A DNA stretch of 64,000 nt from Zingiber officinale. Lineage: Eukaryota; Streptophyta; Magnoliopsida; Zingiberales; Zingiberaceae. The number at the start of each line of letters is the position of its first letter. Within the stretch, counting starts at the first letter, position 1. The stretch is taken from assembly GCF_018446385.1 (NCBI RefSeq), contig NC_056001.1, forward strand, positions 9,356,672 through 9,420,671, read 5' to 3'. The notes beneath the pieces were generated by a model. That model searched no databases and was not told the DNA's origin. It worked only from the letters and a program-made list of their open reading frames with translations. This document shows, in pieces, positions 1 to 64,000 of this stretch. The position numbers and the translations under genes are program-made.

Positions 1-1880
1 ACAATTGAATAATTTGAACAGGATTGATTTGATTATACCACCATTAATTTGAATCAAATCCTTGTAACTCAGCGGATTCTAAATTAGTAGTAAAGTGGTT
101 TGCTCGGCTATGCTAGAAGTCAATACATAGAATCTACGCCAAATAAGGACTAGGTTAGTCTACTGTGCGAGAAGTAGCATACTTGTTTGACAAAGTTACA
201 CCTTTTAGTATTTTCTGCACCACATATTAGTTTAGCAGTTGACATCAATAGACTATCAAATTAAGGTAAGATTATTAATACCCATGAGCATCTCTAGTGG
301 TGTATATAAAAGATTAATTTAATCGAAATTTATATATGTTTTTTAATTGGTGGAAGGAAACTTCAATTGATATCACTACCAACTGTCTTTCAAAATCAAT
401 GCCGACAATGTGTTCCACTCATTTTATAATTAGTCCTTCCAAGTACAATTCAGAAAGAATAGAACTGACCACTTACATCATTCCTTTCAGAATCAAGTAG
501 ATAGGCTATTCAATTCACTTCTCATCTTTCTCTAGAACAGATAATGGCACCATAAGTTGTTTATTCGGTTTAAGAGTCTTAAGTCTTGTACGAATCCTTG
601 GCTGCTCTCATCTTTCTTTTCAGATTGGGAACCAAGACAAGATCCAACCGTACTGGAATTGTGTTAATTTCAATATGTCATCACATAAGCCTTCACTAAG
701 CCTAATAGGACTCAGGGGGATAAAGGAATGCCTACGAAAGAACATATGTTGCAGCTTCACTAGGTGTATTAGTGTTAACTCTAAGCTCTTCATTTAAATT
801 CACTTTCAGCTCTTTATGTTTCTTCTGCCATTAGCTCTTAATCTTAATCCATAGGCATAAATCTCAACTCTTGCCAATCAACTGACTTGCTTTCCAATGG
901 TCAATGAGAAGAGGTAGGGTACTGGTTCTCCTATACATTAATTTGAATGAACTCCATGAATATGCTCGTCATCTCAATCAGTACTCGAAAGCATTCTATT
1001 CTATTTGGGGATCCCATTAAAGGTTCTATTAAGAAAAGTACCTAGGAGATGCACTCCGGCTAATGCAAATTGATTTTGCTTTAATTGCTACGGGCACAAA
1101 TTTAACTTATTCAGCTGCCTGTGCTGTAGCCTCTCCTAAATCTGAAGTAGGGAATTGAGTTTCTTGGTCGGATAAGCATACAAATTTGAATATATTTTTT
1201 TTATTGAATATCCTATTCCTTCGACGGAATTATTATTAAAGAAGCGGAACTATAGCGACAAGCTCTACCATGAAAAGAGAATATACTCATCTAACAACCA
1301 TAGACTTTTTATATTCACATAGCAACCGGAAAGTGGTGCATGAACTCAGTCTTTATAGCATATAAACCATTTACTTCTAGGGTGTAGCCTAAAACTTCCT
1401 TAATGGGCAAGTTTTCTCAAATGAAACTGTGTGAAGCCTACTCCAAGACAAACAAAAAAAATAATTAGATTAGGGGCTGTCTAGGTACCAACAACTAGAT
1501 GTATGTATCCCCTAGCTCACGCCTTCCTGTGAAGCATCTTTGAATTCATCTTATCCTGAGAAAGCTCTTTTCTTAATGCTGTTAATGCCTTGTAACAAGA
1601 CATAAGCACTAATGATTACTTGCAACAATTAGCATATAATCTTCTATGAAATACGATGCATCACTCCTCTACTAACTATGATAGTATGAGTATACGTTCC
1701 TTGTCCATTAACCAATTGGTAGTGGCAAGGGCGGTAATGCTGCTAGTATTTCTTGAGACTGTGCTCCTTGATCTTCAATAGGTTGTTGACGAATCTGACC
1801 CCTACTTTTCAACTCGGTCTCAATTGATATCACAAAAGAATCTATATCCTCTGCATCAGGTCAGGTCCTTAATGTTAACG
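1..1880. other. AT-rich intergenic stretch, nothing recognised
   Basis: No reading frame, RNA gene or clear repeat could be supported here on either strand. A few short phrases resemble decayed coding sequence, but none extends far enough to assign to a family. Confidence 0.4.
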
Positions 1881-3219
1881 GGTTGCATTCATGGTTGACC
1901 TCGATCACGACTGCAAATAAGGTTAATTCACTAAGTGTCATTATGCTAAACCAAATCAGTGAGTACCTAATAGACATGTATAGAAATAGTTACACAATCC
2001 AACTAAATGCAAGAGTGTCTAACCAACATATCTCAATTTCTTTGACATTCAACTTGTCTAACAATAACCTATCCCAAGGAGTAAACACAAAGGTAAGATA
2101 ATCACCAGAGGTATACCTTACTTTCCTATAGCTCAGAGATGTCCTTCGGCTTGCCTTGCATCCCAAACTTGGAAAATCGTAAATCGAAACGAGATGGAAG
2201 TCCCAAAAAAAAAAAAAAAAAAAAAAATACAAAACCGAGCATTCGAACTCGAACCTTGCTCTGATACCAATAAAATTTTCACACCCCAAGGTATACTTGT
2301 CCACCAAATCGGAGGGTACCCCCTAGTGACAATATCGAAAATAATTGATATCAAACCAATTCAAGTCAACACAAGCCCCAATGTGATATAAAATCACTAA
2401 ACTCATAAAAACTGATGTGTATATGTATGCATGTTCATGTGATCATACTAAACTACACAAGCAAACCGTTATAATATTATAACAAAACCTCAACAATTCG
2501 ATAAGGGAAAAAACAATAAACAATGACAACGGAATAGAAAATAAATCAATTCCAAAAGAAGAATCCAACTCGAGTGGGATCAGCAACCAGGATCTCTGAG
2601 CGACACAACACATCCTCTATCTACTAGCCTAAAAGTCAAAGGAAAAGCAAGGGATAGTAAGTATAACAACTCAGCGGATGTATGATACTATATATAAGGA
2701 GATCAAAGGAAACAGTCTCATATAATAATACTTACTACAAAAGTAAGAGTACAGTGTAATCATTTGCTAACCAAAAGTATAACCAATAAATCAGGATTAC
2801 ATGTCGTACATCCAAATCCTACACAAACAATTACATAGCCAACATATAGCAAGTCTTGTTTGCACGCGAACTCGCTATCACGGATGTCTCATGGGCATAT
2901 AGGATATATACGTAGCTATCTGGTTACGGACTGCATGTGAACTCGCTACCACATATGTCTCGTGGGCAGTCATATGTATCGTGATTGCTGACGACTTTCT
3001 CCACCACGAATGAGAGACAATGATCAATAGAATATACACCATGTAATGATAAGCAGAAAATAAATAATCACATCCAATAATAATATCCTATAACTACACC
3101 TCGGTATGTTATCACTAACATATGGTATGCGCATACATATCCACCAATCTCGGTAATGCAGTAATAACCATATTTAAGAGTAAAACTCTACAAGCTATAC
3201 TACGATCTAACCTCATTAG

Positions 3220-3720
3220 TATATAGACATGAGCCTAAATAACAAACAAAGGTCTAGTAGGATATTTAATATCCTACACTACGGTATGATCTCACCAAGG
3301 TATAAACATGAATCTAAATAACAAACAAGGATCTAGTTGAATACTCAATATCCTACACTACGGTATGATCTTACTATTATACAGGCATGAACATACATAA
3401 TAAGAAAAGGTCTAGTAGGATACTAACGTATAGGCATAAGCCTATATAGTAAGCAAAGATCTAGTAGGATACCAACGTATAGGCATAAGCCTATATAGTA
3501 ATCAAAGATCTAGTACGATATTCGATATTCTATGCTACGGTATAATCTTACTAACGTATAAGCATGAGCCTATATAGCAAGAAAGGTCTAGTAGGATACT
3601 TGATATTCTATGCTACGGTATAATCTTACTAACGTATAGGCATGAGCCTATATAGCAAGCAAAGGTCTAGTAGGATACTCGATATCCTACACTACGGTAT
3701 CGCTACATAAAGGCACAAGC
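3220..3720. repeat. Tandem array of ~75-105 bp units
   Basis: The phrases aaggtctagtaggata, ctacggtatgatcttact and cgtataggcatgagcctat recur in the same order at least five times with small changes, in units of roughly 75 to 105 bases. The array lies inside the putative reverse Gypsy LTR. No coding potential is evident. Confidence 0.75.
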
Positions 3721-4339
3721 ATAAATAGCATGGATAGCAATGAGACTGCATGAATATCAAATAGATCAAACTAAGTACCAACAACTAAGTATCAACTCAA
3801 GAAATAACTAGAGTGGAGTAAGGGTAAGCAAGTAAATGCTATCTAAACAATATATAAAAAGATATAATCATGCACTAAGATCAAAGATCTAAAGAGGACA
3901 ATCAGGAACTACTCGTCTTAAATATAGCTAGTGCCAAATAATTCTCAAGGTGAGATGCTCATCCCGAATCAAAGTCCTGCAACAATATGTTTAATTTAGC
4001 CAATTCCATCATGCATCAATTAGTTAACCTAAATCCCAAATCCAATTAGGGAAACCTTAATTGAAATGATCATTAGTTAACCCTAATTATTGGTTAACTC
4101 CATTTAGTCTAATCCATTGATCAAATTAGGATTAACCCTATTATCAACCCTAATTAATCTATCTTATTGATTAGTTTAAGTTTAACCCAACATTAACCCT
4201 AAACGTCACCCAATTAATCAATCCATAAATCCTCTAATTATATCTAATCATAATCTAACAACTAACAAAATCACTATTTATGTTACCCAAGTTCTTCTCT
4301 TCAGTAATGGCTCACGACGACAGGACAATGGGTGGCTAT

Positions 4340-4790
4340 GGGAGGTGGTCGTAGATGTTGGTCGTGATGGCGACAATGCACAATGCGAAGGGTCACTGTT
4401 CGCGACGGGGGTGGCGGCGCACGACGATTGGAGCAACGTAGCGAGGATGGTGGCGTTGTCTCTGGGAGGAAGAAATGATGGCGATGACCTCACTTGTGGT
4501 AGTAGTCGTTTCTACACGGGGACCGCAAGCATGAGGGAGCAACAACCCCGGTTCTCTGGTGTCGTCTCAACCCTTCTGGCCACGATGACGCTAGTAGAGG
4601 ATGATGTGGCTGGTGCTTGCGGCGATCATGTGAAAGGGAAGAGGGCGCCAGTGGATAAGGAAGTAGAGCTTGGTTTGGCTGGAGATGATCGTGGAGGCGA
4701 GAGTTGGCCGGGTTGTACCGGCGGGTGGTGGCGACGCGAGTGGAGAGGGCGGCGGTGGAATCGAGAAAATGAGCGCAAAACTTAGGTTTC
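4340..4790. other. GC-rich block inside the LTR
   Basis: About 450 bases are distinctly GC-rich between AT-rich flanks. A 146-codon frame is open on the plus strand (4345-4785), but its translation is Gly/Arg/Asp-rich low-complexity sequence and matches no family I know. GC-rich blocks near the transcription start are common in long Gypsy LTRs, so I read this as part of the LTR rather than a gene. Confidence 0.4.
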
Positions 4791-4861
4791 CTTATTTATA
4801 CTTAGTCTTTATTAATCATAAACTTAGATTAATGAAATCCATTAACTCTCAACTTAATTGA

Positions 4862-6425
4862 TATTCCAAACAAGTTTTCTTTAAACCTAATAGATTCATC
4901 CTCTTAAGCATGTCATACAAATTCCGTTTAAATCTTGAAAAATTTCTTAAAATTTCAAGAAAATTCTATAAGGTAATCCCTTAATTAGCACTTATTATTT
5001 TATTATTATTATTTAAGTGTTATATCTAATACTAATAAACCCATATCCATATGAGTATAACATTTACTGGTGCTTGTCATTTTATATCGGTATATTTTAT
5101 CATCTGATACTAATCTGGAATCATACATTTCCGAGGACTTGGTTGTTTTAGCTTGAAAATATATATTTAATCGTAGACATAGAGATAGCTTGGAACTGGA
5201 ATACAGAGTCACTGACAAACCACTGCACTTCTTTCTGGATGTGATAGAATTTATATGCCAAGGATAGACAAGATCATCCAGCTGACAAATTCCTCATACT
5301 TGTATGTGCGTTTAACCATCAGGTAGAATACCTACCATCAGAAATAGTGATGCATAGTTGCATGCAATTATCTACCATTTGAAAACCTGTCAGGCAATTT
5401 AAGACCTGAGATGTAGTAGAAAGAGATGCTTTCTGAGTGTCTATTACTAAAGCTAATAAACTCATATTTTCTTTTATAATTTGATTATTAGATGAACTTA
5501 GATATACTTTGTTGTGGATGCACACCAAAAATTGTGATCGAGTGATTTGTGGGCTGAGCACAATGAAACTGGGGGATGCACATTATTTGTGAGTTGAATC
5601 TGATGGTGAAGCTTGAAAATTGTTGTGGAAGCATGCATGCTTTTGCTTATGTGGGTATCTTCATGAACTCTACTTATGTCAAAATAATGTACTCTCAAAA
5701 TAAGTAGGGAATGTATCACACTCGTTGCTCTTACGTTCACTTGCATTTTGCCTATTGCAAAGGATAGTGGATCCTAAATTGTGTTGAACTTTAGAAAATA
5801 CAGAACGTCAAAAGAGTGGTCATTGTCATTAACCACTCTGCTTGGTCTTTTCAGTAAGCTATAAATGAAGTTGTATTGTTTGGCAAATTTGATAAATCTC
5901 ATTTGCTTAAATTCATAAGATCACTCCCTGGATCTAAGATTCAAATATGAAAAGAGCAATGCCATATCTTCTTTTCTTCCTCCTTCCTTTACTGCTATCT
6001 TTTTCCTTGTTCATTAAATTGTTTACGAAGTTATAAACCGCCGGCATCCAACAATAGTTCTAGAGATGAGGATATTATGCTCCTTCCTAGCTAGTTTATA
6101 CTAGCTGCATTTTATGGATGCAATTCTCTGCTTTCGATAGGCGGTAACAAACACATCTTGATGAGCCCCTACCAGCTGAAAAATCAAACACGCTGTTGGA
6201 ATTAATGTCTGGATAAAATTCTAGTTAACAGGTGTAATAAAATGGTGGCCCTAGAGTGAATACAGCGTAGCGAGGACTGAGCTTAGAACAGATAGAAAAT
6301 ACTAGAAGGTTCCATGAATTAGCACATGTTAGGCCCAAGCCCTGTCTTTGTTGTTTCTTCAGTCAAGAGAGGTCTCTGGATTGCAGTATCAATAAAGTTC
6401 CATTATTTACTTTGATGATACAGTT
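4862..6425. other. Intergenic DNA, no gene seen
   Basis: AT-rich sequence with only short, uninformative frames. No splice-site-bounded exons, repeats or transposon ends were recognised. Confidence 0.4.
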
Positions 6426-6429
6426 TATC

Positions 6430-7280
6430 CCAAGCTCTTAGAATAGCAAAACTGTGACCCTTGTTTAATTTTTGTTATGGTATATTTTGTATTGTTGTTT
6501 GCAAATGATATTGTTTTGATAGATAAGACACGTGAAGGAGTAAATGCTAAATTAGAATCTTGATGGAAAATACTAAAAGTGAAAGATTTTAGATTTAGTA
6601 AAGTCATAATATATGAAATATAAGTTTAGCAATATTAGACGTAATGAGACAATTGTTAAGATAACAGATGACGAGTTATATGATAGTGAGAGTTTTAAGT
6701 ATTTAGGATTATTTTTATAAAATGATGGAGGAATTGAAAAAGATGTCTTATATAAAATACAAGCAGGATGGTTGAAATGAAGGTTAGCGTTGGATGTTTT
6801 TTGTGATCCTAAAGTACCTCTAAAATTTAAAGGGAAGTTCTACAAAATAGTAATGTTATATGGTGTTGAATGTTGGACCATGACTCGGGTACATGAGCAG
6901 AAGATAAAAGTTGCAGAGATGATGATGTTAAAGTAGATGTGTAGACATACGAGAATGGATAGAATAAGGAATGAAAACATTAGAGAGAAAGTCGGAGTTG
7001 CATCTATTGAGGAATAACTTTGAGAGACACATTTAAGATGATACGTACATATACTTGAACGACCAATAAATGTCCTAATTAGGCGATACGAAACTATAAC
7101 AAATATGTACATCAAATGAGGGAGAGGAAGATAAAAAAAAAACTTGATTAGTACTAATAGAATATGATAAAATTTATTTAAATATAGATGATAATATTAC
7201 AGGGGATAGAACACAATGATGTAGAAGGATTCATATAGTCAACCCCATCTAATGGGATAAGACTTGGTTGTTGCTTTGTA
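6430..7280 (+). pseudogene. LINE ORF2 reverse transcriptase C-terminal remnant
   Basis: Read across frames with several stops, the translation matches the C-terminal part of plant non-LTR retrotransposon ORF2. A degraded catalytic box FANDIVLIDKTREGVN (normally FADD) lies around 6495-6540. It is followed by SESFKYLG, then LYGVECWTM and a run like HEQKIKVAEMMMLK*MCRHTRMDRIRNEN, read with a stop after MMMLK. The 3' end encodes a decayed version of the usual VNP..WDK tail near 7240-7275. In-frame stops at several sites show the copy is dead. The 5' part (endonuclease and most of the polymerase) is missing, as expected for a 5'-truncated LINE; no poly(A) tail or target duplication was resolved. 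Confidence 0.8.
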
Positions 7281-8880
7281 TTATCTTCACGAATGTACTA
7301 GACTATTGACTCCCATTAGTCCTAGTCAAGACCACGTTGTTCTTTTGCTGCCTGGTGGCTAGCTTGAACCATTATTTGCATGATAGCGAAATGTTCTTAA
7401 GGCACTCAAGGTTTTTATGTTGTTTGGTCATGGCAAATCAATTTCATAAACATTTAGCGCACAAAGTATAGAAAGTTATGCACTTTGTTCAACTTTTCAG
7501 ATTTGGTGATGCAATTTCTCAAATATTCTCAGTGTTTTTGTTGGCAACTAAACTCTTTGTATGATTAGACAAAAGAAACTCCAGTGTATCACACATTTTT
7601 GTTATCAACTATATCAAAATTGCAACAGATGCTTAACACCAAATCATTTGTGTCTATATATATTTATATATCTTAGATTTTCTAGGATTATCTAGGAAAG
7701 TAGGAATCTTCTCTGTACTATTTTGTATTGGAAGATGTTACTTGAACCAAACTACGTTGAAGTTAGGAGGAATGCGTTCCAGGCCTTCAGTAACTTCTTC
7801 CAGTTCATTCTATTCTCATTGTTTTCAGCATAGATCAGCTTGATTACTTTTTGTAAATAAGCGTCTGGTTGGATCTGAGTGTCCTAAAAACACTAACGTA
7901 GGTGTCTATGAAAAAGTCACTAAAGATAAAACCTTTTTTGATCCACCTGCTTAATGCCAAATCAATACATAATTAGACTCTAAAACTTGAGACTTGGTCA
8001 CGGGCTGTGGAAGCATTCCCAAAGAACAGGTACACTGAAAAAGCCCTTAGTCTGTCGGGGACTAAGCATGGAATTTTATAGCAGGCAACTCATTGAGATT
8101 GCAAGCAGAAAGCCCCATCTGTAGGTATTTCTCTAGTTGTTTATCAGGTCCACTGCTGTTTGAGATACCTATTTTTCCTGCCATGTTCCTTTAGCTAAAA
8201 AAACTAATACGAGGATCACATCAGTTCCAATGGTAGGCTGGCAAGTCAATCGACTGGAGATTAAATAAGGTGAGAAAGATGAGGACTTCCAGTTCCAGAC
8301 AAATATGAAATGGTCTACCAGACTGTTTAAAGCATGAAATGATTGTATGTTTGTTTCTTTATTGGTTGAAAGCTTGTGCCTTGTGACATAGCTTTTATTT
8401 TTCCCTGTCGCATGGTTTGGAAATTAGCCATCGGCCATTAATCGTAGCAGGGAGGATAATATTGTGCCTTCATGGGTTGATGCAGTTGGTATAGTAGTTA
8501 CTTTAATAGGTTTTGAGGTCAATTTTCAACAGATACAAAATATCTCACTGGATGGTTGATCTTTCCCATATAAATGACCACTGGATTATAGTAAACGTTC
8601 ATTGTGATTTATCCCATTCCAGAAAGTGTGTGACCATCTTGGAGAGGTTGCTCAGATGATAGACTTTACTTTCTTGTTCCAAAAGGAAGAATAATAGTGT
8701 AGATGCGTATCAATGATCAAGTTACTAACCTTATTGTGATAATCACATCTATTGGAGCATCACATCTAGGCACTTGATGCCATGGGTGGTATCTTCACCA
8801 TCTGAAAGCTGCAGAACCAAACTAGCAATCCAGATCGACCTATTGGATGAGAGATAGGAGGTCAGTAAATCCATTCAATT
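7281..8880. other. Intergenic DNA, nothing recognised
   Basis: No open frame of note, no repeats and no transposon termini were identified on either strand. Confidence 0.4.
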
Positions 8881-8885
8881 AAGGG

Positions 8886-9126
8886 TAATCGAAATGAACT
8901 ACATGTTTGGTTAAATGATGAGAATGATTATAGATGTGAGTTTGATAGTAGGGTGGAATGGGAATAGGAATGGAAATGAAACCTATCAAGTTATATGAGT
9001 TTGGTTAATTCCCATAAATCTGGTAATTATTCCCAAAATGTGATTTCCAAACCCACAATTCAAACATTATCTTTTACTATCATTTCATTCTCTCATTTTT
9101 AAATCCATCAACCAAACACCCCTAAG
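8886..9126. mobile_element. Possible small MITE-like inverted repeat element
   Basis: The left side contains gtttggttaaatgatgagaatga and the right side contains, in reverse complement, a matching ggtgtttggttgatgg...atgagagaatgaaa. The ends are imperfect inverted repeats about 240 bases apart with no coding capacity. An aggggtgtttggtt end is a common terminus of small non-autonomous DNA transposons in plants. No clean target duplication was seen, so this is tentative. Confidence 0.35.
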
Positions 9127-11490
9127 ACTCAGGGTGATCTTCACAGTGTTGATTCCCGTGAAGGCCCAGCCGTTGAATTGGAGAAGATTTAACTTCATGG
9201 TTGATTAATCAATGTTTAAAATTAATTAGTTTTTGTTTGTCAGATCTGTAAAAATCAATTCCAACTCAGGGCTGAGAAAACGTGTGGAATTTCCTTGTTT
9301 CTTAAAAATATTGTAGTTTGTAAACTCATCGTCATCACCTTGAGAAACGGGTGGAATTTCTCAATTGCAGTTTTTTATAATTTCTTTTGTGGATTATTGT
9401 TTTGTAAATTGTGAGTGTAGATTTTGCAGGCATAGCAACAATTTTTGTTGTTTTTTTGTCGTATTAATTTATGAAATTGCCCAAATCGATCTATTTTCAC
9501 GGGCTAAAGGCGAGCCTTCTTTTCCCTTCGCAAGAACAATATAATTGGATTACGGATTATGAGATAAAAAGGAAAACAAAAATAAAAAAAATAAAATTAA
9601 AAAGGTGGGAAGCAAGGTGTAAAGGGTAGCTGTCGTATTCTCTTGGAAAGATCCTTGTTTTTAACTAGATTGAACTAATGAAAGAATATACACAACCAGC
9701 ACTTTACATCGACTAACTTTTAGATCAGTAGTCACATGATTGTAGTACTAATTATTTTTATATTTATGTTGCTTTTTTGTTTTAAAAAAAACAATAAGGC
9801 CAACAATACTTCACCCGAAGTTAAATGCATTAGGGGGAAGCTTTACATATTGGGTTAAACTAATTAGGACAGTTAAATAACTTAAAATTGAGCTTCAAAG
9901 TTGGGCTTCAAGGTCTTGCAGCTGCTTGAAGCACCAAGAAAATCATGTTCCATCGAAGGATAGTATTGTTGGAAGTATGGCCTCATACCGCCAGACAGTT
10001 ATGGAATTTCTTCAACTACCAATCATTGCCATTAAAGTCCGCTTATGGAATTTGCTTAATCATTATTATCAACAAAACTATTCATATCTAGGTAGCAAAA
10101 GGACATGAGTGAATGAAGGAGACAGCCCTCCAAATCTCTAGTATTATTTTCTATTTATAGCCGAATTGGTTAGGGTTTGGCACAGCAATTTAAACAATGA
10201 TGATGATTGAATTCATCATAGCATATGCCTATTCTATGGGTGAATGGATCCTACAAATAAAAACGTGAATTGAGAATAAATAAATAAAAAATGATAGATA
10301 TATCTTTTTCTAGCATAAATCTCTCTAAATATATATTTTCTATGCCCACTAACAGAATATATTGATTAGCCGGTGGCAAATTTTTATTTCGCAATTTACT
10401 TTGGAAGATACTAACTAGAGCATGCCTGGTCTCCACTCATTAGCATCAACCTATCAATGCATTAAAAGGAGGGGTTGGATTGCTAAACATGTGATTGTTC
10501 ATCTCCTACCAAATGATTACAAATGAAGGAGAGATCTAAAATATTCTTTCTTTTTTAGGGAATAATCTAGGCACAATGATAAAGTTATTACCGTGTCAGT
10601 TCACATATCGAAAGTAATCTTATTGTAAAATTGTGTAGAATGAAACTCTCATTAATAGAAATTTCAACACCTGCGTACCTTTATTATTATTATTTTAAAT
10701 TAGATCTTGATGCTCATACTTTTGATATATTTTTTTAATGAGATGTAAAAAATAAGTAGTTTTGGCTCCCTTTTACTTTACCATATTGACTTTAATAAAT
10801 ACGACAAGACAAAACAGGTCACTTCAACTGTTTTGATCGCCCTAGAATGGAGATTGATATACAGATTTATTATAATGGAGTTAGGATTATTTTTTAACGA
10901 ACCTGTATTTTTAGGAAAAAAAAAATCTGTCACTATTTAATTATTTGACGCTTAATTATAAATTAATTTTATAATTTGAGAATGAACTATAAAAATATAA
11001 ATATAATTATTTTTTTACTACAATATAACTTGTTGTCATTTTTACTTTACCACTGATACCGTTAACTGACTTAAAAAATAATAATGTGATAATTCTCAGG
11101 TCACATTTTGATCTATTATAATCAGAGAAAACACGACTTACTTACGGTTTAAAATTTAATAGAGATTTTGATGATCTTAGACCATTAAAAAAAAGATAAA
11201 ACTTCTGAGAGGGCATACAATTTCTTGGCCCTGAACAAATTGAATTGGTGGCAGAGATATGGCAGCATCAAGTTCACTGCAACTACACGACACCAACATC
11301 CATCAACATGTATGAATAAAGAGGTGCAAGAATTTAATATTTACCATTCCCGCCATTGAATGGATTGTCGATGCACATGCCACGAGAGGACACAGTATTG
11401 TACACTGTACGCCAGGGCACATCATGAGTAGGTCGTACAGCAGTACCTCTATTTCACGGTAAATTCGGGTAAAATAATGAAGAAACAAAC
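9127..11490. other. Intergenic DNA, no gene seen
   Basis: AT-rich DNA with only short frames (for example 60 codons at 9926) that have no recognisable domain. No transposon termini were seen until the SINE target site at 11493. Confidence 0.4.
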
Positions 11491-11516
11491 GATCAAATAG
11501 ATCTAATAAGATGTTA

Positions 11517-11703
11517 TCTCGGATGAATATAATGACTAACGCATGAAATGAAAAATAATCATCACGAGGTCTGAGATTTAAATCTTGACAAAATCGAGGT
11601 AAATATCTTCCTTATGTGCTAGTCACTATTCCAAAGGCTAGTAGCCGTCCGTTATTTACTTCCTCCGTGTTGGCCCTGGGACGGGTTAGCGGGGGCGCTA
11701 GAG
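11517..11703 (+). mobile_element. SINE, head portion (split element)
   Basis: This tRNA-derived SINE starts after atcaaatagatctaataaga. It carries a box-B-like segment (gaggtctgagatttaaatc) near 11565-11585, and its 3' domain (11620-11703) matches two other copies in the window (24198-24281 and 56169-56255). The last ~22 bases are absent here but present at 24282-24303. There they are followed by atcaagtagatctaataaga, nearly identical to the left flank. Head and tail therefore look like one SINE insertion with a ~24-bp target duplication, later separated by the CACTA element between them. Confidence 0.7.
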
Positions 11704-12000
11704 TTTTCCACCGGTGTCTATTTCATTTTCGACCGATGTCTATGAAGCCGATGTTAAACGTCTGCCATTTTAGACATCGGGTTAAAACCGGTGTAGTATC
11801 ACTTAACGACACCGGTCTTCGAATCGATTATTAACCGGTATAGTATCACTTAACGACACCGTTTCATCAACGGTGTAAAACCGATGTAATATTGTATGTT
11901 AATAATACCAGTTTTGACAGCGGTAAATGACTGATGTAATATTAGTTAATAACACCGGTTTTGCAGCGGTGGAAAACCGATGTAATATGTATATTTTTTA
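11704..12000. repeat. CACTA subterminal repeats, left side
   Basis: Words of the type accggtgt, ccgatgtaatatt and aacgacaccggt recur about ten times in both orientations. They mirror those at 23960-24197. In CACTA elements such repeats are binding sites for the TNPA-type protein (family knowledge). Confidence 0.75.
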
Positions 12001-12665
12001 ACAGCACAAATTTGATTTCCGAAACAATGAAAAATCGACAATAATAAAAAAAAAAAACACAAATATTCATAAATTATACAAATATTCTTCATTCAACAAT
12101 ATCCATAAAATACACAAATATTCATAAATTATATAAATAATCTTCTTACAACCGTATCCATAAAATACCCAAACATTCTTTTTACATCAAAAGCTAGCTA
12201 ATAGATATCAAAATCAAGGTAGAACATTCTTTTAACACATCAAGGTAGAACCGCACTTCAAATGTAATCTAGCATGCATTCAGCCCACTCGAACCGCACT
12301 TCATCAATTTCAACTCTGGAGTACTTGAGATTTGTAAACTGTAAAAATACATAAATAATATATTAGTAAACCAGGACCAAAGATCATAGTTGAAAATGCA
12401 ATAAGAGCACCAGGTAACAAGATGACTAATTGGAATGCTTAAAAAGATAAACATTCATCAATTATCTCAACCACATCATATAGTGATAGATCGATGAATC
12501 ACAGGTTCAAATCTAACCCTTGCATCCTTTTGGGAGGCAATCTAATTTGATAAACGAGTAAAAAGATGATTTACTCAAAATTAGTTTGCATTTGTAAAAA
12601 ACAATATCACTTCTGATACTTTATTTTATACATTTTATCAGTTAAAAGGAAAAAAGTACACTTAC

Positions 12666-12898
12666 CACATTGAACACAAAGGGGCCTCTTTACCTGGAGA
12701 CAAATTCATGTTCAGAAATAGATACTGAGACAAATCAAATTAATAGATGTGTGAATATTAGTGGAACTATTTCTTTCGTTTTCGGTTACCTGTTTCAAGA
12801 TCATGCCAAGGATGGGCAGCCACTGATCTCTTGGACAATGACGGCAATATCCTTTCATTCAACTTTGGAGCTGCAACGTTCTCCTGTTGTCCGCTCAT
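12666..12898 (-). pseudogene. Captured soluble inorganic pyrophosphatase exons (broken)
   Basis: On the minus strand exon 1 (12898-12790) encodes [20 protein letters not shown] followed by PWHDLE. This is the conserved N-terminal segment of plant soluble inorganic pyrophosphatases, which hydrolyse PPi in the cytosol. It ends at a good splice donor (ACAG|GTAACC). After a ~100-base intron with a CAG acceptor, exon 2 (12693-12666) corresponds to the next conserved segment (G-x-EAPLVFNV). It has lost one base and is frameshifted, and it ends at GTAAGT. Nothing further of the ~210-residue enzyme is present, including the Asp-rich active site. Intron retention shows DNA-level capture rather than retrotransposition. 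Confidence 0.85.
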
Positions 12899-13496
12899 AT
12901 TTCTACATACATAACAACATAATAAGGAGTATTTGAGGAGATTGCAAGAGTTTATTGATAACAAAAGTCCAAGGTAACTCATGATCCATGAAAAAAATAT
13001 ATAGAGAGAAAACAAAAAACTAGCAATCTGGAAGTTTTGCGCCTTGGCATTATCAGAATGGAAGTTTAGTAATATGATAGCTGACGTCAAACAGAGTTGC
13101 AAATCCAAAAGATGGCCATTTGTTCCCCTATTATGGAAGTTAATTAACAATTTAACTTGTATCTAACAAATTAAAGAATGAAAAATTACTGGACAAGTTG
13201 GAAAATATGTTATTTTTTCATTTTTATGCTCGCATAATCATTGTGGTACTAATGAACCGTATACAAATTACAGGGCACTAATTGGATAATCAACCAACTG
13301 CTTGCATTTAAAGCAATGTAAAAGGTTTCATCACTTAACAAGACCTCATAAAAACAAGTCCTTCATCAAGTTCACCAGCATTACTACAGCAGATCGATAA
13401 TTCACGAATAGTTTAATGATTTCAATGCAAGTAAATGATCAAAATCAAGACTAAAAGAGATTAAAGCAGGAACCGGAACCGAGAGTGCGATGCTTT

Positions 13497-13625
13497 TACC
13501 TTAACGAAGGAATTGGAAGCGATGAGGGCGTAGTGATCGGGATCGGAAAGAGAGAGATCGTCGCGATCTTTAGACACGGATGCGGTAGAGGACGAGGCTC
13601 CGAGGGAGTATTTATAGGATGGAAT
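13497..13625 (-). pseudogene. Captured exon fragment of unidentified gene
   Basis: The minus strand reads SVSKDRDDLSLSDPDHYALI followed by ASNSFVK and a splice donor (AAG|GTAAAAG). The block is GC-rich against AT-rich flanks, and the codons look genuine. I do not recognise the parent protein. Its position between the pyrophosphatase and kinase fragments on the same strand supports its being another captured exon in the CACTA element. Confidence 0.5.
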
Positions 13626-14517
13626 AGTTTAATGAATATCTAATTTTCTCAATACGTATATATAACAATTGTACCCTTAATCAATTAAAACAAGTTCACA
13701 GTCATAAACAAACAAATCATAAAGCACCAAACACATAACAACAATAGAATACGACGACCAACAAAAACAATCAATCTAGAAAAAATATTCTAACTGTATT
13801 AAAATTAAAATAAACTGGAATTGAATAAGAAGAAGAGATCAGGCACACCTTTGCTAGCAATCTCATCGACATGGTTATCCTGACCCTTGCTCTTGATGTT
13901 GAACCATTTTTTAACAAAGGTCTAGGATCAAGACAGCTGCTCCCAAGAAACTGAGGGAACAAAGCATGCCCAAATCAACCATCTTAGAGATGAAGAAAAC
14001 AGAACTAAAGAAGAGAAATATATTATTTTTTCATCTTGCAAAAAAAAACCTTGCTTTTCTTTGGATCATCATCTCTCATCGTTGCAGCACTCCTTCATGC
14101 AGTGACTGTAAGTTAGCTCGCCAAACACTCCCAAGGCTATACTATAAAAGATATTTGGCGAGAAGTAACCATAAAAGATATTTCAAATTTAATCAATAAT
14201 GTAATTCTCTTATCCAGTTTAATCAATAATGTAATTTAATCAATAATCTTTGGACCAGTATGGCTTTGGGTTTCAATTTTTACCGGTTGAACCTGACAAT
14301 CTGGACAAATTTTGCAAACACGGCCATATGATCATGTACACAAATGTGGCATGGTATTGACTAATTCAACAGTGTTTCCTAGAATAGATTAATTATGCTT
14401 GAAGCATGTCCCATTTCTAGATGAATTTATCATTCTAATACTCATCATCTAAAATAGAAGGGAAAAAAGGCCACATGCAGAAAGTCCACATAAGGAAAAA
14501 AAAACCTAGCTGGAAAA

Positions 14518-14963
14518 TTTGCCCGAGGAATATAACTTCAGCCTGTAAACACCATATTGTTATAGCAAAAATACAGTAGTGAGACAGAACCAACAATTGA
14601 GTTATTGGAGATGGATACCAGCCATTCCCTATGACCTTGATGACTGTTATCACCATCATGGACTTTCACTGCTACTTGAAGGGGTTGCAGCCCATCCCTG
14701 AGATCTTTGCTGATCAAACCTTTGTAAACTCTACCAAATCCTCCAACACCCAAAACATGATCCTGCCTAAAATTCCCTGTGATTAGCTTCAGCTCACTGA
14801 AAGTGAAGGTTATGAGGGGATTTACTGCTGTATCCCATCGCAAATCCTCAACTTCCTCAGGGTTTGAAGGCAGTTTGCTACCTTCCTTCTCCTCTTGTCT
14901 CACAACATGTGTCTGGAGTCTTGGGCATTCTGTTGATGGACAAAACAAGCTTTTACAACCCAT
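14518..14963 (-). pseudogene. Captured receptor-like cytoplasmic kinase (RLCK-VII type), 5' part
   Basis: From the ATG at 14963 the minus strand encodes a protein starting MGCKSLF, a myristoylation/palmitoylation-type N-terminus typical of plasma-membrane RLCKs. It continues into FTFSELKLITGNF, the ATP loop LGVGGFGRVYKG and the VAIK-type lysine in QVAVKVHDG, then GHREWL. Exon 1 ends at CTG|GTATCC (14619). Exon 2 starts after CAG at 14542 with AEVIFLGQ, then loses homology after about 25 bases. The catalytic loop, DFG and the rest of the kinase are absent, so no active enzyme can be made. In PBL/RIPK-like kinases EVIFLGQL continues as SHPHLVKLIGYC (family knowledge). Two in-phase exons with their intron again indicate DNA capture. 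Confidence 0.85.
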
Positions 14964-15339
14964 GCTTCCTTTGGTGTATCTAACATGCATCAGTACAGCA
15001 CAAGCTAAAACCTGACTATTTGTACTAAGGCATAAACACGATTATCAAAAGAAAACATTGTTAAATCTGTTTCCCCCAAAAGATACAAAGTCTATAATGG
15101 TTTCAGGTCAAAAATTCACAAGCAACTTTAAAGAATACAAGGAAAACCATGTGTCTATTCCTTACTTGCAAAACCCCAGAGAACAAATAGGAAGTTTCTT
15201 TATCAAACTTAGCACATATCTACTTTGCTCTTTAGCAAAATATCACAGCTTTAGCTACTAAAAAATAAGTATAAGAAACAAAAAATCAACTCTCAGAGAC
15301 AACCAAATCACTGGAGTTAAAAAAGAGGAGACCCACCTG

Positions 15340-15718
15340 ACTTCGAACTGGATGACACTCCGTAGACGGATGTCTTCCCTTTGACCCAGCAGTTACCCAT
15401 TAATTATCCAGGAACTGCCAATACAACTCACCAGGCGCGAGATCAGCCAAAGATGATCTTTTTCACAAGTAGGGTTGAGGATAGAGATAGGAAGGCATCC
15501 ACAACCAAAGCTCACTCCTTTCGGTGAAGGAAGCGCACGGGGCTGCTGCTCTTGCCTCGCTACAGATTTTTCCTTGGTGCCAGACCGTGCGATAGTGCCC
15601 AAATTGTTCACCAGATCTCCTTGGTGCCAGACCGTGCGATAGTGTCCGATTTTAGTATTGTTCTTGATGAACACTTTCTATGGGCGGGTAGGGTGAGAGG
15701 AGGCCTACATTTTTAGTC
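15340..15718 (-). other. Possible further captured sequence next to kinase fragment
   Basis: GC content rises relative to flanks and a 93-codon frame is open on the minus strand (15393-15674), but its translation fits no family I know. It contains a direct duplication: ccttggtgccagaccgtgcg occurs at about 15572 and again at about 15621. It could be 5' untranslated or upstream sequence of the captured kinase. Confidence 0.3.
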
Positions 15719-15859
15719 ACGAATGTTGGTGCAAAATCCCTCAGGTCAAGGTTGACCTGGTTAACCAAGCTGAGTCTTGGTTTGGGTTTAGATGTTTGAC
15801 AATAAGATATTGATCGAAGAAGAGTCAAGTAGGTCAAGGTTGACCGGATACTTGACTAG

Positions 15860-16140
15860 GAAGTCCTAGTGAGTGAAGCTAGGCAGAAGGAAATCCTAGT
15901 GAGTGAAGCTAGGTGGAAATCCTGGTGAGTGAAGCCAGGTGAAAGTCCTAGTGAGTGAAGCTAGGCAGAAGGAAGTCCTAGTGAGTGAAGCTAGGCAGAA
16001 GGAAATCCTAGTGAGTGAAGCTAGGTGAAAGTCCTGGTGAGTGAAGCCAGGTGAAAGTCCTAGTGAGTGAAGCTAGGCAGATGGAAAACCCTAGTGAGTG
16101 AAGCTAGGTGAACGTCCTGGTGAGTGAAGCCAGGCAAGGA
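15860..16140 (+). repeat. Short tandem repeat array in LTR U3
   Basis: About ten units of the form (g)tcctagtgagtgaagctagg, alternating with tcctggtgagtgaagccagg, are separated by 6-10 base spacers (cagaaggaaa, tgaaa). Unit order and number differ in the 3' LTR copy (about 21765-22045), so the array changes faster than the rest of the LTR. Confidence 0.85.
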
Positions 16141-16524
16141 AGGAAATCCAGATGGATCAAGGATGATCGGACATCTGGTGTTGGGAAGTCCAAGTAGGTC
16201 AAAGGATTGACTGGATACTTGGCAAGGAAGGAAGTCCAGATGGGTCAAGGTTGACCAGACATCTGGTGGAAGTCCAAGTAGGTCAATGGAGTGACCGGAT
16301 ACTTGGCACGACGAGTAAAAGTCCAAGTAGGTCAATGGAGTGACCGGATACTTGGCACGACGAGTAAAAGTCCAAGTGGGTCAAAGGGATTAACCGGACA
16401 CTTGGTAGGGAGTCCTAGCAGGTCAAGGGAGTGACCAGATGCGAGGCATGATGTACCAACAGGTCAAGGTTGACCGGATGTTGGTTAGGGAGGTTTGGGA
16501 CTTGGTTTTGGGCAAAAACCAAGT

Positions 16525-16800
16525 GCTGGATCGATCCGTGGATCGATCCAGGCTGTGGATCGATCAGTGGATCGATCCAGATTCTTCTCAGAAAGCTTCT
16601 GGATCGATCCGTGGATCGATCCAGAGGTCCCGATCGATCAGCCGATCGATCGGGACGATGCTGCTTCGCACGATAAGCGCTGGATCGATCCGTGGATCGA
16701 TCCAGGCGCGTTTCCTGAGCACAGAGGCGCTCTGGATCGATCCGTGGATCGATCCAAAGCCTCCCCGATCGATTCGGAACATTCGAATCGATCGGGATCC
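16525..16800. repeat. Array of GGATCGATCC palindromes in LTR U3
   Basis: The 10-base palindrome ggatcgatcc, usually paired as ggatcgatccgtggatcgat, occurs repeatedly. Variants are tcgatcagccgatcgatcgg and gattcggaacattcgaatcg, each self-complementary. The spacers are unrelated to one another. A second array of the same word is in the element's interior (20519-20760). All three frames stay open through it (WIDP, GSIR, DRSV repeats), so the open frames here are by-products. Confidence 0.9.
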
Positions 16801-17321
16801 GACCGTTGCGTCGGGTTTAAAGCCGCAGGCGAGCGTGGTCTTCGGCAATCTTTTCACAAGCTCTTCTCAGATTCATTCCAGCTCCTCCACAGCTCTCTAC
16901 AAGCACGTGATCGCCAGTTCTTGAAGGTTCTTGGAGGCTTTCCAAGTCAAGAGGCGGATCTATTGCAAGAGGAAGAAGTTAGGGTTAGGGTTTTTACTGC
17001 ACATCTTGTAAGCTTTTGCTTAACTTGTATTTCCCTTTCTTCTTCTTGTATTGAGAGTGTTGTAGGGCTTCTCCGCCTTTGGTAGTTACCATAAAGGAGT
17101 GTTATTCATAGTGGAGGGTGTGTGCGTTGGTGTGGATCCTTGGATTAGTCACCTCTTGTGAGGTGGATACCAAGTAAAATCCTAGTGTTAGCGTTTTGTG
17201 TTTGTTTCTGTATTTTCCGCTGCACATCCAAGAAGAAACAAGCAACGCCAAGCAACAAAGCGCACCGAGCGAACGCGACGAGCTATTCACCCCCCCTCTA
17301 GCTACTTTTGGTCCTAACAAG

Positions 17322-17333
17322 TGGTATCAGAGC
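17322..17333 (+). other. Primer binding site (initiator Met tRNA)
   Basis: TGGTATCAGAGC lies three bases after the CA end of the 5' LTR. It is complementary to the 3' end of plant initiator-Met tRNA, the standard Copia primer. Confidence 0.95.
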
Positions 17334-17395
17334 AAGACCGCTCTTCACCGGAATCATCGCCGGAAGGGTCAAGCATAAATAAGAAAAGCTAGAGG

Positions 17396-19207
17396 GTGAA
17401 GAAGTTGGAGCAAAATTTTCAAGTTCAAGACTTTATCAAGCTCAACTTCAAGATGCAATTCCAAGATGGGCTTGGATTTGACACAAGGGTGGCTCCACCA
17501 TACACTTCTACGAGTTTCGATTCTTGGAAATCAAGAATCGAAAATTTTCTTATGATGGAGATAGAGCAATGGTTTGCTCTAATGGAAGGCTTCGAAGCTC
17601 CAACAAATTCCAAGGGCAAAGTTCTAAAGAAAAGCAAATGGAGCCCGGAGCTAGTCCAAAGGTGCGAGGCCAATAACAAAGTGACCAAGCTTTTGGTCAA
17701 TCTATTGCCAAGCACCATCCTTTGCAAAATTGGAGAATTTGAAGATGCAAAGGATTTATGGAGCAAATTGGCCAAGCTTCATGAAGAGATCCCCTCCACT
17801 GTACCGAATCAAGAAGTATCTAAAGAGGGTGACTCTTTGGAGCAAGACCAAGAGGAGGACTCCGAGGTTGAGAGATGCTCAACCTCAAGAAGAGGAAATC
17901 CAAGAAGCTTCATCCTCAAGGGAATGCAATGAAGGGAACAAGGAGGAGCATACTCCTTGTTTCATATTCAAGATGATGAAGCCTCCACCTCTAGGATTGA
18001 GGGGGAGCAATTCTTGGTGACACCGGATCAAGAAGAAGGAGAAGCTTCTACATCCGGGTCAAGAGAAGAAGAGGAGGAAGAAGCTTCTACCTCCACAAGT
18101 CAAGAAAAATCAAATGGAGAAGCTTCTACATCCAAAACAAGTGCCACCCCTACAAGCAAAGGTATAAATATTTCAATTAATAATAAAAATCATATAATAT
18201 GTTTTGAGTGTAGGGAAAGTGGGCACTACAAGAGCAAGTGTCCTAAATTGGCCAAGAAGAAGGGCCAAGTGGCACAAAAGGGCAAGGTGAAGCCCAAGGA
18301 GACCATCCCCGGAACAAAGAAGAGCAAGGAGCACATTGTGTGCTTTTTGTGCCAACAAAAGGGACATTACCGTAGTCAATGTCCCAAGGGGAAGAAGATG
18401 ATCAAGGCTCAAGGAGGCACCAGTCAAGGGGGAGCCTCCAAGGTAAAGAAGAAGGTATCTTTTATTGAGCCTACTCCTTTACATTATGGTAAAAAGCATG
18501 CTAGGTCAAATTTATATCATTTCAATGCTATTTACCATGAACATAGGAAGCATGATAGCATTAAGGAAAAACATGTAGCTCTTCATGCTAAAACTACCAC
18601 TCTTAGGGCTAGGAATGTAGGTAAAAGTCTAGGCAAGAACTCTAAGGATTGTAGCTACAAGCCTAGAAACAAAAATGCTCATGAACTAAATGGAAAAACA
18701 AAAACTAAGGACTTAGTGATGGAAAATCAAGTCTTGAGGTCAAGACTTGATAAAATGGAAAAGACCCTAAAAAGGATGGAAAATATCCTATTAGGGCAAA
18801 ATGAGCATAACCTAGGTTTAGGGGTACAAAAGCCATCCAATGGCCATAGAGGTTTGGGATACAAACCAAAGGCTAAGAAGGATGTGCCCTCTTACCATAG
18901 AGTTCCATATAGTTATGGAACAAACCCTAGGTCTAGTGGTCAAGCCAAAAATACTAGGGAAGTCATCCCTAAGAGTATTTTTGCAATAAATGTGACTAAG
19001 GCTTCTAAGAAGTCTAAGAAAGTCACAAACAAGGTCACAAGGGAGGCTATCCCTAGAGTTGACCTAGAAAGTGTGACCAAGGCCTCCAAGAAGCCAAACA
19101 AGGTCACTAGGAAAGTATCTAGGGAAGTTATCCCTAGTGAATACCTAGAGCATCCAAGGAGCATCAATAGGTGTTGGGTTCCTAGGAGCATCTTCTCTAC
19201 CCCATAG
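17396..19207 (+). pseudogene. Copia gag, frameshifted (family A)
   Basis: The N-terminal part (from 17396) carries a UBN2-type capsid-like segment: FDSWKSRIENFLMMEIEQWF followed later by KVTKLLVNLLPSTI and DAKDLWSKLAKLHE. The frame then shifts around 17870 and again near 17960, so the C-terminal part is read from 17957. That part has acidic Ser/Thr repeats (EASTS), two zinc knuckles (CFECRESGHYKSKC and CFLCQQKGHYRSQC, both C-X2-C-X4-H-X4-C) and a basic linker. A likely coiled coil (ENQVLRSRLDKMEKTLKRME) follows, and the end is NRCWVPRSIFSTP-stop. Copia polyproteins normally run on into protease after such a segment; here the frame stops. With two frameshifts this copy probably makes no full gag. 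Confidence 0.85.
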
Positions 19208-21629
19208 ATGGGTTAGAGAGTGTCAACTCCGATTAGAAGGGTAGTTAACCCAACTTTGAGGAAATTGACACTCAAGGAGCATTTTCAAGGTTTTTGTTAA
19301 CCTTTGAAAATGAAATGGAATTATTATTTACTCCTTGAAAGAGTAAAATGTGCCTAATGGTGGAAAAATTGATTTTAATCTTAAATGGCACATATTGGGA
19401 AATTCATAAGAACTACCAAGTTGGGATTTTGGTATGTTCTTAGTAAATTTAAGGCAATCCGGGCCTTAATTTAAAAGTGCTACTCTTGTGGAAAAATGAA
19501 ATATGCCAACATTTGAGGATATGCTTACTTTCGACTGGCATAAATTAATCAAGGGAATTAGAAATGCCAATTTAAGCTTTGGCATTTTCTTAAAGCACTT
19601 TAGGGCAAATCTAGGTTTAAGTTGTACGTTTAGCTAAGGTTTTAAGGATACTTAGATAGTTAATCTAGGTATATTTTATTTATGCTAAATCTTGCCATGA
19701 TTGTTTGCCCATCATATGTCATGACATCATGTCTATTTTTGCATTCATGACTTATCATGAAAAATACAAAAATACCATGTCATGCCATACATACATCATG
19801 TAGCTATAGGATATCTTTCTTTTGAAAGTTATTTTATTTTGATGTATGCCATAACATTATCATGCATTAAGTTTAATTCCTTGTAATTAAGGACAAATGG
19901 CATTTAACAACACTTATTAACAAGTGACATCCTTGGTGGATGTCTAATATATATCTAAAATGCCTAGATAGATATGCATGATCCCTAGATTAGGGCAAAA
20001 CCAAAATCTACATCTCACAAGACCTATAAGATGACTTGTATGTGTTTTAGTGCACATTAGATACAAGTGAGATGTTAGGATGATGAACAAAACTCAAGAT
20101 GTTGATTTAGTGCATTCTTTTGAGTTTTAGGTTCATCAAAACACATAGTTATGTGTTTTCCCATCATTGGGAAAGCTAATGTACAAGTCATGTGCATTAA
20201 GCCCAAGGAATATGGTGGGATATTGGTTTTGAAAATATTTTCAAAATGATTTTGGAAAACCTTGGTGAAAGCTATCTTTTGATAGTAATCACCATTGAAT
20301 AGTTAGACACAAACTTGAAGAAAACACTAAAGTTTTTGGAAGTTTTCAAGTTTGTGTCAATCTTTGAAAATATGATGTATTTTCATAGAAAACTATTTTT
20401 CCTGGATAGTATATGCCCTAACTAATGTCTACACGAAATTTCATAATTTTTGGATTTTTGTAGAATTTTCTAGGGGTTTCTGAAGTTGACTGAAATGGAA
20501 TTTCAGCAACTATCAGAGCTCCGATCGATCCATGGATCGATTGAGTTCTGAATCGATCCATGGATCGATTCAAACGGCAATTCTCGCGAGCAGAAGCTCG
20601 CTGGATCGATCCAGGGAGTCTGAATCGATCCGTGGATCGATTCGTGGATCTCGCGACAGAAGCTCGCCGGATCGATCGGCCGATCGAGTTCTCAATCGAT
20701 CGCTGGATCGATTCAGTCAGTTCAATCGATTGGAACCCAACTCCAATCGATCCAAGTTGCTGATTTTGGCTGGGAAAGCCTGATTTCAGCACTTTGAACC
20801 TATTTTAGTCAATGTAACCTTTCCAAACCCCTAAATATACATTTGTATACATAAGGAGGGTGTTTTCATGTGAAAACAAGGATGGATTGGTTAAGGAAGG
20901 CTAAGTTGAAGTTTAGGTTGAGGTTTGTTTCAAATTTTGAATATTTGAACCTCAAAACTTCTACAATTGGGTTTCCTAAAGATTTAGGGATTCCAAGTCA
21001 TTGTTGGTGCAATGACAGAAGTTACCATCATGTCTTTAGGGGGAGGTACTCTTTAAAGACATGAAAAATTATTTTTCATGAACCTTGGAAGGTGGTTTAC
21101 CTTCTGTTTAAAATATGCTCAAGGTTGAGCATGGGTTGAACTTGAATGAGGAGTGTATATCCTCATTGTTCAGTGATTTCATTGGATAATGCTCAAGGAT
21201 GGGCATTTGCCTACATTGGGGGAGAATGTAGGGGTAAGAATAATGTAGGGTATGGGACCTTCAGTATTGAGTTGATCACAATGAGTGAAATTGTGATCAC
21301 GATGAGCAACTCTTCAGGGGGAGAGTCTTCAACAAATGGAGTTGTTGAAGTGTGCCCAAAATTGGAGCATAGGTTGATGTGTGTCCAAAGACGGGTTGAT
21401 GTGTTTTATTAGTAGGGGGTTGATGTGTGCCAATAGGGGGAGAATGAAAGGAAGTAAGTTAGGTTTTCATTACCTAGAGGGAGTTTGCCCTCTTAGGGGG
21501 AGAATGAAAAGCTTAACTTATGTGTTCATTACCTAGTGGCATGAAGAAGAAGGCTATAGGATTAGCCTAACTTACATGTGGGATTGTAAGTGTTATTGTG
21601 GTATTGTCAAACATCAAAAAGGGGGAGAT
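19208..21629 (+). other. Non-coding 3' interior of family A element
   Basis: After the gag stop there is no protease or polymerase sequence. The stretch holds AT-rich unique sequence, a palindrome array (20519-20760), and several aggggg(g)aga(g) purine blocks between 21040 and 21630. The last of these directly precedes the 3' LTR and serves as the polypurine tract (about 21616-21628). A short frame at 21146-21412 has no recognisable domain. Confidence 0.7.
20519..20760. repeat. Second GATCGATC palindrome array, internal
   Basis: Palindromic words such as gatcgatccatggatcgatt, tcgatcggccgatcga and gaatcgatccgtggatcgat occur about nine times. It is the same word class as the LTR arrays of this element but lies 0.9 kb before the 3' LTR. 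The word variants differ from those in the LTRs, so it is not a simple copy of them. Confidence 0.85.
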
Positions 21630-23229
21630 TGTTGGTGCAAAATCCCTCAGGTCAAGGTTGACCTGGTTAACCAAGCTGAGTCTTGGTTTGGGTTTAGATG
21701 TTTGACAATAAGATATTGATCGAAGAAGAGTCAAGTAGGTCAAGGTTGACCGGATACTTGACTAGGAAGTCCTAGTGAGTGAAGCTAGGCAGAAGGAAAT
21801 CCTAGTGAGTGAAGCTAGGTGGAAATCCTGGTGAGTGAAGCCAGGTGAAAGTCCTAGTGAGTGAAGCTAGGTAAAAGTCCTGGTGAGTGAAGCTAGGTGA
21901 AAGTCCTAGTGAGTGAAGCTAGGCAGATGGAAATCCCTGGTGAGTGAAGCCAGGTGAAAGTCCTAGTGAGTGAAGCTAGGCAGATGGAAAACCCTAGTGA
22001 GTGAAGCTAGGTGAACGTCCTGGTGAGTGAAGCCAGGCAAGGAAGGAAATCCAGATGGATCAAGGATGATCGGACATCTGGTGTTGGGAAGTCCAAGTAG
22101 GTCAAAGGATTGACTGGATACTTGGCAAGGAAGGAAGTCCAGATGGGTCAAGGTTGACCAGACATCTGGTGGAAGTCCAAGTAGGTCAATGGAGTGACCG
22201 GATACTTGGCACGACGAGTAAAAGTCCAAGTAGGTCAATGGAGTGACCGGATACTTGGCACGACGAGTAAAAGTCCAAGTGGGTCAAAGGGATTGACCGG
22301 ACACTTGGTAGGGAGTCCTAGCAGGTCAAGGGAGTGACCAGATGCGAGGCATGATGTACCAACAGGTCAAGGTTGACCGGATGTTGGTTAGGGAGGTTTG
22401 GGACTTGGTTTTGGGCAAAAACCAAGTGCTGGATCGATCCGTGGATCGATCCAGGCTGTGGATCGATCAGTGGATCGATCCAGATTCTTCCCAGCGAACA
22501 GAAAGCTTCTGGATCGATCCGTGGATCGATCCAGAGGTCCCGATCGATCAGCCGATCGATCGGGACGATGCTGCTTCGCACGATAAGCGCTGGATCGATC
22601 CGTGGATCGATCCAGGCGCGTTTCCTGAGCACAGAGGCACTCTGGATCGATCCGTGGATCGATCCAAAGCCTCCCCGATCGATTCGGAACATTCGAATCG
22701 ATCGGGATCCGACCGTTGCGTCGGGTTTAAAGCCGCAGGCGAGCGTGGTCTTCGGCAATCTTTTCACAAGCTCTTCTCAGATTCATTCCAGCTCCTCCAC
22801 AGCTCTCTACAAGCACGTGATCGCCAGTTCTTGAAGGTTCTTGGAGGCTTTCCAAGTCAAGAGGCGGATCTATTGCAAGAGGAAGAAGTTAGGGTTAGGG
22901 TTTTTACTGCACATCTTGTAAGCTTTTGCTTAACTTGTATTTCCCTTTCTTCTTCTTGTATTGAGAGTGTTGTAGGGCTTCTCCGCCTTTGGTAGTTACC
23001 ATAAAGGAGTGTTATTCATAGTGGAGGGTGTGTGCGTTGGTGTGGATCCTTGGATTAGTCACCTCTTGTGAGGTGGATACCAAGTAAAATCCTAGTGTTA
23101 GCGTTTTGTGTTTGTTTCTGTATTTTCCGCTGCACATCCAAGAAGAAACAAGCAACGCCAAGCAACAAAGCGCACCGAGCGAACGCGACTAGCTATTCAC
23201 CCCCCCTCTAGCTACTTTTGGTCCTAACA
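21630..23229 (+). repeat. 3' LTR of family A element
   Basis: It starts tgttggtgcaaaatccc after the purine tract and ends gtcctaaca before the ACGAA duplication. It matches the 5' LTR closely: single-base changes such as gagctatt/tagctatt near the end, plus an 8-base difference (cagcgaacag) beside the palindromes. The tandem array order also differs. Confidence 0.93.
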
Positions 23230-23234
23230 ACGAA

Positions 23235-23905
23235 AAGGTAAGGTTTGACTTCATTGAAAGCACAGAGGCGGAGGAGACGTCGAGAGGAGATGGGTGTTCA
23301 GGTCGCTGGGATGTGGTCCGCCTCCATCGCTGCTGTTGTCTCCACCGTTGGGTCCGGCAAGCGGAAGGGCATCGTGGGCTGCACGTTCCTTGGGGCTGGC
23401 GAATCAGCCAGGCTACTGCGGACTCGGTCGATGGAGGTTGGGGGAGGCAGAGGGACACAACGCCGCCGCGCCTTCGGCGCCAGGACCGAGTGCTTCCCTT
23501 CTGGCGGCGTCGATGATGGTCAGGCGGAGGAGGATAATGTGGAGGAGTTTGCTCAGAGGTTGGAGGAATCGATTCTCGAGCTTCAGCAGCAATAAGGAAA
23601 TGGAGGAGACGCATCCCTGTTCTCTGCTTCCTTTTGCCTCAACACGAGCTCACCGCCGTTGTTGAGCAAGCAAGAGCCTTCAACGGAGCCCCCGTGGGTG
23701 CCGGTGAGGCCAGAGCCGCCGGACTGGCCCGGCCAGATCGTGCCGGCGAGCGTGGAGAAGAAGCAGGTGGTTTTGATCTTCCTCATCGATCCAAGATCCA
23801 AGAAGGGGAAGAGATCCAGTAAGGGGAAGAGGGAGATGAGGCTGAGAGAGATGGTCAGGAGGTTTAGGTTTAGGTTTAGACTGAGAGAAGCGATACGCTA
23901 TTAGT
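23235..23905 (+). pseudogene. GC-rich captured gene fragment, unidentified
   Basis: The CACTA interior resumes here after the nested insertion. The block is strongly GC-rich. A plus-strand frame (23245-23595) ends NVEEFAQRLEESILELQQQ-stop, and another frame after it (from 23659) has a Pro-rich stretch EPPWVPVRPEPPDWPGQIVP and a basic tail. The change of frame suggests either an intron or a broken gene. I cannot assign a family. It may instead be read on the minus strand, where a 141-codon frame is open but very Arg/Pro-rich. Confidence 0.4.
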
Positions 23906-23959
23906 TTAGGTTTGGAGGGAACTTTGTGAAGTGTTGTAAATTTTGGCTGGTGGAAAAAT

Positions 23960-24197
23960 TAAATTATTTTTTTAGTTTCATTAACACCGGGTTTTAAAAA
24001 CCGCTGTTAAAATCGGTGTCTATTAACAAAAAAAAGGCGCTCATAGACATCGGCTAAAAAACCGATGTCTATGAGCGAAAATCTGTGCTCATAGACACCG
24101 ATTTTTGGAAAAACCGGTGTAAAATATTCAAAGACATCGATTTTTGCTTAAAACTGTTGTTGTTCCACCGATGTCTATGAGGGTTTTTCTTGTAGTG
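23960..24197. repeat. CACTA subterminal repeats and right terminus
   Basis: Inverted copies of gacatcgg.../ccgatgtctatgag and aaaccggtgt fill this segment, which ends with tttttcttgtagtg, the reverse complement of a CACTACAAGAAAAA terminus. The adjacent tag (24198-24200) is a candidate target duplication. Confidence 0.85.
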
Positions 24198-24303
24198 TAG
24201 TCACTATTCCAAAGGCTAGTAGCCGCCCGTGATTTACCTCCTCCGTGTTGGCCCTGGGACGGATTGGCGGGGGCGCTAGAGACGAACGTATTCGCCTTTT
24301 GCC
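24198..24303 (+). mobile_element. SINE, tail portion (split element)
   Basis: The sequence tcactattccaaaggctagtag through gcgctagag repeats 11620-11703 with about five mismatches, then adds the true SINE end ...cgccttttgcc. It is followed by a near-copy of the target duplication (atcaagtagatctaataaga). The 84-base overlap with the left portion means the SINE 3' domain is present on both sides of the CACTA. Confidence 0.75.
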
Positions 24304-24980
24304 ATCAAGTAGATCTAATAAGATATTTTGTAAAATAGTTAGAGATTATTTGTTTTTATTAAAATAAATGCATTTGATTATTGTTCTAGTAAATACTCTG
24401 GATGGTTAAGTCATCAATCAACGAATAAACCGATACTCATGTTCTCCATAGGTTACCAATGAGGAAGGTAAGATGAATCAGACATGCACTTCAATAGAGG
24501 ATTAAATTAACATTGGGGAGTCCTGACAAATCATTCCAACGCTCAAGTTAAAATTTATTTAAGATAGTATATAGAATGGAGAAGTAGAAAAGAATAAAAT
24601 CGAGTGGAGACAAAGAATGAGAAAGAAGTAATTCCTTTATATATCTTTATCTTTATTAGAGTATATATACGGTCAAAAGAACATTTCCACGTTAGATGTT
24701 GCAGCGACTGCATGCTCCTTCATCATCCTCATAGGTGCCAATGAGCGGACCAGATCCGACAACTGTTAATTGTCCCACCATCAACCAAGTACCAAGTGTT
24801 TGTAGAAGAGCATCTAGGGACCAGATCTGACAACATCATAATCGCCTTTTCATTCATCCAGTACCATATGTTCTAGGATATTTGCAAGGAGAAAGTCTTT
24901 GATAAGGCGATTACAAGCCAAGGTAAGGTGTGAGTCTGATATGAGGATAAGGAAAAGAGATCTATGTTGGGTGGCCTCAT
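24304..24980. other. Intergenic DNA, nothing recognised
   Basis: No gene, transposon end or repeat identified between the SINE and the tandem array that follows. Confidence 0.4.
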
Positions 24981-24984
24981 GTAT

Positions 24985-25515
24985 AAATGAAGTTGGAGAC
25001 TGAAGCCGAGACAAAATGCTGAGATCCGAGATTAAGATTGAGTCATGGAAGATGTTGGCAGTTGAGGTCGAGACAAGATGTTGGGATCTAAGACTGACAC
25101 TGAGTCATGAAGGATGTCAGCAGCTGAGGTTGAGATAGGATGATGAGATTCGAGATTGAGACTGAGACTGAGTGATGGAGGATGTCTGCAATTGAGCCCC
25201 AGGCATGATGCTGGGATCTGAGGCTGAGACTGAGTCATGTAAGGTGTCGACAGTTGAGGCCGAGACAAAATGTTAGAATCCAAAGCTGAGACTGAGTTAT
25301 GTAGGCTGTCAACAATTGAGGTCGAGATAAAATGTTGGGATCCAAAGCTGACACTGAGTCATGGAGGGTGTCGGTAGCTGAGGCCGAGATAGAATGTTGA
25401 CATCTGAGACTGAGATCGAGTCATGGAGAATGTCGACAATTGAGACTGAGATAGGATACTAATTCCAAAACTAAGACTAAATCATGGAGGATGTCGACAG
25501 CTGAGGTTATTCGAC
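24985..25515. repeat. Tandem array of ~60-66 bp units
   Basis: About eight to nine diverged units contain gagtcatggaggatgtcgac, agttgaggtcgagacaagatg, ttgggatc and gagactgagactgag in constant order. The minus-strand frame through it (25032-25283) simply repeats NILSRPQL-like peptides and is not considered coding. Confidence 0.85.
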
Positions 25516-25937
25516 ATGATTTTTTAAATAATTAGTTTGATTATATTTAAAATTACTAAAAATTTCCAGTATTTTTTAACAATTAAAAATAATTTTTAAT
25601 TTTTCTAGAAAATCTGAGATTTAATGCTTAAATTTTTTTTGTTTGTAAAATAATTACAGTAAGAATATGCAAACTTGGATCATTTGTGTACATCCTCCAT
25701 AAATTCTTTCAAAAAAATTTTCTATTATTTTTATTTTTTGTTCATATATTTTTATGTGATAAAAAAGGGAGAGTAGTGTTAAATTAAGGGGAGGGCTTAA
25801 TTGCAAAAATATTTTTATTCTATTGTACTTAATTACAATAATTGTTATGATTATATAAATTGTTTTTTTTTATCATAAACAATTTTTTGTTTGTTTACTC
25901 TAAATTTAACTCGAGTTTATGCACATCAAAAATAGGG
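25516..25937 (+). other. Remnant of Copia interior (3' end) with purine tract
   Basis: The AT-rich sequence with tatttttatgtgataaaaaa and gggagagtag...gggga blocks matches the style and order of the interior just before the 3' LTR of the element at 42379-46619. It ends with aaaaataggggga, a polypurine tract, immediately before an LTR start at 25938. The rest of this element's interior is missing. Confidence 0.6.
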
Positions 25938-26112
25938 GGATTGTAAGTACACTATATTAGTTTTGATGTTGATCAACGGAGTTAAGTTAGGTCCTGTATG
26001 TTTGATACCTTAATTATGTCTAAGTGTACATGAACTTATGAACACAAAAAATTTAGCCGAAGTCGCAGCGAGTGAGAAGGATGACATGGGAAGGGAGCCT
26101 ACGGGCTCAATG

Positions 26113-28117
26113 TAGTCATGACTTTTCATTCCAAACATCTTTAATCTATTCATATCCACACATTGAGTCATATTTGAGGCATAACCATCTGAAAATTTGA
26201 TTTCTTTCAACCAATTATATAAAGCTTGCTTGCCATCTTTGTCCAATGTATAACAAGCCTTTGAAAATCTATTAGTTATTTCATCTTGATGCAACTCTAG
26301 CTTTGGTCTATTGACTAGTTCTTTTAATTGCTCGCGTGATTTTGTAGTGTCTTTAGTTCTTCCAGGCACATTCATCACAGTGTTAAAGATATTATCGAAG
26401 GAATTTTTCTCAATATGCATAACATCTAAATTATATCGAATAAGCAGATATTTCCAATATGGTAACTCCAAAAAAATGCTCCTTTTCTTCCAACCACACT
26501 TGCACATCCTAGCAATATATTTATTTATCTCATCAGAACCAGATTGAGATACTGGTAGAAATCCATAACTATCAATTTGCTCAATGATTTGTTCACCTGA
26601 AGCATGGAGTGGAGGGGGCTTTCTGACTACAACATATTTTAGGAAAATTTTCTTATTTCGCCTAAGAGAGTGATCAAGTGGTAAAAATTTACGGTGATTA
26701 TCAAACCAAGACACCTTCCCACTATAAGGTAATGAAAATGCATCAAAATCAGTCATGCAGTGTGGGCATGCTAATTTACCAGCTGTGCTCCAACTCGACA
26801 ACATTGAGTATGCTGGAAAATCACTGATCATCCATAATAATGCAGCATGCAATCTAAAATTAGTTTTACTTGCAATATCATAAATCACCGACCCTACATT
26901 CTATAATTCATTTAACTCAGCAATTAGAGGTTGTAAGAAAATATCTATCTTCTCTTTGGGATTGGTTGGACCAGGAATAAGTACTGTAAAGAACATAAAT
27001 TCGTCTTTCATACACATCCATGGCGGTAAATTGTACGGTGTCAATATAACCGGCCAAGATGAATATTGTTGCCCTGATTGTCCAAATGGCTGAAATCCAT
27101 CTGCAAAAAATTCCAATCTCACATTATGTAGTTCCATTGCAAAAGTAGGAAATACAGCATCTAGATGTTTCCATGCAGGTCAATCAGAAAGATGACACAT
27201 TATACCTCCATCGTGCTCATGCTCATGATGCCATGTCATATGGCAAACTGTAGCAGCAAATGCATACAAACCTTGAAGTCTGGCAGTTAACGGAAAATAA
27301 TACATCACTTTCCAAGCAATTTTTTCCTTCTTCTATCCTAGTATGCGAGTACCATGCTTATAATGAGGGTATGTACAGATTTTGCATTCACGTATATCAT
27401 TGTCTTCATTCCAAAATATCATGCAATTATTTATATAATAATCAATATTCTCCATAGGCAAACCTAAACCTTTGATCAATTTTTTTGTACTGTAAAAACT
27501 ATCCGTCATTATGTTATCAGCAGCAAGCAATTCTGACATCAACTGACAAATGTCATCATAACATCTTTCTGAAAATTGATGTTCTGCTTTCATATTTAAT
27601 AACCTTGCAGTAGCCTATATTGAGAATGACCAGAGAGAATGTTTTTCCACACTTCTCTTTCACTAGCCTTTAACATTTCATATAGTTGCTGATATTCAGG
27701 TGTTGGTGTTTCATCTATATTGGAATAATCAACTGCAACATTCATCGCATCATGAACCATTGATTGCATTGCAATATCAATATTAGTTGATGCTTTAGGA
27801 GCGGTAACAGTTGTCCTAGATGACGAACCACCAGAAGATCCAATTGATTCATATAAATAAGGCTCTCCATGACAATACCAATTGTAGTAATTTGGCACAA
27901 AACTATTTCTACATATATGCATTTTTACAGTATTCTCATCACGAAAAGCTCTATTTTGACATTTTTTATGATTGCATGGACACCTTAACTCAGCACCATT
28001 CATACATTCAGGGTGACTTTTAACAAAGTTCACAAACTGTTCAACTTCAGCAATAAAATCATCTCTGATAAATCCTTTTTCTAATCAATTGTACATCCAA
28101 ATTTTGTTCATAGACAT
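26113..28117 (-). pseudogene. CACTA (En/Spm) Tnp2 transposase, broken
   Basis: Starting at 28117 the minus strand reads MSMNKIWMYN then a stop (28085-28087), and continues as the transposase-associated zinc domain (CMNGAELRCPCNHKKCQNR). Further blocks follow: CYDDICQLMSELL (27333-27593), LHNVRLEFFADGFQPFG with a PPWMCMKDEFMFF segment (26901-27137), and the long Tnp2 block. The latter has LACPHCMTDFDAF, the invariant NLDVMHIEKN and a GYASNMTQCVDMNRLK segment (26113-26888). Frame breaks fall between blocks near 27595, 27330-27140 and 26890. The catalytic C-terminal part after MKSHDY is lost at the LTR junction; the apparent residues beyond it are LTR sequence. It cannot make active transposase. 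Confidence 0.92.
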
Positions 28118-28379
28118 TTTCACCTAAAACTAATATATTGAGAACTAGAAATTAACATACATTAACATACTAACACAAAACAAACAAACGGACTATATTA
28201 TGTTATAAATTAACATACTAACATAACATATTTCTAAATTTAACCATGTTAAATGACATACAATATAATTTAGTAAATTTTACTTGAAGATGTGCAGGTT
28301 AACCGGAGAAGAGCAGCAAATGTTACATGTTTACAAAATAAAAATAATTTAGCTTAAAATTATGACAAAAATAAATGAC

Positions 28380-28770
28380 AAGTTGCTCGCGGCAACAAGC
28401 ACAACCTACCGGCCAGCTGGCGGCCGGCACAACAACCAGCAGTTAGTTGCAGGCCAGCACAGTCGCCAGTAGCCAGCTGCCGGCCAACACAGCCGCCAGC
28501 AGCCAGCTGGCGGCTGCTGGCGGGCACAGAAGGCGGCAAGCGGCCGCCGCCGACCCTGGTGGGTGCAGAAGCCCGCTGGCGGCTGCAGGAGAACGCCACC
28601 GTCCGCTGGCGGGCGCAGAAGCCCGCTGGTGGGCACAGCCGGACGCCGCCGGCCACCGCTTGTGGGCGTAGGCCGGCGACAACTACCGATCGCTGGAAAA
28701 GAAAAAAAACCCTAACCTACGATCAGGATCGGGGAGAACGAAAGAGTCGGCCACGCGCATGAGGGAACGA
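28380..28770. other. GC-rich repetitive leader of the CACTA element
   Basis: Short direct and inverted repeats of gccagctggcggc, cgctggcgggcgcagaag and similar words make this segment very GC-rich. Several overlapping frames are open but encode only Ala/Pro/Arg/Gly low-complexity sequence. Its place between the subterminal repeats and the transposase start suggests the promoter/leader region of the transposon. Confidence 0.5.
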
Positions 28771-28795
28771 GGGAGGGGTTAGGGATTTTTTTAGG

Positions 28796-29021
28796 TAGCA
28801 TTACCGACGGAATTTTAATTCTGTCGGTAACCTATAATTTTACCGACAGAATGAATTATTCCATCGATAAAATCCTTGATTTTTCGACGAAATTTTTCCT
28901 TCCGTCGGTACCAATAGGGTTTACCGACGGAATGAATTATTCCGTCGGAAACATTATAGGTTACCGACGGAATTAAAATTCCGTCGGTAACCCCATCGGT
29001 AATCCTGCTTTCTTTTGTAGT
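28796..29021. repeat. CACTA subterminal repeats and terminus
   Basis: At least eight copies of taccgacggaat or its complement (attccgtcggtaa), some paired as perfect palindromes, end at gtagtg (29016-29021). Typical of the terminal 200-300 bases of CACTA elements. Confidence 0.85.
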
Positions 29022-29851
29022 GCGAGAGACGAGGAGCCGTGGAAGAATACATCGGTAGAGTAAGAAGGATATGCAATGTGAATCCGAGGGACCAGAAGTC
29101 GGAAAGAAGACTACTCGAGGAGAATGTTGGAGTTGGGTTCGGGTGATCTCAACTTCTGCCGATTGGAACATCACCCAAGTGAGCAGATCAAAGAATGATT
29201 AACTTTTGATGTTGACTATTTGAGGCGCTTCAAATGACTCGAGGCGCCTCAAATGACCAGAGTTAGAGTTATTGCTATGGATGACAACAACGAGACTTGA
29301 GGCGCCTCCATTCACTTGAGGCACCTCTGAAGTAAAGAGACATTGCGACGCAGAAAAGAAGTGTGAATCCATGTCAGTTGAACCGAGGCATCCTCGATGA
29401 ACCGAGGCACCTCCATTGCCGCCAAATCAGCTTGAAGTTGTTGCATGAAGATAAAGTTCGGATCATTGGAGGCACCTCAAATCATTGGAGGTGTTCCGAA
29501 TTGTCACGTCAACAAAATGGTCATTTTGACCAGTGGACTATAAATAATGTCCTAGAGCTAGTTATAAAGTAACACACTTTGTATTCAATTCTGCATTTCG
29601 TTTTGATCTTTCAATTGCTATTAGGGGCTACTCCGCCTTTGACTTTGTTGAAGGAGGAGTTTAATAGTGCTTTCCAAAGTCTTGGATTAACAACTACCCA
29701 GGTTGTAACTAAGTAAACCTTTGTCTCTTTTCTTTTATATTATTATTGTTTTTAATTAATTAGCGTGTCCTTGCTAAATAAGTTGCAAGAGAAGCTGTAA
29801 ATTTAATTTACAGGCTATTCACTCTCTCTAGTCATTCCACCGGGACCAACA

Positions 29852-30022
29852 GATATGTCTCACCTCTAGGAGCTTGGTGACTTCACCGTGAATTACCATA
29901 TCTTGTTGAGGTGTAAAGTGCCACTTCTTTTGCCGAATAGAGCTGAGGTGATGCTCCATCACTGTGGTTGCCACGCCGGTGTCTTCTTGGGGTGACCAGG
30001 TGAAGATGTCATTTTTCCTAGG
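29852..30022 (-). pseudogene. Gypsy (Tat/Ogre-like) polymerase fragment
   Basis: The minus strand reads NDIFTWSPQEDTGV...VMEHHLSSI, then QKKWHFTPQQD and EVTKLLEVRHI. This corresponds to the start of the reverse transcriptase domain in Tat-lineage Gypsy elements (usually DIFAW..., EHHLNV, KQKKRHFAPE, EVEKLLEAGHI). Only about 60 residues survive, cut by the Copia LTR on one side and by the inverted-repeat element on the other. Confidence 0.75.
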
Positions 30023-32045
30023 ATGCAAGATTCCGTCACATCACATGTAAAAAAAAAAAGATTAATATTACACCTAGCGAGTATCTTAAAGCTAACGACA
30101 ATTTACCAAAAGACGTATCCAAATTTTTGGATTTACCAAAAGGCGCATGCTACTTTATTATTGATCAAAGGATGTACCTTTTTACATATTTTTCCCATTC
30201 TAACCTCCTAATTTCTTTTTATTTTCCTAGGATGCAAGATTCCGTCACATCACATGTAAATTAATATTACACCTAGCGACTATCTTAAAGCTAACGACAA
30301 TTTACCAAAAGGCGTATCTAGATTTTTAGATTTACCAAAAGGCGCATGTTACTTTGTTATTTATCAAAGGATGTACCTTTTTACATGTTTTTCCCATTCT
30401 ACCCTCCTGATTACTTTCTTTTTTATTTTCTCTGTCATTTCTTTCTCTCTTCTCTTTCCTCCTATGCATGTAATGTTTTTCTCTTTCCTCTCAGCTATTT
30501 TCCTCTCTTTTGCACGTTGATTCTTCTAAAAATATTTTAACACCTCTGAGAAGTCGAAACAAATAATGGATAACATATTTAAACTCCTTACAACCTCAGA
30601 AATCCAGAGGAACTGAAATGGGTGCAATCAAAACTCTCTAAGTCCATTAGTGAGTTTCGACATTCTATCATTCTATATCAGGCCTACATTAGACCTGATA
30701 TAATTCCATATCAAGCCTAACGCGGAGAATTTTGATGATTCTTCCTTATTACATTTTGACACATCTGAGAAGCCAAAATAAATAATGGATAACATATTTG
30801 AACTTCTTACAACCCCATAAAATCCACATGAACTGAAATGTGTGCAATCAAAGCTCTCTAAGTCCATTAGGAGATTTCAGTCAAAACCCGCTGATAGACC
30901 TAGAGAGCTCCGATTGCACTCATTTCAGTTCCTGTGGATTTCTGGGGTTGTAAGGAGTTTAAATATGTCATCCATTGTTTATTTCGACTTCTCAGAGATA
31001 TCAAAATGTAATAAGGAAGAATCATCAAAATTCTCCACGCTGGGCTTGAAATGGAATGATATCAGGCCCACGTTGGGCCTGATATGATTCCTATAAGACC
31101 CAACGTGGAGAATTTTGGCGATTCTTCCTTATTATATTTTGATATCTCTGAGAAGTCGAAATAAACAATGGATGACATATTTAATCTCCTTACAACCCCA
31201 GAAATCCACAGGAACTGAAATGAGTGCAATCGGAGCTCTAGAGGTCCATAAGTGAATTTCGACCAAAATCCACTAATGGACCCAAAGAGCTCCGATTGCA
31301 CCCATTTCAGTTTTTATAGATTTCTAAGGTTGTAAGGAGTTCAAATATGCTATCCATTATTTATTTCGGCTTCTCAGAGGTGTTAAAATGCATTAAGGAA
31401 GAATCGTCAAAATTCTCCACATTGCGCCTGATATTATTCTATATCAAGTCTATATGGTTCTGATATAATTCCATATCAAGCTCAACGTGGAGAATTTTGA
31501 CGATTCTTTTTATTACATTTTAACAACTCTAAGAAGTCGAAATAAATAATAGATAGTATATTTGAACTCCTTGTAACTCTGGAAATCCACAGGAACTGAA
31601 ATTGATGCAATCAGAGCTCTCTAGGTCCATCAGTAAGTTTTGATCAAAACCTACTGATGGATCTAGAGAGCTCCGATTGTATTCATTTCAGTTCCTGTGA
31701 ATTTCTGGAGCTGCAAGGAGTTCAAATATGCTATTCATTTTTATTTTGACTTCTCAGACGTGTTAAAATGTTTTTAGAAGAATCAATGTGCAAAAGAGAG
31801 AAAAAAAGAAGAGAGGAAAGAGAAGAAACATACGTCTTTTAGTAAATTTAAAAGAAGGAAGAATAAGAGAGAGAGAAATGACAGAGAAAATAAAAAGAAA
31901 ATTAATCAAGAAGGAAGAATAAGAAAAACACAGTAAAAAGATGCATCTTTTAGTAAATAATAAAGTAATATGCGTCTTTTAGTAAATTTAAAATTTTATA
32001 TACGTCTTTTGATAAATTATCGTAAAATTAATAATAGTCACAATC
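30012..32045. mobile_element. Long terminal-inverted-repeat DNA element
   Basis: The left arm (about 30270-30560) and right arm (about 31750-32040) are diverged inverted repeats. Left has atttaccaaaaggcgcatg, tatcaaaggatgtaccttttt, a pyrimidine-rich stretch with cctctcttttgcacgttgat and cacctctgagaagtcg. The right has the complements in reverse order. A ~215-base segment at the left edge is directly duplicated (30012-30225 and 30227-30420). The core (30550-31770) is an alternating array. There is no transposase, so it is non-autonomous; the superfamily is uncertain (Mutator-like is possible). Confidence 0.7.
30550..31770. repeat. Alternating-orientation array of ~190-230 bp units
   Basis: A unit containing gaactgaaatg.gtgcaatc, gagctct and ttctcagag...tcgaaataaa occurs in forward orientation near 30611, 30829, 31210 and 31592. 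It occurs in reverse orientation near 30915, 31292 and 31676. Adjacent units can pair with each other as large hairpins. Frames across it (for example 30842-31087) are repeat translations and not genes. Confidence 0.85.
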
Positions 32046-33640
32046 TTTTATTTCATAGATTTCAAAAAAAAAATTTGATTTAAAAAATCAATTTATTTAA
32101 TCAGTAAATTAGTTTATACATAATGTTAATATTTTTTTATAACAAAAAATTAACTTGCATCCAGCTGTCTTTAGATAAATCTTGCACCTAGTTGTTAATA
32201 TAGGTCAAGTTTGTTCATCGTAAAATTTAAATATTCTATTATTAATGTTCACTGTATTCCAAAGAAATTGCGCCTTTTACTTATGATCCATCGCAGTTAA
32301 TGTGTTTGGGTGAATTCCCCAGACAGAAAATGCCATCCGTCGTCCACATGAAGCTGTACCCTGCTATTTGAAGCAATTAAATGTGAATTATTTCATAGCA
32401 GGTGCAGACCGAAACTTCAAAAGTAAAAAATACCGAGAAGAAGTCGGATATGCTGAAGCCTAGAGGAAGTGACTGGTGGGAGATCGCCATTCATAACTCT
32501 TCAAGACACATACATATACAGAGCAGTGTTCTAGGAGATGTGTGTAGGTCTGGATCCATCAGTATACTGATATGAACAGAGACCCCATGCAGGCAGGCAC
32601 CTCCCATGCACTGCTGTCTTCTTAACGCACCCTCCGGAGGAAGGTTAATTATCAGAAAAATCCACCATCAAACTCCAAATATGCGATTCCAGAATTTTTC
32701 TACCCTTCCCAGAGAAATTACCCTCTGTATATCGAGACATACCGTTGTCATTATCCTCTGCGGCCCCTGTGGGCGCCCTACAAAACAACCACGGGAAATA
32801 AGGAGGCTCCCGTAAGATTGACATCACCATAGTAAACACCATGTGATGAGGAGGAAGAAACTAACAAAAATTTCTTAACTCCCTCCCTCCCTCTGCTTTT
32901 CTCTGTTCTTGTCTCCATCTTCGCTGGTTCATAGGTGAATCCTTTCCTCCATGCCCTCTTTCTGTTGCCAAGATTCTCCTCGTGTCCCTTTATCATGCAT
33001 TTTAGACCATCTTTTTTCTTTAGATAAGCCTTAAACCGTTTGATCAACGAATAGGAAGACAAAGCAAAGCTAAGCAAAGCCAGCTCCATTTCTTTCCCTC
33101 GTGCCTTTCCAGCATCTTTGTCTCTGGGAAGTGATTAATCCATCCTTGATTCCTTGTTTGTCTGTTTACGTTGTTCCAGGTTAATTATCGAGGATGCGGT
33201 AGATAGTGGAGGTCCTCTCGATGAGCTGTGATGCTATTTTTTTAGCTTCATTTGCTTTGCTCTCTTCCCCAGGATCAATCTCGCTTTCCTTCACATGCAT
33301 TGCTACCAGTGGCATGGCACCACAGGTTTATTGCTTCTCCTTACCCCCACCCCTCCAATTCCCTTCCTGGTTTCTTCTTAACTTCTCTATCTTCTACCTC
33401 GAGATCTCTAAGGAGCTACAAATTGAAGAAGAGAGCGCCTTCCCCCCTCCAAACAAGTGTTGCAGGCGTTGCTCCCACAGGCAGTAGCAATTTTTTCTCC
33501 ATATTTCCTTTCCATTTTGCCTCTTCATCTCTTCTTGGCTTCTAGCTCCAGCTCGTAAGGGGCCACAAATTGCACACAAATGTCGGTTGTTTGGCCTCTT
33601 GATCGCTCCGTCAGCGAGACATGATTTGCTCCAGAGAAGC
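32046..33640 (+). other. Upstream region and 5' leader of the receptor kinase gene
   Basis: No transposon was recognised here. GC rises from about 32400 onward. Several short frames occur (for example 33206-33487), none with a domain. Pyrimidine-rich stretches near 33290-33540 would suit a 5' untranslated leader of the gene starting at 33647. I could not place a TATA box with confidence. Confidence 0.4.
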
Positions 33641-33646
33641 ACCAAC

Positions 33647-36274
33647 ATGAGCTCGAATAGTTGGAAGCTCGAGAACAAATGGGAGGCTTCCAGTTCCAGA
33701 GGTAGATCTGTTACTTTGCTGCTGCTAACTTTTCTTCTCCAGATCGGCACCACGCTGGGCCTCAACGGAGATGGAGAGCTGTTGCTCAAGTTCAAGTACT
33801 CCGTTCTCAGCGACCCTATGGCCGTGCTCAACGACTGGAACTTCTACGACCACACGCCGTGCTCCTGGAATGGAGTCGTATGCATGGGATTCCTGGAGGC
33901 AGCTGCTTTCAATTGGAGTCCTCCTGCGAATAGTGGCGGCGGCAGCAGCAATGTGGAGGTTTCCATGGCTTCTAGAGTCATCGCCTTGGTCCTGCCAAAC
34001 TCCCAGCTCTTGGGCCCCGTCCCCACCGAGCTCGGCCTTGTCGAGCACCTCCGCCATCTCGACCTCTCCGGCAACATGCTCAACGGTACCCTCCCGTCCA
34101 CCCTCTTTAACGCGTCCGAGCTCCGCGTGCTTTCGCTGGCCAACAATGTCATCTCCGGCGAGCTCCCGGACTTCGACGAGCGCACCGCCAACAGCAGCCT
34201 CCAGGTGCTCAACCTCTCCGACAACGCGCTGACCGGAAGGTTGCCGTCGAACTTCTCGCGGCTTCCGAACCTCGCCGTCGCCTCCCTCTCCAACAACTAC
34301 CTCTGCGGAGAGCTCCCAGTCGGCGGGTTCAAACGGTTGCAGTACTTGGATCTCAGCTCAAACCTCATCTACGGCTCCCTGCCGACGGAACTCGGCGGGG
34401 GAAGGCTCCGTTACTTGAACCTGTCTTACAACCGACTTACTGGCGCCATCCCGCAGGAGCTAGGGGCAAGAATTCCGGCGAATGCTACGGTGGATCTCTC
34501 GTTCAACAATCTCACGGGAGCGATACCACAGGGCGGTGCTTTTGGCGCCGAGAAGCCGATGGCTTTTGCTGGAAACCCGAACCTCTGTGGGAGACCGCTC
34601 AGGAACCCGTGCACCATCCCTTCGTCTCTCTCCACCGCTCCTCCCAATTCCTCCAACGTGGTCCTGCAGCCGCCCAAGTCTCCGCCGGCATTTGCCGCAT
34701 TCCCCAAGAATCCGGATGGAAGCACTCCAGATGCGGCCGAGCAGAACAACGCCAGCCGAGGATCGCTTCGACCGGTGGCAGTTATCCTGATCACGGTGGG
34801 TGACTTGGCCGGCATTGCGATCCTTTTCGGAGTGTTCTTGTACGTATACCATGTGAAGAGGACGAAGAGGCAAAATCAGCAAGAAGAACGGCAACAGCAG
34901 AAAGAAATTGGAAGCAACGGGTTAAAGAAAGAACGCCCCCCTCCGCCTCCAGCGGCCGCAGCAACAGCGGCAGTCACTAGTGAGACCAGAGTGATCAGAT
35001 CGCTATCTTGTTGTTTGAGGAAGAAAAGTGACCACGGAGACGACACTGAGGAGACGTCAGAGACGTCGGAGTCTTCGGATACGGATGCGGAAGAGGATGA
35101 AGAATCGTCCAAGGGTGCGAAGGAGGGGGAAGACGGCAAATCCAACCATCCGCAGCTAAAGCAACAACATGCAGAGGCTACTCTTGTCATCGTCGACGGC
35201 GAGACGAACCTTGAAATAGAAACTCTACTCAAGGCCTCGGCTTACATCCTCGGCGCAAGCACGTCGAGCATCGTCTACAAGGCGGTACTCGCCAACGGCA
35301 CCGCCTTGGCTGTGCGCCGGATCGGGGAGAGCAGCGTCATCAACAAGTTCAAGGAATTCGATGCCCAGGTCCGCGGGATCGCCAAAATTCGGCATCCAAA
35401 TCTCCTCCGCCTCCGGGGATTCTACTGGGGCTCCGACGAGAAGCTTCTCATCCACGACTACGCAACCAATGGCAGCCTCGCCAATATCTCATTTAGCAGT
35501 ACGCGCCTTTCTCTGTTTTCCTCCCCTTGAATTTGTAGATCCGAAATCAAGCCCTCAAAATGTTTTCACAAACTCTTCTTTGCAGAAAAGCTCGGATCGT
35601 CGCCTTTACATCTGAGCTGGGAAATGCGCCTCCGGATTGCTAGAGGCGTGGCGAGGGGCCTCGCGTATCTCCACGAAAAGAAGACCTTGCACGGCAATGT
35701 CAAACCAAGCAACATTCTACTGGATTGCGACATGGAGGCCAAGATCGGAGATTTTGGCCTCGACCGAGTGATGGCCGGCGCCGGCCCATCAGCACGGCAG
35801 TTCGGGAGCAAACGCTCCATGCACTCCTCGATCAGCTTGCCGGATCTATCGTCGGCTACCGGAGCCAGCCCATTGGGCGGCTGCGCCTCGGCTCCGGGAT
35901 TCGCCCCGCCGCCATACCAGGCGCCGGAGTCGCTAAAGAGCCTGAAACCCAACGCGAAGTGGGACGTGTACGCATTCGGAAGGGTGTTTCTGGAGCTGAT
36001 CGCCGGGCGGGTGTTCTCGGACCTGGAGCTCTGCCGCTGGAACGCAGGCTTCGTGGTGGAGGAACGGAACCGGGTGGTGAGGATGGCGGATGCCGCCATA
36101 CGAGGCGAGGTAGAGGGCAAGGAGGACACATTGTTAGGCTGCTTCAAGCTAGGATTCGCTTGCTGCGCGATGGCGCCGCAGAGGAGGCCTTCAATGAAGG
36201 ACGTAGTGCAGGCGTTGGAAAATTTGAGCTCCAGCTCTTGTTCTTATTCTTCTTCTTCTACTACTACTACTTGA
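33647..36274 (+). CDS. LRR receptor-like protein with inactive kinase domain
   Basis: Two exons, 33647-35498 and 35586-36274, are joined across an 87-base GT-AG intron in phase 1 to give about 846 residues. An upstream in-frame ATG at 33587 would add 20. In order: signal peptide (SVTLLLLTFLLQIG), LRRNT with the WN..D..PCSWNGVVC motif, about seven leucine-rich repeats, an extracellular Pro-rich stalk, one membrane helix near residues 376-398 (PVAVILITVGDLAGIAILFG) and a basic, then acidic Ser/Glu-rich juxtamembrane region. The kinase-like domain runs from about 526. The kinase is degenerate: GASTSS replaces the Gly loop, the VAIK lysine is Arg (AVRR), and the catalytic HRD is HGN (HGNVKPSNILL, about 652), though DFG is kept. 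It resembles Arabidopsis At4g37250/At2g23300 (family knowledge). It likely signals through partner kinases at the plasma membrane. Confidence 0.93.
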
Positions 36275-36540
36275 CTTCATCGAACTCTGTTGTTTTCTGT
36301 AGAATTGATAGCAAATGGAATCAGTGACGTGCCTTCGACTTTCGATTCATTAATCTTTTGTTTTTTTTTTTTTACAATTCTCAAGCGGTTTGCCTGATCT
36401 TGTTTCGCTTCTCACAAGTTCACTGAGTTGAAGCCACAACCAAGAACCGATATGGCTTAAACTTCAGACACAAAAATTAAGATAGAGCTCATTCCAAATG
36501 AAACAGATGGCTTAATTAGAACGAATGTTGCAATTAATCA
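36275..36540. other. Convergent intergenic spacer with 3' ends
   Basis: This 266-base spacer lies between the receptor gene and the minus-strand small peptide gene, so it holds both 3' untranslated regions. A run of T lies at 36359-36373. No separate feature was seen. Confidence 0.5.
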
Positions 36541-36780
36541 TTAATGGCCCAACACGACTAGTTCTTGGTTGAACTCGAAGCTCTCGTCCGCGTCTTCATC
36601 AGTGGCAGCCTCCGTCACGATGACGGCTGACGACGCCACCCCTTGGCTCTCCTGTGCGGCGGCCTCGAGGGTCGTCCTCGTCGGCAACGGGCGGGCATCC
36701 GCAAGCAAGATGCTCGATTCCGTGAAGGCCATGCAGACGAGCAGAGCGAGGACGACCACCACTCTGAGGGAGGCGGCCAT
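36541..36780 (-). CDS. Small secreted-peptide-like protein (79 aa)
   Basis: I chose the ATG at 36780 because of its context (GGCAATGGCC) and because a hydrophobic signal sequence follows at once (SLRVVVVLALLVCMAF). An in-frame ATG at 36810 would add ten residues ahead of that signal and is less likely. After the signal come ARPLPTRTTLEAAAQES, a Val/Ala/Ser part, and an acidic C-terminus DEDADESFEFNQELVVLGH. There are no cysteines after the signal. Length, signal and lack of other domains fit a secreted peptide-hormone precursor, but I recognise no known family motif (not CLE, PSK, IDA or a clear CEP). A TATA-like sequence sits about 95 bases upstream. It is GC-rich like the neighbouring receptor gene and unlike the surrounding transposons. 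Confidence 0.65.
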   Translation of the reverse strand: MAASLRVVVVLALLVCMAFTESSILLADARPLPTRTTLEAAAQESQGVASSAVIVTEAATDEDADESFEFNQELVVLGH

Positions 36781-36870
36781 TGCCGACGTACGGACGTCGA
36801 CTTCGCTCACTGGAATTCTTAATTAAGAGCTAGCCGGGGAAGGGACGAGGAGCGAAGGGAAGGGGTGGAG

Positions 36871-36880
36871 GATATTTAAA
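36871..36880 (-). promoter_or_regulatory. Putative TATA box of the small peptide gene
   Basis: On the minus strand TTTAAATATC lies about 95 bases before the chosen ATG. A pyrimidine-rich leader lies between them, as often seen in plant promoters. This supports transcription of the 79-residue frame. Confidence 0.5.
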
Positions 36881-36884
36881 AGGG

Positions 36885-37480
36885 AGGGTTATTGAAGACG
36901 AACGGTCCAGCGGTTTTTTGTTCCTTGTTTAGGGAGGGAGCTCATTGAACGGCCGAAATTCACCTCTTGACCATTTCTCGATGAGTTTAATCCATTCAAA
37001 CCAATAAATTAAAAATTATTTTAAAATATAACATTGGAAAGATTGATTCTATGCTTGCAAAATCTAAAGAATCTCAACACAAACTATTGTTCTGCAGTTA
37101 TCCAGCATGGTCGACAAACCTTTCTTTACATTAGTTCGCATGAACAAGACAATAAAATGTATATGCTTATTTCAAAGCCATTGCAGAGTGGATCACACAA
37201 TCGTGTAACATAAAGGAGTTGAGCTGAGTGGTGAAGTATTTAAGTTTATTTTATATAGTAATCAAATCGAATTGATTTTAAAATAAACTAAGTTTTTAAA
37301 ATAATTGTTCAAGTTTAATTTGATTTATTTTTTATAAGCTTGAATTTGTTTGAAATATAAATTGAGCTTGGTTCATTTAGATGTTATCGAACTCTCAATT
37401 CAACCTTAGCTTGAGCTTGGTTCGTTTAGATATTATCGAACTCTCAATTAAAACTTGTTCGATTGTTTGAAACTTTTAGT
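36885..37480. other. Intergenic DNA with a short tandem repeat
   Basis: AT-rich sequence flanks the outer Copia. A direct duplication of gagcttggttcrtttagat and attatcgaactctcaattmaa occurs at about 37361-37402 and 37412-37452. No gene seen. Confidence 0.55.
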
Positions 37481-37727
37481 TGTTTGTATTAGAGAATAAT
37501 TATTATTAGTAAATATTTATTTGTTTCCTAATTATTAGAGAATAATTATTATTAGTAAATATTTATTTGTTTTCTAATTATTAGAGAATAAGTATTATTA
37601 GAAAATACTTATTTATTTTCTAGTATTTTATATATTTTTCTATTTTATATGTTTTCCTATTTTTCACTTGTAATGATATTTATATACCAAATATTATCAT
37701 TAATAAAGTTCATGAATTCTATCGTCA
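37481..37727 (+). repeat. 5' LTR of outer Copia
   Basis: It starts tgtttgtatt and ends attctatcgtca. It contains three tandem ~49-base repeats (attagagaataattattatt...). The last ~95 bases match the 3' LTR at 48638-48741 closely, including ttttcacttgtaatgatatt and attatcattaataaagt. Confidence 0.85.
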
Positions 37728-37837
37728 ATATGGTATTAGAGCGTTAAGCTTAACAACAATCATTTTTTTTTCTTTTCTCCATAATATCCACCAGCCGCTT
37801 TCTACAATGGCTGCCGTCGACGACATGACTCACCGAC

Positions 37838-38565
37838 TGATCCTGTCCGAGTCGCTGAATCGACGGACGCTGGGCACGTGGCGCTCTCCTCTATTTCCGA
37901 CCAGCTGCACAGACCTCCGGCGAACCTGCAAAGAAGTCGGGCCGGGGAGGGGTCCCCGACGACGACCCTCCGACGCTCAAGTCAGGCAAGAAGAAGACGA
38001 TGAAATAGCTCCGAAGATCAGAGTTTTCATACCTCCGGCGAAGTCTGCGGGCTCTTATATAGAGCTCTGAGGAGGCTGATGCACATACACCGAGGCACAC
38101 ACGTGTCCTCAGCCCATACCCAGTATGGGCTTGTCAGAGGAGCTTGCGACCCTTTCATCGCTACAACCGAGCACGTCTGACGGGACAGATAATCTTCGAT
38201 GAGATAGCATAATCTTCGTCTTGTCATTCTAGCCCTTCGCTTCCGCATCGAAGCGATGCCGCTAGCCCCATCACGTCCGACCGACTAAGGTATACGTCCG
38301 CTCGGGGTATTCCCGGTCAGTGCTGGACTGTTCGCAGTGTTGATACTTTATTCCTTCGAGCGGCCATCCGCCGCACTACTATACTTGTTCATCATGAGCG
38401 CTGAACCCGACTTCCCGCCGGGGTGTATTGCTTCCGCTCGGAAGCTTCAGCTGGTCGTCACCATCATTATCCGCTCGGCCAAGCTTCTGGTTGGCCTTTT
38501 ACCTTTCGACCTCCACGTGGCGTTGACTCTGCTAAATGGGGACTTCCATTCTTACTGCCGGATCA
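37838..38565 (-). repeat. Gypsy derivative LTR (3' LTR on the minus strand)
   Basis: It matches 41270-42022 across nearly its whole length, with small deletions, often losing gctcgg-type words (for example ccgccgcac versus ccgctcggcac). The element's interior begins at 38566. Confidence 0.88.
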
Positions 38566-38804
38566 CTTGCCTCCCCTTCAAGTCTAGTCGAAGGAGGCGA
38601 TTAGTCCGACTGACTGGACTATTGTTTCGCCGAACGACTCTTCCAGGAAATCATTATCCGCTCGGCCGATGAGGCGGTAATTACGGCCTCCGTCAATGCC
38701 ATCGTCCCTCCTTTCTTGTGCTCGAACGGGGATTTCTGTCGAAGTATTTTTGATAAGCGAGTCGAACGGCCATACGTTGCCTTATCCTCCCGCTCGGACG
38801 TTTA

Positions 38805-39575
38805 TAGACGCCGGCTCGTCTCTCGATCTTTAACGACGGAGCTCGTCGGCGCGGATATTTATAGCCGGTCGGCGCGGCTCTCGATCTTTAACGACGGAGC
38901 TCGTCGGCGCGGATATTTATAGCCAGTCGGCGCGGCTCTCGATCTTTAACGACGGAGCTCGTCGGCGCGGATATTTATAGCCGGTCGGCTCTCGATCTTT
39001 AACGACGGAGCTCGTCGGCGGATATTTATAGCGGTCGCGGCTCTCGATCTTTAACGACGGAGCTCGTCGCGGATATTTATAGCCGGGCTCTCGATCTTTA
39101 ACGACGGAGCTCGTCGGCGGATATAGCTAGTCGGCGCGGCTCTCGATCTTTAACGACGGAGCTCGTCGGCGTGGATATTTATAGCCGGTCGGCGCACTCG
39201 ATCTTTAACGACGGAGCTCGTCGGCGCGGATATTTAGAGCCGGTCGGCGCGACTCTCGATTTTTAAGGACGGAGCTCGTCGCCCCGGATCTTTATAGCCA
39301 GTCGGCGCGGCTCTCGATCTTTAACGACGGAGCTCGTCGGCGCGGATATTTATAGCCGGTCGGCGCGGCTCTCGATCTTTAACGACGGAGCTCGTCGGCG
39401 CGGATATTTATAGCCGGTCGGCGCGGCTCTCGATCTTTAACGACGGAGCTCGTCGGCGCGGATATTTATAGCCGGTCGGCGCGACTCTCGATTTTTAACG
39501 TCTGAGCTCGACGGCGCGGATATTTATAGCCGGTCGGCGCGGCTCTCGATCTTTAACGACGGAGCTCGTCGGGCT
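38805..39575. repeat. Tandem array of ~58 bp units
   Basis: About 13 units contain ctcgatctttaacgacggag, ctcgtcggcgcggatattta and tagccggtcggcgcggct. Several units carry small deletions that remove one or a few bases of ggcgc words. The array fills the interior of the Gypsy derivative and encodes nothing recognisable. Confidence 0.92.
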
Positions 39576-39599
39576 TTTAAGCCTAATTTGGACAACGTT

Positions 39600-40850
39600 T
39601 ACCTGGCCGAACGGCACAGGGTCTTCGGAATTGAGCCTTTGGCTCGTACAATATACCTCCGGCTGAGCAGCTCGGGGCCTTCGTCGTCGAGCGCTTGGCT
39701 CAGATAATTTACCTCCGGCCGAGCGGCACGGGGCCTTCAGATACTATACCTCCGGCTGAGCAGCTCGGGGCCTTCGTCGTCGAGCGCTTGGCTCGGATAA
39801 TTTACCTCCGGCCGAGCGGCACGGGGCCTTCGGATACTATACCTCCGGCTGAGTAGCTCGGGGCCTTCGTAGTCGAGCGCTTGGCTCGGATAATTTTCCT
39901 CCGGCCGAGCGGCACGGGGCCTTCGGATACTATACCTCCGGCTGAGCAGCTCGGGGCCTTCGTAGTCGAGCGCTTGGCTCGGATAATTTACCTCCGGCCG
40001 AGCGGCACGGGGCCTTCGATCCTCGAGTGTGCGGCTCGTACAATATACCTCCGGCTGAACGGTCCGGGGCCTTCGATCCTCGAGCCTTTGGCTCGGCTTC
40101 TATACTCCCGGCCGAGTGGCACGGGATTTATCCCATCGAGCCTTTGGCTCAGTTAATATACTCCCGGCCGAGCGGCACGGGGTCTTTCCATCGAGCTAGG
40201 GGCTCGGGTAATATATTCCCCGACCGAACGGCACGGGGTCTTCCCATCGAGCCTCGGGCTCGACTAACATACTCCCGGCCGAGCGGCACGGGCTTCCCAT
40301 CGAGCCTTTGGCTCGGTTTATTTACTCCCGGCCGAGCGGCACGGGATTTATCCCATTGAGCCTTTGGCTCGGCTAATACACTCCCGGCCGAGCGGCATGG
40401 GGTTTTCCTATCGAGCTCGGGGCTCGGCTAACATACTCCCGGCCGAGCGGCACGGGCTTCCCATCGAGCCTTGGGCTCGGTTTATTTACTCTCGGCCGAG
40501 CAGCACGGGATTTATCCCATTGAGCCTTTGGCTCGGCTAATAAACTCTCGGTTGAGCGACACGGGGTTTTCCTATCGAGCTCGGGGCTCGGCTAACATAC
40601 TCCCGGCCGAGCGGCACGGGCTTCCAATCGAGCCTTGAGCTCGGTTTATTTACTCCCGGCCGAGCGGCACGGGATTTATCCCATCGAGCCTTGAGCTCGG
40701 TTTATTTACTCTCGGCCGAGCGGCACGGGATTTATCCCATCGAGCCTTTGGCTCGGCTAATACACTCCCGGCCGAGCGGCACGAGATTTATCCCATCGAG
40801 CCTTTGGCTCGGCTAATACACTCCCGGCCTAGCGGCACGGGAGTGTTTAC
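39600..40850. repeat. Second tandem array, ~60-70 bp units
   Basis: Some twenty units of ccggccgagcggcacggg, followed by ttatcccatcgagcctttgg and ctcggctaatacactc, with variants. The first seven or so units use a different linker (gccttcggatactatacctc). The open frames at 39881 and 40027 are just translations of the repeat. The array differs in sequence from the adjacent 58-bp array but shares the gctcgg vocabulary of the LTRs. Confidence 0.9.
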
Positions 40851-40984
40851 TCAAGAAACTACAAATTTATGAGCAACAGAAATAATTGAAGAACTGATCT
40901 GCCGACCAGCAGGGGATCTGACCCAATTTCTTGACTCCCGAATACCCGTGGAGTGAGAAGAATATATATACTTGTCGAAACTCA

Positions 40985-41197
40985 TCAAGGCTTCCTCGTC
41001 GGACCGATATCGGGGCAGGCGTTGCTCCCACTTGAATTCCGGTCGGACCCCCATTTTGCCCCCATTTCGCCTGTTGCTCCGGTCGGTCCGCTCAGTTGTG
41101 CTATCCGCTCAGTTTGAGCCTTCTGTTTTTGTTGCTCCACGAGCTTAGCTGCTCTTGCCTCAATTAGAGCGTCGGGCCTCTCCTGGGAGAGCATCAC
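40985..41197 (-). pseudogene. Tat-like Gypsy gag N-terminal fragment
   Basis: The minus strand from 41197 reads MMLSQERPDALIEARAAKLV followed by EQQKQKAQTERIAQL, like the start of Tat-lineage gag proteins (MTLSQ..., EARAA...). After about 70 residues the frame ends and the tandem arrays begin. It sits 50 bases downstream of the primer region, as expected for gag. Confidence 0.7.
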
Positions 41198-41269
41198 GGT
41201 GTGAGGTCATCCAGCCTCGTCCATCTATTCCGCTCGGATACAAGCGCGTTCCCACAGACGGCGCCAATT

Positions 41270-42022
41270 TGATCCTGTCCGAGTCGCTGAATCGACGGAC
41301 GCTGGGCACGTGGCGCTCTCCTCTATCTCCGACCAGCTGCACAGACCTCCGGCGAACCTGCACAGAAGTCGGGCCGGGGAGGGGTCCCCGGCGACGACCC
41401 TCCGACGCTCAAGTCAGGCAAGAAGAAGACGATGAAATAGCTCCGAAGATCAGAGTTTTCATACCTCCGGCGAAGTCTGCGGGCTCTTATATAGAGCTCT
41501 GAGGAGGCTGATGCACATACACCGAGGCACACACGTGTCCTCAGCCCATACCCAGTATGGGCTTGTCAGAGGAGCTTGCCTGACCCCTTACTGCTACAGT
41601 CCGAGCACGTCTCTGATGGGACAGCATAATCTTCTGATGAGATAGCATAATCTTCTGTCTTGTCATTCTAGCCCTTCTGTTTCCGTACCGAGCGGCATGC
41701 CGCTCGGCAGTCCCATCACGTCCGACCGGAATAAGGTATATGTCCGTTCGGGGTATTCCTGGTCATGTGCTCTGGACTGTTCGCAGTGTTGATACTTTAT
41801 TCCTTCGGCCGAGCGGGCCATCCGCTCGGCACTACTATACTGTTCATCATGAGCGTCGGAACCCCGACTTCCCGTCGGGGTGTATTGCTTCCGCTCGGAA
41901 GCTTCAGCTGGTCGTCACCATCATTATCCGCTCGGCCAAGCTTCTGGTTGGCCTTTTACCTTTCGACCTCCACGTGGCGTTGACTCTGCTAAATGGGGAC
42001 TCCCATTCTTACTGCCGGATCA
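41270..42022 (-). repeat. Gypsy derivative LTR (5' LTR on the minus strand)
   Basis: 753 bases, the better-preserved copy, bounded by the primer region at 41249-41267 and the CCGAC duplication at 42023-42027. Confidence 0.9.
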
Positions 42023-42796
42023 CCGACTATCTCTCACAAGTACTCCTGATTCACCTTCCGTCTTGGTGCTTTTCAACGTTAATACTCAGGCACGGTTGAA
42101 ATTCACCACCTCTAATTACTCTGCCTGACGCTTGCAGTTCACATCTATCTTATCCGGATATGACTTATTGGGCTTTGTTGATGGCTCACGTCCCTGCCCC
42201 CTGCGCAGATAATGCCTACAGACGCCACGCTCCCTCAGGTAAATCCTGATCATATTCTCTGACTTCGTTAGGATCAACTTCTCCTCAACACTATTATAGG
42301 TTCGATGTCTCCTACTCTTGGGCAGTTTATTTTTTCATTAACTTCATCTAGAGACGCATGACAGATGCTGGAGAGAACTGTTGGAACCCCAAGGTGTTTT
42401 GATGTGATCAAACAAGCTAAGTTAGGTCCTGCGTTTGTTTAACCCTTGTGTCTAAGTGTGCAGGAGCTTAGGAACACAAGAAGTCGAGCGGAAGACGCGG
42501 CTAGCGAGAAGGACGGCACGGGAGAGAGCCGACGGGCTCGGTGCGTCTGAGGGACGAGGTGTCCGCGGAAGAGTACACTGGTGGACGAGAAGAGCGTGCG
42601 CGACGCTCGAGGGACGAGAAACCGGGAAGGAAGGCTGCTCGAGGAGAAGGCCGGAACATGGGGTCGGGTGAGCCCTATTCCGGAAGGCCGAGATCACCCA
42701 AGCTAATGGAGCCGGAGCGAACAGACCCGGACCGAAACGAGCTAAACCGGAGTAGTAGAATCGGACCACAAAAAGTCAACAAAGTTGACTTAAGGG

Positions 42797-42975
42797 GTCC
42801 GGGCGCCCGGAATCATTCCGGGCGCCCCAGGCACTATTGAGGGTCCGGGCGCCCGGAACGCCTCCGGGCGCCCGGAGCTGACTTTTGACCAGGATCGCGT
42901 CAAACGCGATCTGATCGTTGGGGATAGAATTTTATCCCCTCCAGGGCGCCTGGAACTCCTTCCAGGCGCCCGGAC
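42797..42975. repeat. Array of CCGGGCGCCCGG palindromes upstream of the TATA box
   Basis: The 12-base palindrome ccgggcgcccgg occurs intact at about 42799, 42844 and 42863, with close variants (ccgggcgcccc, ccagggcgcctgg, ccaggcgcccgg) in between and after. Between them lies ggggatagaattttatcccc, another self-complementary segment. The array ends next to the TATA palindrome. Confidence 0.88.
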
Positions 42976-42999
42976 CAGTACTATAAATATAGTACTGGT
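42974..42999 (+). promoter_or_regulatory. LTR promoter: TATA box in a perfect inverted repeat
   Basis: accagtactata, then aa, then tatagtactggt forms a perfect 12-bp inverted repeat whose centre is TATAAATA (42982-42989). Position in the LTR and spacing to downstream sequence fit the core promoter of the element. The same 26 bases are kept in the 3' LTR (46286-46311). Confidence 0.8.
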
Positions 43000-43365
43000 C
43001 TGCACATTCAGTTCAACTCACTTGTAATCAATTATTTCTGTGCTTTCAGTTGTGTTCTTTTCATTTGTGCTGTCAACGTTGTAAAGAGGCTTCTCCGCCT
43101 AGAGGAGATCATAGTGCGCTTACTTTCCTTGGATTAGCAATCCTCTGATTGCAAACCAAGTAAATCTCTGGTGTATGATTTCTTTACTTAGTCTCTCCTT
43201 TTTATTACAAGTGTTTATGTTATATAGTTGAAATCCGAGAAAGGTTTGAGTTTAATTTTGTAGGGCAATTCACCCCTCCCCTCTTGCCGGCCTCCAAAGG
43301 GACCAACAAGTGGTATCAGAGCAAGGCACGCTTCAGGAGGACTAACCGCCGATCGAAGCAACAAG

Positions 43366-44814
43366 ATGGCCGGACCAAGCATCGTCCCACCAAAATTCGA
43401 GGAGAACTTCGCAGACTGGAAGCGTCGTATGGAGGTATTCCTAAAAACAGATTTTGAAATTCGATTTATTATGAAATATGATTTTGTAGCTCCAATAGAT
43501 AAAGATGGAAAAGAAAAAGAAGAGAGCCATTGGACAAAGAAGGAGCAGAATGAGTCGGTAGCAAACAGCCGTGCGGAACATCACCTGCTGAGCGTGTTAC
43601 CGCCTCAAGAGGTCAACCGCATCGGAAACTATTTATCTGCTAAAGAACTTTGGGAGAAGTTCTTGGAACTCCACGAAGGCACGTCCGAAGCAAAGCTCGC
43701 TAGAAGGGACATCCTCCGCAACAAACTGATGAACATCCGTCTGGAGAAAGGTGAGAAAGTAGCTGGTTTACACGCAAAGGTAAAAGAACTAGTTACTGGT
43801 CTCGAGAACCTCGGTGAAACGATAACAAATCGGGACACTATACGATACGCGCTCAACGCGTTTCCAAGAACTCCGGAATGGACATCAATCGTCGACGCCT
43901 ACTACATCTCAAAAGACCTGGAGGTAAGCACTTTAGAAGAGTTGTTTTCTACTCTTGAATTGCATGAAACCAGGTATGCAGGAACGACAAAGGATACAAC
44001 CCAGACTATGGCGCTGAACGTAACCCAGAAGGATGAACTCGAGTCAGACTCCGAAGACGATCAAGAAGCATACATGGTAAGAAATTTTAAAAAGTTTTTT
44101 AGATCTAATAAATTTAAAATGCAGAATAAGAGGAATCAAAAAGGTGGAAGAAAGGTGCGGTGCTACCAGTGTCAGAAGGAGGGACACCTAAGAGAAGATT
44201 GCCCAGAACTCAAGAAGGCCAAAAGGAAGTCTCCCAAGAAACACAACCTAAAAGCAACTTGGGACGACACTTCTTCATCCGAATCAAAAGCTCAAGAATA
44301 TGCCGGAATAGCACTAATAGCAAGCTACGATAGACAAAGTATATCAGAACCTAGCATCGATGAAGGGGGAGCGACCTCGGATAAAAGCAGTGAAGCAGGG
44401 GGAGATTCAGGCTTCAAGTCCGATATGGTAAGTGAGGTATGCCTCTTACCCCCTGATCAACTTTATTCTGGCATTAAGGCAATGACGAAATCCATGTATA
44501 AATTAGAAAATGAAAATATCAAATTAAAAAATGAAATTTTGGAAACAAAAAGAATTTTAGCAAAATCATGTCTTATAGAGGATTTTGATAAATTGAAAAT
44601 TGAAAATGAAAAACTAAAAGAAGAAATAGAAAGATTGAAAAAATATAAAAGTTCAAATATTTCTACTTTTAGCAATTATAGAGGTTTAAATTGGTATTAT
44701 AGATTTCATCAAAGTCAAATTAGAAATATATCAAAAATCTATGTACCTAGGAAATACTTGGTTAACCCTGTAGGTAGGAATCTCTACTGGGTTCCAAAAA
44801 CCTGTTTAAACTAA
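43366..44814 (+). CDS. Copia-type gag protein (482 aa), intact
   Basis: The start ATG lies 44 bases after the primer site and opens MAGPSIVPPKFEENFADWKR. A UBN2-like capsid region spans about residues 15-205 (LSAKELWEKFLELHEGTSEA, ITNRDTIRYALNAFP, ISKDLEVSTLEELF). One CCHC knuckle, CYQCQKEGHLREDC, is at 267-280. An acidic/Ser linker follows, then a predicted coiled coil (ENEKLKEEIERLKK) and the end NPVGRNLYWVPKTCLN. The protein would form virus-like particles and bind RNA, but no protease or polymerase follows. The frame is uninterrupted, unlike family A's gag, so it may still be expressed. Confidence 0.93.
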   Translation: MAGPSIVPPKFEENFADWKRRMEVFLKTDFEIRFIMKYDFVAPIDKDGKEKEESHWTKKEQNESVANSRAEHHLLSVLPPQEVNRIGNYLSAKELWEKFLELHEGTSEAKLARRDILRNKLMNIRLEKGEKVAGLHAKVKELVTGLENLGETITNRDTIRYALNAFPRTPEWTSIVDAYYISKDLEVSTLEELFSTLELHETRYAGTTKDTTQTMALNVTQKDELESDSEDDQEAYMVRNFKKFFRSNKFKMQNKRNQKGGRKVRCYQCQKEGHLREDCPELKKAKRKSPKKHNLKATWDDTSSSESKAQEYAGIALIASYDRQSISEPSIDEGGATSDKSSEAGGDSGFKSDMVSEVCLLPPDQLYSGIKAMTKSMYKLENENIKLKNEILETKRILAKSCLIEDFDKLKIENEKLKEEIERLKKYKSSNISTFSNYRGLNWYYRFHQSQIRNISKIYVPRKYLVNPVGRNLYWVPKTCLN

Positions 44815-45725
44815 AATTAGACTTAGCATTTTCAACAAGGAAATTAAACGACTAATTTCATTATGAGGCTTTGTCTAAGGAAGTGGTTGTTGCTCCAATA
44901 ACCAAGAAGGCCTAGTGCCTCGCCACGACCTGGAAGCCAAGTATCGAAATGAAAAATTTAATTGACTAACTGAAAAAGCATTAATTTAATTTACCTAATG
45001 CTTTAAAAGAGTTATTCAATTTGTGTTAGAAAATATTTAAAATTAATTTATAAATAAAAAAAAATTGGAAAATAATTTTTTTTAATTGACTTAGAAAATT
45101 TCTGAAAATTATTGACTTAGATATTTTTTAACTTAGGAATTTTTCTATGAATATTGTCTTAGACATTTTTCTTTGAAAATTGCCTTAGAAATCTTTTATG
45201 AAAAATAACTTAAAAATTTTTCTGTATATTGACTTAGAATTTTTTTTAAACTAGATATTCTCTTTTGAAACATTACCTTAGAAATTAATATTAATTATCT
45301 TAGAAATTTTTATGAAAATTGACTTAGAAATTTTTTGAGTTATCTTAGAATTTTTTTTATATTGCCTTATAATTTTTTTCTTAAAATTGACTTAAATTGT
45401 TTTATTAGAAATTTTTTTTGGGAATGCTGAGATAAGTTTTAAACTTAAATTTTTAACACTTATGACTGTTCTTATCTGAAACAATTCTAAAGAGTGTCTT
45501 TACTAAATATTTTACACTTAAAAGTTCTTGTTTGAATTTACCTTAGACTTTTTTATAACCCCAATTTTTATGTGATCAAAGGGGGAGAAGTATGTTAAGT
45601 CTAGGGGGAGGTACTATATAATTTTTCAATTGAAAAATATTTGGACTTATCTTAATATAAATTGTTTTTATTGCATATGGTTACCCTAACTTAACTTGGG
45701 TTGCTCACATCAAAAAGGGGGAGAT
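44815..45725 (+). other. Non-coding 3' interior of family B element
   Basis: AT-rich, with many decayed repeats of the form ttagaaatttttatgaaaattgac and two agggggag purine blocks (45579, 45604) before the final purine tract. No coding sequence was found. Confidence 0.7.
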
Positions 45726-46619
45726 TGTTGGAACCCCAAGGTGTTTTGATGTGATCAAACAAGCTAAGTTAGGTCCTACGTTTGTTTAACCCTTGTGTCT
45801 AAGTGTGCAGGAGCTTAGGAACACAGGAAGTCGAGCGGAAGACACGGCTAGCGAGAAAGACGGCACGGGAGAGAGCCGACGGGCTCGGTGCGTCTGAGGG
45901 ACGAGGTGTCCGCGGAAGAGTACACCGGTGGACGAGAAGAGCGTTCGCGGCGCTCGAGGGACGAGAAACCGGGAAGGAAGGCCGGAACATGGGTTCGGGT
46001 GAGCCCTATTCCGGAAGGCCGAGATCACCCAAGCTAACGGAGCCGGAGCGAACAGACCCGGACTGAAACGAGCTAAACCGGAGTAGTAGAATTGGACCAC
46101 AAAAAGTCAACAAAGTTGACTTAAGGGGTCCGGGCGCTCGGAATCATTCCGGGCGCCCCGGGCACTATTGAGGGTCCGGGCGCCCGGAGCTGACTTTTGA
46201 CCAGGATCGCGTCAAACGCGATCTGATCGTTGGGGATAGAATTTTATCCCCTCCAGGGCGCCCGGAACTCCTTCCAGGCGCCCAGACCAGTACTATAAAT
46301 ATAGTACTGGTCTGCACATTCAGTTCAACTCACTTGTAATCAATTATTTCTGTGCTTTCAGTTGTGTTCTTTTCATTGTGCTGTCAACGTTGTAAAGAGG
46401 CTTCTCCGACTAGAGGAGATCATAGTGCGCTTACTTTCCTTGGATTAGCAATCCTCTGATTGCAAACCAAGTAAATCTCTGGTGTATGATTTCTTTACTT
46501 AGTCTCTCCTTTTTATTACAAGTGTTTATGTTATATAGTTGAAATCCGAGAAAGGTTTGAGTTTAATTTTGTAGGGCAATTCACCCCTCCCCTCTTGCTG
46601 GCCTCCAAAGGGACCAACA
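45726..46619 (+). repeat. 3' LTR of family B element
   Basis: Same start and end as the 5' LTR. The palindrome array is shorter (one ccgggcgcccgg pair is missing near 46175), and about 15 bases (gaggctgctcgagga-like) are missing near 45980. The TATA palindrome (46286-46311) is intact. Confidence 0.95.
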
Positions 46620-46624
46620 AGAAC

Positions 46625-48637
46625 CTACGCTGCTCCCTCATAGGGCAGGATTATGATTCATCGTCAAAATCTTGCCAACCCTCAATAGGGTAACAAATCT
46701 ATCACTGATTATATACAAGACATCAAAAGAAATATTGACGCTCCTGCACTTATGAATGTCAAAGTTGACATTGATGAGCTTTCCATTCGTGTCCTGAATG
46801 GTCTTAGCCAAGATTACTACAATATCTCACATGCTCTGTAAATTCGTGATGCCCCTATTACCTTTGATGAGATATTCGAGCAGCTCCTCAGCTATGAAGC
46901 CTAGTAAAAGTCTTGACATCATTTCCATCTTTGATGCCAATGATTACTCTTGTGGCTCTAGCAAGGAATTCTCATAATCGGCATTCAAACTATCGTGGTG
47001 GTCGCCAACAAGTTCCACCGATGTCCCATCAATCACACCTATCTACTCTTGGGTTGTCTGCGCGCCCTCCTGCACATCAGCTGTGTCCAGTCCCAATCGT
47101 TATCTTGGGCGCTGTCAGATCTCGGTGTCTAAGGTCACTTTACGCGCTAGTGTGATCATATGACTACCTCTATGCTTGCTTTACTTCCGCCAACTCCTCG
47201 GCGTGCTCCGCGTCCGATGTATAGTACACCGTTTACACACACTGCTGTTCATATTACACCTCCGTCTAATTCTCGGGAATGAGTGGTTGACTCTAGCACC
47301 TCTTATCATGTCACTACTGATCTCACTATTCTTTCATTGCATGAGCCTTATTTTGGAAATGATAGCGTCGTCATTGGTGATGGTTCTGGACTACCCATTA
47401 CACACACTAGTTCTTTTTTTTTCTCCACTCCATCTTTCCCTTTAGTTTTCTCTAATATTTTATTTGTGCCACCTATATCAAAAAATTTGATTTATGTCGC
47501 TGTGCTACTAATCCTATTACATTTCTTTTTTTTTTATTCCTATTTTCAGGTGTTGGATCGTCATACGGGAGTGACACTGGTTAGTGGGGTCCATAGAAAG
47601 GGTGTCTATTCTTGGCCAAAATTTACGTCTACGCTATCATCCCCTTTCGTCTTTTCTGTGTCTGTTTCGTCATCTATTTCCTTATGGCAAAGTCATTTAA
47701 GTCATCCGTCATTAGGTGTTTTGCAACGTTTTTTGTTATCCTTGGATCTTTCGTTTTCTGCAGATACTTTGTCTAATTTTTCATACACTTCGTGCAATAT
47801 TAACAAGAGTCATAAATTTCCCTTTCATGAATCTAGTATTTCGTCTCGTGCTTCTTTGGATATTATCTTTTCTAATGTTTGAACATCTCCTATATCATCA
47901 TTTGATAGACTCAAGTATTATGTTATCTTTGTTGATCATTTTACAAAGTATATATGGATTTATCCCTTACGCAAAAATCGGATGTATACTCTACCTTTAT
48001 TACATTCAAAACTCTTGTTGAAAATCGGTTCTCGATGACTATCGAAACACTCTTTATTGACAATGGAGGTGCATTTTTAGCTCTTCGCTTCTTTCTTACT
48101 ACTTATGGTATTAGTCACCTTACCATTGCTGCACACATTCTTGAACACAATGGATACTCTGAAAGTCGTTATCGTCATATTATGGAAACTTGTCAGAGCA
48201 TATCTTACACTCAATTTCTAGCCTTATGCCTTTGCTGTGACAGTCCATTTGATTAACCGCATGTCTAAGGTCGATTTTTCCCATATGTCCTCTTTTGAAA
48301 AAATTATTCACCACTATTCTCAATTTTTCTAAACTTCGAGTTTTCAGGTGTCTATACTTTCCGTGGCTGTGCCCATACTCTCATCATAAGCTTGATTCCA
48401 AATCAACTTCTTATGTCTTCCTTGGTTATTCTCTCACCCAAAGTGTCTTCTTGTGCTATGATGTCACTCTCAAAAGAGTGTTTGTATCTCGTCATGTTAA
48501 ATTTGTGGAGCATGTTTTTCCATTTTCCATCACCTCCTCCTTGGATTCCACAGTAATAGACATCGACTCTAAGCTCTCTGCCGCACCAGTCCTCTCATGG
48601 GACCCTCCGGCATCGGTTCCATAATCTGCCACTAGCT
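46625..48637 (+). pseudogene. Copia gag-pol remnant of the outer element
   Basis: In broken frames: gag tail (ITDYIQDIKRNIDA..., VLNGLSQDYYNI) at 46690-46900; protease start VDSSTSYHVT (active-site DSS/T motif altered from DSGA) at 47286; pre-integrase segment (QVLDRHTGVTLVSGVHRKGV, WQSHLSHPSLGVLQR); integrase pieces (FIDNGGAFLALRFFL, HNGYSESRYRHI) at 47950-48250; and the integrase C-terminal segment (SYVFLGYS, YDVTLKRVFVSRHVKF) at 48300-48540. Stops and frameshifts are frequent. Reverse transcriptase and RNase H are absent. The gag start lies at 37807 and its continuation at 42028 (FNVNTQARLKFTTSNYSA then a stop). Confidence 0.88.
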
Positions 48638-48741
48638 GTTTATTTGTTTTATAGTATTTTATATATTTTCCTATTTTTCACTTGTAATGATATTTATATA
48701 TCATATATTATCATTAATAAAGTGCATGAATTCTATCGTCA
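48638..48741 (+). repeat. 3' LTR of outer Copia, internally deleted
   Basis: It starts tgtttatttg and ends attctatcgtca, and matches the last part of the 5' LTR (37481-37727) but lacks the three tandem repeats. Confidence 0.8.
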
Positions 48742-48937
48742 ACCGTTTGATTGGTTATTAAACTTGATAATTTAAATTTATTTATTTATTTTATTTTATT
48801 ATTTATTTAGTATATTGAAAAAAATTTTATTAATGAATATGATTAATATTTATGAGTATTGTTTATGAATATCAAACAAAATGAATACATATGTTCAAAA
48901 TTATTTATTTAATTTAACAAATTATTCAATCTTTTTT

Positions 48938-48971
<34 letters not shown>

Positions 48972-49480
48972 TTTTTAATGAATATAAATAAATTTTTATT
49001 AATCCAACCATTAAATTTAGTCTGTGTGATACATTCCTCCTCGCAAGGATCTGTCCAGTCGCGACGACCACTACGGGAAGAAAGTTAGGTGGTTGTACTT
49101 GTAACAGGATCGGCGTTCAAGAGCAACCTACTATCTGTTTCTTTAAATGCGATGACGACGACGGACAGTGAGGTCTTTAATGATGACACCGATGAATGCA
49201 TTTATTGATTGACCTCGCAGCCTCATTTTCTGATTTCAGTCCCTTTTAGGATTATCGCAGCCTCATTTTCTGATTTCAGTCCCTTTTTCGATCAACCACT
49301 TTCTCTGTTGGTGAAATCTCAGAAGCTTTCAGATTAATTAACTAGTGAATGTTGTCCAACTACAGTTAGTTAGCCTAACTATTAGGATAGAAAAAAACTG
49401 CTCTGCAGATTCTCTCCTACTCTCCTTTCAGCTCTTTATATGTTCGCTATATTCAGAAGACAATATTCCACACTGCAGAA
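48742..49480. other. Intergenic region upstream of the GDSL gene
   Basis: It contains a (TA)n microsatellite at 48945-48971 and a direct duplication of about 32 bases beginning tcgcagcctcattttctgat (49215 and 49255). Ttatatg at about 49436-49442 is a weak TATA candidate close to the start codon. No other gene seen. Confidence 0.5.
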
Positions 49481-50719
49481 ATGGCTCTGAACATGTTGCA
49501 CTGTCTTCTCTCGGCACTAATCCTGCTCCATTATTCCTCCGGAGCTGGTGCCAAGATCCCAGCTCTCGTCATCTTCGGCGATTCCTCAGTCGATGCCGGA
49601 AACAACGATTACTTGTCCACCATTGCCAAGAGCAACTTCAAGCCCTACGGCCGCGACTTCAAGGACGGAGTGGCCACCGGCCGGTTCTCCAACGGCCGCC
49701 TCGCCACCGACTTCCTCTCGCAAGACTTTGGCCTCCCACAGTACATCCCTCCCTACCTTGATCCAACTGTGACCATTGAAGACTTCGCCTCCGGCGTCTG
49801 CTTTGCCTCTGCGGCTACGGGTTACGACAATGCGACCTCTGATGTGCTTGTGAGTTACTGCTTTTTCTTTACTCTAATCATTTGAGCATGCACTTAACAT
49901 CCTTTGTGTGTGTGTGTGTGATTGCTAGTCTGTTCTACCTCTATGGAAACAACTGGAGTACTTCAAAGAGTACCAGAGCAAGCTGAAGAGCTTGCAAGGT
50001 GAGGCAAAAGCACAAGAAACACTAAGTGAGTCCCTTTACATCATCAGCTTGGGAACCAACGATTTCCTGGAGAACTACTACTCGTCCTCCACCAGCCGGT
50101 CATCGGAGTTCCCCGTCGACAAGTACGAGGACTACCTCGTCGGCATCGCGCACGACTTCGTCACCAGCATCTACAACCTCGGGGCTCGCAAAGTGAACAT
50201 CGCCGGCGTTCCTCCGATGGGGTGCTTGCCGTTGGAGAGGGCGATGAATCTGCTGGGATCGGAGCCGTGCAACCACGAGCACAACCAGGTGGCCGCCGAC
50301 TTCAACTCCAAACTCCAGAGCATGATGCTGCCGCTTAGCAAAGAATTGCACGAGATCAAGCTGGTGTACAGCGATCTGTACACACTGTTCATGGACGTCG
50401 TCAAGGATCCATCATCGTATGGTGAGTGATCATGAGCATATATAAATTGATTTGATCATGAACACTCACCGTGATCTACAATTTTACCCCTCTTTAATTT
50501 ACATGATTAATATTATTAATTACAGGATTTGAGAACGCAGAGTCAGGGTGCTGTGCCACTGGATATTTTGAGATGGGATATATGTGCAATGGATTGAATT
50601 CCTTCACTTGCCAAGACGCTAACAAGTACGTGTTCTGGGATGCCTTCCATCCGACGGAGAAGATGAACCACCTCATCGCCGATCGTCTCATGAACACCAC
50701 CTTCTACGTCTTCTTGTAG
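49481..50719 (+). CDS. GDSL-type esterase/lipase
   Basis: Three exons (49481-49849, 49929-50421, 50526-50719), all with GT-AG introns of 79 and 104 bases, give a 351-residue protein, the normal length for the plant family. A signal peptide (ALNMLHCLLSALILLHYSSG) precedes the block I motif FGDSSVDAGNN carrying the nucleophile Ser; Ser replaces the usual Leu after it, as in many members. Block III is GTNDFLENYY and block V is FWDAFHPTE with the catalytic Asp and His. Conserved VPPMGCLPLER is present. Intron 1 ends after a (GT)n run (49904-49920). Such enzymes hydrolyse esters, often of lipids or cell-wall components, usually outside the cell; the substrate cannot be inferred. All motifs look intact. 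Confidence 0.95.
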
Positions 50720-53600
50720 CTTATTTTTTCCTTGAACAAAAATGTGCCTTGCGTACGTAAAAAATATTGTTGCCATGTAAAATAGTAATTACTATTGCAA
50801 TTGATTCTTGATGTGCTACTAAACACCAAATATGGGCCAGCATGAGTACCTAATTGAGAGGAAGTTAACCTGAACATGACATTTTATTAATGTGGTCAGT
50901 CTTGCCAGGTCATCGGCTTATCATATTCATATCCCCAAGTCAGTCGCAAACATTTGCTCAGAAGATTATATTTTTAAAATCTCATAGCTCAGTGATTTTC
51001 CCAGAAGTCTAATAGTTTGTGTGCAGTTTTAACTGAAAAATTCCCTGCAAAACAAGACTAAATTTGAGGAAGATCTAAACACTTTAGTAATGCAAACAGA
51101 AGATTATTCCAAATGACATACATGGTCACAATTCAGGGACTTTTCAAAGAGTATTATTGCATTACACTTTTATTATTTAAATTTGTAGTATTATAAAAAT
51201 GTTATTTAATTTAATAAATTGTTATTAAGAGTATGTTTACAGTTTTGATAGATTTTAAAAATTTATATTAAAATAATTAAAATATTAAATTCTTAACCTA
51301 TTTTTAGAATTTATTTATACAGTGTATATCCTCAGATCGATCCATGGAAAAAATGAGTGTATACTAATCTATTAAAAATTTCAATTAAATAAATAAGAAA
51401 ACAATTTTTTTTAGATTTCCCTCCCGAACAAGCTATTGCTATTCATTAAAGTTTATATATATATATAACAATTATTATAAAATTATGCGGTCAATTCATA
51501 AAAATCACGTGTTGAAGTTTCTAGTGGGAATATCCAAGATAGAAATCCTGCCAAATAAGAAATTAAAATTTTGAATTTCATTTCTTTAGTTTATTATATA
51601 TAGGGATATTTTTTTAAAAACATAGTTTAAATAACCCATAGTCAAAATTAACTATGAAGTTAGATATTACAATCAATTACTTTCGTCGGAATGGAAGTTA
51701 ATAAATATATATTATTATATCATGTGAGTTTTTAGGATTTTCTTTTTAGAATAAAGGTGATGAAATTAAAAATTTCCTAGCAGTTAATATTATATAAATA
51801 TTTTATTTTTATGATCTTGGTGGGACGTTTCGTTTGTTCGGACTCCTCTACACCACATCGTCCAATGATGTCTAGGTCCAAAATCGGAAGGCCTGAAAAG
51901 TAAACGTCGTCGACTCTATTGGCGTGGCCACTCCAACCTCTAAATTAATTTTAAATTTAGAAAATAACAACGAGCGAAAGAAAAACAAGAAATGACAATG
52001 CTGTGAAATTATAGTTTAGTCACTAACAAATAATCATTCAGGGATGAAATTTTACTAAAAAATATTTCATCCTAAATTTAGGATGAATTTTACGACAAAA
52101 AAGTAAATTATGGCTACTTAGTAACACAATTCACAATGAAAAAGTTTTATTGTAAATCAGCAATAAAATATTTTTTGTCATCAAATTTATTACAATTTAA
52201 GGACGAGAATGAATATTTGTTATAAAATCTACAACGAATAAAAAATTCATCACAATTATTACGACAAAATAGTTATTCATTGCAGATTTTGCGACGAAAG
52301 AGTTATTCATTACAGATTTTACAACTAATATTGAATTCGTTGCAAATAAGGATAGAGCCAGATTCAAAAGTATCTCTAGTTTATCGTCGATTATAATTAA
52401 TATCATAAATTAATAAATAAATAAAATAAAAACTCACGTGAATATTAGTTTTCTAAAAATATGTATTAAAAGTATTTAACATTTAATACATTTAAAATCA
52501 TTAAAAAAATACCATTGAAATTGTGCTCTAGATTTTTCTTAGAACCAATAATATTAGAATCAAACTCATAATTGTTATCTCGTTATCAATATAAATAACT
52601 ATAAAATCTACTAAAAATACTTTTTTATCTTGTTACGAAGAATTATTTTAATAAGTTTCATAATTAAAAATATTGTCCATGGTTGCTGTAGAAATGAGAA
52701 GAGTTAAAGAATTAACCTGTAAATTAAATAAATATATTAGATTCAGTATATAAATAAATGATATAATTATAATTATCAAATATCACAATCAATGAATTAT
52801 TTTCTTAAAAGTCACAACAATAAGATTTTAGGCCAAAAATCTAAATTTGGAAATTCATAAACATCGTCTCCAAATATCATCGCAACTCAAATAATCACAA
52901 CTAAATATTTGACATAATTTTAGAGTTATCAGATTTTACCTTAAAGTCGTACAATTTCATAATCTATAATAATAAACCAATCAATAAACAATATTAACTT
53001 TGAATGAGTTGAATATCAAACTAAATCAAATGAATAAAATTCTCACTCACGGTCGCTCACAAATCGAGCAATACATGCTGGAATCATGCTTCAAAACTCT
53101 TAAAATCATAGTTAAATTGAGCATGCAAATTTCTAACAATCAATCGTCTGAAAAAACGGAAACCAAAGATCTAGAATTGAATTGAAAATCAATTTGAGTC
53201 ATAATAAAGTGGTCACACGGTAGTTTTGCTAAAATTATCATCGAAAACTTGAACGGAGTCGATGGTCATGACCGGGTTTAGTCAGGAATTTTCCTAGGGT
53301 TCACATATATACATCCCATAACCCAAATTCTAGAAAATCACTGACGAAAATTAATGAAAGAAATCGAAGGAGAGCAGCTCACGTATGACTTGCATGAATT
53401 AAGATTTGTTTTTCACTATTTCTTACTAAATATTCTAATTCAAACTTTTTCTGATAGTTTTTTTTTGTGGTAATTGGTTGGAAATTGGAGTGGGGAGGGA
53501 GATAATAGAAAGAGTCAGTAGCGCAGTATCTACACAAAAAATTAAAAGGGTGCTAGATAAAAATTTAAGATAATGTAGCTCCCGAAAGCCACGTAGTCTT
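50720..53600. other. Intergenic DNA, mostly unrecognised
   Basis: AT-rich sequence downstream of the GDSL gene. Apart from the repeat-rich patch at 52000-52345, no transposon ends or exons were found. Short frames (for example 53000-53185) have no recognisable features. Confidence 0.4.
52000..52345. repeat. Short-word repeat patch (possible transposon end)
   Basis: Words such as acaacgaataaaaaattcat, ttattcattgcagattttgc and gacgaaagagttattcatta recur in both orientations over about 350 bases. The pattern is like CACTA subterminal repeats but no CACTA terminus was found beside it. Confidence 0.4.
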
Positions 53601-53639
53601 GCTAATGACAAAGAAGGTCATGAAATTTAAAGAAATTGA

Positions 53640-55878
53640 TAAATGCCACTACACTTCCAGATGCTTTGGTCCCTCTCATTACCGGTAAACATGTGTTGTC
53701 AACCAAACAAAGAAACCTCCAGGTCTAAGAATCCTATTGAGCTCCCGTGGCTTCCCACCTGCATTAACATAGTTCAGATATAAAATTGAGGATAAACATT
53801 ACTCTACAAAAATAAAAGAATTGACTAAAATATAACAGGTAGCATCTGCATCCCAATGGACTATACAGAGTGAACACTGAATCAGATCAAATACATTGTT
53901 AGGAAATGACAGCTTGTGAGTTCCAATTACTGATAAAAAGACTGGAATACCACACTCTAATGCAAATTGTATCGGACCCTATCCCTTAAATATCCACCAA
54001 AGCTTGCAACACCACAACCAACATCAAGGACCCCTTGTGTGCCCTCCCCCATTGATGGCTAGAAGATTCTGGTCAAATTTACTAGTTTAGACAAATCTAT
54101 CAATTATCAGATTGAGAATCCCATTAAAAATCAGTTTTAGAAAAATCAAAGTGGCATATATGCTTATTACAATTTGAGAACTTATTTAAAAAATGATTAA
54201 AAATCAAAGAAAAATATAAATTTTTTTAACTTGAATGTAGTTTTACAAAAGATCATTGCACATTTTCAGGAATGGTTTCCCATATCTAAGATGATTTAGT
54301 GATGATGACATTAAAAAAATTAATGTTACCAACACAAGGATAACAAATTTCTTTTCATCTACCAAAGACAAGGTTTGTTGCTACCTTTGGAGGTTGATAT
54401 CCAATACTGCCTAAGATTGGATAAAATTGATAGTCTATTTAATGAAAATAGAGTTCATCTCAAATGAGTCATTGGAGAAGAGTGAAGACATAATATTAAA
54501 AAAATACAAGATACTAGAATGTATTCCCACCCAGGACAATCAACAATGGATAATCTTGCAATGAAAATTTATCAAAAATTTAGAATTAATAAAGAGCATT
54601 GTACATTTTAAATAAAGTAACACAAACAGAATGGAACAGGGCATGCATTCATGTTCATTACACAATAATATCAAACGGTAAGCCTTAGGTCACAAGTGCT
54701 AATTGAACCAATTAAAAGCAAAATTCCACTGACTCTAGAGAAAAAAATAATCAAACGAGAAACCCATAATTATAGAAGGAATAGCATCTTGGCGTCTAAT
54801 ACAGGCATGTCCAGCAATTTATTTGATTGAAATCAACAACAGAATATCAAAATAGCTGAGAATACTTACTTGCTCGATGAACTTGATGTATTTAGAAACA
54901 CCATCTTTAAATTGAGTTCCACTATGAAGGAAAACCAAGTAATCACCTCCGTACTCAGTTTTGGTCTTTCTTATATTCAACGAGTTTGGTGTGAGGAACA
55001 TTATCATACCAAATCTGTTGACTGCAAAATAGAGAATTTAGGAAGACCAAATGAATGACAGACAAAGCTCCAAAGCAACCAAAATATCATCTGATAGCAA
55101 GCAGAATACTTCCGTCATTTTCCCTTCTATTTTCACACTTATCAAAGTTCCATGGATGTGATCTCTAAAATACTGAGTCAACACGATTACACGAAGTTCA
55201 AAAAAGTTTCCAATAAGTTCAAAATTCAAGGCTGAATATTTTAAAAAATGAATGAAAAATTTATAGAGGGCAAGGTGATTTTCAATGTACGATTGGTGAA
55301 GAGTAGCAACAAGGAAAATAAGAAATCAACTACTAACGTACACTCAACGTATCTCGAAGGAAACAATGTGAGATAATCATACTCGACAGATGCTAACTTA
55401 TCATACCATATTCTTCTCAAAGTGGTAGCACGTTCCTCCTTTACAGATCAGTACGAGTCAACACGGGAATCGGAAGCAACGAGAAACTAGCTAGGACAAT
55501 CATCAGGGGTAATCAGATACATTGCGACCATCAATGAGAGAATTGGGGAAAATGAAAACCATAGCCGGCTTACCCAAGAATCAATCTCACCATGTCTCTG
55601 CTCTTGGGCCATGGAACCGACACCTTGTACCTCCACGGTAGCGACACAAGACACCTAAGGATAGGCTTGGGGCAATGCTGCTCCCGGTGCTCTATGTGTT
55701 GTTGTGACTTGAGCTTCTTGATGGCCTTCCAATTATCCAGGTACGGAATGTAGTCGGAGGCTTGGAACGTCTTACCACACTTACAAACCTCCCATTTGAT
55801 ATTCACTTCCTCTTCACCCCCGCTGTCTCCGCTACCCTCCTCATCCGCCGCATCTCTATTGTCGTCGTCCACCTCCAT
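53640..55878 (-). pseudogene. PMT-type (QUA2-like) methyltransferase pseudogene
   Basis: Exons on the minus strand: 55878-55591, with KWEVCKCGKTFQASDYIPYL, DNWKAIKKLKS, HREQHCP and VSVPWPKSRDM and a GTGAGA donor; 55014-54870, with WYDNVPHTKLVEYKKDQN then a stop where Trp is expected, a frameshift, and GTQFKDGVSKYIKFIEQ; about 54055-53843, with VLDVGCGVASFGGYL, a ~50-base deletion, and QFALECGIPVFLSVIGTHKL; and 53758 to about 53640, with ELNRILRPGGFFVW. This order matches plant putative methyltransferases of the PMT24-26 group, Golgi enzymes linked to pectin methylation. The SAM-binding DVGCG motif survives, but stops, frameshifts and a deletion break the frame, and the N-terminal membrane anchor and C-terminal half are missing. 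Introns are kept, so it arose by DNA duplication or decay in place. Confidence 0.88.
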
Positions 55879-56037
55879 CTCATTGAAGTTTGCAACGGAG
55901 GTAGGGTTCGATGGGAGCTCTGGTGTCGAGATCAGAGGAGAGGGAACGATCGGAAGGAGGAAGGAAGGAGATCCTTGGTGGAATTTCCGGGAGCAAGGGG
56001 GTGCTTCCGCACACCCCTGCGCCCCCTTGCCGGGACT

Positions 56038-56281
56038 GGATAAAATATTAATCAGTACTCTCGGGGCGCGGTGCGATGGTTAAAACATAGGGTGTTTGTT
56101 ACATAAGGTCTTGGGGTCGAAACTCAGCGTGACTGAGCATAACCTCTCCCATGTCTTGGCCATTTGCACTAATGACTAGTAGCCATCCGTGATTTACCTC
56201 CTCTGTGTTGGCCTAGGGACGGATTGGCGGGGGGCGCTGGGGGCGAGCGAATCACCTTTTTGCCGGATAAAATATTAATCA
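56038..56281 (+). mobile_element. tRNA-derived SINE with perfect 17-bp target duplication
   Basis: The body is 56055-56264. Near its start gcgcggtgcgatggttaa and ggtcttggggtcgaaactc act as boxes A and B of an RNA polymerase III promoter. The 3' domain (tagccatccgtgatttacct ... ggattggcgggg ... ttttgcc) is shared with the SINE split around the CACTA at 11.6/24.2 kb. Flanks are the identical 17-mer ggataaaatattaatca (56038-56054 and 56265-56281). The perfect duplication indicates a fairly recent insertion, just upstream of the methyltransferase pseudogene. Confidence 0.92.
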
Positions 56282-56339
56282 AATGAGATGCAAAAATTAG
56301 GTGAGGCTGCCATGGGTGGATCCACTCCTGGTTGCAAAT

Positions 56340-57707
56340 ATTTGCGACAGATACTTGTATTCGTCGCAACATCCTAAGATAATATTAAATATCTTTATTT
56401 TTATATATTTTATATGAATTATTGCTATTTATTTAAATTTTTAAAATTTTGGGTTTCTACAATGAATCCACAGATCCATCACCAATTTGGCAATGAATTC
56501 ATGAATTTTTCAAAAAAAAAAAGTCCAAAATCGATTAATGGACCTAAAGAGTTTAGAATAATACAAAACTAGTTCGTATGTGTTTGTCTAGTTCTTTTGA
56601 TTATATCCATGCCCTAAAATATCAATTTGATCCAATATATTTTGATCAGTCATTCTTGAACACATAGAAACTAATTTCATGTTATTCCGAGCTCTTTAGA
56701 TTTATCAACCGGCTTCGGACATATTTATTTTTCTTTCTTGAAAAATCACCCATTTTGTAACAAATTTTGGATTCGTCGCCAAATTAGTGAAGAATCAATG
56801 GATTCGTCGCAGAATGGGTGAGTTTTCAAAAAATAAAAAATAAATATGTCTAAAATCGATTGATGGATCTTGAGAGCTCGAAATGATATAAAATCAATTT
56901 CTATGTTTATCTAGTTCTCTTGATTATATTCAAGCATTCAAACATCAATTAGACATAATATATTTTAATTATTAATTTTTTAAATATAAAAAAGATACGT
57001 TAGTGTTCAAAAAATCACTGATCAAAATATATTAGATCAAATTGATGTTTGAAGGAATGAATATAATCGGGAGAACTAGACGAAAAAATAGGAATTGATT
57101 TCATGTCATTATGAGTTCTCTATGTCTGTCAAATGGCTTCAGACATATTTATTTTATTTTATTTTGTTTTGTTTGGAAAAATCACCCAATTTGCGACGAA
57201 TCATGAATCCATCGCAGAATTGGCATCGAAACTTGGATTCGTTGCAGAATTGGCAACAATTCTAAAATTCATCATAGATTGGGTGATTTTTTTTAAATAA
57301 ATAAATATATTTGAAACCGGTTGATGGACCTAGAGAGCTCGGAATAATATGAAATCAGTTTTTATGAGTTCATCTAATTCTCCTAATTATATCAATGTCC
57401 TTAAACATTATTTTAACCCAATATTTTTTTTATAGCTAAGTAATTAGATGACTTTCAAAGGTAAGTTGAATATGTTAGAATTACAAAGATAATTTAGTTA
57501 AATATATTAGAGTTATAAATTAATGTTAGAGATCTTAGATGGACAGAAAATCCATTTCTATGTGTTCATCTAGTTCTCCTGATTATATTTATGCCTTAAA
57601 ATATTAATTTAACTTATTATATTTTGATTAGCGATTTTTTGAACACAAATAAGTCTGAAAAATCTAATTTATATTTAAAAAATCACTGATCAAAATATAT
57701 TATGTCA
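56340..57707. repeat. Repeat-rich block with inverted copies
   Basis: Units containing cctagagagctcggaataat, gtctagttctcttgattata and attcgtcgcagaattgg recur several times, some in reverse orientation (for example around 57000-57090). The words ttcgtcgcaaat/ttgcgacgaat resemble transposon subterminal repeats. No coding sequence was seen. Confidence 0.55.
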
Positions 57708-60471
57708 AATTGATGTTTTTGTGTGATCAACAAGTTAAGTTAGGTCCTGCGTTGTTTCTAACCTTGTGTCTAAGTGTGCAGGAGCTTAGGAACACAGGTA
57801 GTCGAGCTGAAGACGCAGCTAGCGAGAAGGACGGCAGGGGCAGTCTTTGCGGAAGAGTGCCGTGACGAGAAGGAAGCGCGGTGGTTAGAGAAGATTGCTC
57901 GGGGAGCAGAAGGCTAGCGAGAAGGTCGGCAGGGGATGCGGATGAGTGAGTTGGCGGACGAGAAGGAAACACGCAGCGGCGGAAGCCCGCTTGAGAAGGC
58001 CGGAAGTTGGGTTCGGGTGAGCCCTTTCAGGATGGCAGAGATCACCCAAGCGAGCGAAGACTCGGACGAGGCGAAAGGACGGACAGAAGTCCCGGGCGCA
58101 AAAGTCAACGGAGTTGACTTTTCCAACCGGGGCGCCCGGAGTGAATTTTACCAGAGCACGTCAAACGCGTTCTAGACGTTGGGGATAAAGTTTTATCCCA
58201 GGGTCGGAACCCTTCGCGCGACGAAGACTATAAATATAGCCTTGGTCCAGAGCTCAAGAACTCAAGCATTCTTTCTACACTTGTGCGCTTTTCTTTTAAG
58301 CTTCTATTATGCGCTTCATTGTAAAGGCTTCTCCGCTTGAAGGAGATACTAGTACGCTCGCTTTCTTGGATTAACAACCTTCCCGGTTGTAACCAAGTAA
58401 ATCTCGGTGTGCCTTTTACTTTTACGCCTTTATTTATTTCTCTTATTTTACAAGTGTTAGTTTAAGAGTTCGAGAAGGGTGTTTGCGTTTTGATTTTTGC
58501 AGGGCTATTCAACCCCCTTCTAGCCGACCCTCAAGACGCTTCAGGAGGACTAACCGCCAATCGAAGCAAAGATAATGGCCGGACCAAGCATCCACCCGCC
58601 GAAATATGGAGGAGATATCGCTACGTGGAAGAATTTGATGCAGGTATTTTTTACCACGGACTTTGAATTAACTTTAACAATGGAATCCGGTTTGTAGCTC
58701 CGAAGGTAAGGAAAAATGTCAATGGACAAAAAGGAGCAGTTGAATTCGTGGCGAATGGCAAGCAGAATACCATCTGCTAAGCGTTCTTCAGTCAACAGAA
58801 TCGGACAATACCACTCTGCAAAGGAACTTTGGGAAAAGTTCCTCGAGCTGCACGAAGGGACTTCCGAAGCCAAGCTCGCCAGAAGAGATCTGCTTCGGAA
58901 TAAGCTCACCAGCCTGCAACTTGGGGAAGATGAGACAGTCGCGCACTTGCACTCGAGAATCAAAGAGATCATCACCGGACTATCGAATCTCGGAGAAACG
59001 GTAAGTAACCGAGATTCGCTAAGGTACGCACTAAATTCATTTCCTAGAAATTCAAAATGGGAATCACTAGTAGATGCCTTTTATATTTCTAAAGATTTAG
59101 AAAAGATCTCGTTAGAAGAATTTTTTTCAACTTTTGAAGTGCATGAGTCAAGATGTGCAGGAATGAAGGAGCCCAAGAATAACCTAGTAGATGCCTTTTA
59201 TATTTCTAAAGATTTAGAAAAGATCTCTCAAAGCTTTGAGGGCGACGTTATTCTTGGGCTCCTTCATTCCTGCACATCTTGACTCATGCACTTCAAAAGT
59301 AGAAAAAAATTCTTCTAACGAGATCTTTTCTAAATCTTTAGAAATATAAAAGGCATCTACTAGTGATGCCCATTTTGAGTTTCTAGGAAATGAATTTAGT
59401 GCGTACCTTAGCGAATCTCGGTTACTTACCGTTTCTCCGAGATTCGATAGTCCGGTGATGATCTCTTTGATTCTCGAGTGCAAGTGCGCGACTGTCTCAT
59501 CTTCCCCAAGTTGCAGGCTGGAAGAACGCTTAGCAGATGGTATTCTGCTTTGCCGTTCGCCACGAATTCAGCCTGCTCCTTTTTTGTCCATTGACATTTT
59601 TCCTTACCTTTTGGAGCTACAAAACCGGATTCCATTGTTAAAGTTAATTCAAAGTCCGTGGTAAAAAATACCTGCATCAGATTCTTCCACGTAGCTAAAT
59701 CTCCTCCATATTTCGGCGGGTGGATGCTTTGTCCGGCCATTATCTTTGCTTCGATTGGCGGTTAGTCCTCCTGAAGCGTCTTGGCTCTGATACCACTTGT
59801 AGGACCGTTGGGCCGGATAGAAGGGGGGTTGAATAGCCCTGCAAAAATCAAAATGCAAACACCCTTCTCGAACTCTTAAACTAACACTTGTAAAATAAGA
59901 GAAATAAATAAAAGCAGAAAAGTAAAAGGCACACCGAGATTTACTTGGTTACAACCGGGAAGGTTGTTAATCCAAGAAAGCGTAGCACTAGTATCTCCTT
60001 CAGGCGGAGAAGCCTTTTACAGCAATGAAGCGCACAATAGAAGCTTAAAACAGAAAAGCGTACAAGTGTAGAAAGAATGCTTGAGTTTCTGGGGGGATAA
60101 AACTTTATCCCCCAACGTCCAGAACGCGAAAGACACGTTCTGGTCAAACTTCACGTTCCGGGCGCCCCGGAGCAAAAAGTCAACTCTGGTTGACTTTTGC
60201 GTCCGGGACCTCCGCTCCGTTTTAGTCCCGCCTCGGTCCGGGTCTTCCACTCCGGATCCGCTTACTTGGGTGATCTCTATCATCCGGAAAAGGGCTCACC
60301 CGAACCCAACTTCTGGTCTTCTCAAGCGGGCTGTTTCCTTCTCGTCCGCCAGCGTACTCATCCGCAGTCTTCGTCCCTCGGTCGTCGACCTTCTCGCTAG
60401 CTGCGTCTCTTGCTCCCCGAGCAATCTTCCGCTCCGGCTTTCGTCCCTCGGAACCACCGCGCGCTTCTCCT
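57708..60471. mobile_element. Inverted-repeat (head-to-head) copy of family B Copia LTR-gag
   Basis: The left arm reads forward: LTR from about 57708, TATA-like ctataaatatag at 58228, the ttctccgc phrase, LTR end region near 58525, then gag to about 59184. The right arm is the reverse complement: gag from about 59229 back to the start codon at 59740, primer site complement gctctgatacca near 59784-59795, LTR to about 60471. The arms are over 1.2 kb, joined by a ~45-base spacer that itself repeats 59069-59112. The left arm lacks the LTR end and primer site (jump at about 58530), and the right arm lacks the TATA segment. Gag frames are broken in the left arm. Transcription from the left TATA would give a long hairpin RNA. 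Confidence 0.85.
59229..59740 (-). pseudogene. Gag fragment in the right arm of the inverted repeat
   Basis: Beginning at 59740 the minus strand reads MAGQSIHPPKYGGDLATWKN and continues to AEYHLLSVLP. It then has a small deletion and frameshift near 59520 and resumes as SRIKEIITGLSNLGETVSNR and ISKDLEKISLEEFFSTFEVH. This is the same domain as residues 1-205 of the intact gag at 43366. It stops at the hairpin centre, so only the capsid-like part is present. Confidence 0.8.
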
Positions 60472-61315
60472 TTTATAATCAACAATACACCATATAAATA
60501 GTACTATTTCCCAACTCATCGGGCTTATTGATTTAACGAATAAATCTCAGCCATTGATAAGTTAAAGAAATAAATACTAAATATACGTGTTTGTTATTAT
60601 ATAGGGATTAAGAGGACACACATCCATAATAACAGAGGTTCTGTTCTTTTATATAGTCAGTATAAATTAAACAACCTCAAATGATCCTGCTCAATACACA
60701 CATAGTGTACTAGTGTAATTTTATAGTCAAGACAGACTAATACCAAATTACACTACAACCGTTCCAATAGTTTGCCCCAATCCATCTTGGTTGTGAATCA
60801 CTATTTATAATTTATAAGGAACCGATAACATGATCTTTTGTGTGGCACCACACACCATGTTATCTACAATATAAATTAAATGGACAACTGCATTGACATA
60901 TATATAAATATAAAATGTAAACATTTGATCAAAATGATTCTCATTTCAAAATATTTCAAAACAGATGTTCATACAAAAGCTAGGCTTATAGTATACATTC
61001 CAACACCAGGGGCTGGCCTTGGCAGCTTCTTAGGCTGTGTTTGCTATTATTTTTCCTTCAGATTGAAACATGGAAAGAAGTCGAGTTATTTTGATTATCA
61101 TAGATAATTTTTACCACTAAATCATAATTTCAGAAGGAATAAAGATGAATTCAGTAAAAATAGAATTAAAAGAACACTTCAACCATTGAGATTGATAGGT
61201 TAACATATTTGGTGCAGAGTGCTTCATTTTTCATTTGTTATTAAATAGCCACATGGTATACCATATGAATATGGAAGTACACATAAATAGACTATATAGA
61301 GTATATTTTGAGATG
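60472..61315. other. Intergenic DNA, no gene seen
   Basis: AT-rich sequence between the inverted repeat and the transposase remnant. No recognisable feature apart from short frames. Confidence 0.4.
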
Positions 61316-61319
61316 TATC

Positions 61320-63070
61320 GTATTGGTATAGTAATTTGATTCATCATAATCTCGATGTAATGCATATTGAGAATAATATTTTTGATAATCTCATAAATAC
61401 AATGATGAATATCACAAGAAAAATAAAAGATAATATGAATGCAAAAAAAGATATGTGACTCCTTTATAAACGACCCACTCTTGATGTGAATGAAAGTAGT
61501 AGGCGACAAAAGCTAAATGCAATTTATACATTGAATAAGGAATAGAGATGTGTTGTTTGTGAATGATTAAAATCATTGAGATTTCTTGATGGGTATACCT
61601 TTAATCTTGGGCAATGAGTCGATATAAAGGAATGCAAATTGATTGGTTTGAAAAGTCATGTTTGTCATATATTCATGGAAAGACTAATTTTTATTACTTT
61701 TAAGGAACTCTTATCAAATTTTGTATGAGGTACCATTACTGAGAAGTTAAAGATTAAGACATTCACACATGGAGAAGTTAAAGAGAGACATTCTAATCAT
61801 TTTATGTAATTTAGATAAAATATTTCTACCAGCATTTTTTTGATTTAATGGAATATCTTTTGGTTCACTTGTCATATAAGGCCAAAGTTAGAGCATCTGT
61901 CCATTTTTGATAGTTGTATTCATTTAAAGGTATAATTTAGATCTTCTATACTTCGTCATTAATGTATAAAAATTGACAAATTGTTTATATATTAATATCT
62001 AATACAAATTGTTATATTATAATTAGATTCTCATATTATCTAAAGAAAAAAAGTGAAAAATAAGGCATATGTTGAAGTTTCTGTTGTTAATGAATACATT
62101 GTGGAGGAAGTAATAATTTTTACATCATATTATTTTGAGCATCACGTTTAGACTAAAAGACGAAAATCAGAAAGAAATGATGAAGACTCTATTGATCCCA
62201 ATTTGAACTCATTATCAATTTTTAATTATCTTGGTCAACCAAATGGAACATATAAGTAGAGATACTTAACTAATCAAGAATAACAGACAACCCAGACATA
62301 TGTTTTACTTAATTATCCAAAACTATCATCATATTTTGGGTTAGTATATATTTCCTATTTTATTTCTTATGTCGTAAATTATTTGTATTATAATTCAATT
62401 TTTTATAATAGGATTTTACAAAACTTATATCCTAAAATGCAGACACTAGAGTTTGATCGATTCTACGATGAAGAATTTGCACCATGGTTCAAATCATATG
62501 TAAGTAGTTTTACCTAAATTTGGTTTGTGCATATCTTAACTTTTAAATAAATAACATATTCATTTGAGTTTAGGTTTATGCTAATCAAGCTCGCGTTGAG
62601 CAAGAATTTCTAATCTATCTGTCATGGGATCTAAAAGCATTGGCACACACTTGACCAGTATATTTCATAAATGAATATAATTTTCATACTCAAGAATATG
62701 GAAATGGGAATACTACAATAAATAGTGGGGTATGTGTTCAATCATCCAATGATGGAGGTGCAAGCAATGATTTTTATGATTAGCTGGATGAAATTATAGA
62801 GATAGAATGCCTTGGCCCATAAATGCGAGTTATTTTATTTATGTGTCGTTAGTTTGACCTTGTCAGAGAGATGAAGGTGCATCCACGATATAATTTGGTT
62901 GAAATAAATCATAAAAGACTGTATAAGAGATATGAATTATTTGTGTTGCCACAACAAGCGAGTCAAGTTTTCTATGCTTTATATCCTAGTTTGAAATGTG
63001 ATAAAATTGATTGGTAGAATGTTTGTAAAACGAACATTGGGAAGATATTGTATATCAACAAGAGAAAGTT
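61320..63070 (+). pseudogene. Second CACTA Tnp2 transposase remnant
   Basis: In broken frames the plus strand carries HHNLDVMHIENNIFDNLINT, RPTLDVNESSRRQKLNAIYT, FLDGYTFNLGQ and CKLIGLKSHVCHIFMERLI (61330-61690). After gaps come EEVIIFTSYYFEHHV and LTNQE near 62100-62285, EEFAPWFKSYV near 62470, and ANQARVEQEFLIYLSWDLKAL (62580-62640). The last block is a DUF4216-like segment: NSGVCVQSSNDGGASNDFYD, FDLVREMKVHPRYNLVEINH and ELFVLPQQASQVFYALYP. Stops occur throughout. It complements the 26-28 kb remnant, which has the N-terminal half, but is on the other strand and is a separate copy. It is cut off by the LTR at 63076. Confidence 0.87.
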
Positions 63071-63544
63071 GCAATTGTTGGAGCAATCTAATGACCCTAG
63101 GTTTTGATGTTTGAGCAAAGGTTTAAGTTAGGTTTATTGTTGTATTTGATATGCATTATGAGTGTGCAGGATACAGGTATAACAAGAAAAGTCCAAGTGT
63201 GATCTTGGCAAAGGAGAAAAGTCCAAGGATGAGTCTTGGTGGTATAAGTCCAAGCAAGTAGTCTTGGCAACGTAAGTCCAAGTGTGACTTGACAATGGAT
63301 GAAGTCCCGAAGGCGTGACCTCTTAGCAAAGGAAGACCCGACAGTAATTACAAGGCCAATGGAAACTCTAGAAGGCAAGACATGAAGGATGGAGAGGCAT
63401 CCGAGGGACGCAAGGCTGATGGAGGAGGCTAGAAGGCTAGGTCTAGGTTGGTCGGACGAGGATGAGTGTTGAGTGAATGCAATCGGGGGTTAAATCCTAG
63501 GATTAGAGTTTTGCTGTAGCGTTACTATAGCAGTATTGTAGCAG

Positions 63545-63655
63545 TCGACTGGTGTTTTTATTAGTCGACTGGTAGCCGACCGTTGGCTTGTAACGATCAA
63601 ATTTTACTTAGGACCAGTCGACTGGTGGTTGCACCAGTTGACTGGTGGCGGGAAA
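63545..63655. repeat. Array of AGTCGACT palindromes in family C LTR
   Basis: Four or five copies of (c)agtcgactgg, with variants such as agttgactgg, occur in about 110 bases just upstream of the TATA-like palindrome. This is the same position as the arrays in the other LTR families but with a different palindromic word. Confidence 0.85.
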
Positions 63656-63675
63656 AATAGTAGGTGTTTTCCTCT

Positions 63676-63698
63676 CGAGCTCTATTTAATAGAGCTCG
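63676..63698 (+). promoter_or_regulatory. Family C LTR promoter: TATA-like core in perfect inverted repeat
   Basis: cgagctctatt, then t, then aatagagctcg is a perfect 11-bp inverted repeat whose centre, tatttaata, is the likely TATA element. Its position just after the palindrome array matches that of the TATA box in family B. Confidence 0.65.
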
Positions 63699-64000
63699 GG
63701 GTGCTTGACCAATGTTGATGAAATTAGTGGTGGTTAACCCTAATTAGAGTCTCCAAGTGCCCAAGTGATCTAGTGTGCTTGTACGAGGTTGTGGTGAGGT
63801 TTCTCCACCCATAAGGAGTTACGTGAGCTAGCCGAAAGTTCTCCGGGGAGTCATCCACCGACGGATCGGGATCATCCACCTTACGGACAACTGTGGAGTA
63901 GGACTTTTTATCTGAACCGCGTTAAATCAACGTGTTAGGTTTGTTTTCTATTGTTAGTATTTATTTTTGTATTTCGCTATACGTACTAACCATTGTAGGA

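Follow-up and report, generated by a model that had tools for sequence, protein, structure and literature searches.

Family-specific palindrome arrays upstream of TATA-like boxes in Copia-type LTRs of ginger as probable Sirevirus regulatory boxes

The window analyzed here, a 64-kb stretch of plant DNA with many LTR retrotransposons, contains four Copia-type LTRs (A, B, C and an old split LTR), and it was confirmed that each of them carries in U3 an array of a palindromic word of its own. In our judgement these arrays are quite likely the palindromic repeated-motif (RM) boxes of Sireviruses, which belong to the cis-regulatory portion of U3 immediately before the core promoter and here also fold.

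Results

Two complete insertions, termed A and B, are delimited by their LTR pairs and target-site duplications (Table 1). The duplication ACGAA flanks element A on both sides, and its two LTRs share 97.9% identity (self-BLAST); the LTRs of B are 94.3% identical (BLAST). Two diverged relatives of the B LTR, B' and B'', are found in opposite orientations facing each other (57714-60480), with gag-like sequence after each of them. The B' LTR holds a single GGGCGCCC word, the W-box pair, a GGGATAAA/TTTATCCC hairpin and a TATA box in an imperfect inverted repeat, and B'' lacks, in the alignment, the part corresponding to the TATA region. With one LTR each, C and the old element were placed in this class by their LTR layout only. 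The old LTR is split by an insertion (26109-28996, limits approximate), in which a minus-strand open reading frame (26010-26900) is by eye similar to an En/Spm-type transposase; near the end of the insertion there is a perfect inverted repeat of 16 bp (28959-28992). Elsewhere in the window, a long block with several tandem repeats (38754-40845; periods of 58, 93, 164 and others) is flanked by 93% direct repeats (37838-38566 and 41270-42023) and possibly represents another LTR element, and two adjoining open frames at 33488-36274 look by eye like an LRR receptor-like kinase.

Table 1. Positions of elements, LTRs, arrays and promoter features in the 64-kb window
Feature	Position	Strand	Remarks
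Element A, complete insertion	15724-23229	+	LTR pair and 5-bp target-site duplication
Family A 5' LTR (TGTTGG...CTAACA)	15724..17319	+	ends and duplication read from the sequence
Family A U3 array, 14 exact ATCGAT cores as seven dyads	16526..16796	+	centre spacing 12 in six dyads, 19 in one
A TATA-like TTTAAA inside near-palindrome CGGGTTTAAAGCCG	16816..16821	+	read from the sequence
Family A second array, 12 ATCGAT cores, internal region	20524..20751	+	
Five AGGGGGAG polypurine tracts before the A 3' LTR	21038..21627	+	starts 21038, 21316, 21435, 21495, 21620
Family A 3' LTR	21630..23229	+	array copy at 22429-22706
Old split LTR	start near 25944-26108, resumes near 29000; array 29222..29500	+	TATAAATAA near 29539
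Element B, complete insertion	42379-46619	+	LTR pair and 5-bp target-site duplication AGAAC
Family B 5' LTR	42379..43308	+	followed by primer-binding site TATCAGAGC at 43314
Inverted pair AAGTCAAC-aaa-GTTGACTT in the B 5' LTR, presumably W-boxes	42773..42791	+	
Family B array, six exact GGCGCC-centred words as three dyads	42798..42972	+	B 5' LTR
B TATA box TATAAATA in the loop of GACCAGTACTATA-aa-TATAGTACTGGTC	42973..43000	+	box at 42982; perfect inverted repeat
Family B 3' LTR	45726..46619	+	one 19-bp word unit fewer than the 5' LTR
B' LTR, diverged B relative	57714..58530 (ends approximate)	+	
B'' LTR, diverged B relative	59798..60480 (start approximate)	-	
LTR C	from about 63076 (inferred start) past the window end; array 63541..63646	+	
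C TATA-like box TATTTAA, centre of CGAGCTCTATT-t-AATAGAGCTCG	63676..63698	+	11-bp arms

By a set of markers taken from PMC2829016, A and B are Sireviruses of the Ty1/copia superfamily, because clustered AGGGGGAG tracts and an AT/TG junction occur in both together with the TATCAGAGC primer site and a copia gag. The last of the AGGGGGAG tracts of A is followed by AT/TG, B has three tracts before its 3' LTR (45580, 45603 and 45716), and two more of these octamers occur in the gag region of each element; the polypurine tract of the old LTR is degenerate. The junction between polypurine tract and 3' LTR reads AGGGGGAGAT-TGTTGG in A as well as in B. The primer-binding site follows the 5' LTR at 17325 in A, at the position given in Table 1 in B and at 59784 (minus strand) in B''; two other TATCAGAGC sites (20511 and, on the minus strand, 2258) adjoin no known 5' LTR. 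At the B junction an inverted repeat was seen by eye, with ACATCAAAA before the polypurine tract and TTTTGATGT in the LTR; the left arm is also present in A, and by eye no matching right arm was seen among the first LTR bases. A C-rich signal is found near the LTR end (TTCACCCCCCCTC in A, TCACCCCTCCCC in B). The gag of B matches PF14223 (E 7e-15) and zf-CCHC, that of A matches zf-CCHC and reaches PF14223 only below the curated cut-off. Among the open frames of at least 200 aa in A and B no pol was recognisable by eye, hence both elements look non-autonomous. Three of the four strongest matches of the B gag are predicted Curcuma longa proteins (among the 120 listed of 159 matches; 7993 candidates scored). 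A pattern built on the polypurine tract junction had one match in viral contigs, which by eye does not resemble an LTR, while prokaryote genomes gave no match; a B gag pattern matched 25 stretches in viral contigs, none of which was confirmed as a relative, and the Rfam search with gathering thresholds gave no match in 42300-43400.

All four arrays of the original prediction, which had also described unrelated spacers between the words and, in three of the four, a TATA-like sequence directly behind the array, were present at the positions given there. The spacers are largely unrelated and the spacings vary, and the TATA-like sequence follows the array after about 10 bp in B, 37 bp in C, 41 bp in the old LTR and 19 bp in A, where it consists of TTTAAA only. 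Counted from the LTR start, which is inferred in the case of C, the first array base lies at about 420 bp in B, 465 bp in C and 800 bp in A. If one mismatch is allowed, there are five word cores in the B 3' LTR, five GTCGAC-like cores in C and seven GGCGCC-like cores in the decayed array of the old LTR; exact copies of the predicted words are fewer than cores, namely two in C and two in the old LTR. The cores at 63575 (C) and 29418 (old LTR) have no symmetric flanks and are probably chance matches.

The enrichment was evaluated by counting 10-bp (and 8-bp) palindromes in comparison to 500 dinucleotide shuffles. Both LTR arrays of A contain ten 10-bp palindromes (expected 1.26 in the 5' and 1.25 in the 3' LTR; 0/500 shuffles as high in either case), the internal array of A five (expected 1.02; 2/500), the B 5' array three (expected 0.36; 3/500) and the C array two (expected 0.13; 4/500). 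The array of the old LTR also has two (expected 0.28; 16/500), its 8-bp count being not significant (168/500), and the single 10-bp palindrome of the B 3' array is not significant (expected 0.28; 118/500; 8-bp count 36/500). Palindromes of 10 bp are absent from B' and B''. Accordingly graded, the array is strong in A, clear in B 5' and C, weak in the old LTR and not significant in B 3'. Seven other stretches of the same LTRs, located before or after the arrays, showed no excess of 8- or 10-bp palindromes, and the coverage with inverted-repeat arms was borderline in one of the seven (A before the array, 35/500). The weak or missing enrichment of the old LTR and B 3' on some counts would be consistent with a chance origin of the arrays, or with their being simple tandem repeats of G+C-rich DNA. 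This is a highly improbable explanation, since at least 496 of the 500 shuffles stay below the 10-bp palindrome counts of A, B 5' and C, which rules out chance for these arrays, and since plain tandem repeats are at odds with the variable spacings and largely unrelated spacers and were therefore rejected.

The arrays also differ in CpG content. The CpG observed/expected ratio of the A LTR array is 1.47, compared to 0.32 before and 0.73 after it within the LTR, and that of the internal A array is 1.69, compared to 0.19 in 17321-20500. This contrast is clear for A, partial for C (1.05 versus 0.51 before the array) and absent for B, where the array (1.03) is no richer than the preceding U3 (1.12), and for the old LTR (0.80); the ratio of the whole window is 0.84. 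The proposal that the slot is kept and its word exchanged holds in so far as a family-specific word occupies the same promoter-proximal slot. However, the word of A forms the internal array as well and is thus not confined to this slot. By the original prediction's own test, the internal array tells against a strict slot, yet it fits the linker clusters published for Sireviruses (PMC2829016). An envelope-like domain was not found in three frames beside the internal array.

The original view of a single word as the unit could not be upheld for A and B 5', where the unit is a pair of words. In both LTRs the words form inverted-repeat pairs with arms of 10-14 bp. The usual unit of A is word-2 bp-word. 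The B 5' array has three word pairs, the perfect arms of which measure 12-14 bp, in alternation with hairpins of a different sequence; two of these hairpins, unrelated to the word, lie between the dyads (42893-42911 and 42920-42939). A census of inverted repeats in the whole window (perfect arms of at least 11 bp, loops of at most 4, pure A+T arms excluded) yielded 20, and 16 of them belong to the A arrays (11), to B (4, two of which are TATA repeats) and to C (1, a TATA repeat). Neighbouring words are complementary to each other, and for this reason any transcript that includes the array can form hairpins. RNA prediction folds the promoter-proximal U3 of B as a chain of hairpins, with z-scores of -12.3 in B 5' and -11.6 in B 3' compared to +0.39 and -2.09 in two neighbouring control stretches of the B 5' LTR, and the other arrays range from -3.2 to -12.55 (A LTR array -12.55, A internal array -9.66, C -8.3, old LTR -4.5, B' -3.2). 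For the C array, two hairpins with two words each are predicted, which are imperfect and include G-U pairs.

These folds, together with the several B hairpins that are not built from the word, argue for an alternative in which the selected feature would be an RNA (or single-stranded cDNA) structure and not the words. Situated where the genomic RNA ends, on its 3' side, a chain of U3 hairpins might act in 3'-end formation, packaging, dimerisation or strand transfer, with the TATA box in the last loop by happenstance. This alternative, which is compatible with our preferred explanation, appears unlikely to us. With DNA folding parameters B 5' reaches an equally extreme z-score of -13.9, hence RNA and DNA structure are not told apart, and word pairs with perfect arms of at least 8 were found neither in B 3' nor in C or the old LTR, the latter having no inverted repeat at all with perfect arms of 8 or more. 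Comparison of the flanks outside the core gave a divided picture. In the A LTR array they complement their own partner better than other partners (seven pairs, on average 1.71 of 8 positions mismatched versus 3.90 in the 84 other combinations; permutation P 0.009), which is in favour of a structure, whereas the internal A array fails this test (four pairs, 3.75 versus 4.48; permutation P 0.88).

Furthermore, covariation was scored for three stems in four B-type sequences, three of which are independent; the set is without the old LTR, which has no useful U3 alignment to B, and without the W-box stem, where B and B'/B'' are not aligned. Among 97 cells 95.9% pair, and double-sided changes occur in 3 of 28 pairs. 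The covariation score was reached by 8/500 shuffles and the number of double-changed pairs by 45/500, and six slid versions were free of double changes and scored between 0 and 0.030, compared to 0.119 for the real arrangement. However, three of the four double-changed cells are from B', and with three independent sequences the covariation in the B-type stems is suggestive only. A structural role of the arrays, as hairpin or cruciform, is a live option.

In both B and C an inverted repeat contains the TATA box itself. The arms have 13 bp in the B 5' and 15 bp in the B 3' LTR (46283-46314), and in B' 11 of the 13 pairs hold, two of them via changes on both sides. Around the TATA-like sequences of A (CGGGTTTAAAGCCG) and the old LTR (GGAC-N10-GTCC) only traces of an inverted repeat were seen by eye. 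Ten of 80 tested TATA-like 8-mers reach at least 10 symmetric pairs; six of them represent one (TA)n run (48949-48959), which was set aside, and the remaining four comprise both boxes of B, that of C and a site at 3263. The latter (3257-3277, GTAGGATATTTAATATCCTAC), TATA-like and unexplained, does not belong to a known LTR; its symmetric arms measure 10 bp, and it is situated inside a local repeat. A literature search for TATA boxes centred in an inverted repeat of LTR promoters gave none by title or start of the abstract among the matches listed. It might be, though we consider it slightly less probable still than the structural alternative above, that Sirevirus promoters are a chain of hairpins of which the last loop holds the TATA box, the pairing being conserved and the words replaceable as long as the pairs stay complementary. 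If so, extrusion of the inverted repeats could expose or hide the TATA box, or the chain could act in the 3' end of the RNA.

The arrays change within a family. The B 5' and B 3' LTRs differ by one 19-bp unit, with six versus five word cores, and one exact GGGCGCCC is left in each of B' and B'', which indicates that the arrays of one lineage can expand and contract. B' and B'' have kept other hairpins and almost none of the word copies, hence the array may be dispensable. Substitutions between the LTRs of an element fall inside the array in 2 of 13 cases in A and 4 of 17 in B, which is about the array's share of the length, i.e. the arrays were not protected from substitution since insertion. 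Such a lack of protection and the unit difference between two LTRs of one B element would be expected if the arrays were functionless by-products of mutation, with slippage and intrastrand template switching, seeded by palindromes and hairpins, copying and perfecting inverted repeats during reverse transcription or replication. The unrelated adjacent hairpins, which are perfectly symmetric as well, fit this explanation, and the double changes possibly were single template-switch events. We regard it as improbable to the same degree as a selected RNA structure, because in each of the four families, and likewise in those published (PMC2829016), the arrays lie shortly before a TATA-like box, and because the other LTR stretches are not enriched. 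The words also persist in diverged A relatives. A reading frame across the A array matched seven predicted proteins from short ENA contigs (533-1483 bases), and by eye six of them contain at least one clear translated word pair (e.g. WIDPWIDP, GSIRGSIQ), a variant form being present in the seventh (P0127); this set is biased toward words, since the query contains them. Protein relatives of the B-array reading frame were not found.

Finally, the inverted TTGAC pair of the B 5' LTR, which we take to be a W-box pair, is seen again in the B 3' LTR, at 58100-58122 in B' and at 60175-60198 in B''. Before its array (15744-16475), the A LTR contains 16 W-box-like TTGACY/RGTCAA sites compared to 1.6 expected (0/300 shuffles), several of which form inverted pairs, e.g. 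GGTCAAGGTTGACC. The internal parts are also enriched (A 12 versus 5.1, B 8 versus 2.4; 1/300 each), hence the excess of W-box-like sites is not special to U3. The LTRs of Tnt1 and Tto1 have repeated stress-response boxes in U3 that control transcription. The repeated short U3 boxes and the inverted W-box-like pairs of the present elements resemble this organization, but the words and the copia lineage differ.

Discussion

The exchange of the palindromic word between families had been regarded as undescribed in the original prediction. This is contradicted by Table 3 of PMC2829016 (Bousios et al. 2010), in which 13 Sirevirus elements are given with 12 different printed consensus words, two of them mutual reverse complements. 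The same paper reports family-specific palindromic motifs clustered upstream of the TATA box, with at least eight copies per element in the upper LTR, where they form CpG islands, a TATA box on average 37 bp past the island and extra word copies in the linker of envelope-containing elements. Hence, the main claim, element-specific palindromes upstream of the TATA box together with linker copies, is already in print. As in the published RM boxes, words in many copies are located shortly upstream of the TATA box in our elements, and a second, internal cluster exists in some (PMC2829016). Two cores are shared with published elements, since Tnd-1 (ACAATCGATTGT) has ATCGAT as its core like family A, and the Vitis element (CGGTCGACCG) has GTCGAC like family C.

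There are also differences to the published elements (PMC2829016). The CGG-CCG core is found in 12 of the 13, Tnd-1 being the exception, whereas here it occurs in B only and is by eye absent in A, C and the old LTR. Compared to at least eight published copies, A has 14 per LTR plus 12 internal ones and B six and five per LTR, and C has five and the old LTR seven at most, which refers to single LTRs. The array starts, about 420-800 bp into the LTR, lie beyond the published 200-400 bp. Element A uses both published sites, LTR and internal region, with raised CpG ratios, but no envelope-like domain was found there. The dyads of words whose halves are palindromic themselves (A and B 5') and the TATA box inside an inverted repeat (B and C) do not appear in the accessible parts of PMC2829016. 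In maize, Sireviruses likewise have a palindrome-rich regulatory region with strong predicted structure (PMC5311732, PMC10760457), and small RNAs in excess over the palindrome clusters are mentioned in PMC10760457, citing Bousios et al. 2016. However, the maize motif CACCGGACNNNGTCCGGTG is a single hairpin, whereas pairs of palindromes are found here, and the small-RNA mapping belongs to the maize work only. Searches of the literature for LTR palindromes of the ginger family gave none among the matches listed, and searches with three of the words as text gave none on plant LTRs by title among the matches listed.

We infer that the arrays act in the control of transcription. In each of them, recognition sites of a DNA-binding factor of the host would be clustered, and this factor would drive transcription from the TATA box. 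An existing word could be amplified or lost by gain and loss of units inside the array, which we propose as the reason why the word differs from family to family; families might in this way drift to different factors or affinities. Selection may be the reason for the conservation of the arrays. The transcripts that carry the array would be the genomic RNA, at its 3' end, or read-through RNA, and by analogy to the maize Sireviruses the hairpins might be a source of siRNA and hence the price of keeping the boxes. It speaks against our preferred explanation that a model based on a factor only predicts neither arms of 10-14 bp with short loops nor inverted repeats centred on the TATA box.

Collectively, the present analysis extends a known, unexplained feature of a plant-specific copia lineage to a genome of the ginger family. 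Whether such a cluster is an array of binding sites or a structural element is a question left open by the 2010 paper (PMC2829016). Pairing that is kept while the sequence changes, in the word pairs and in the TATA repeats, would separate the two.
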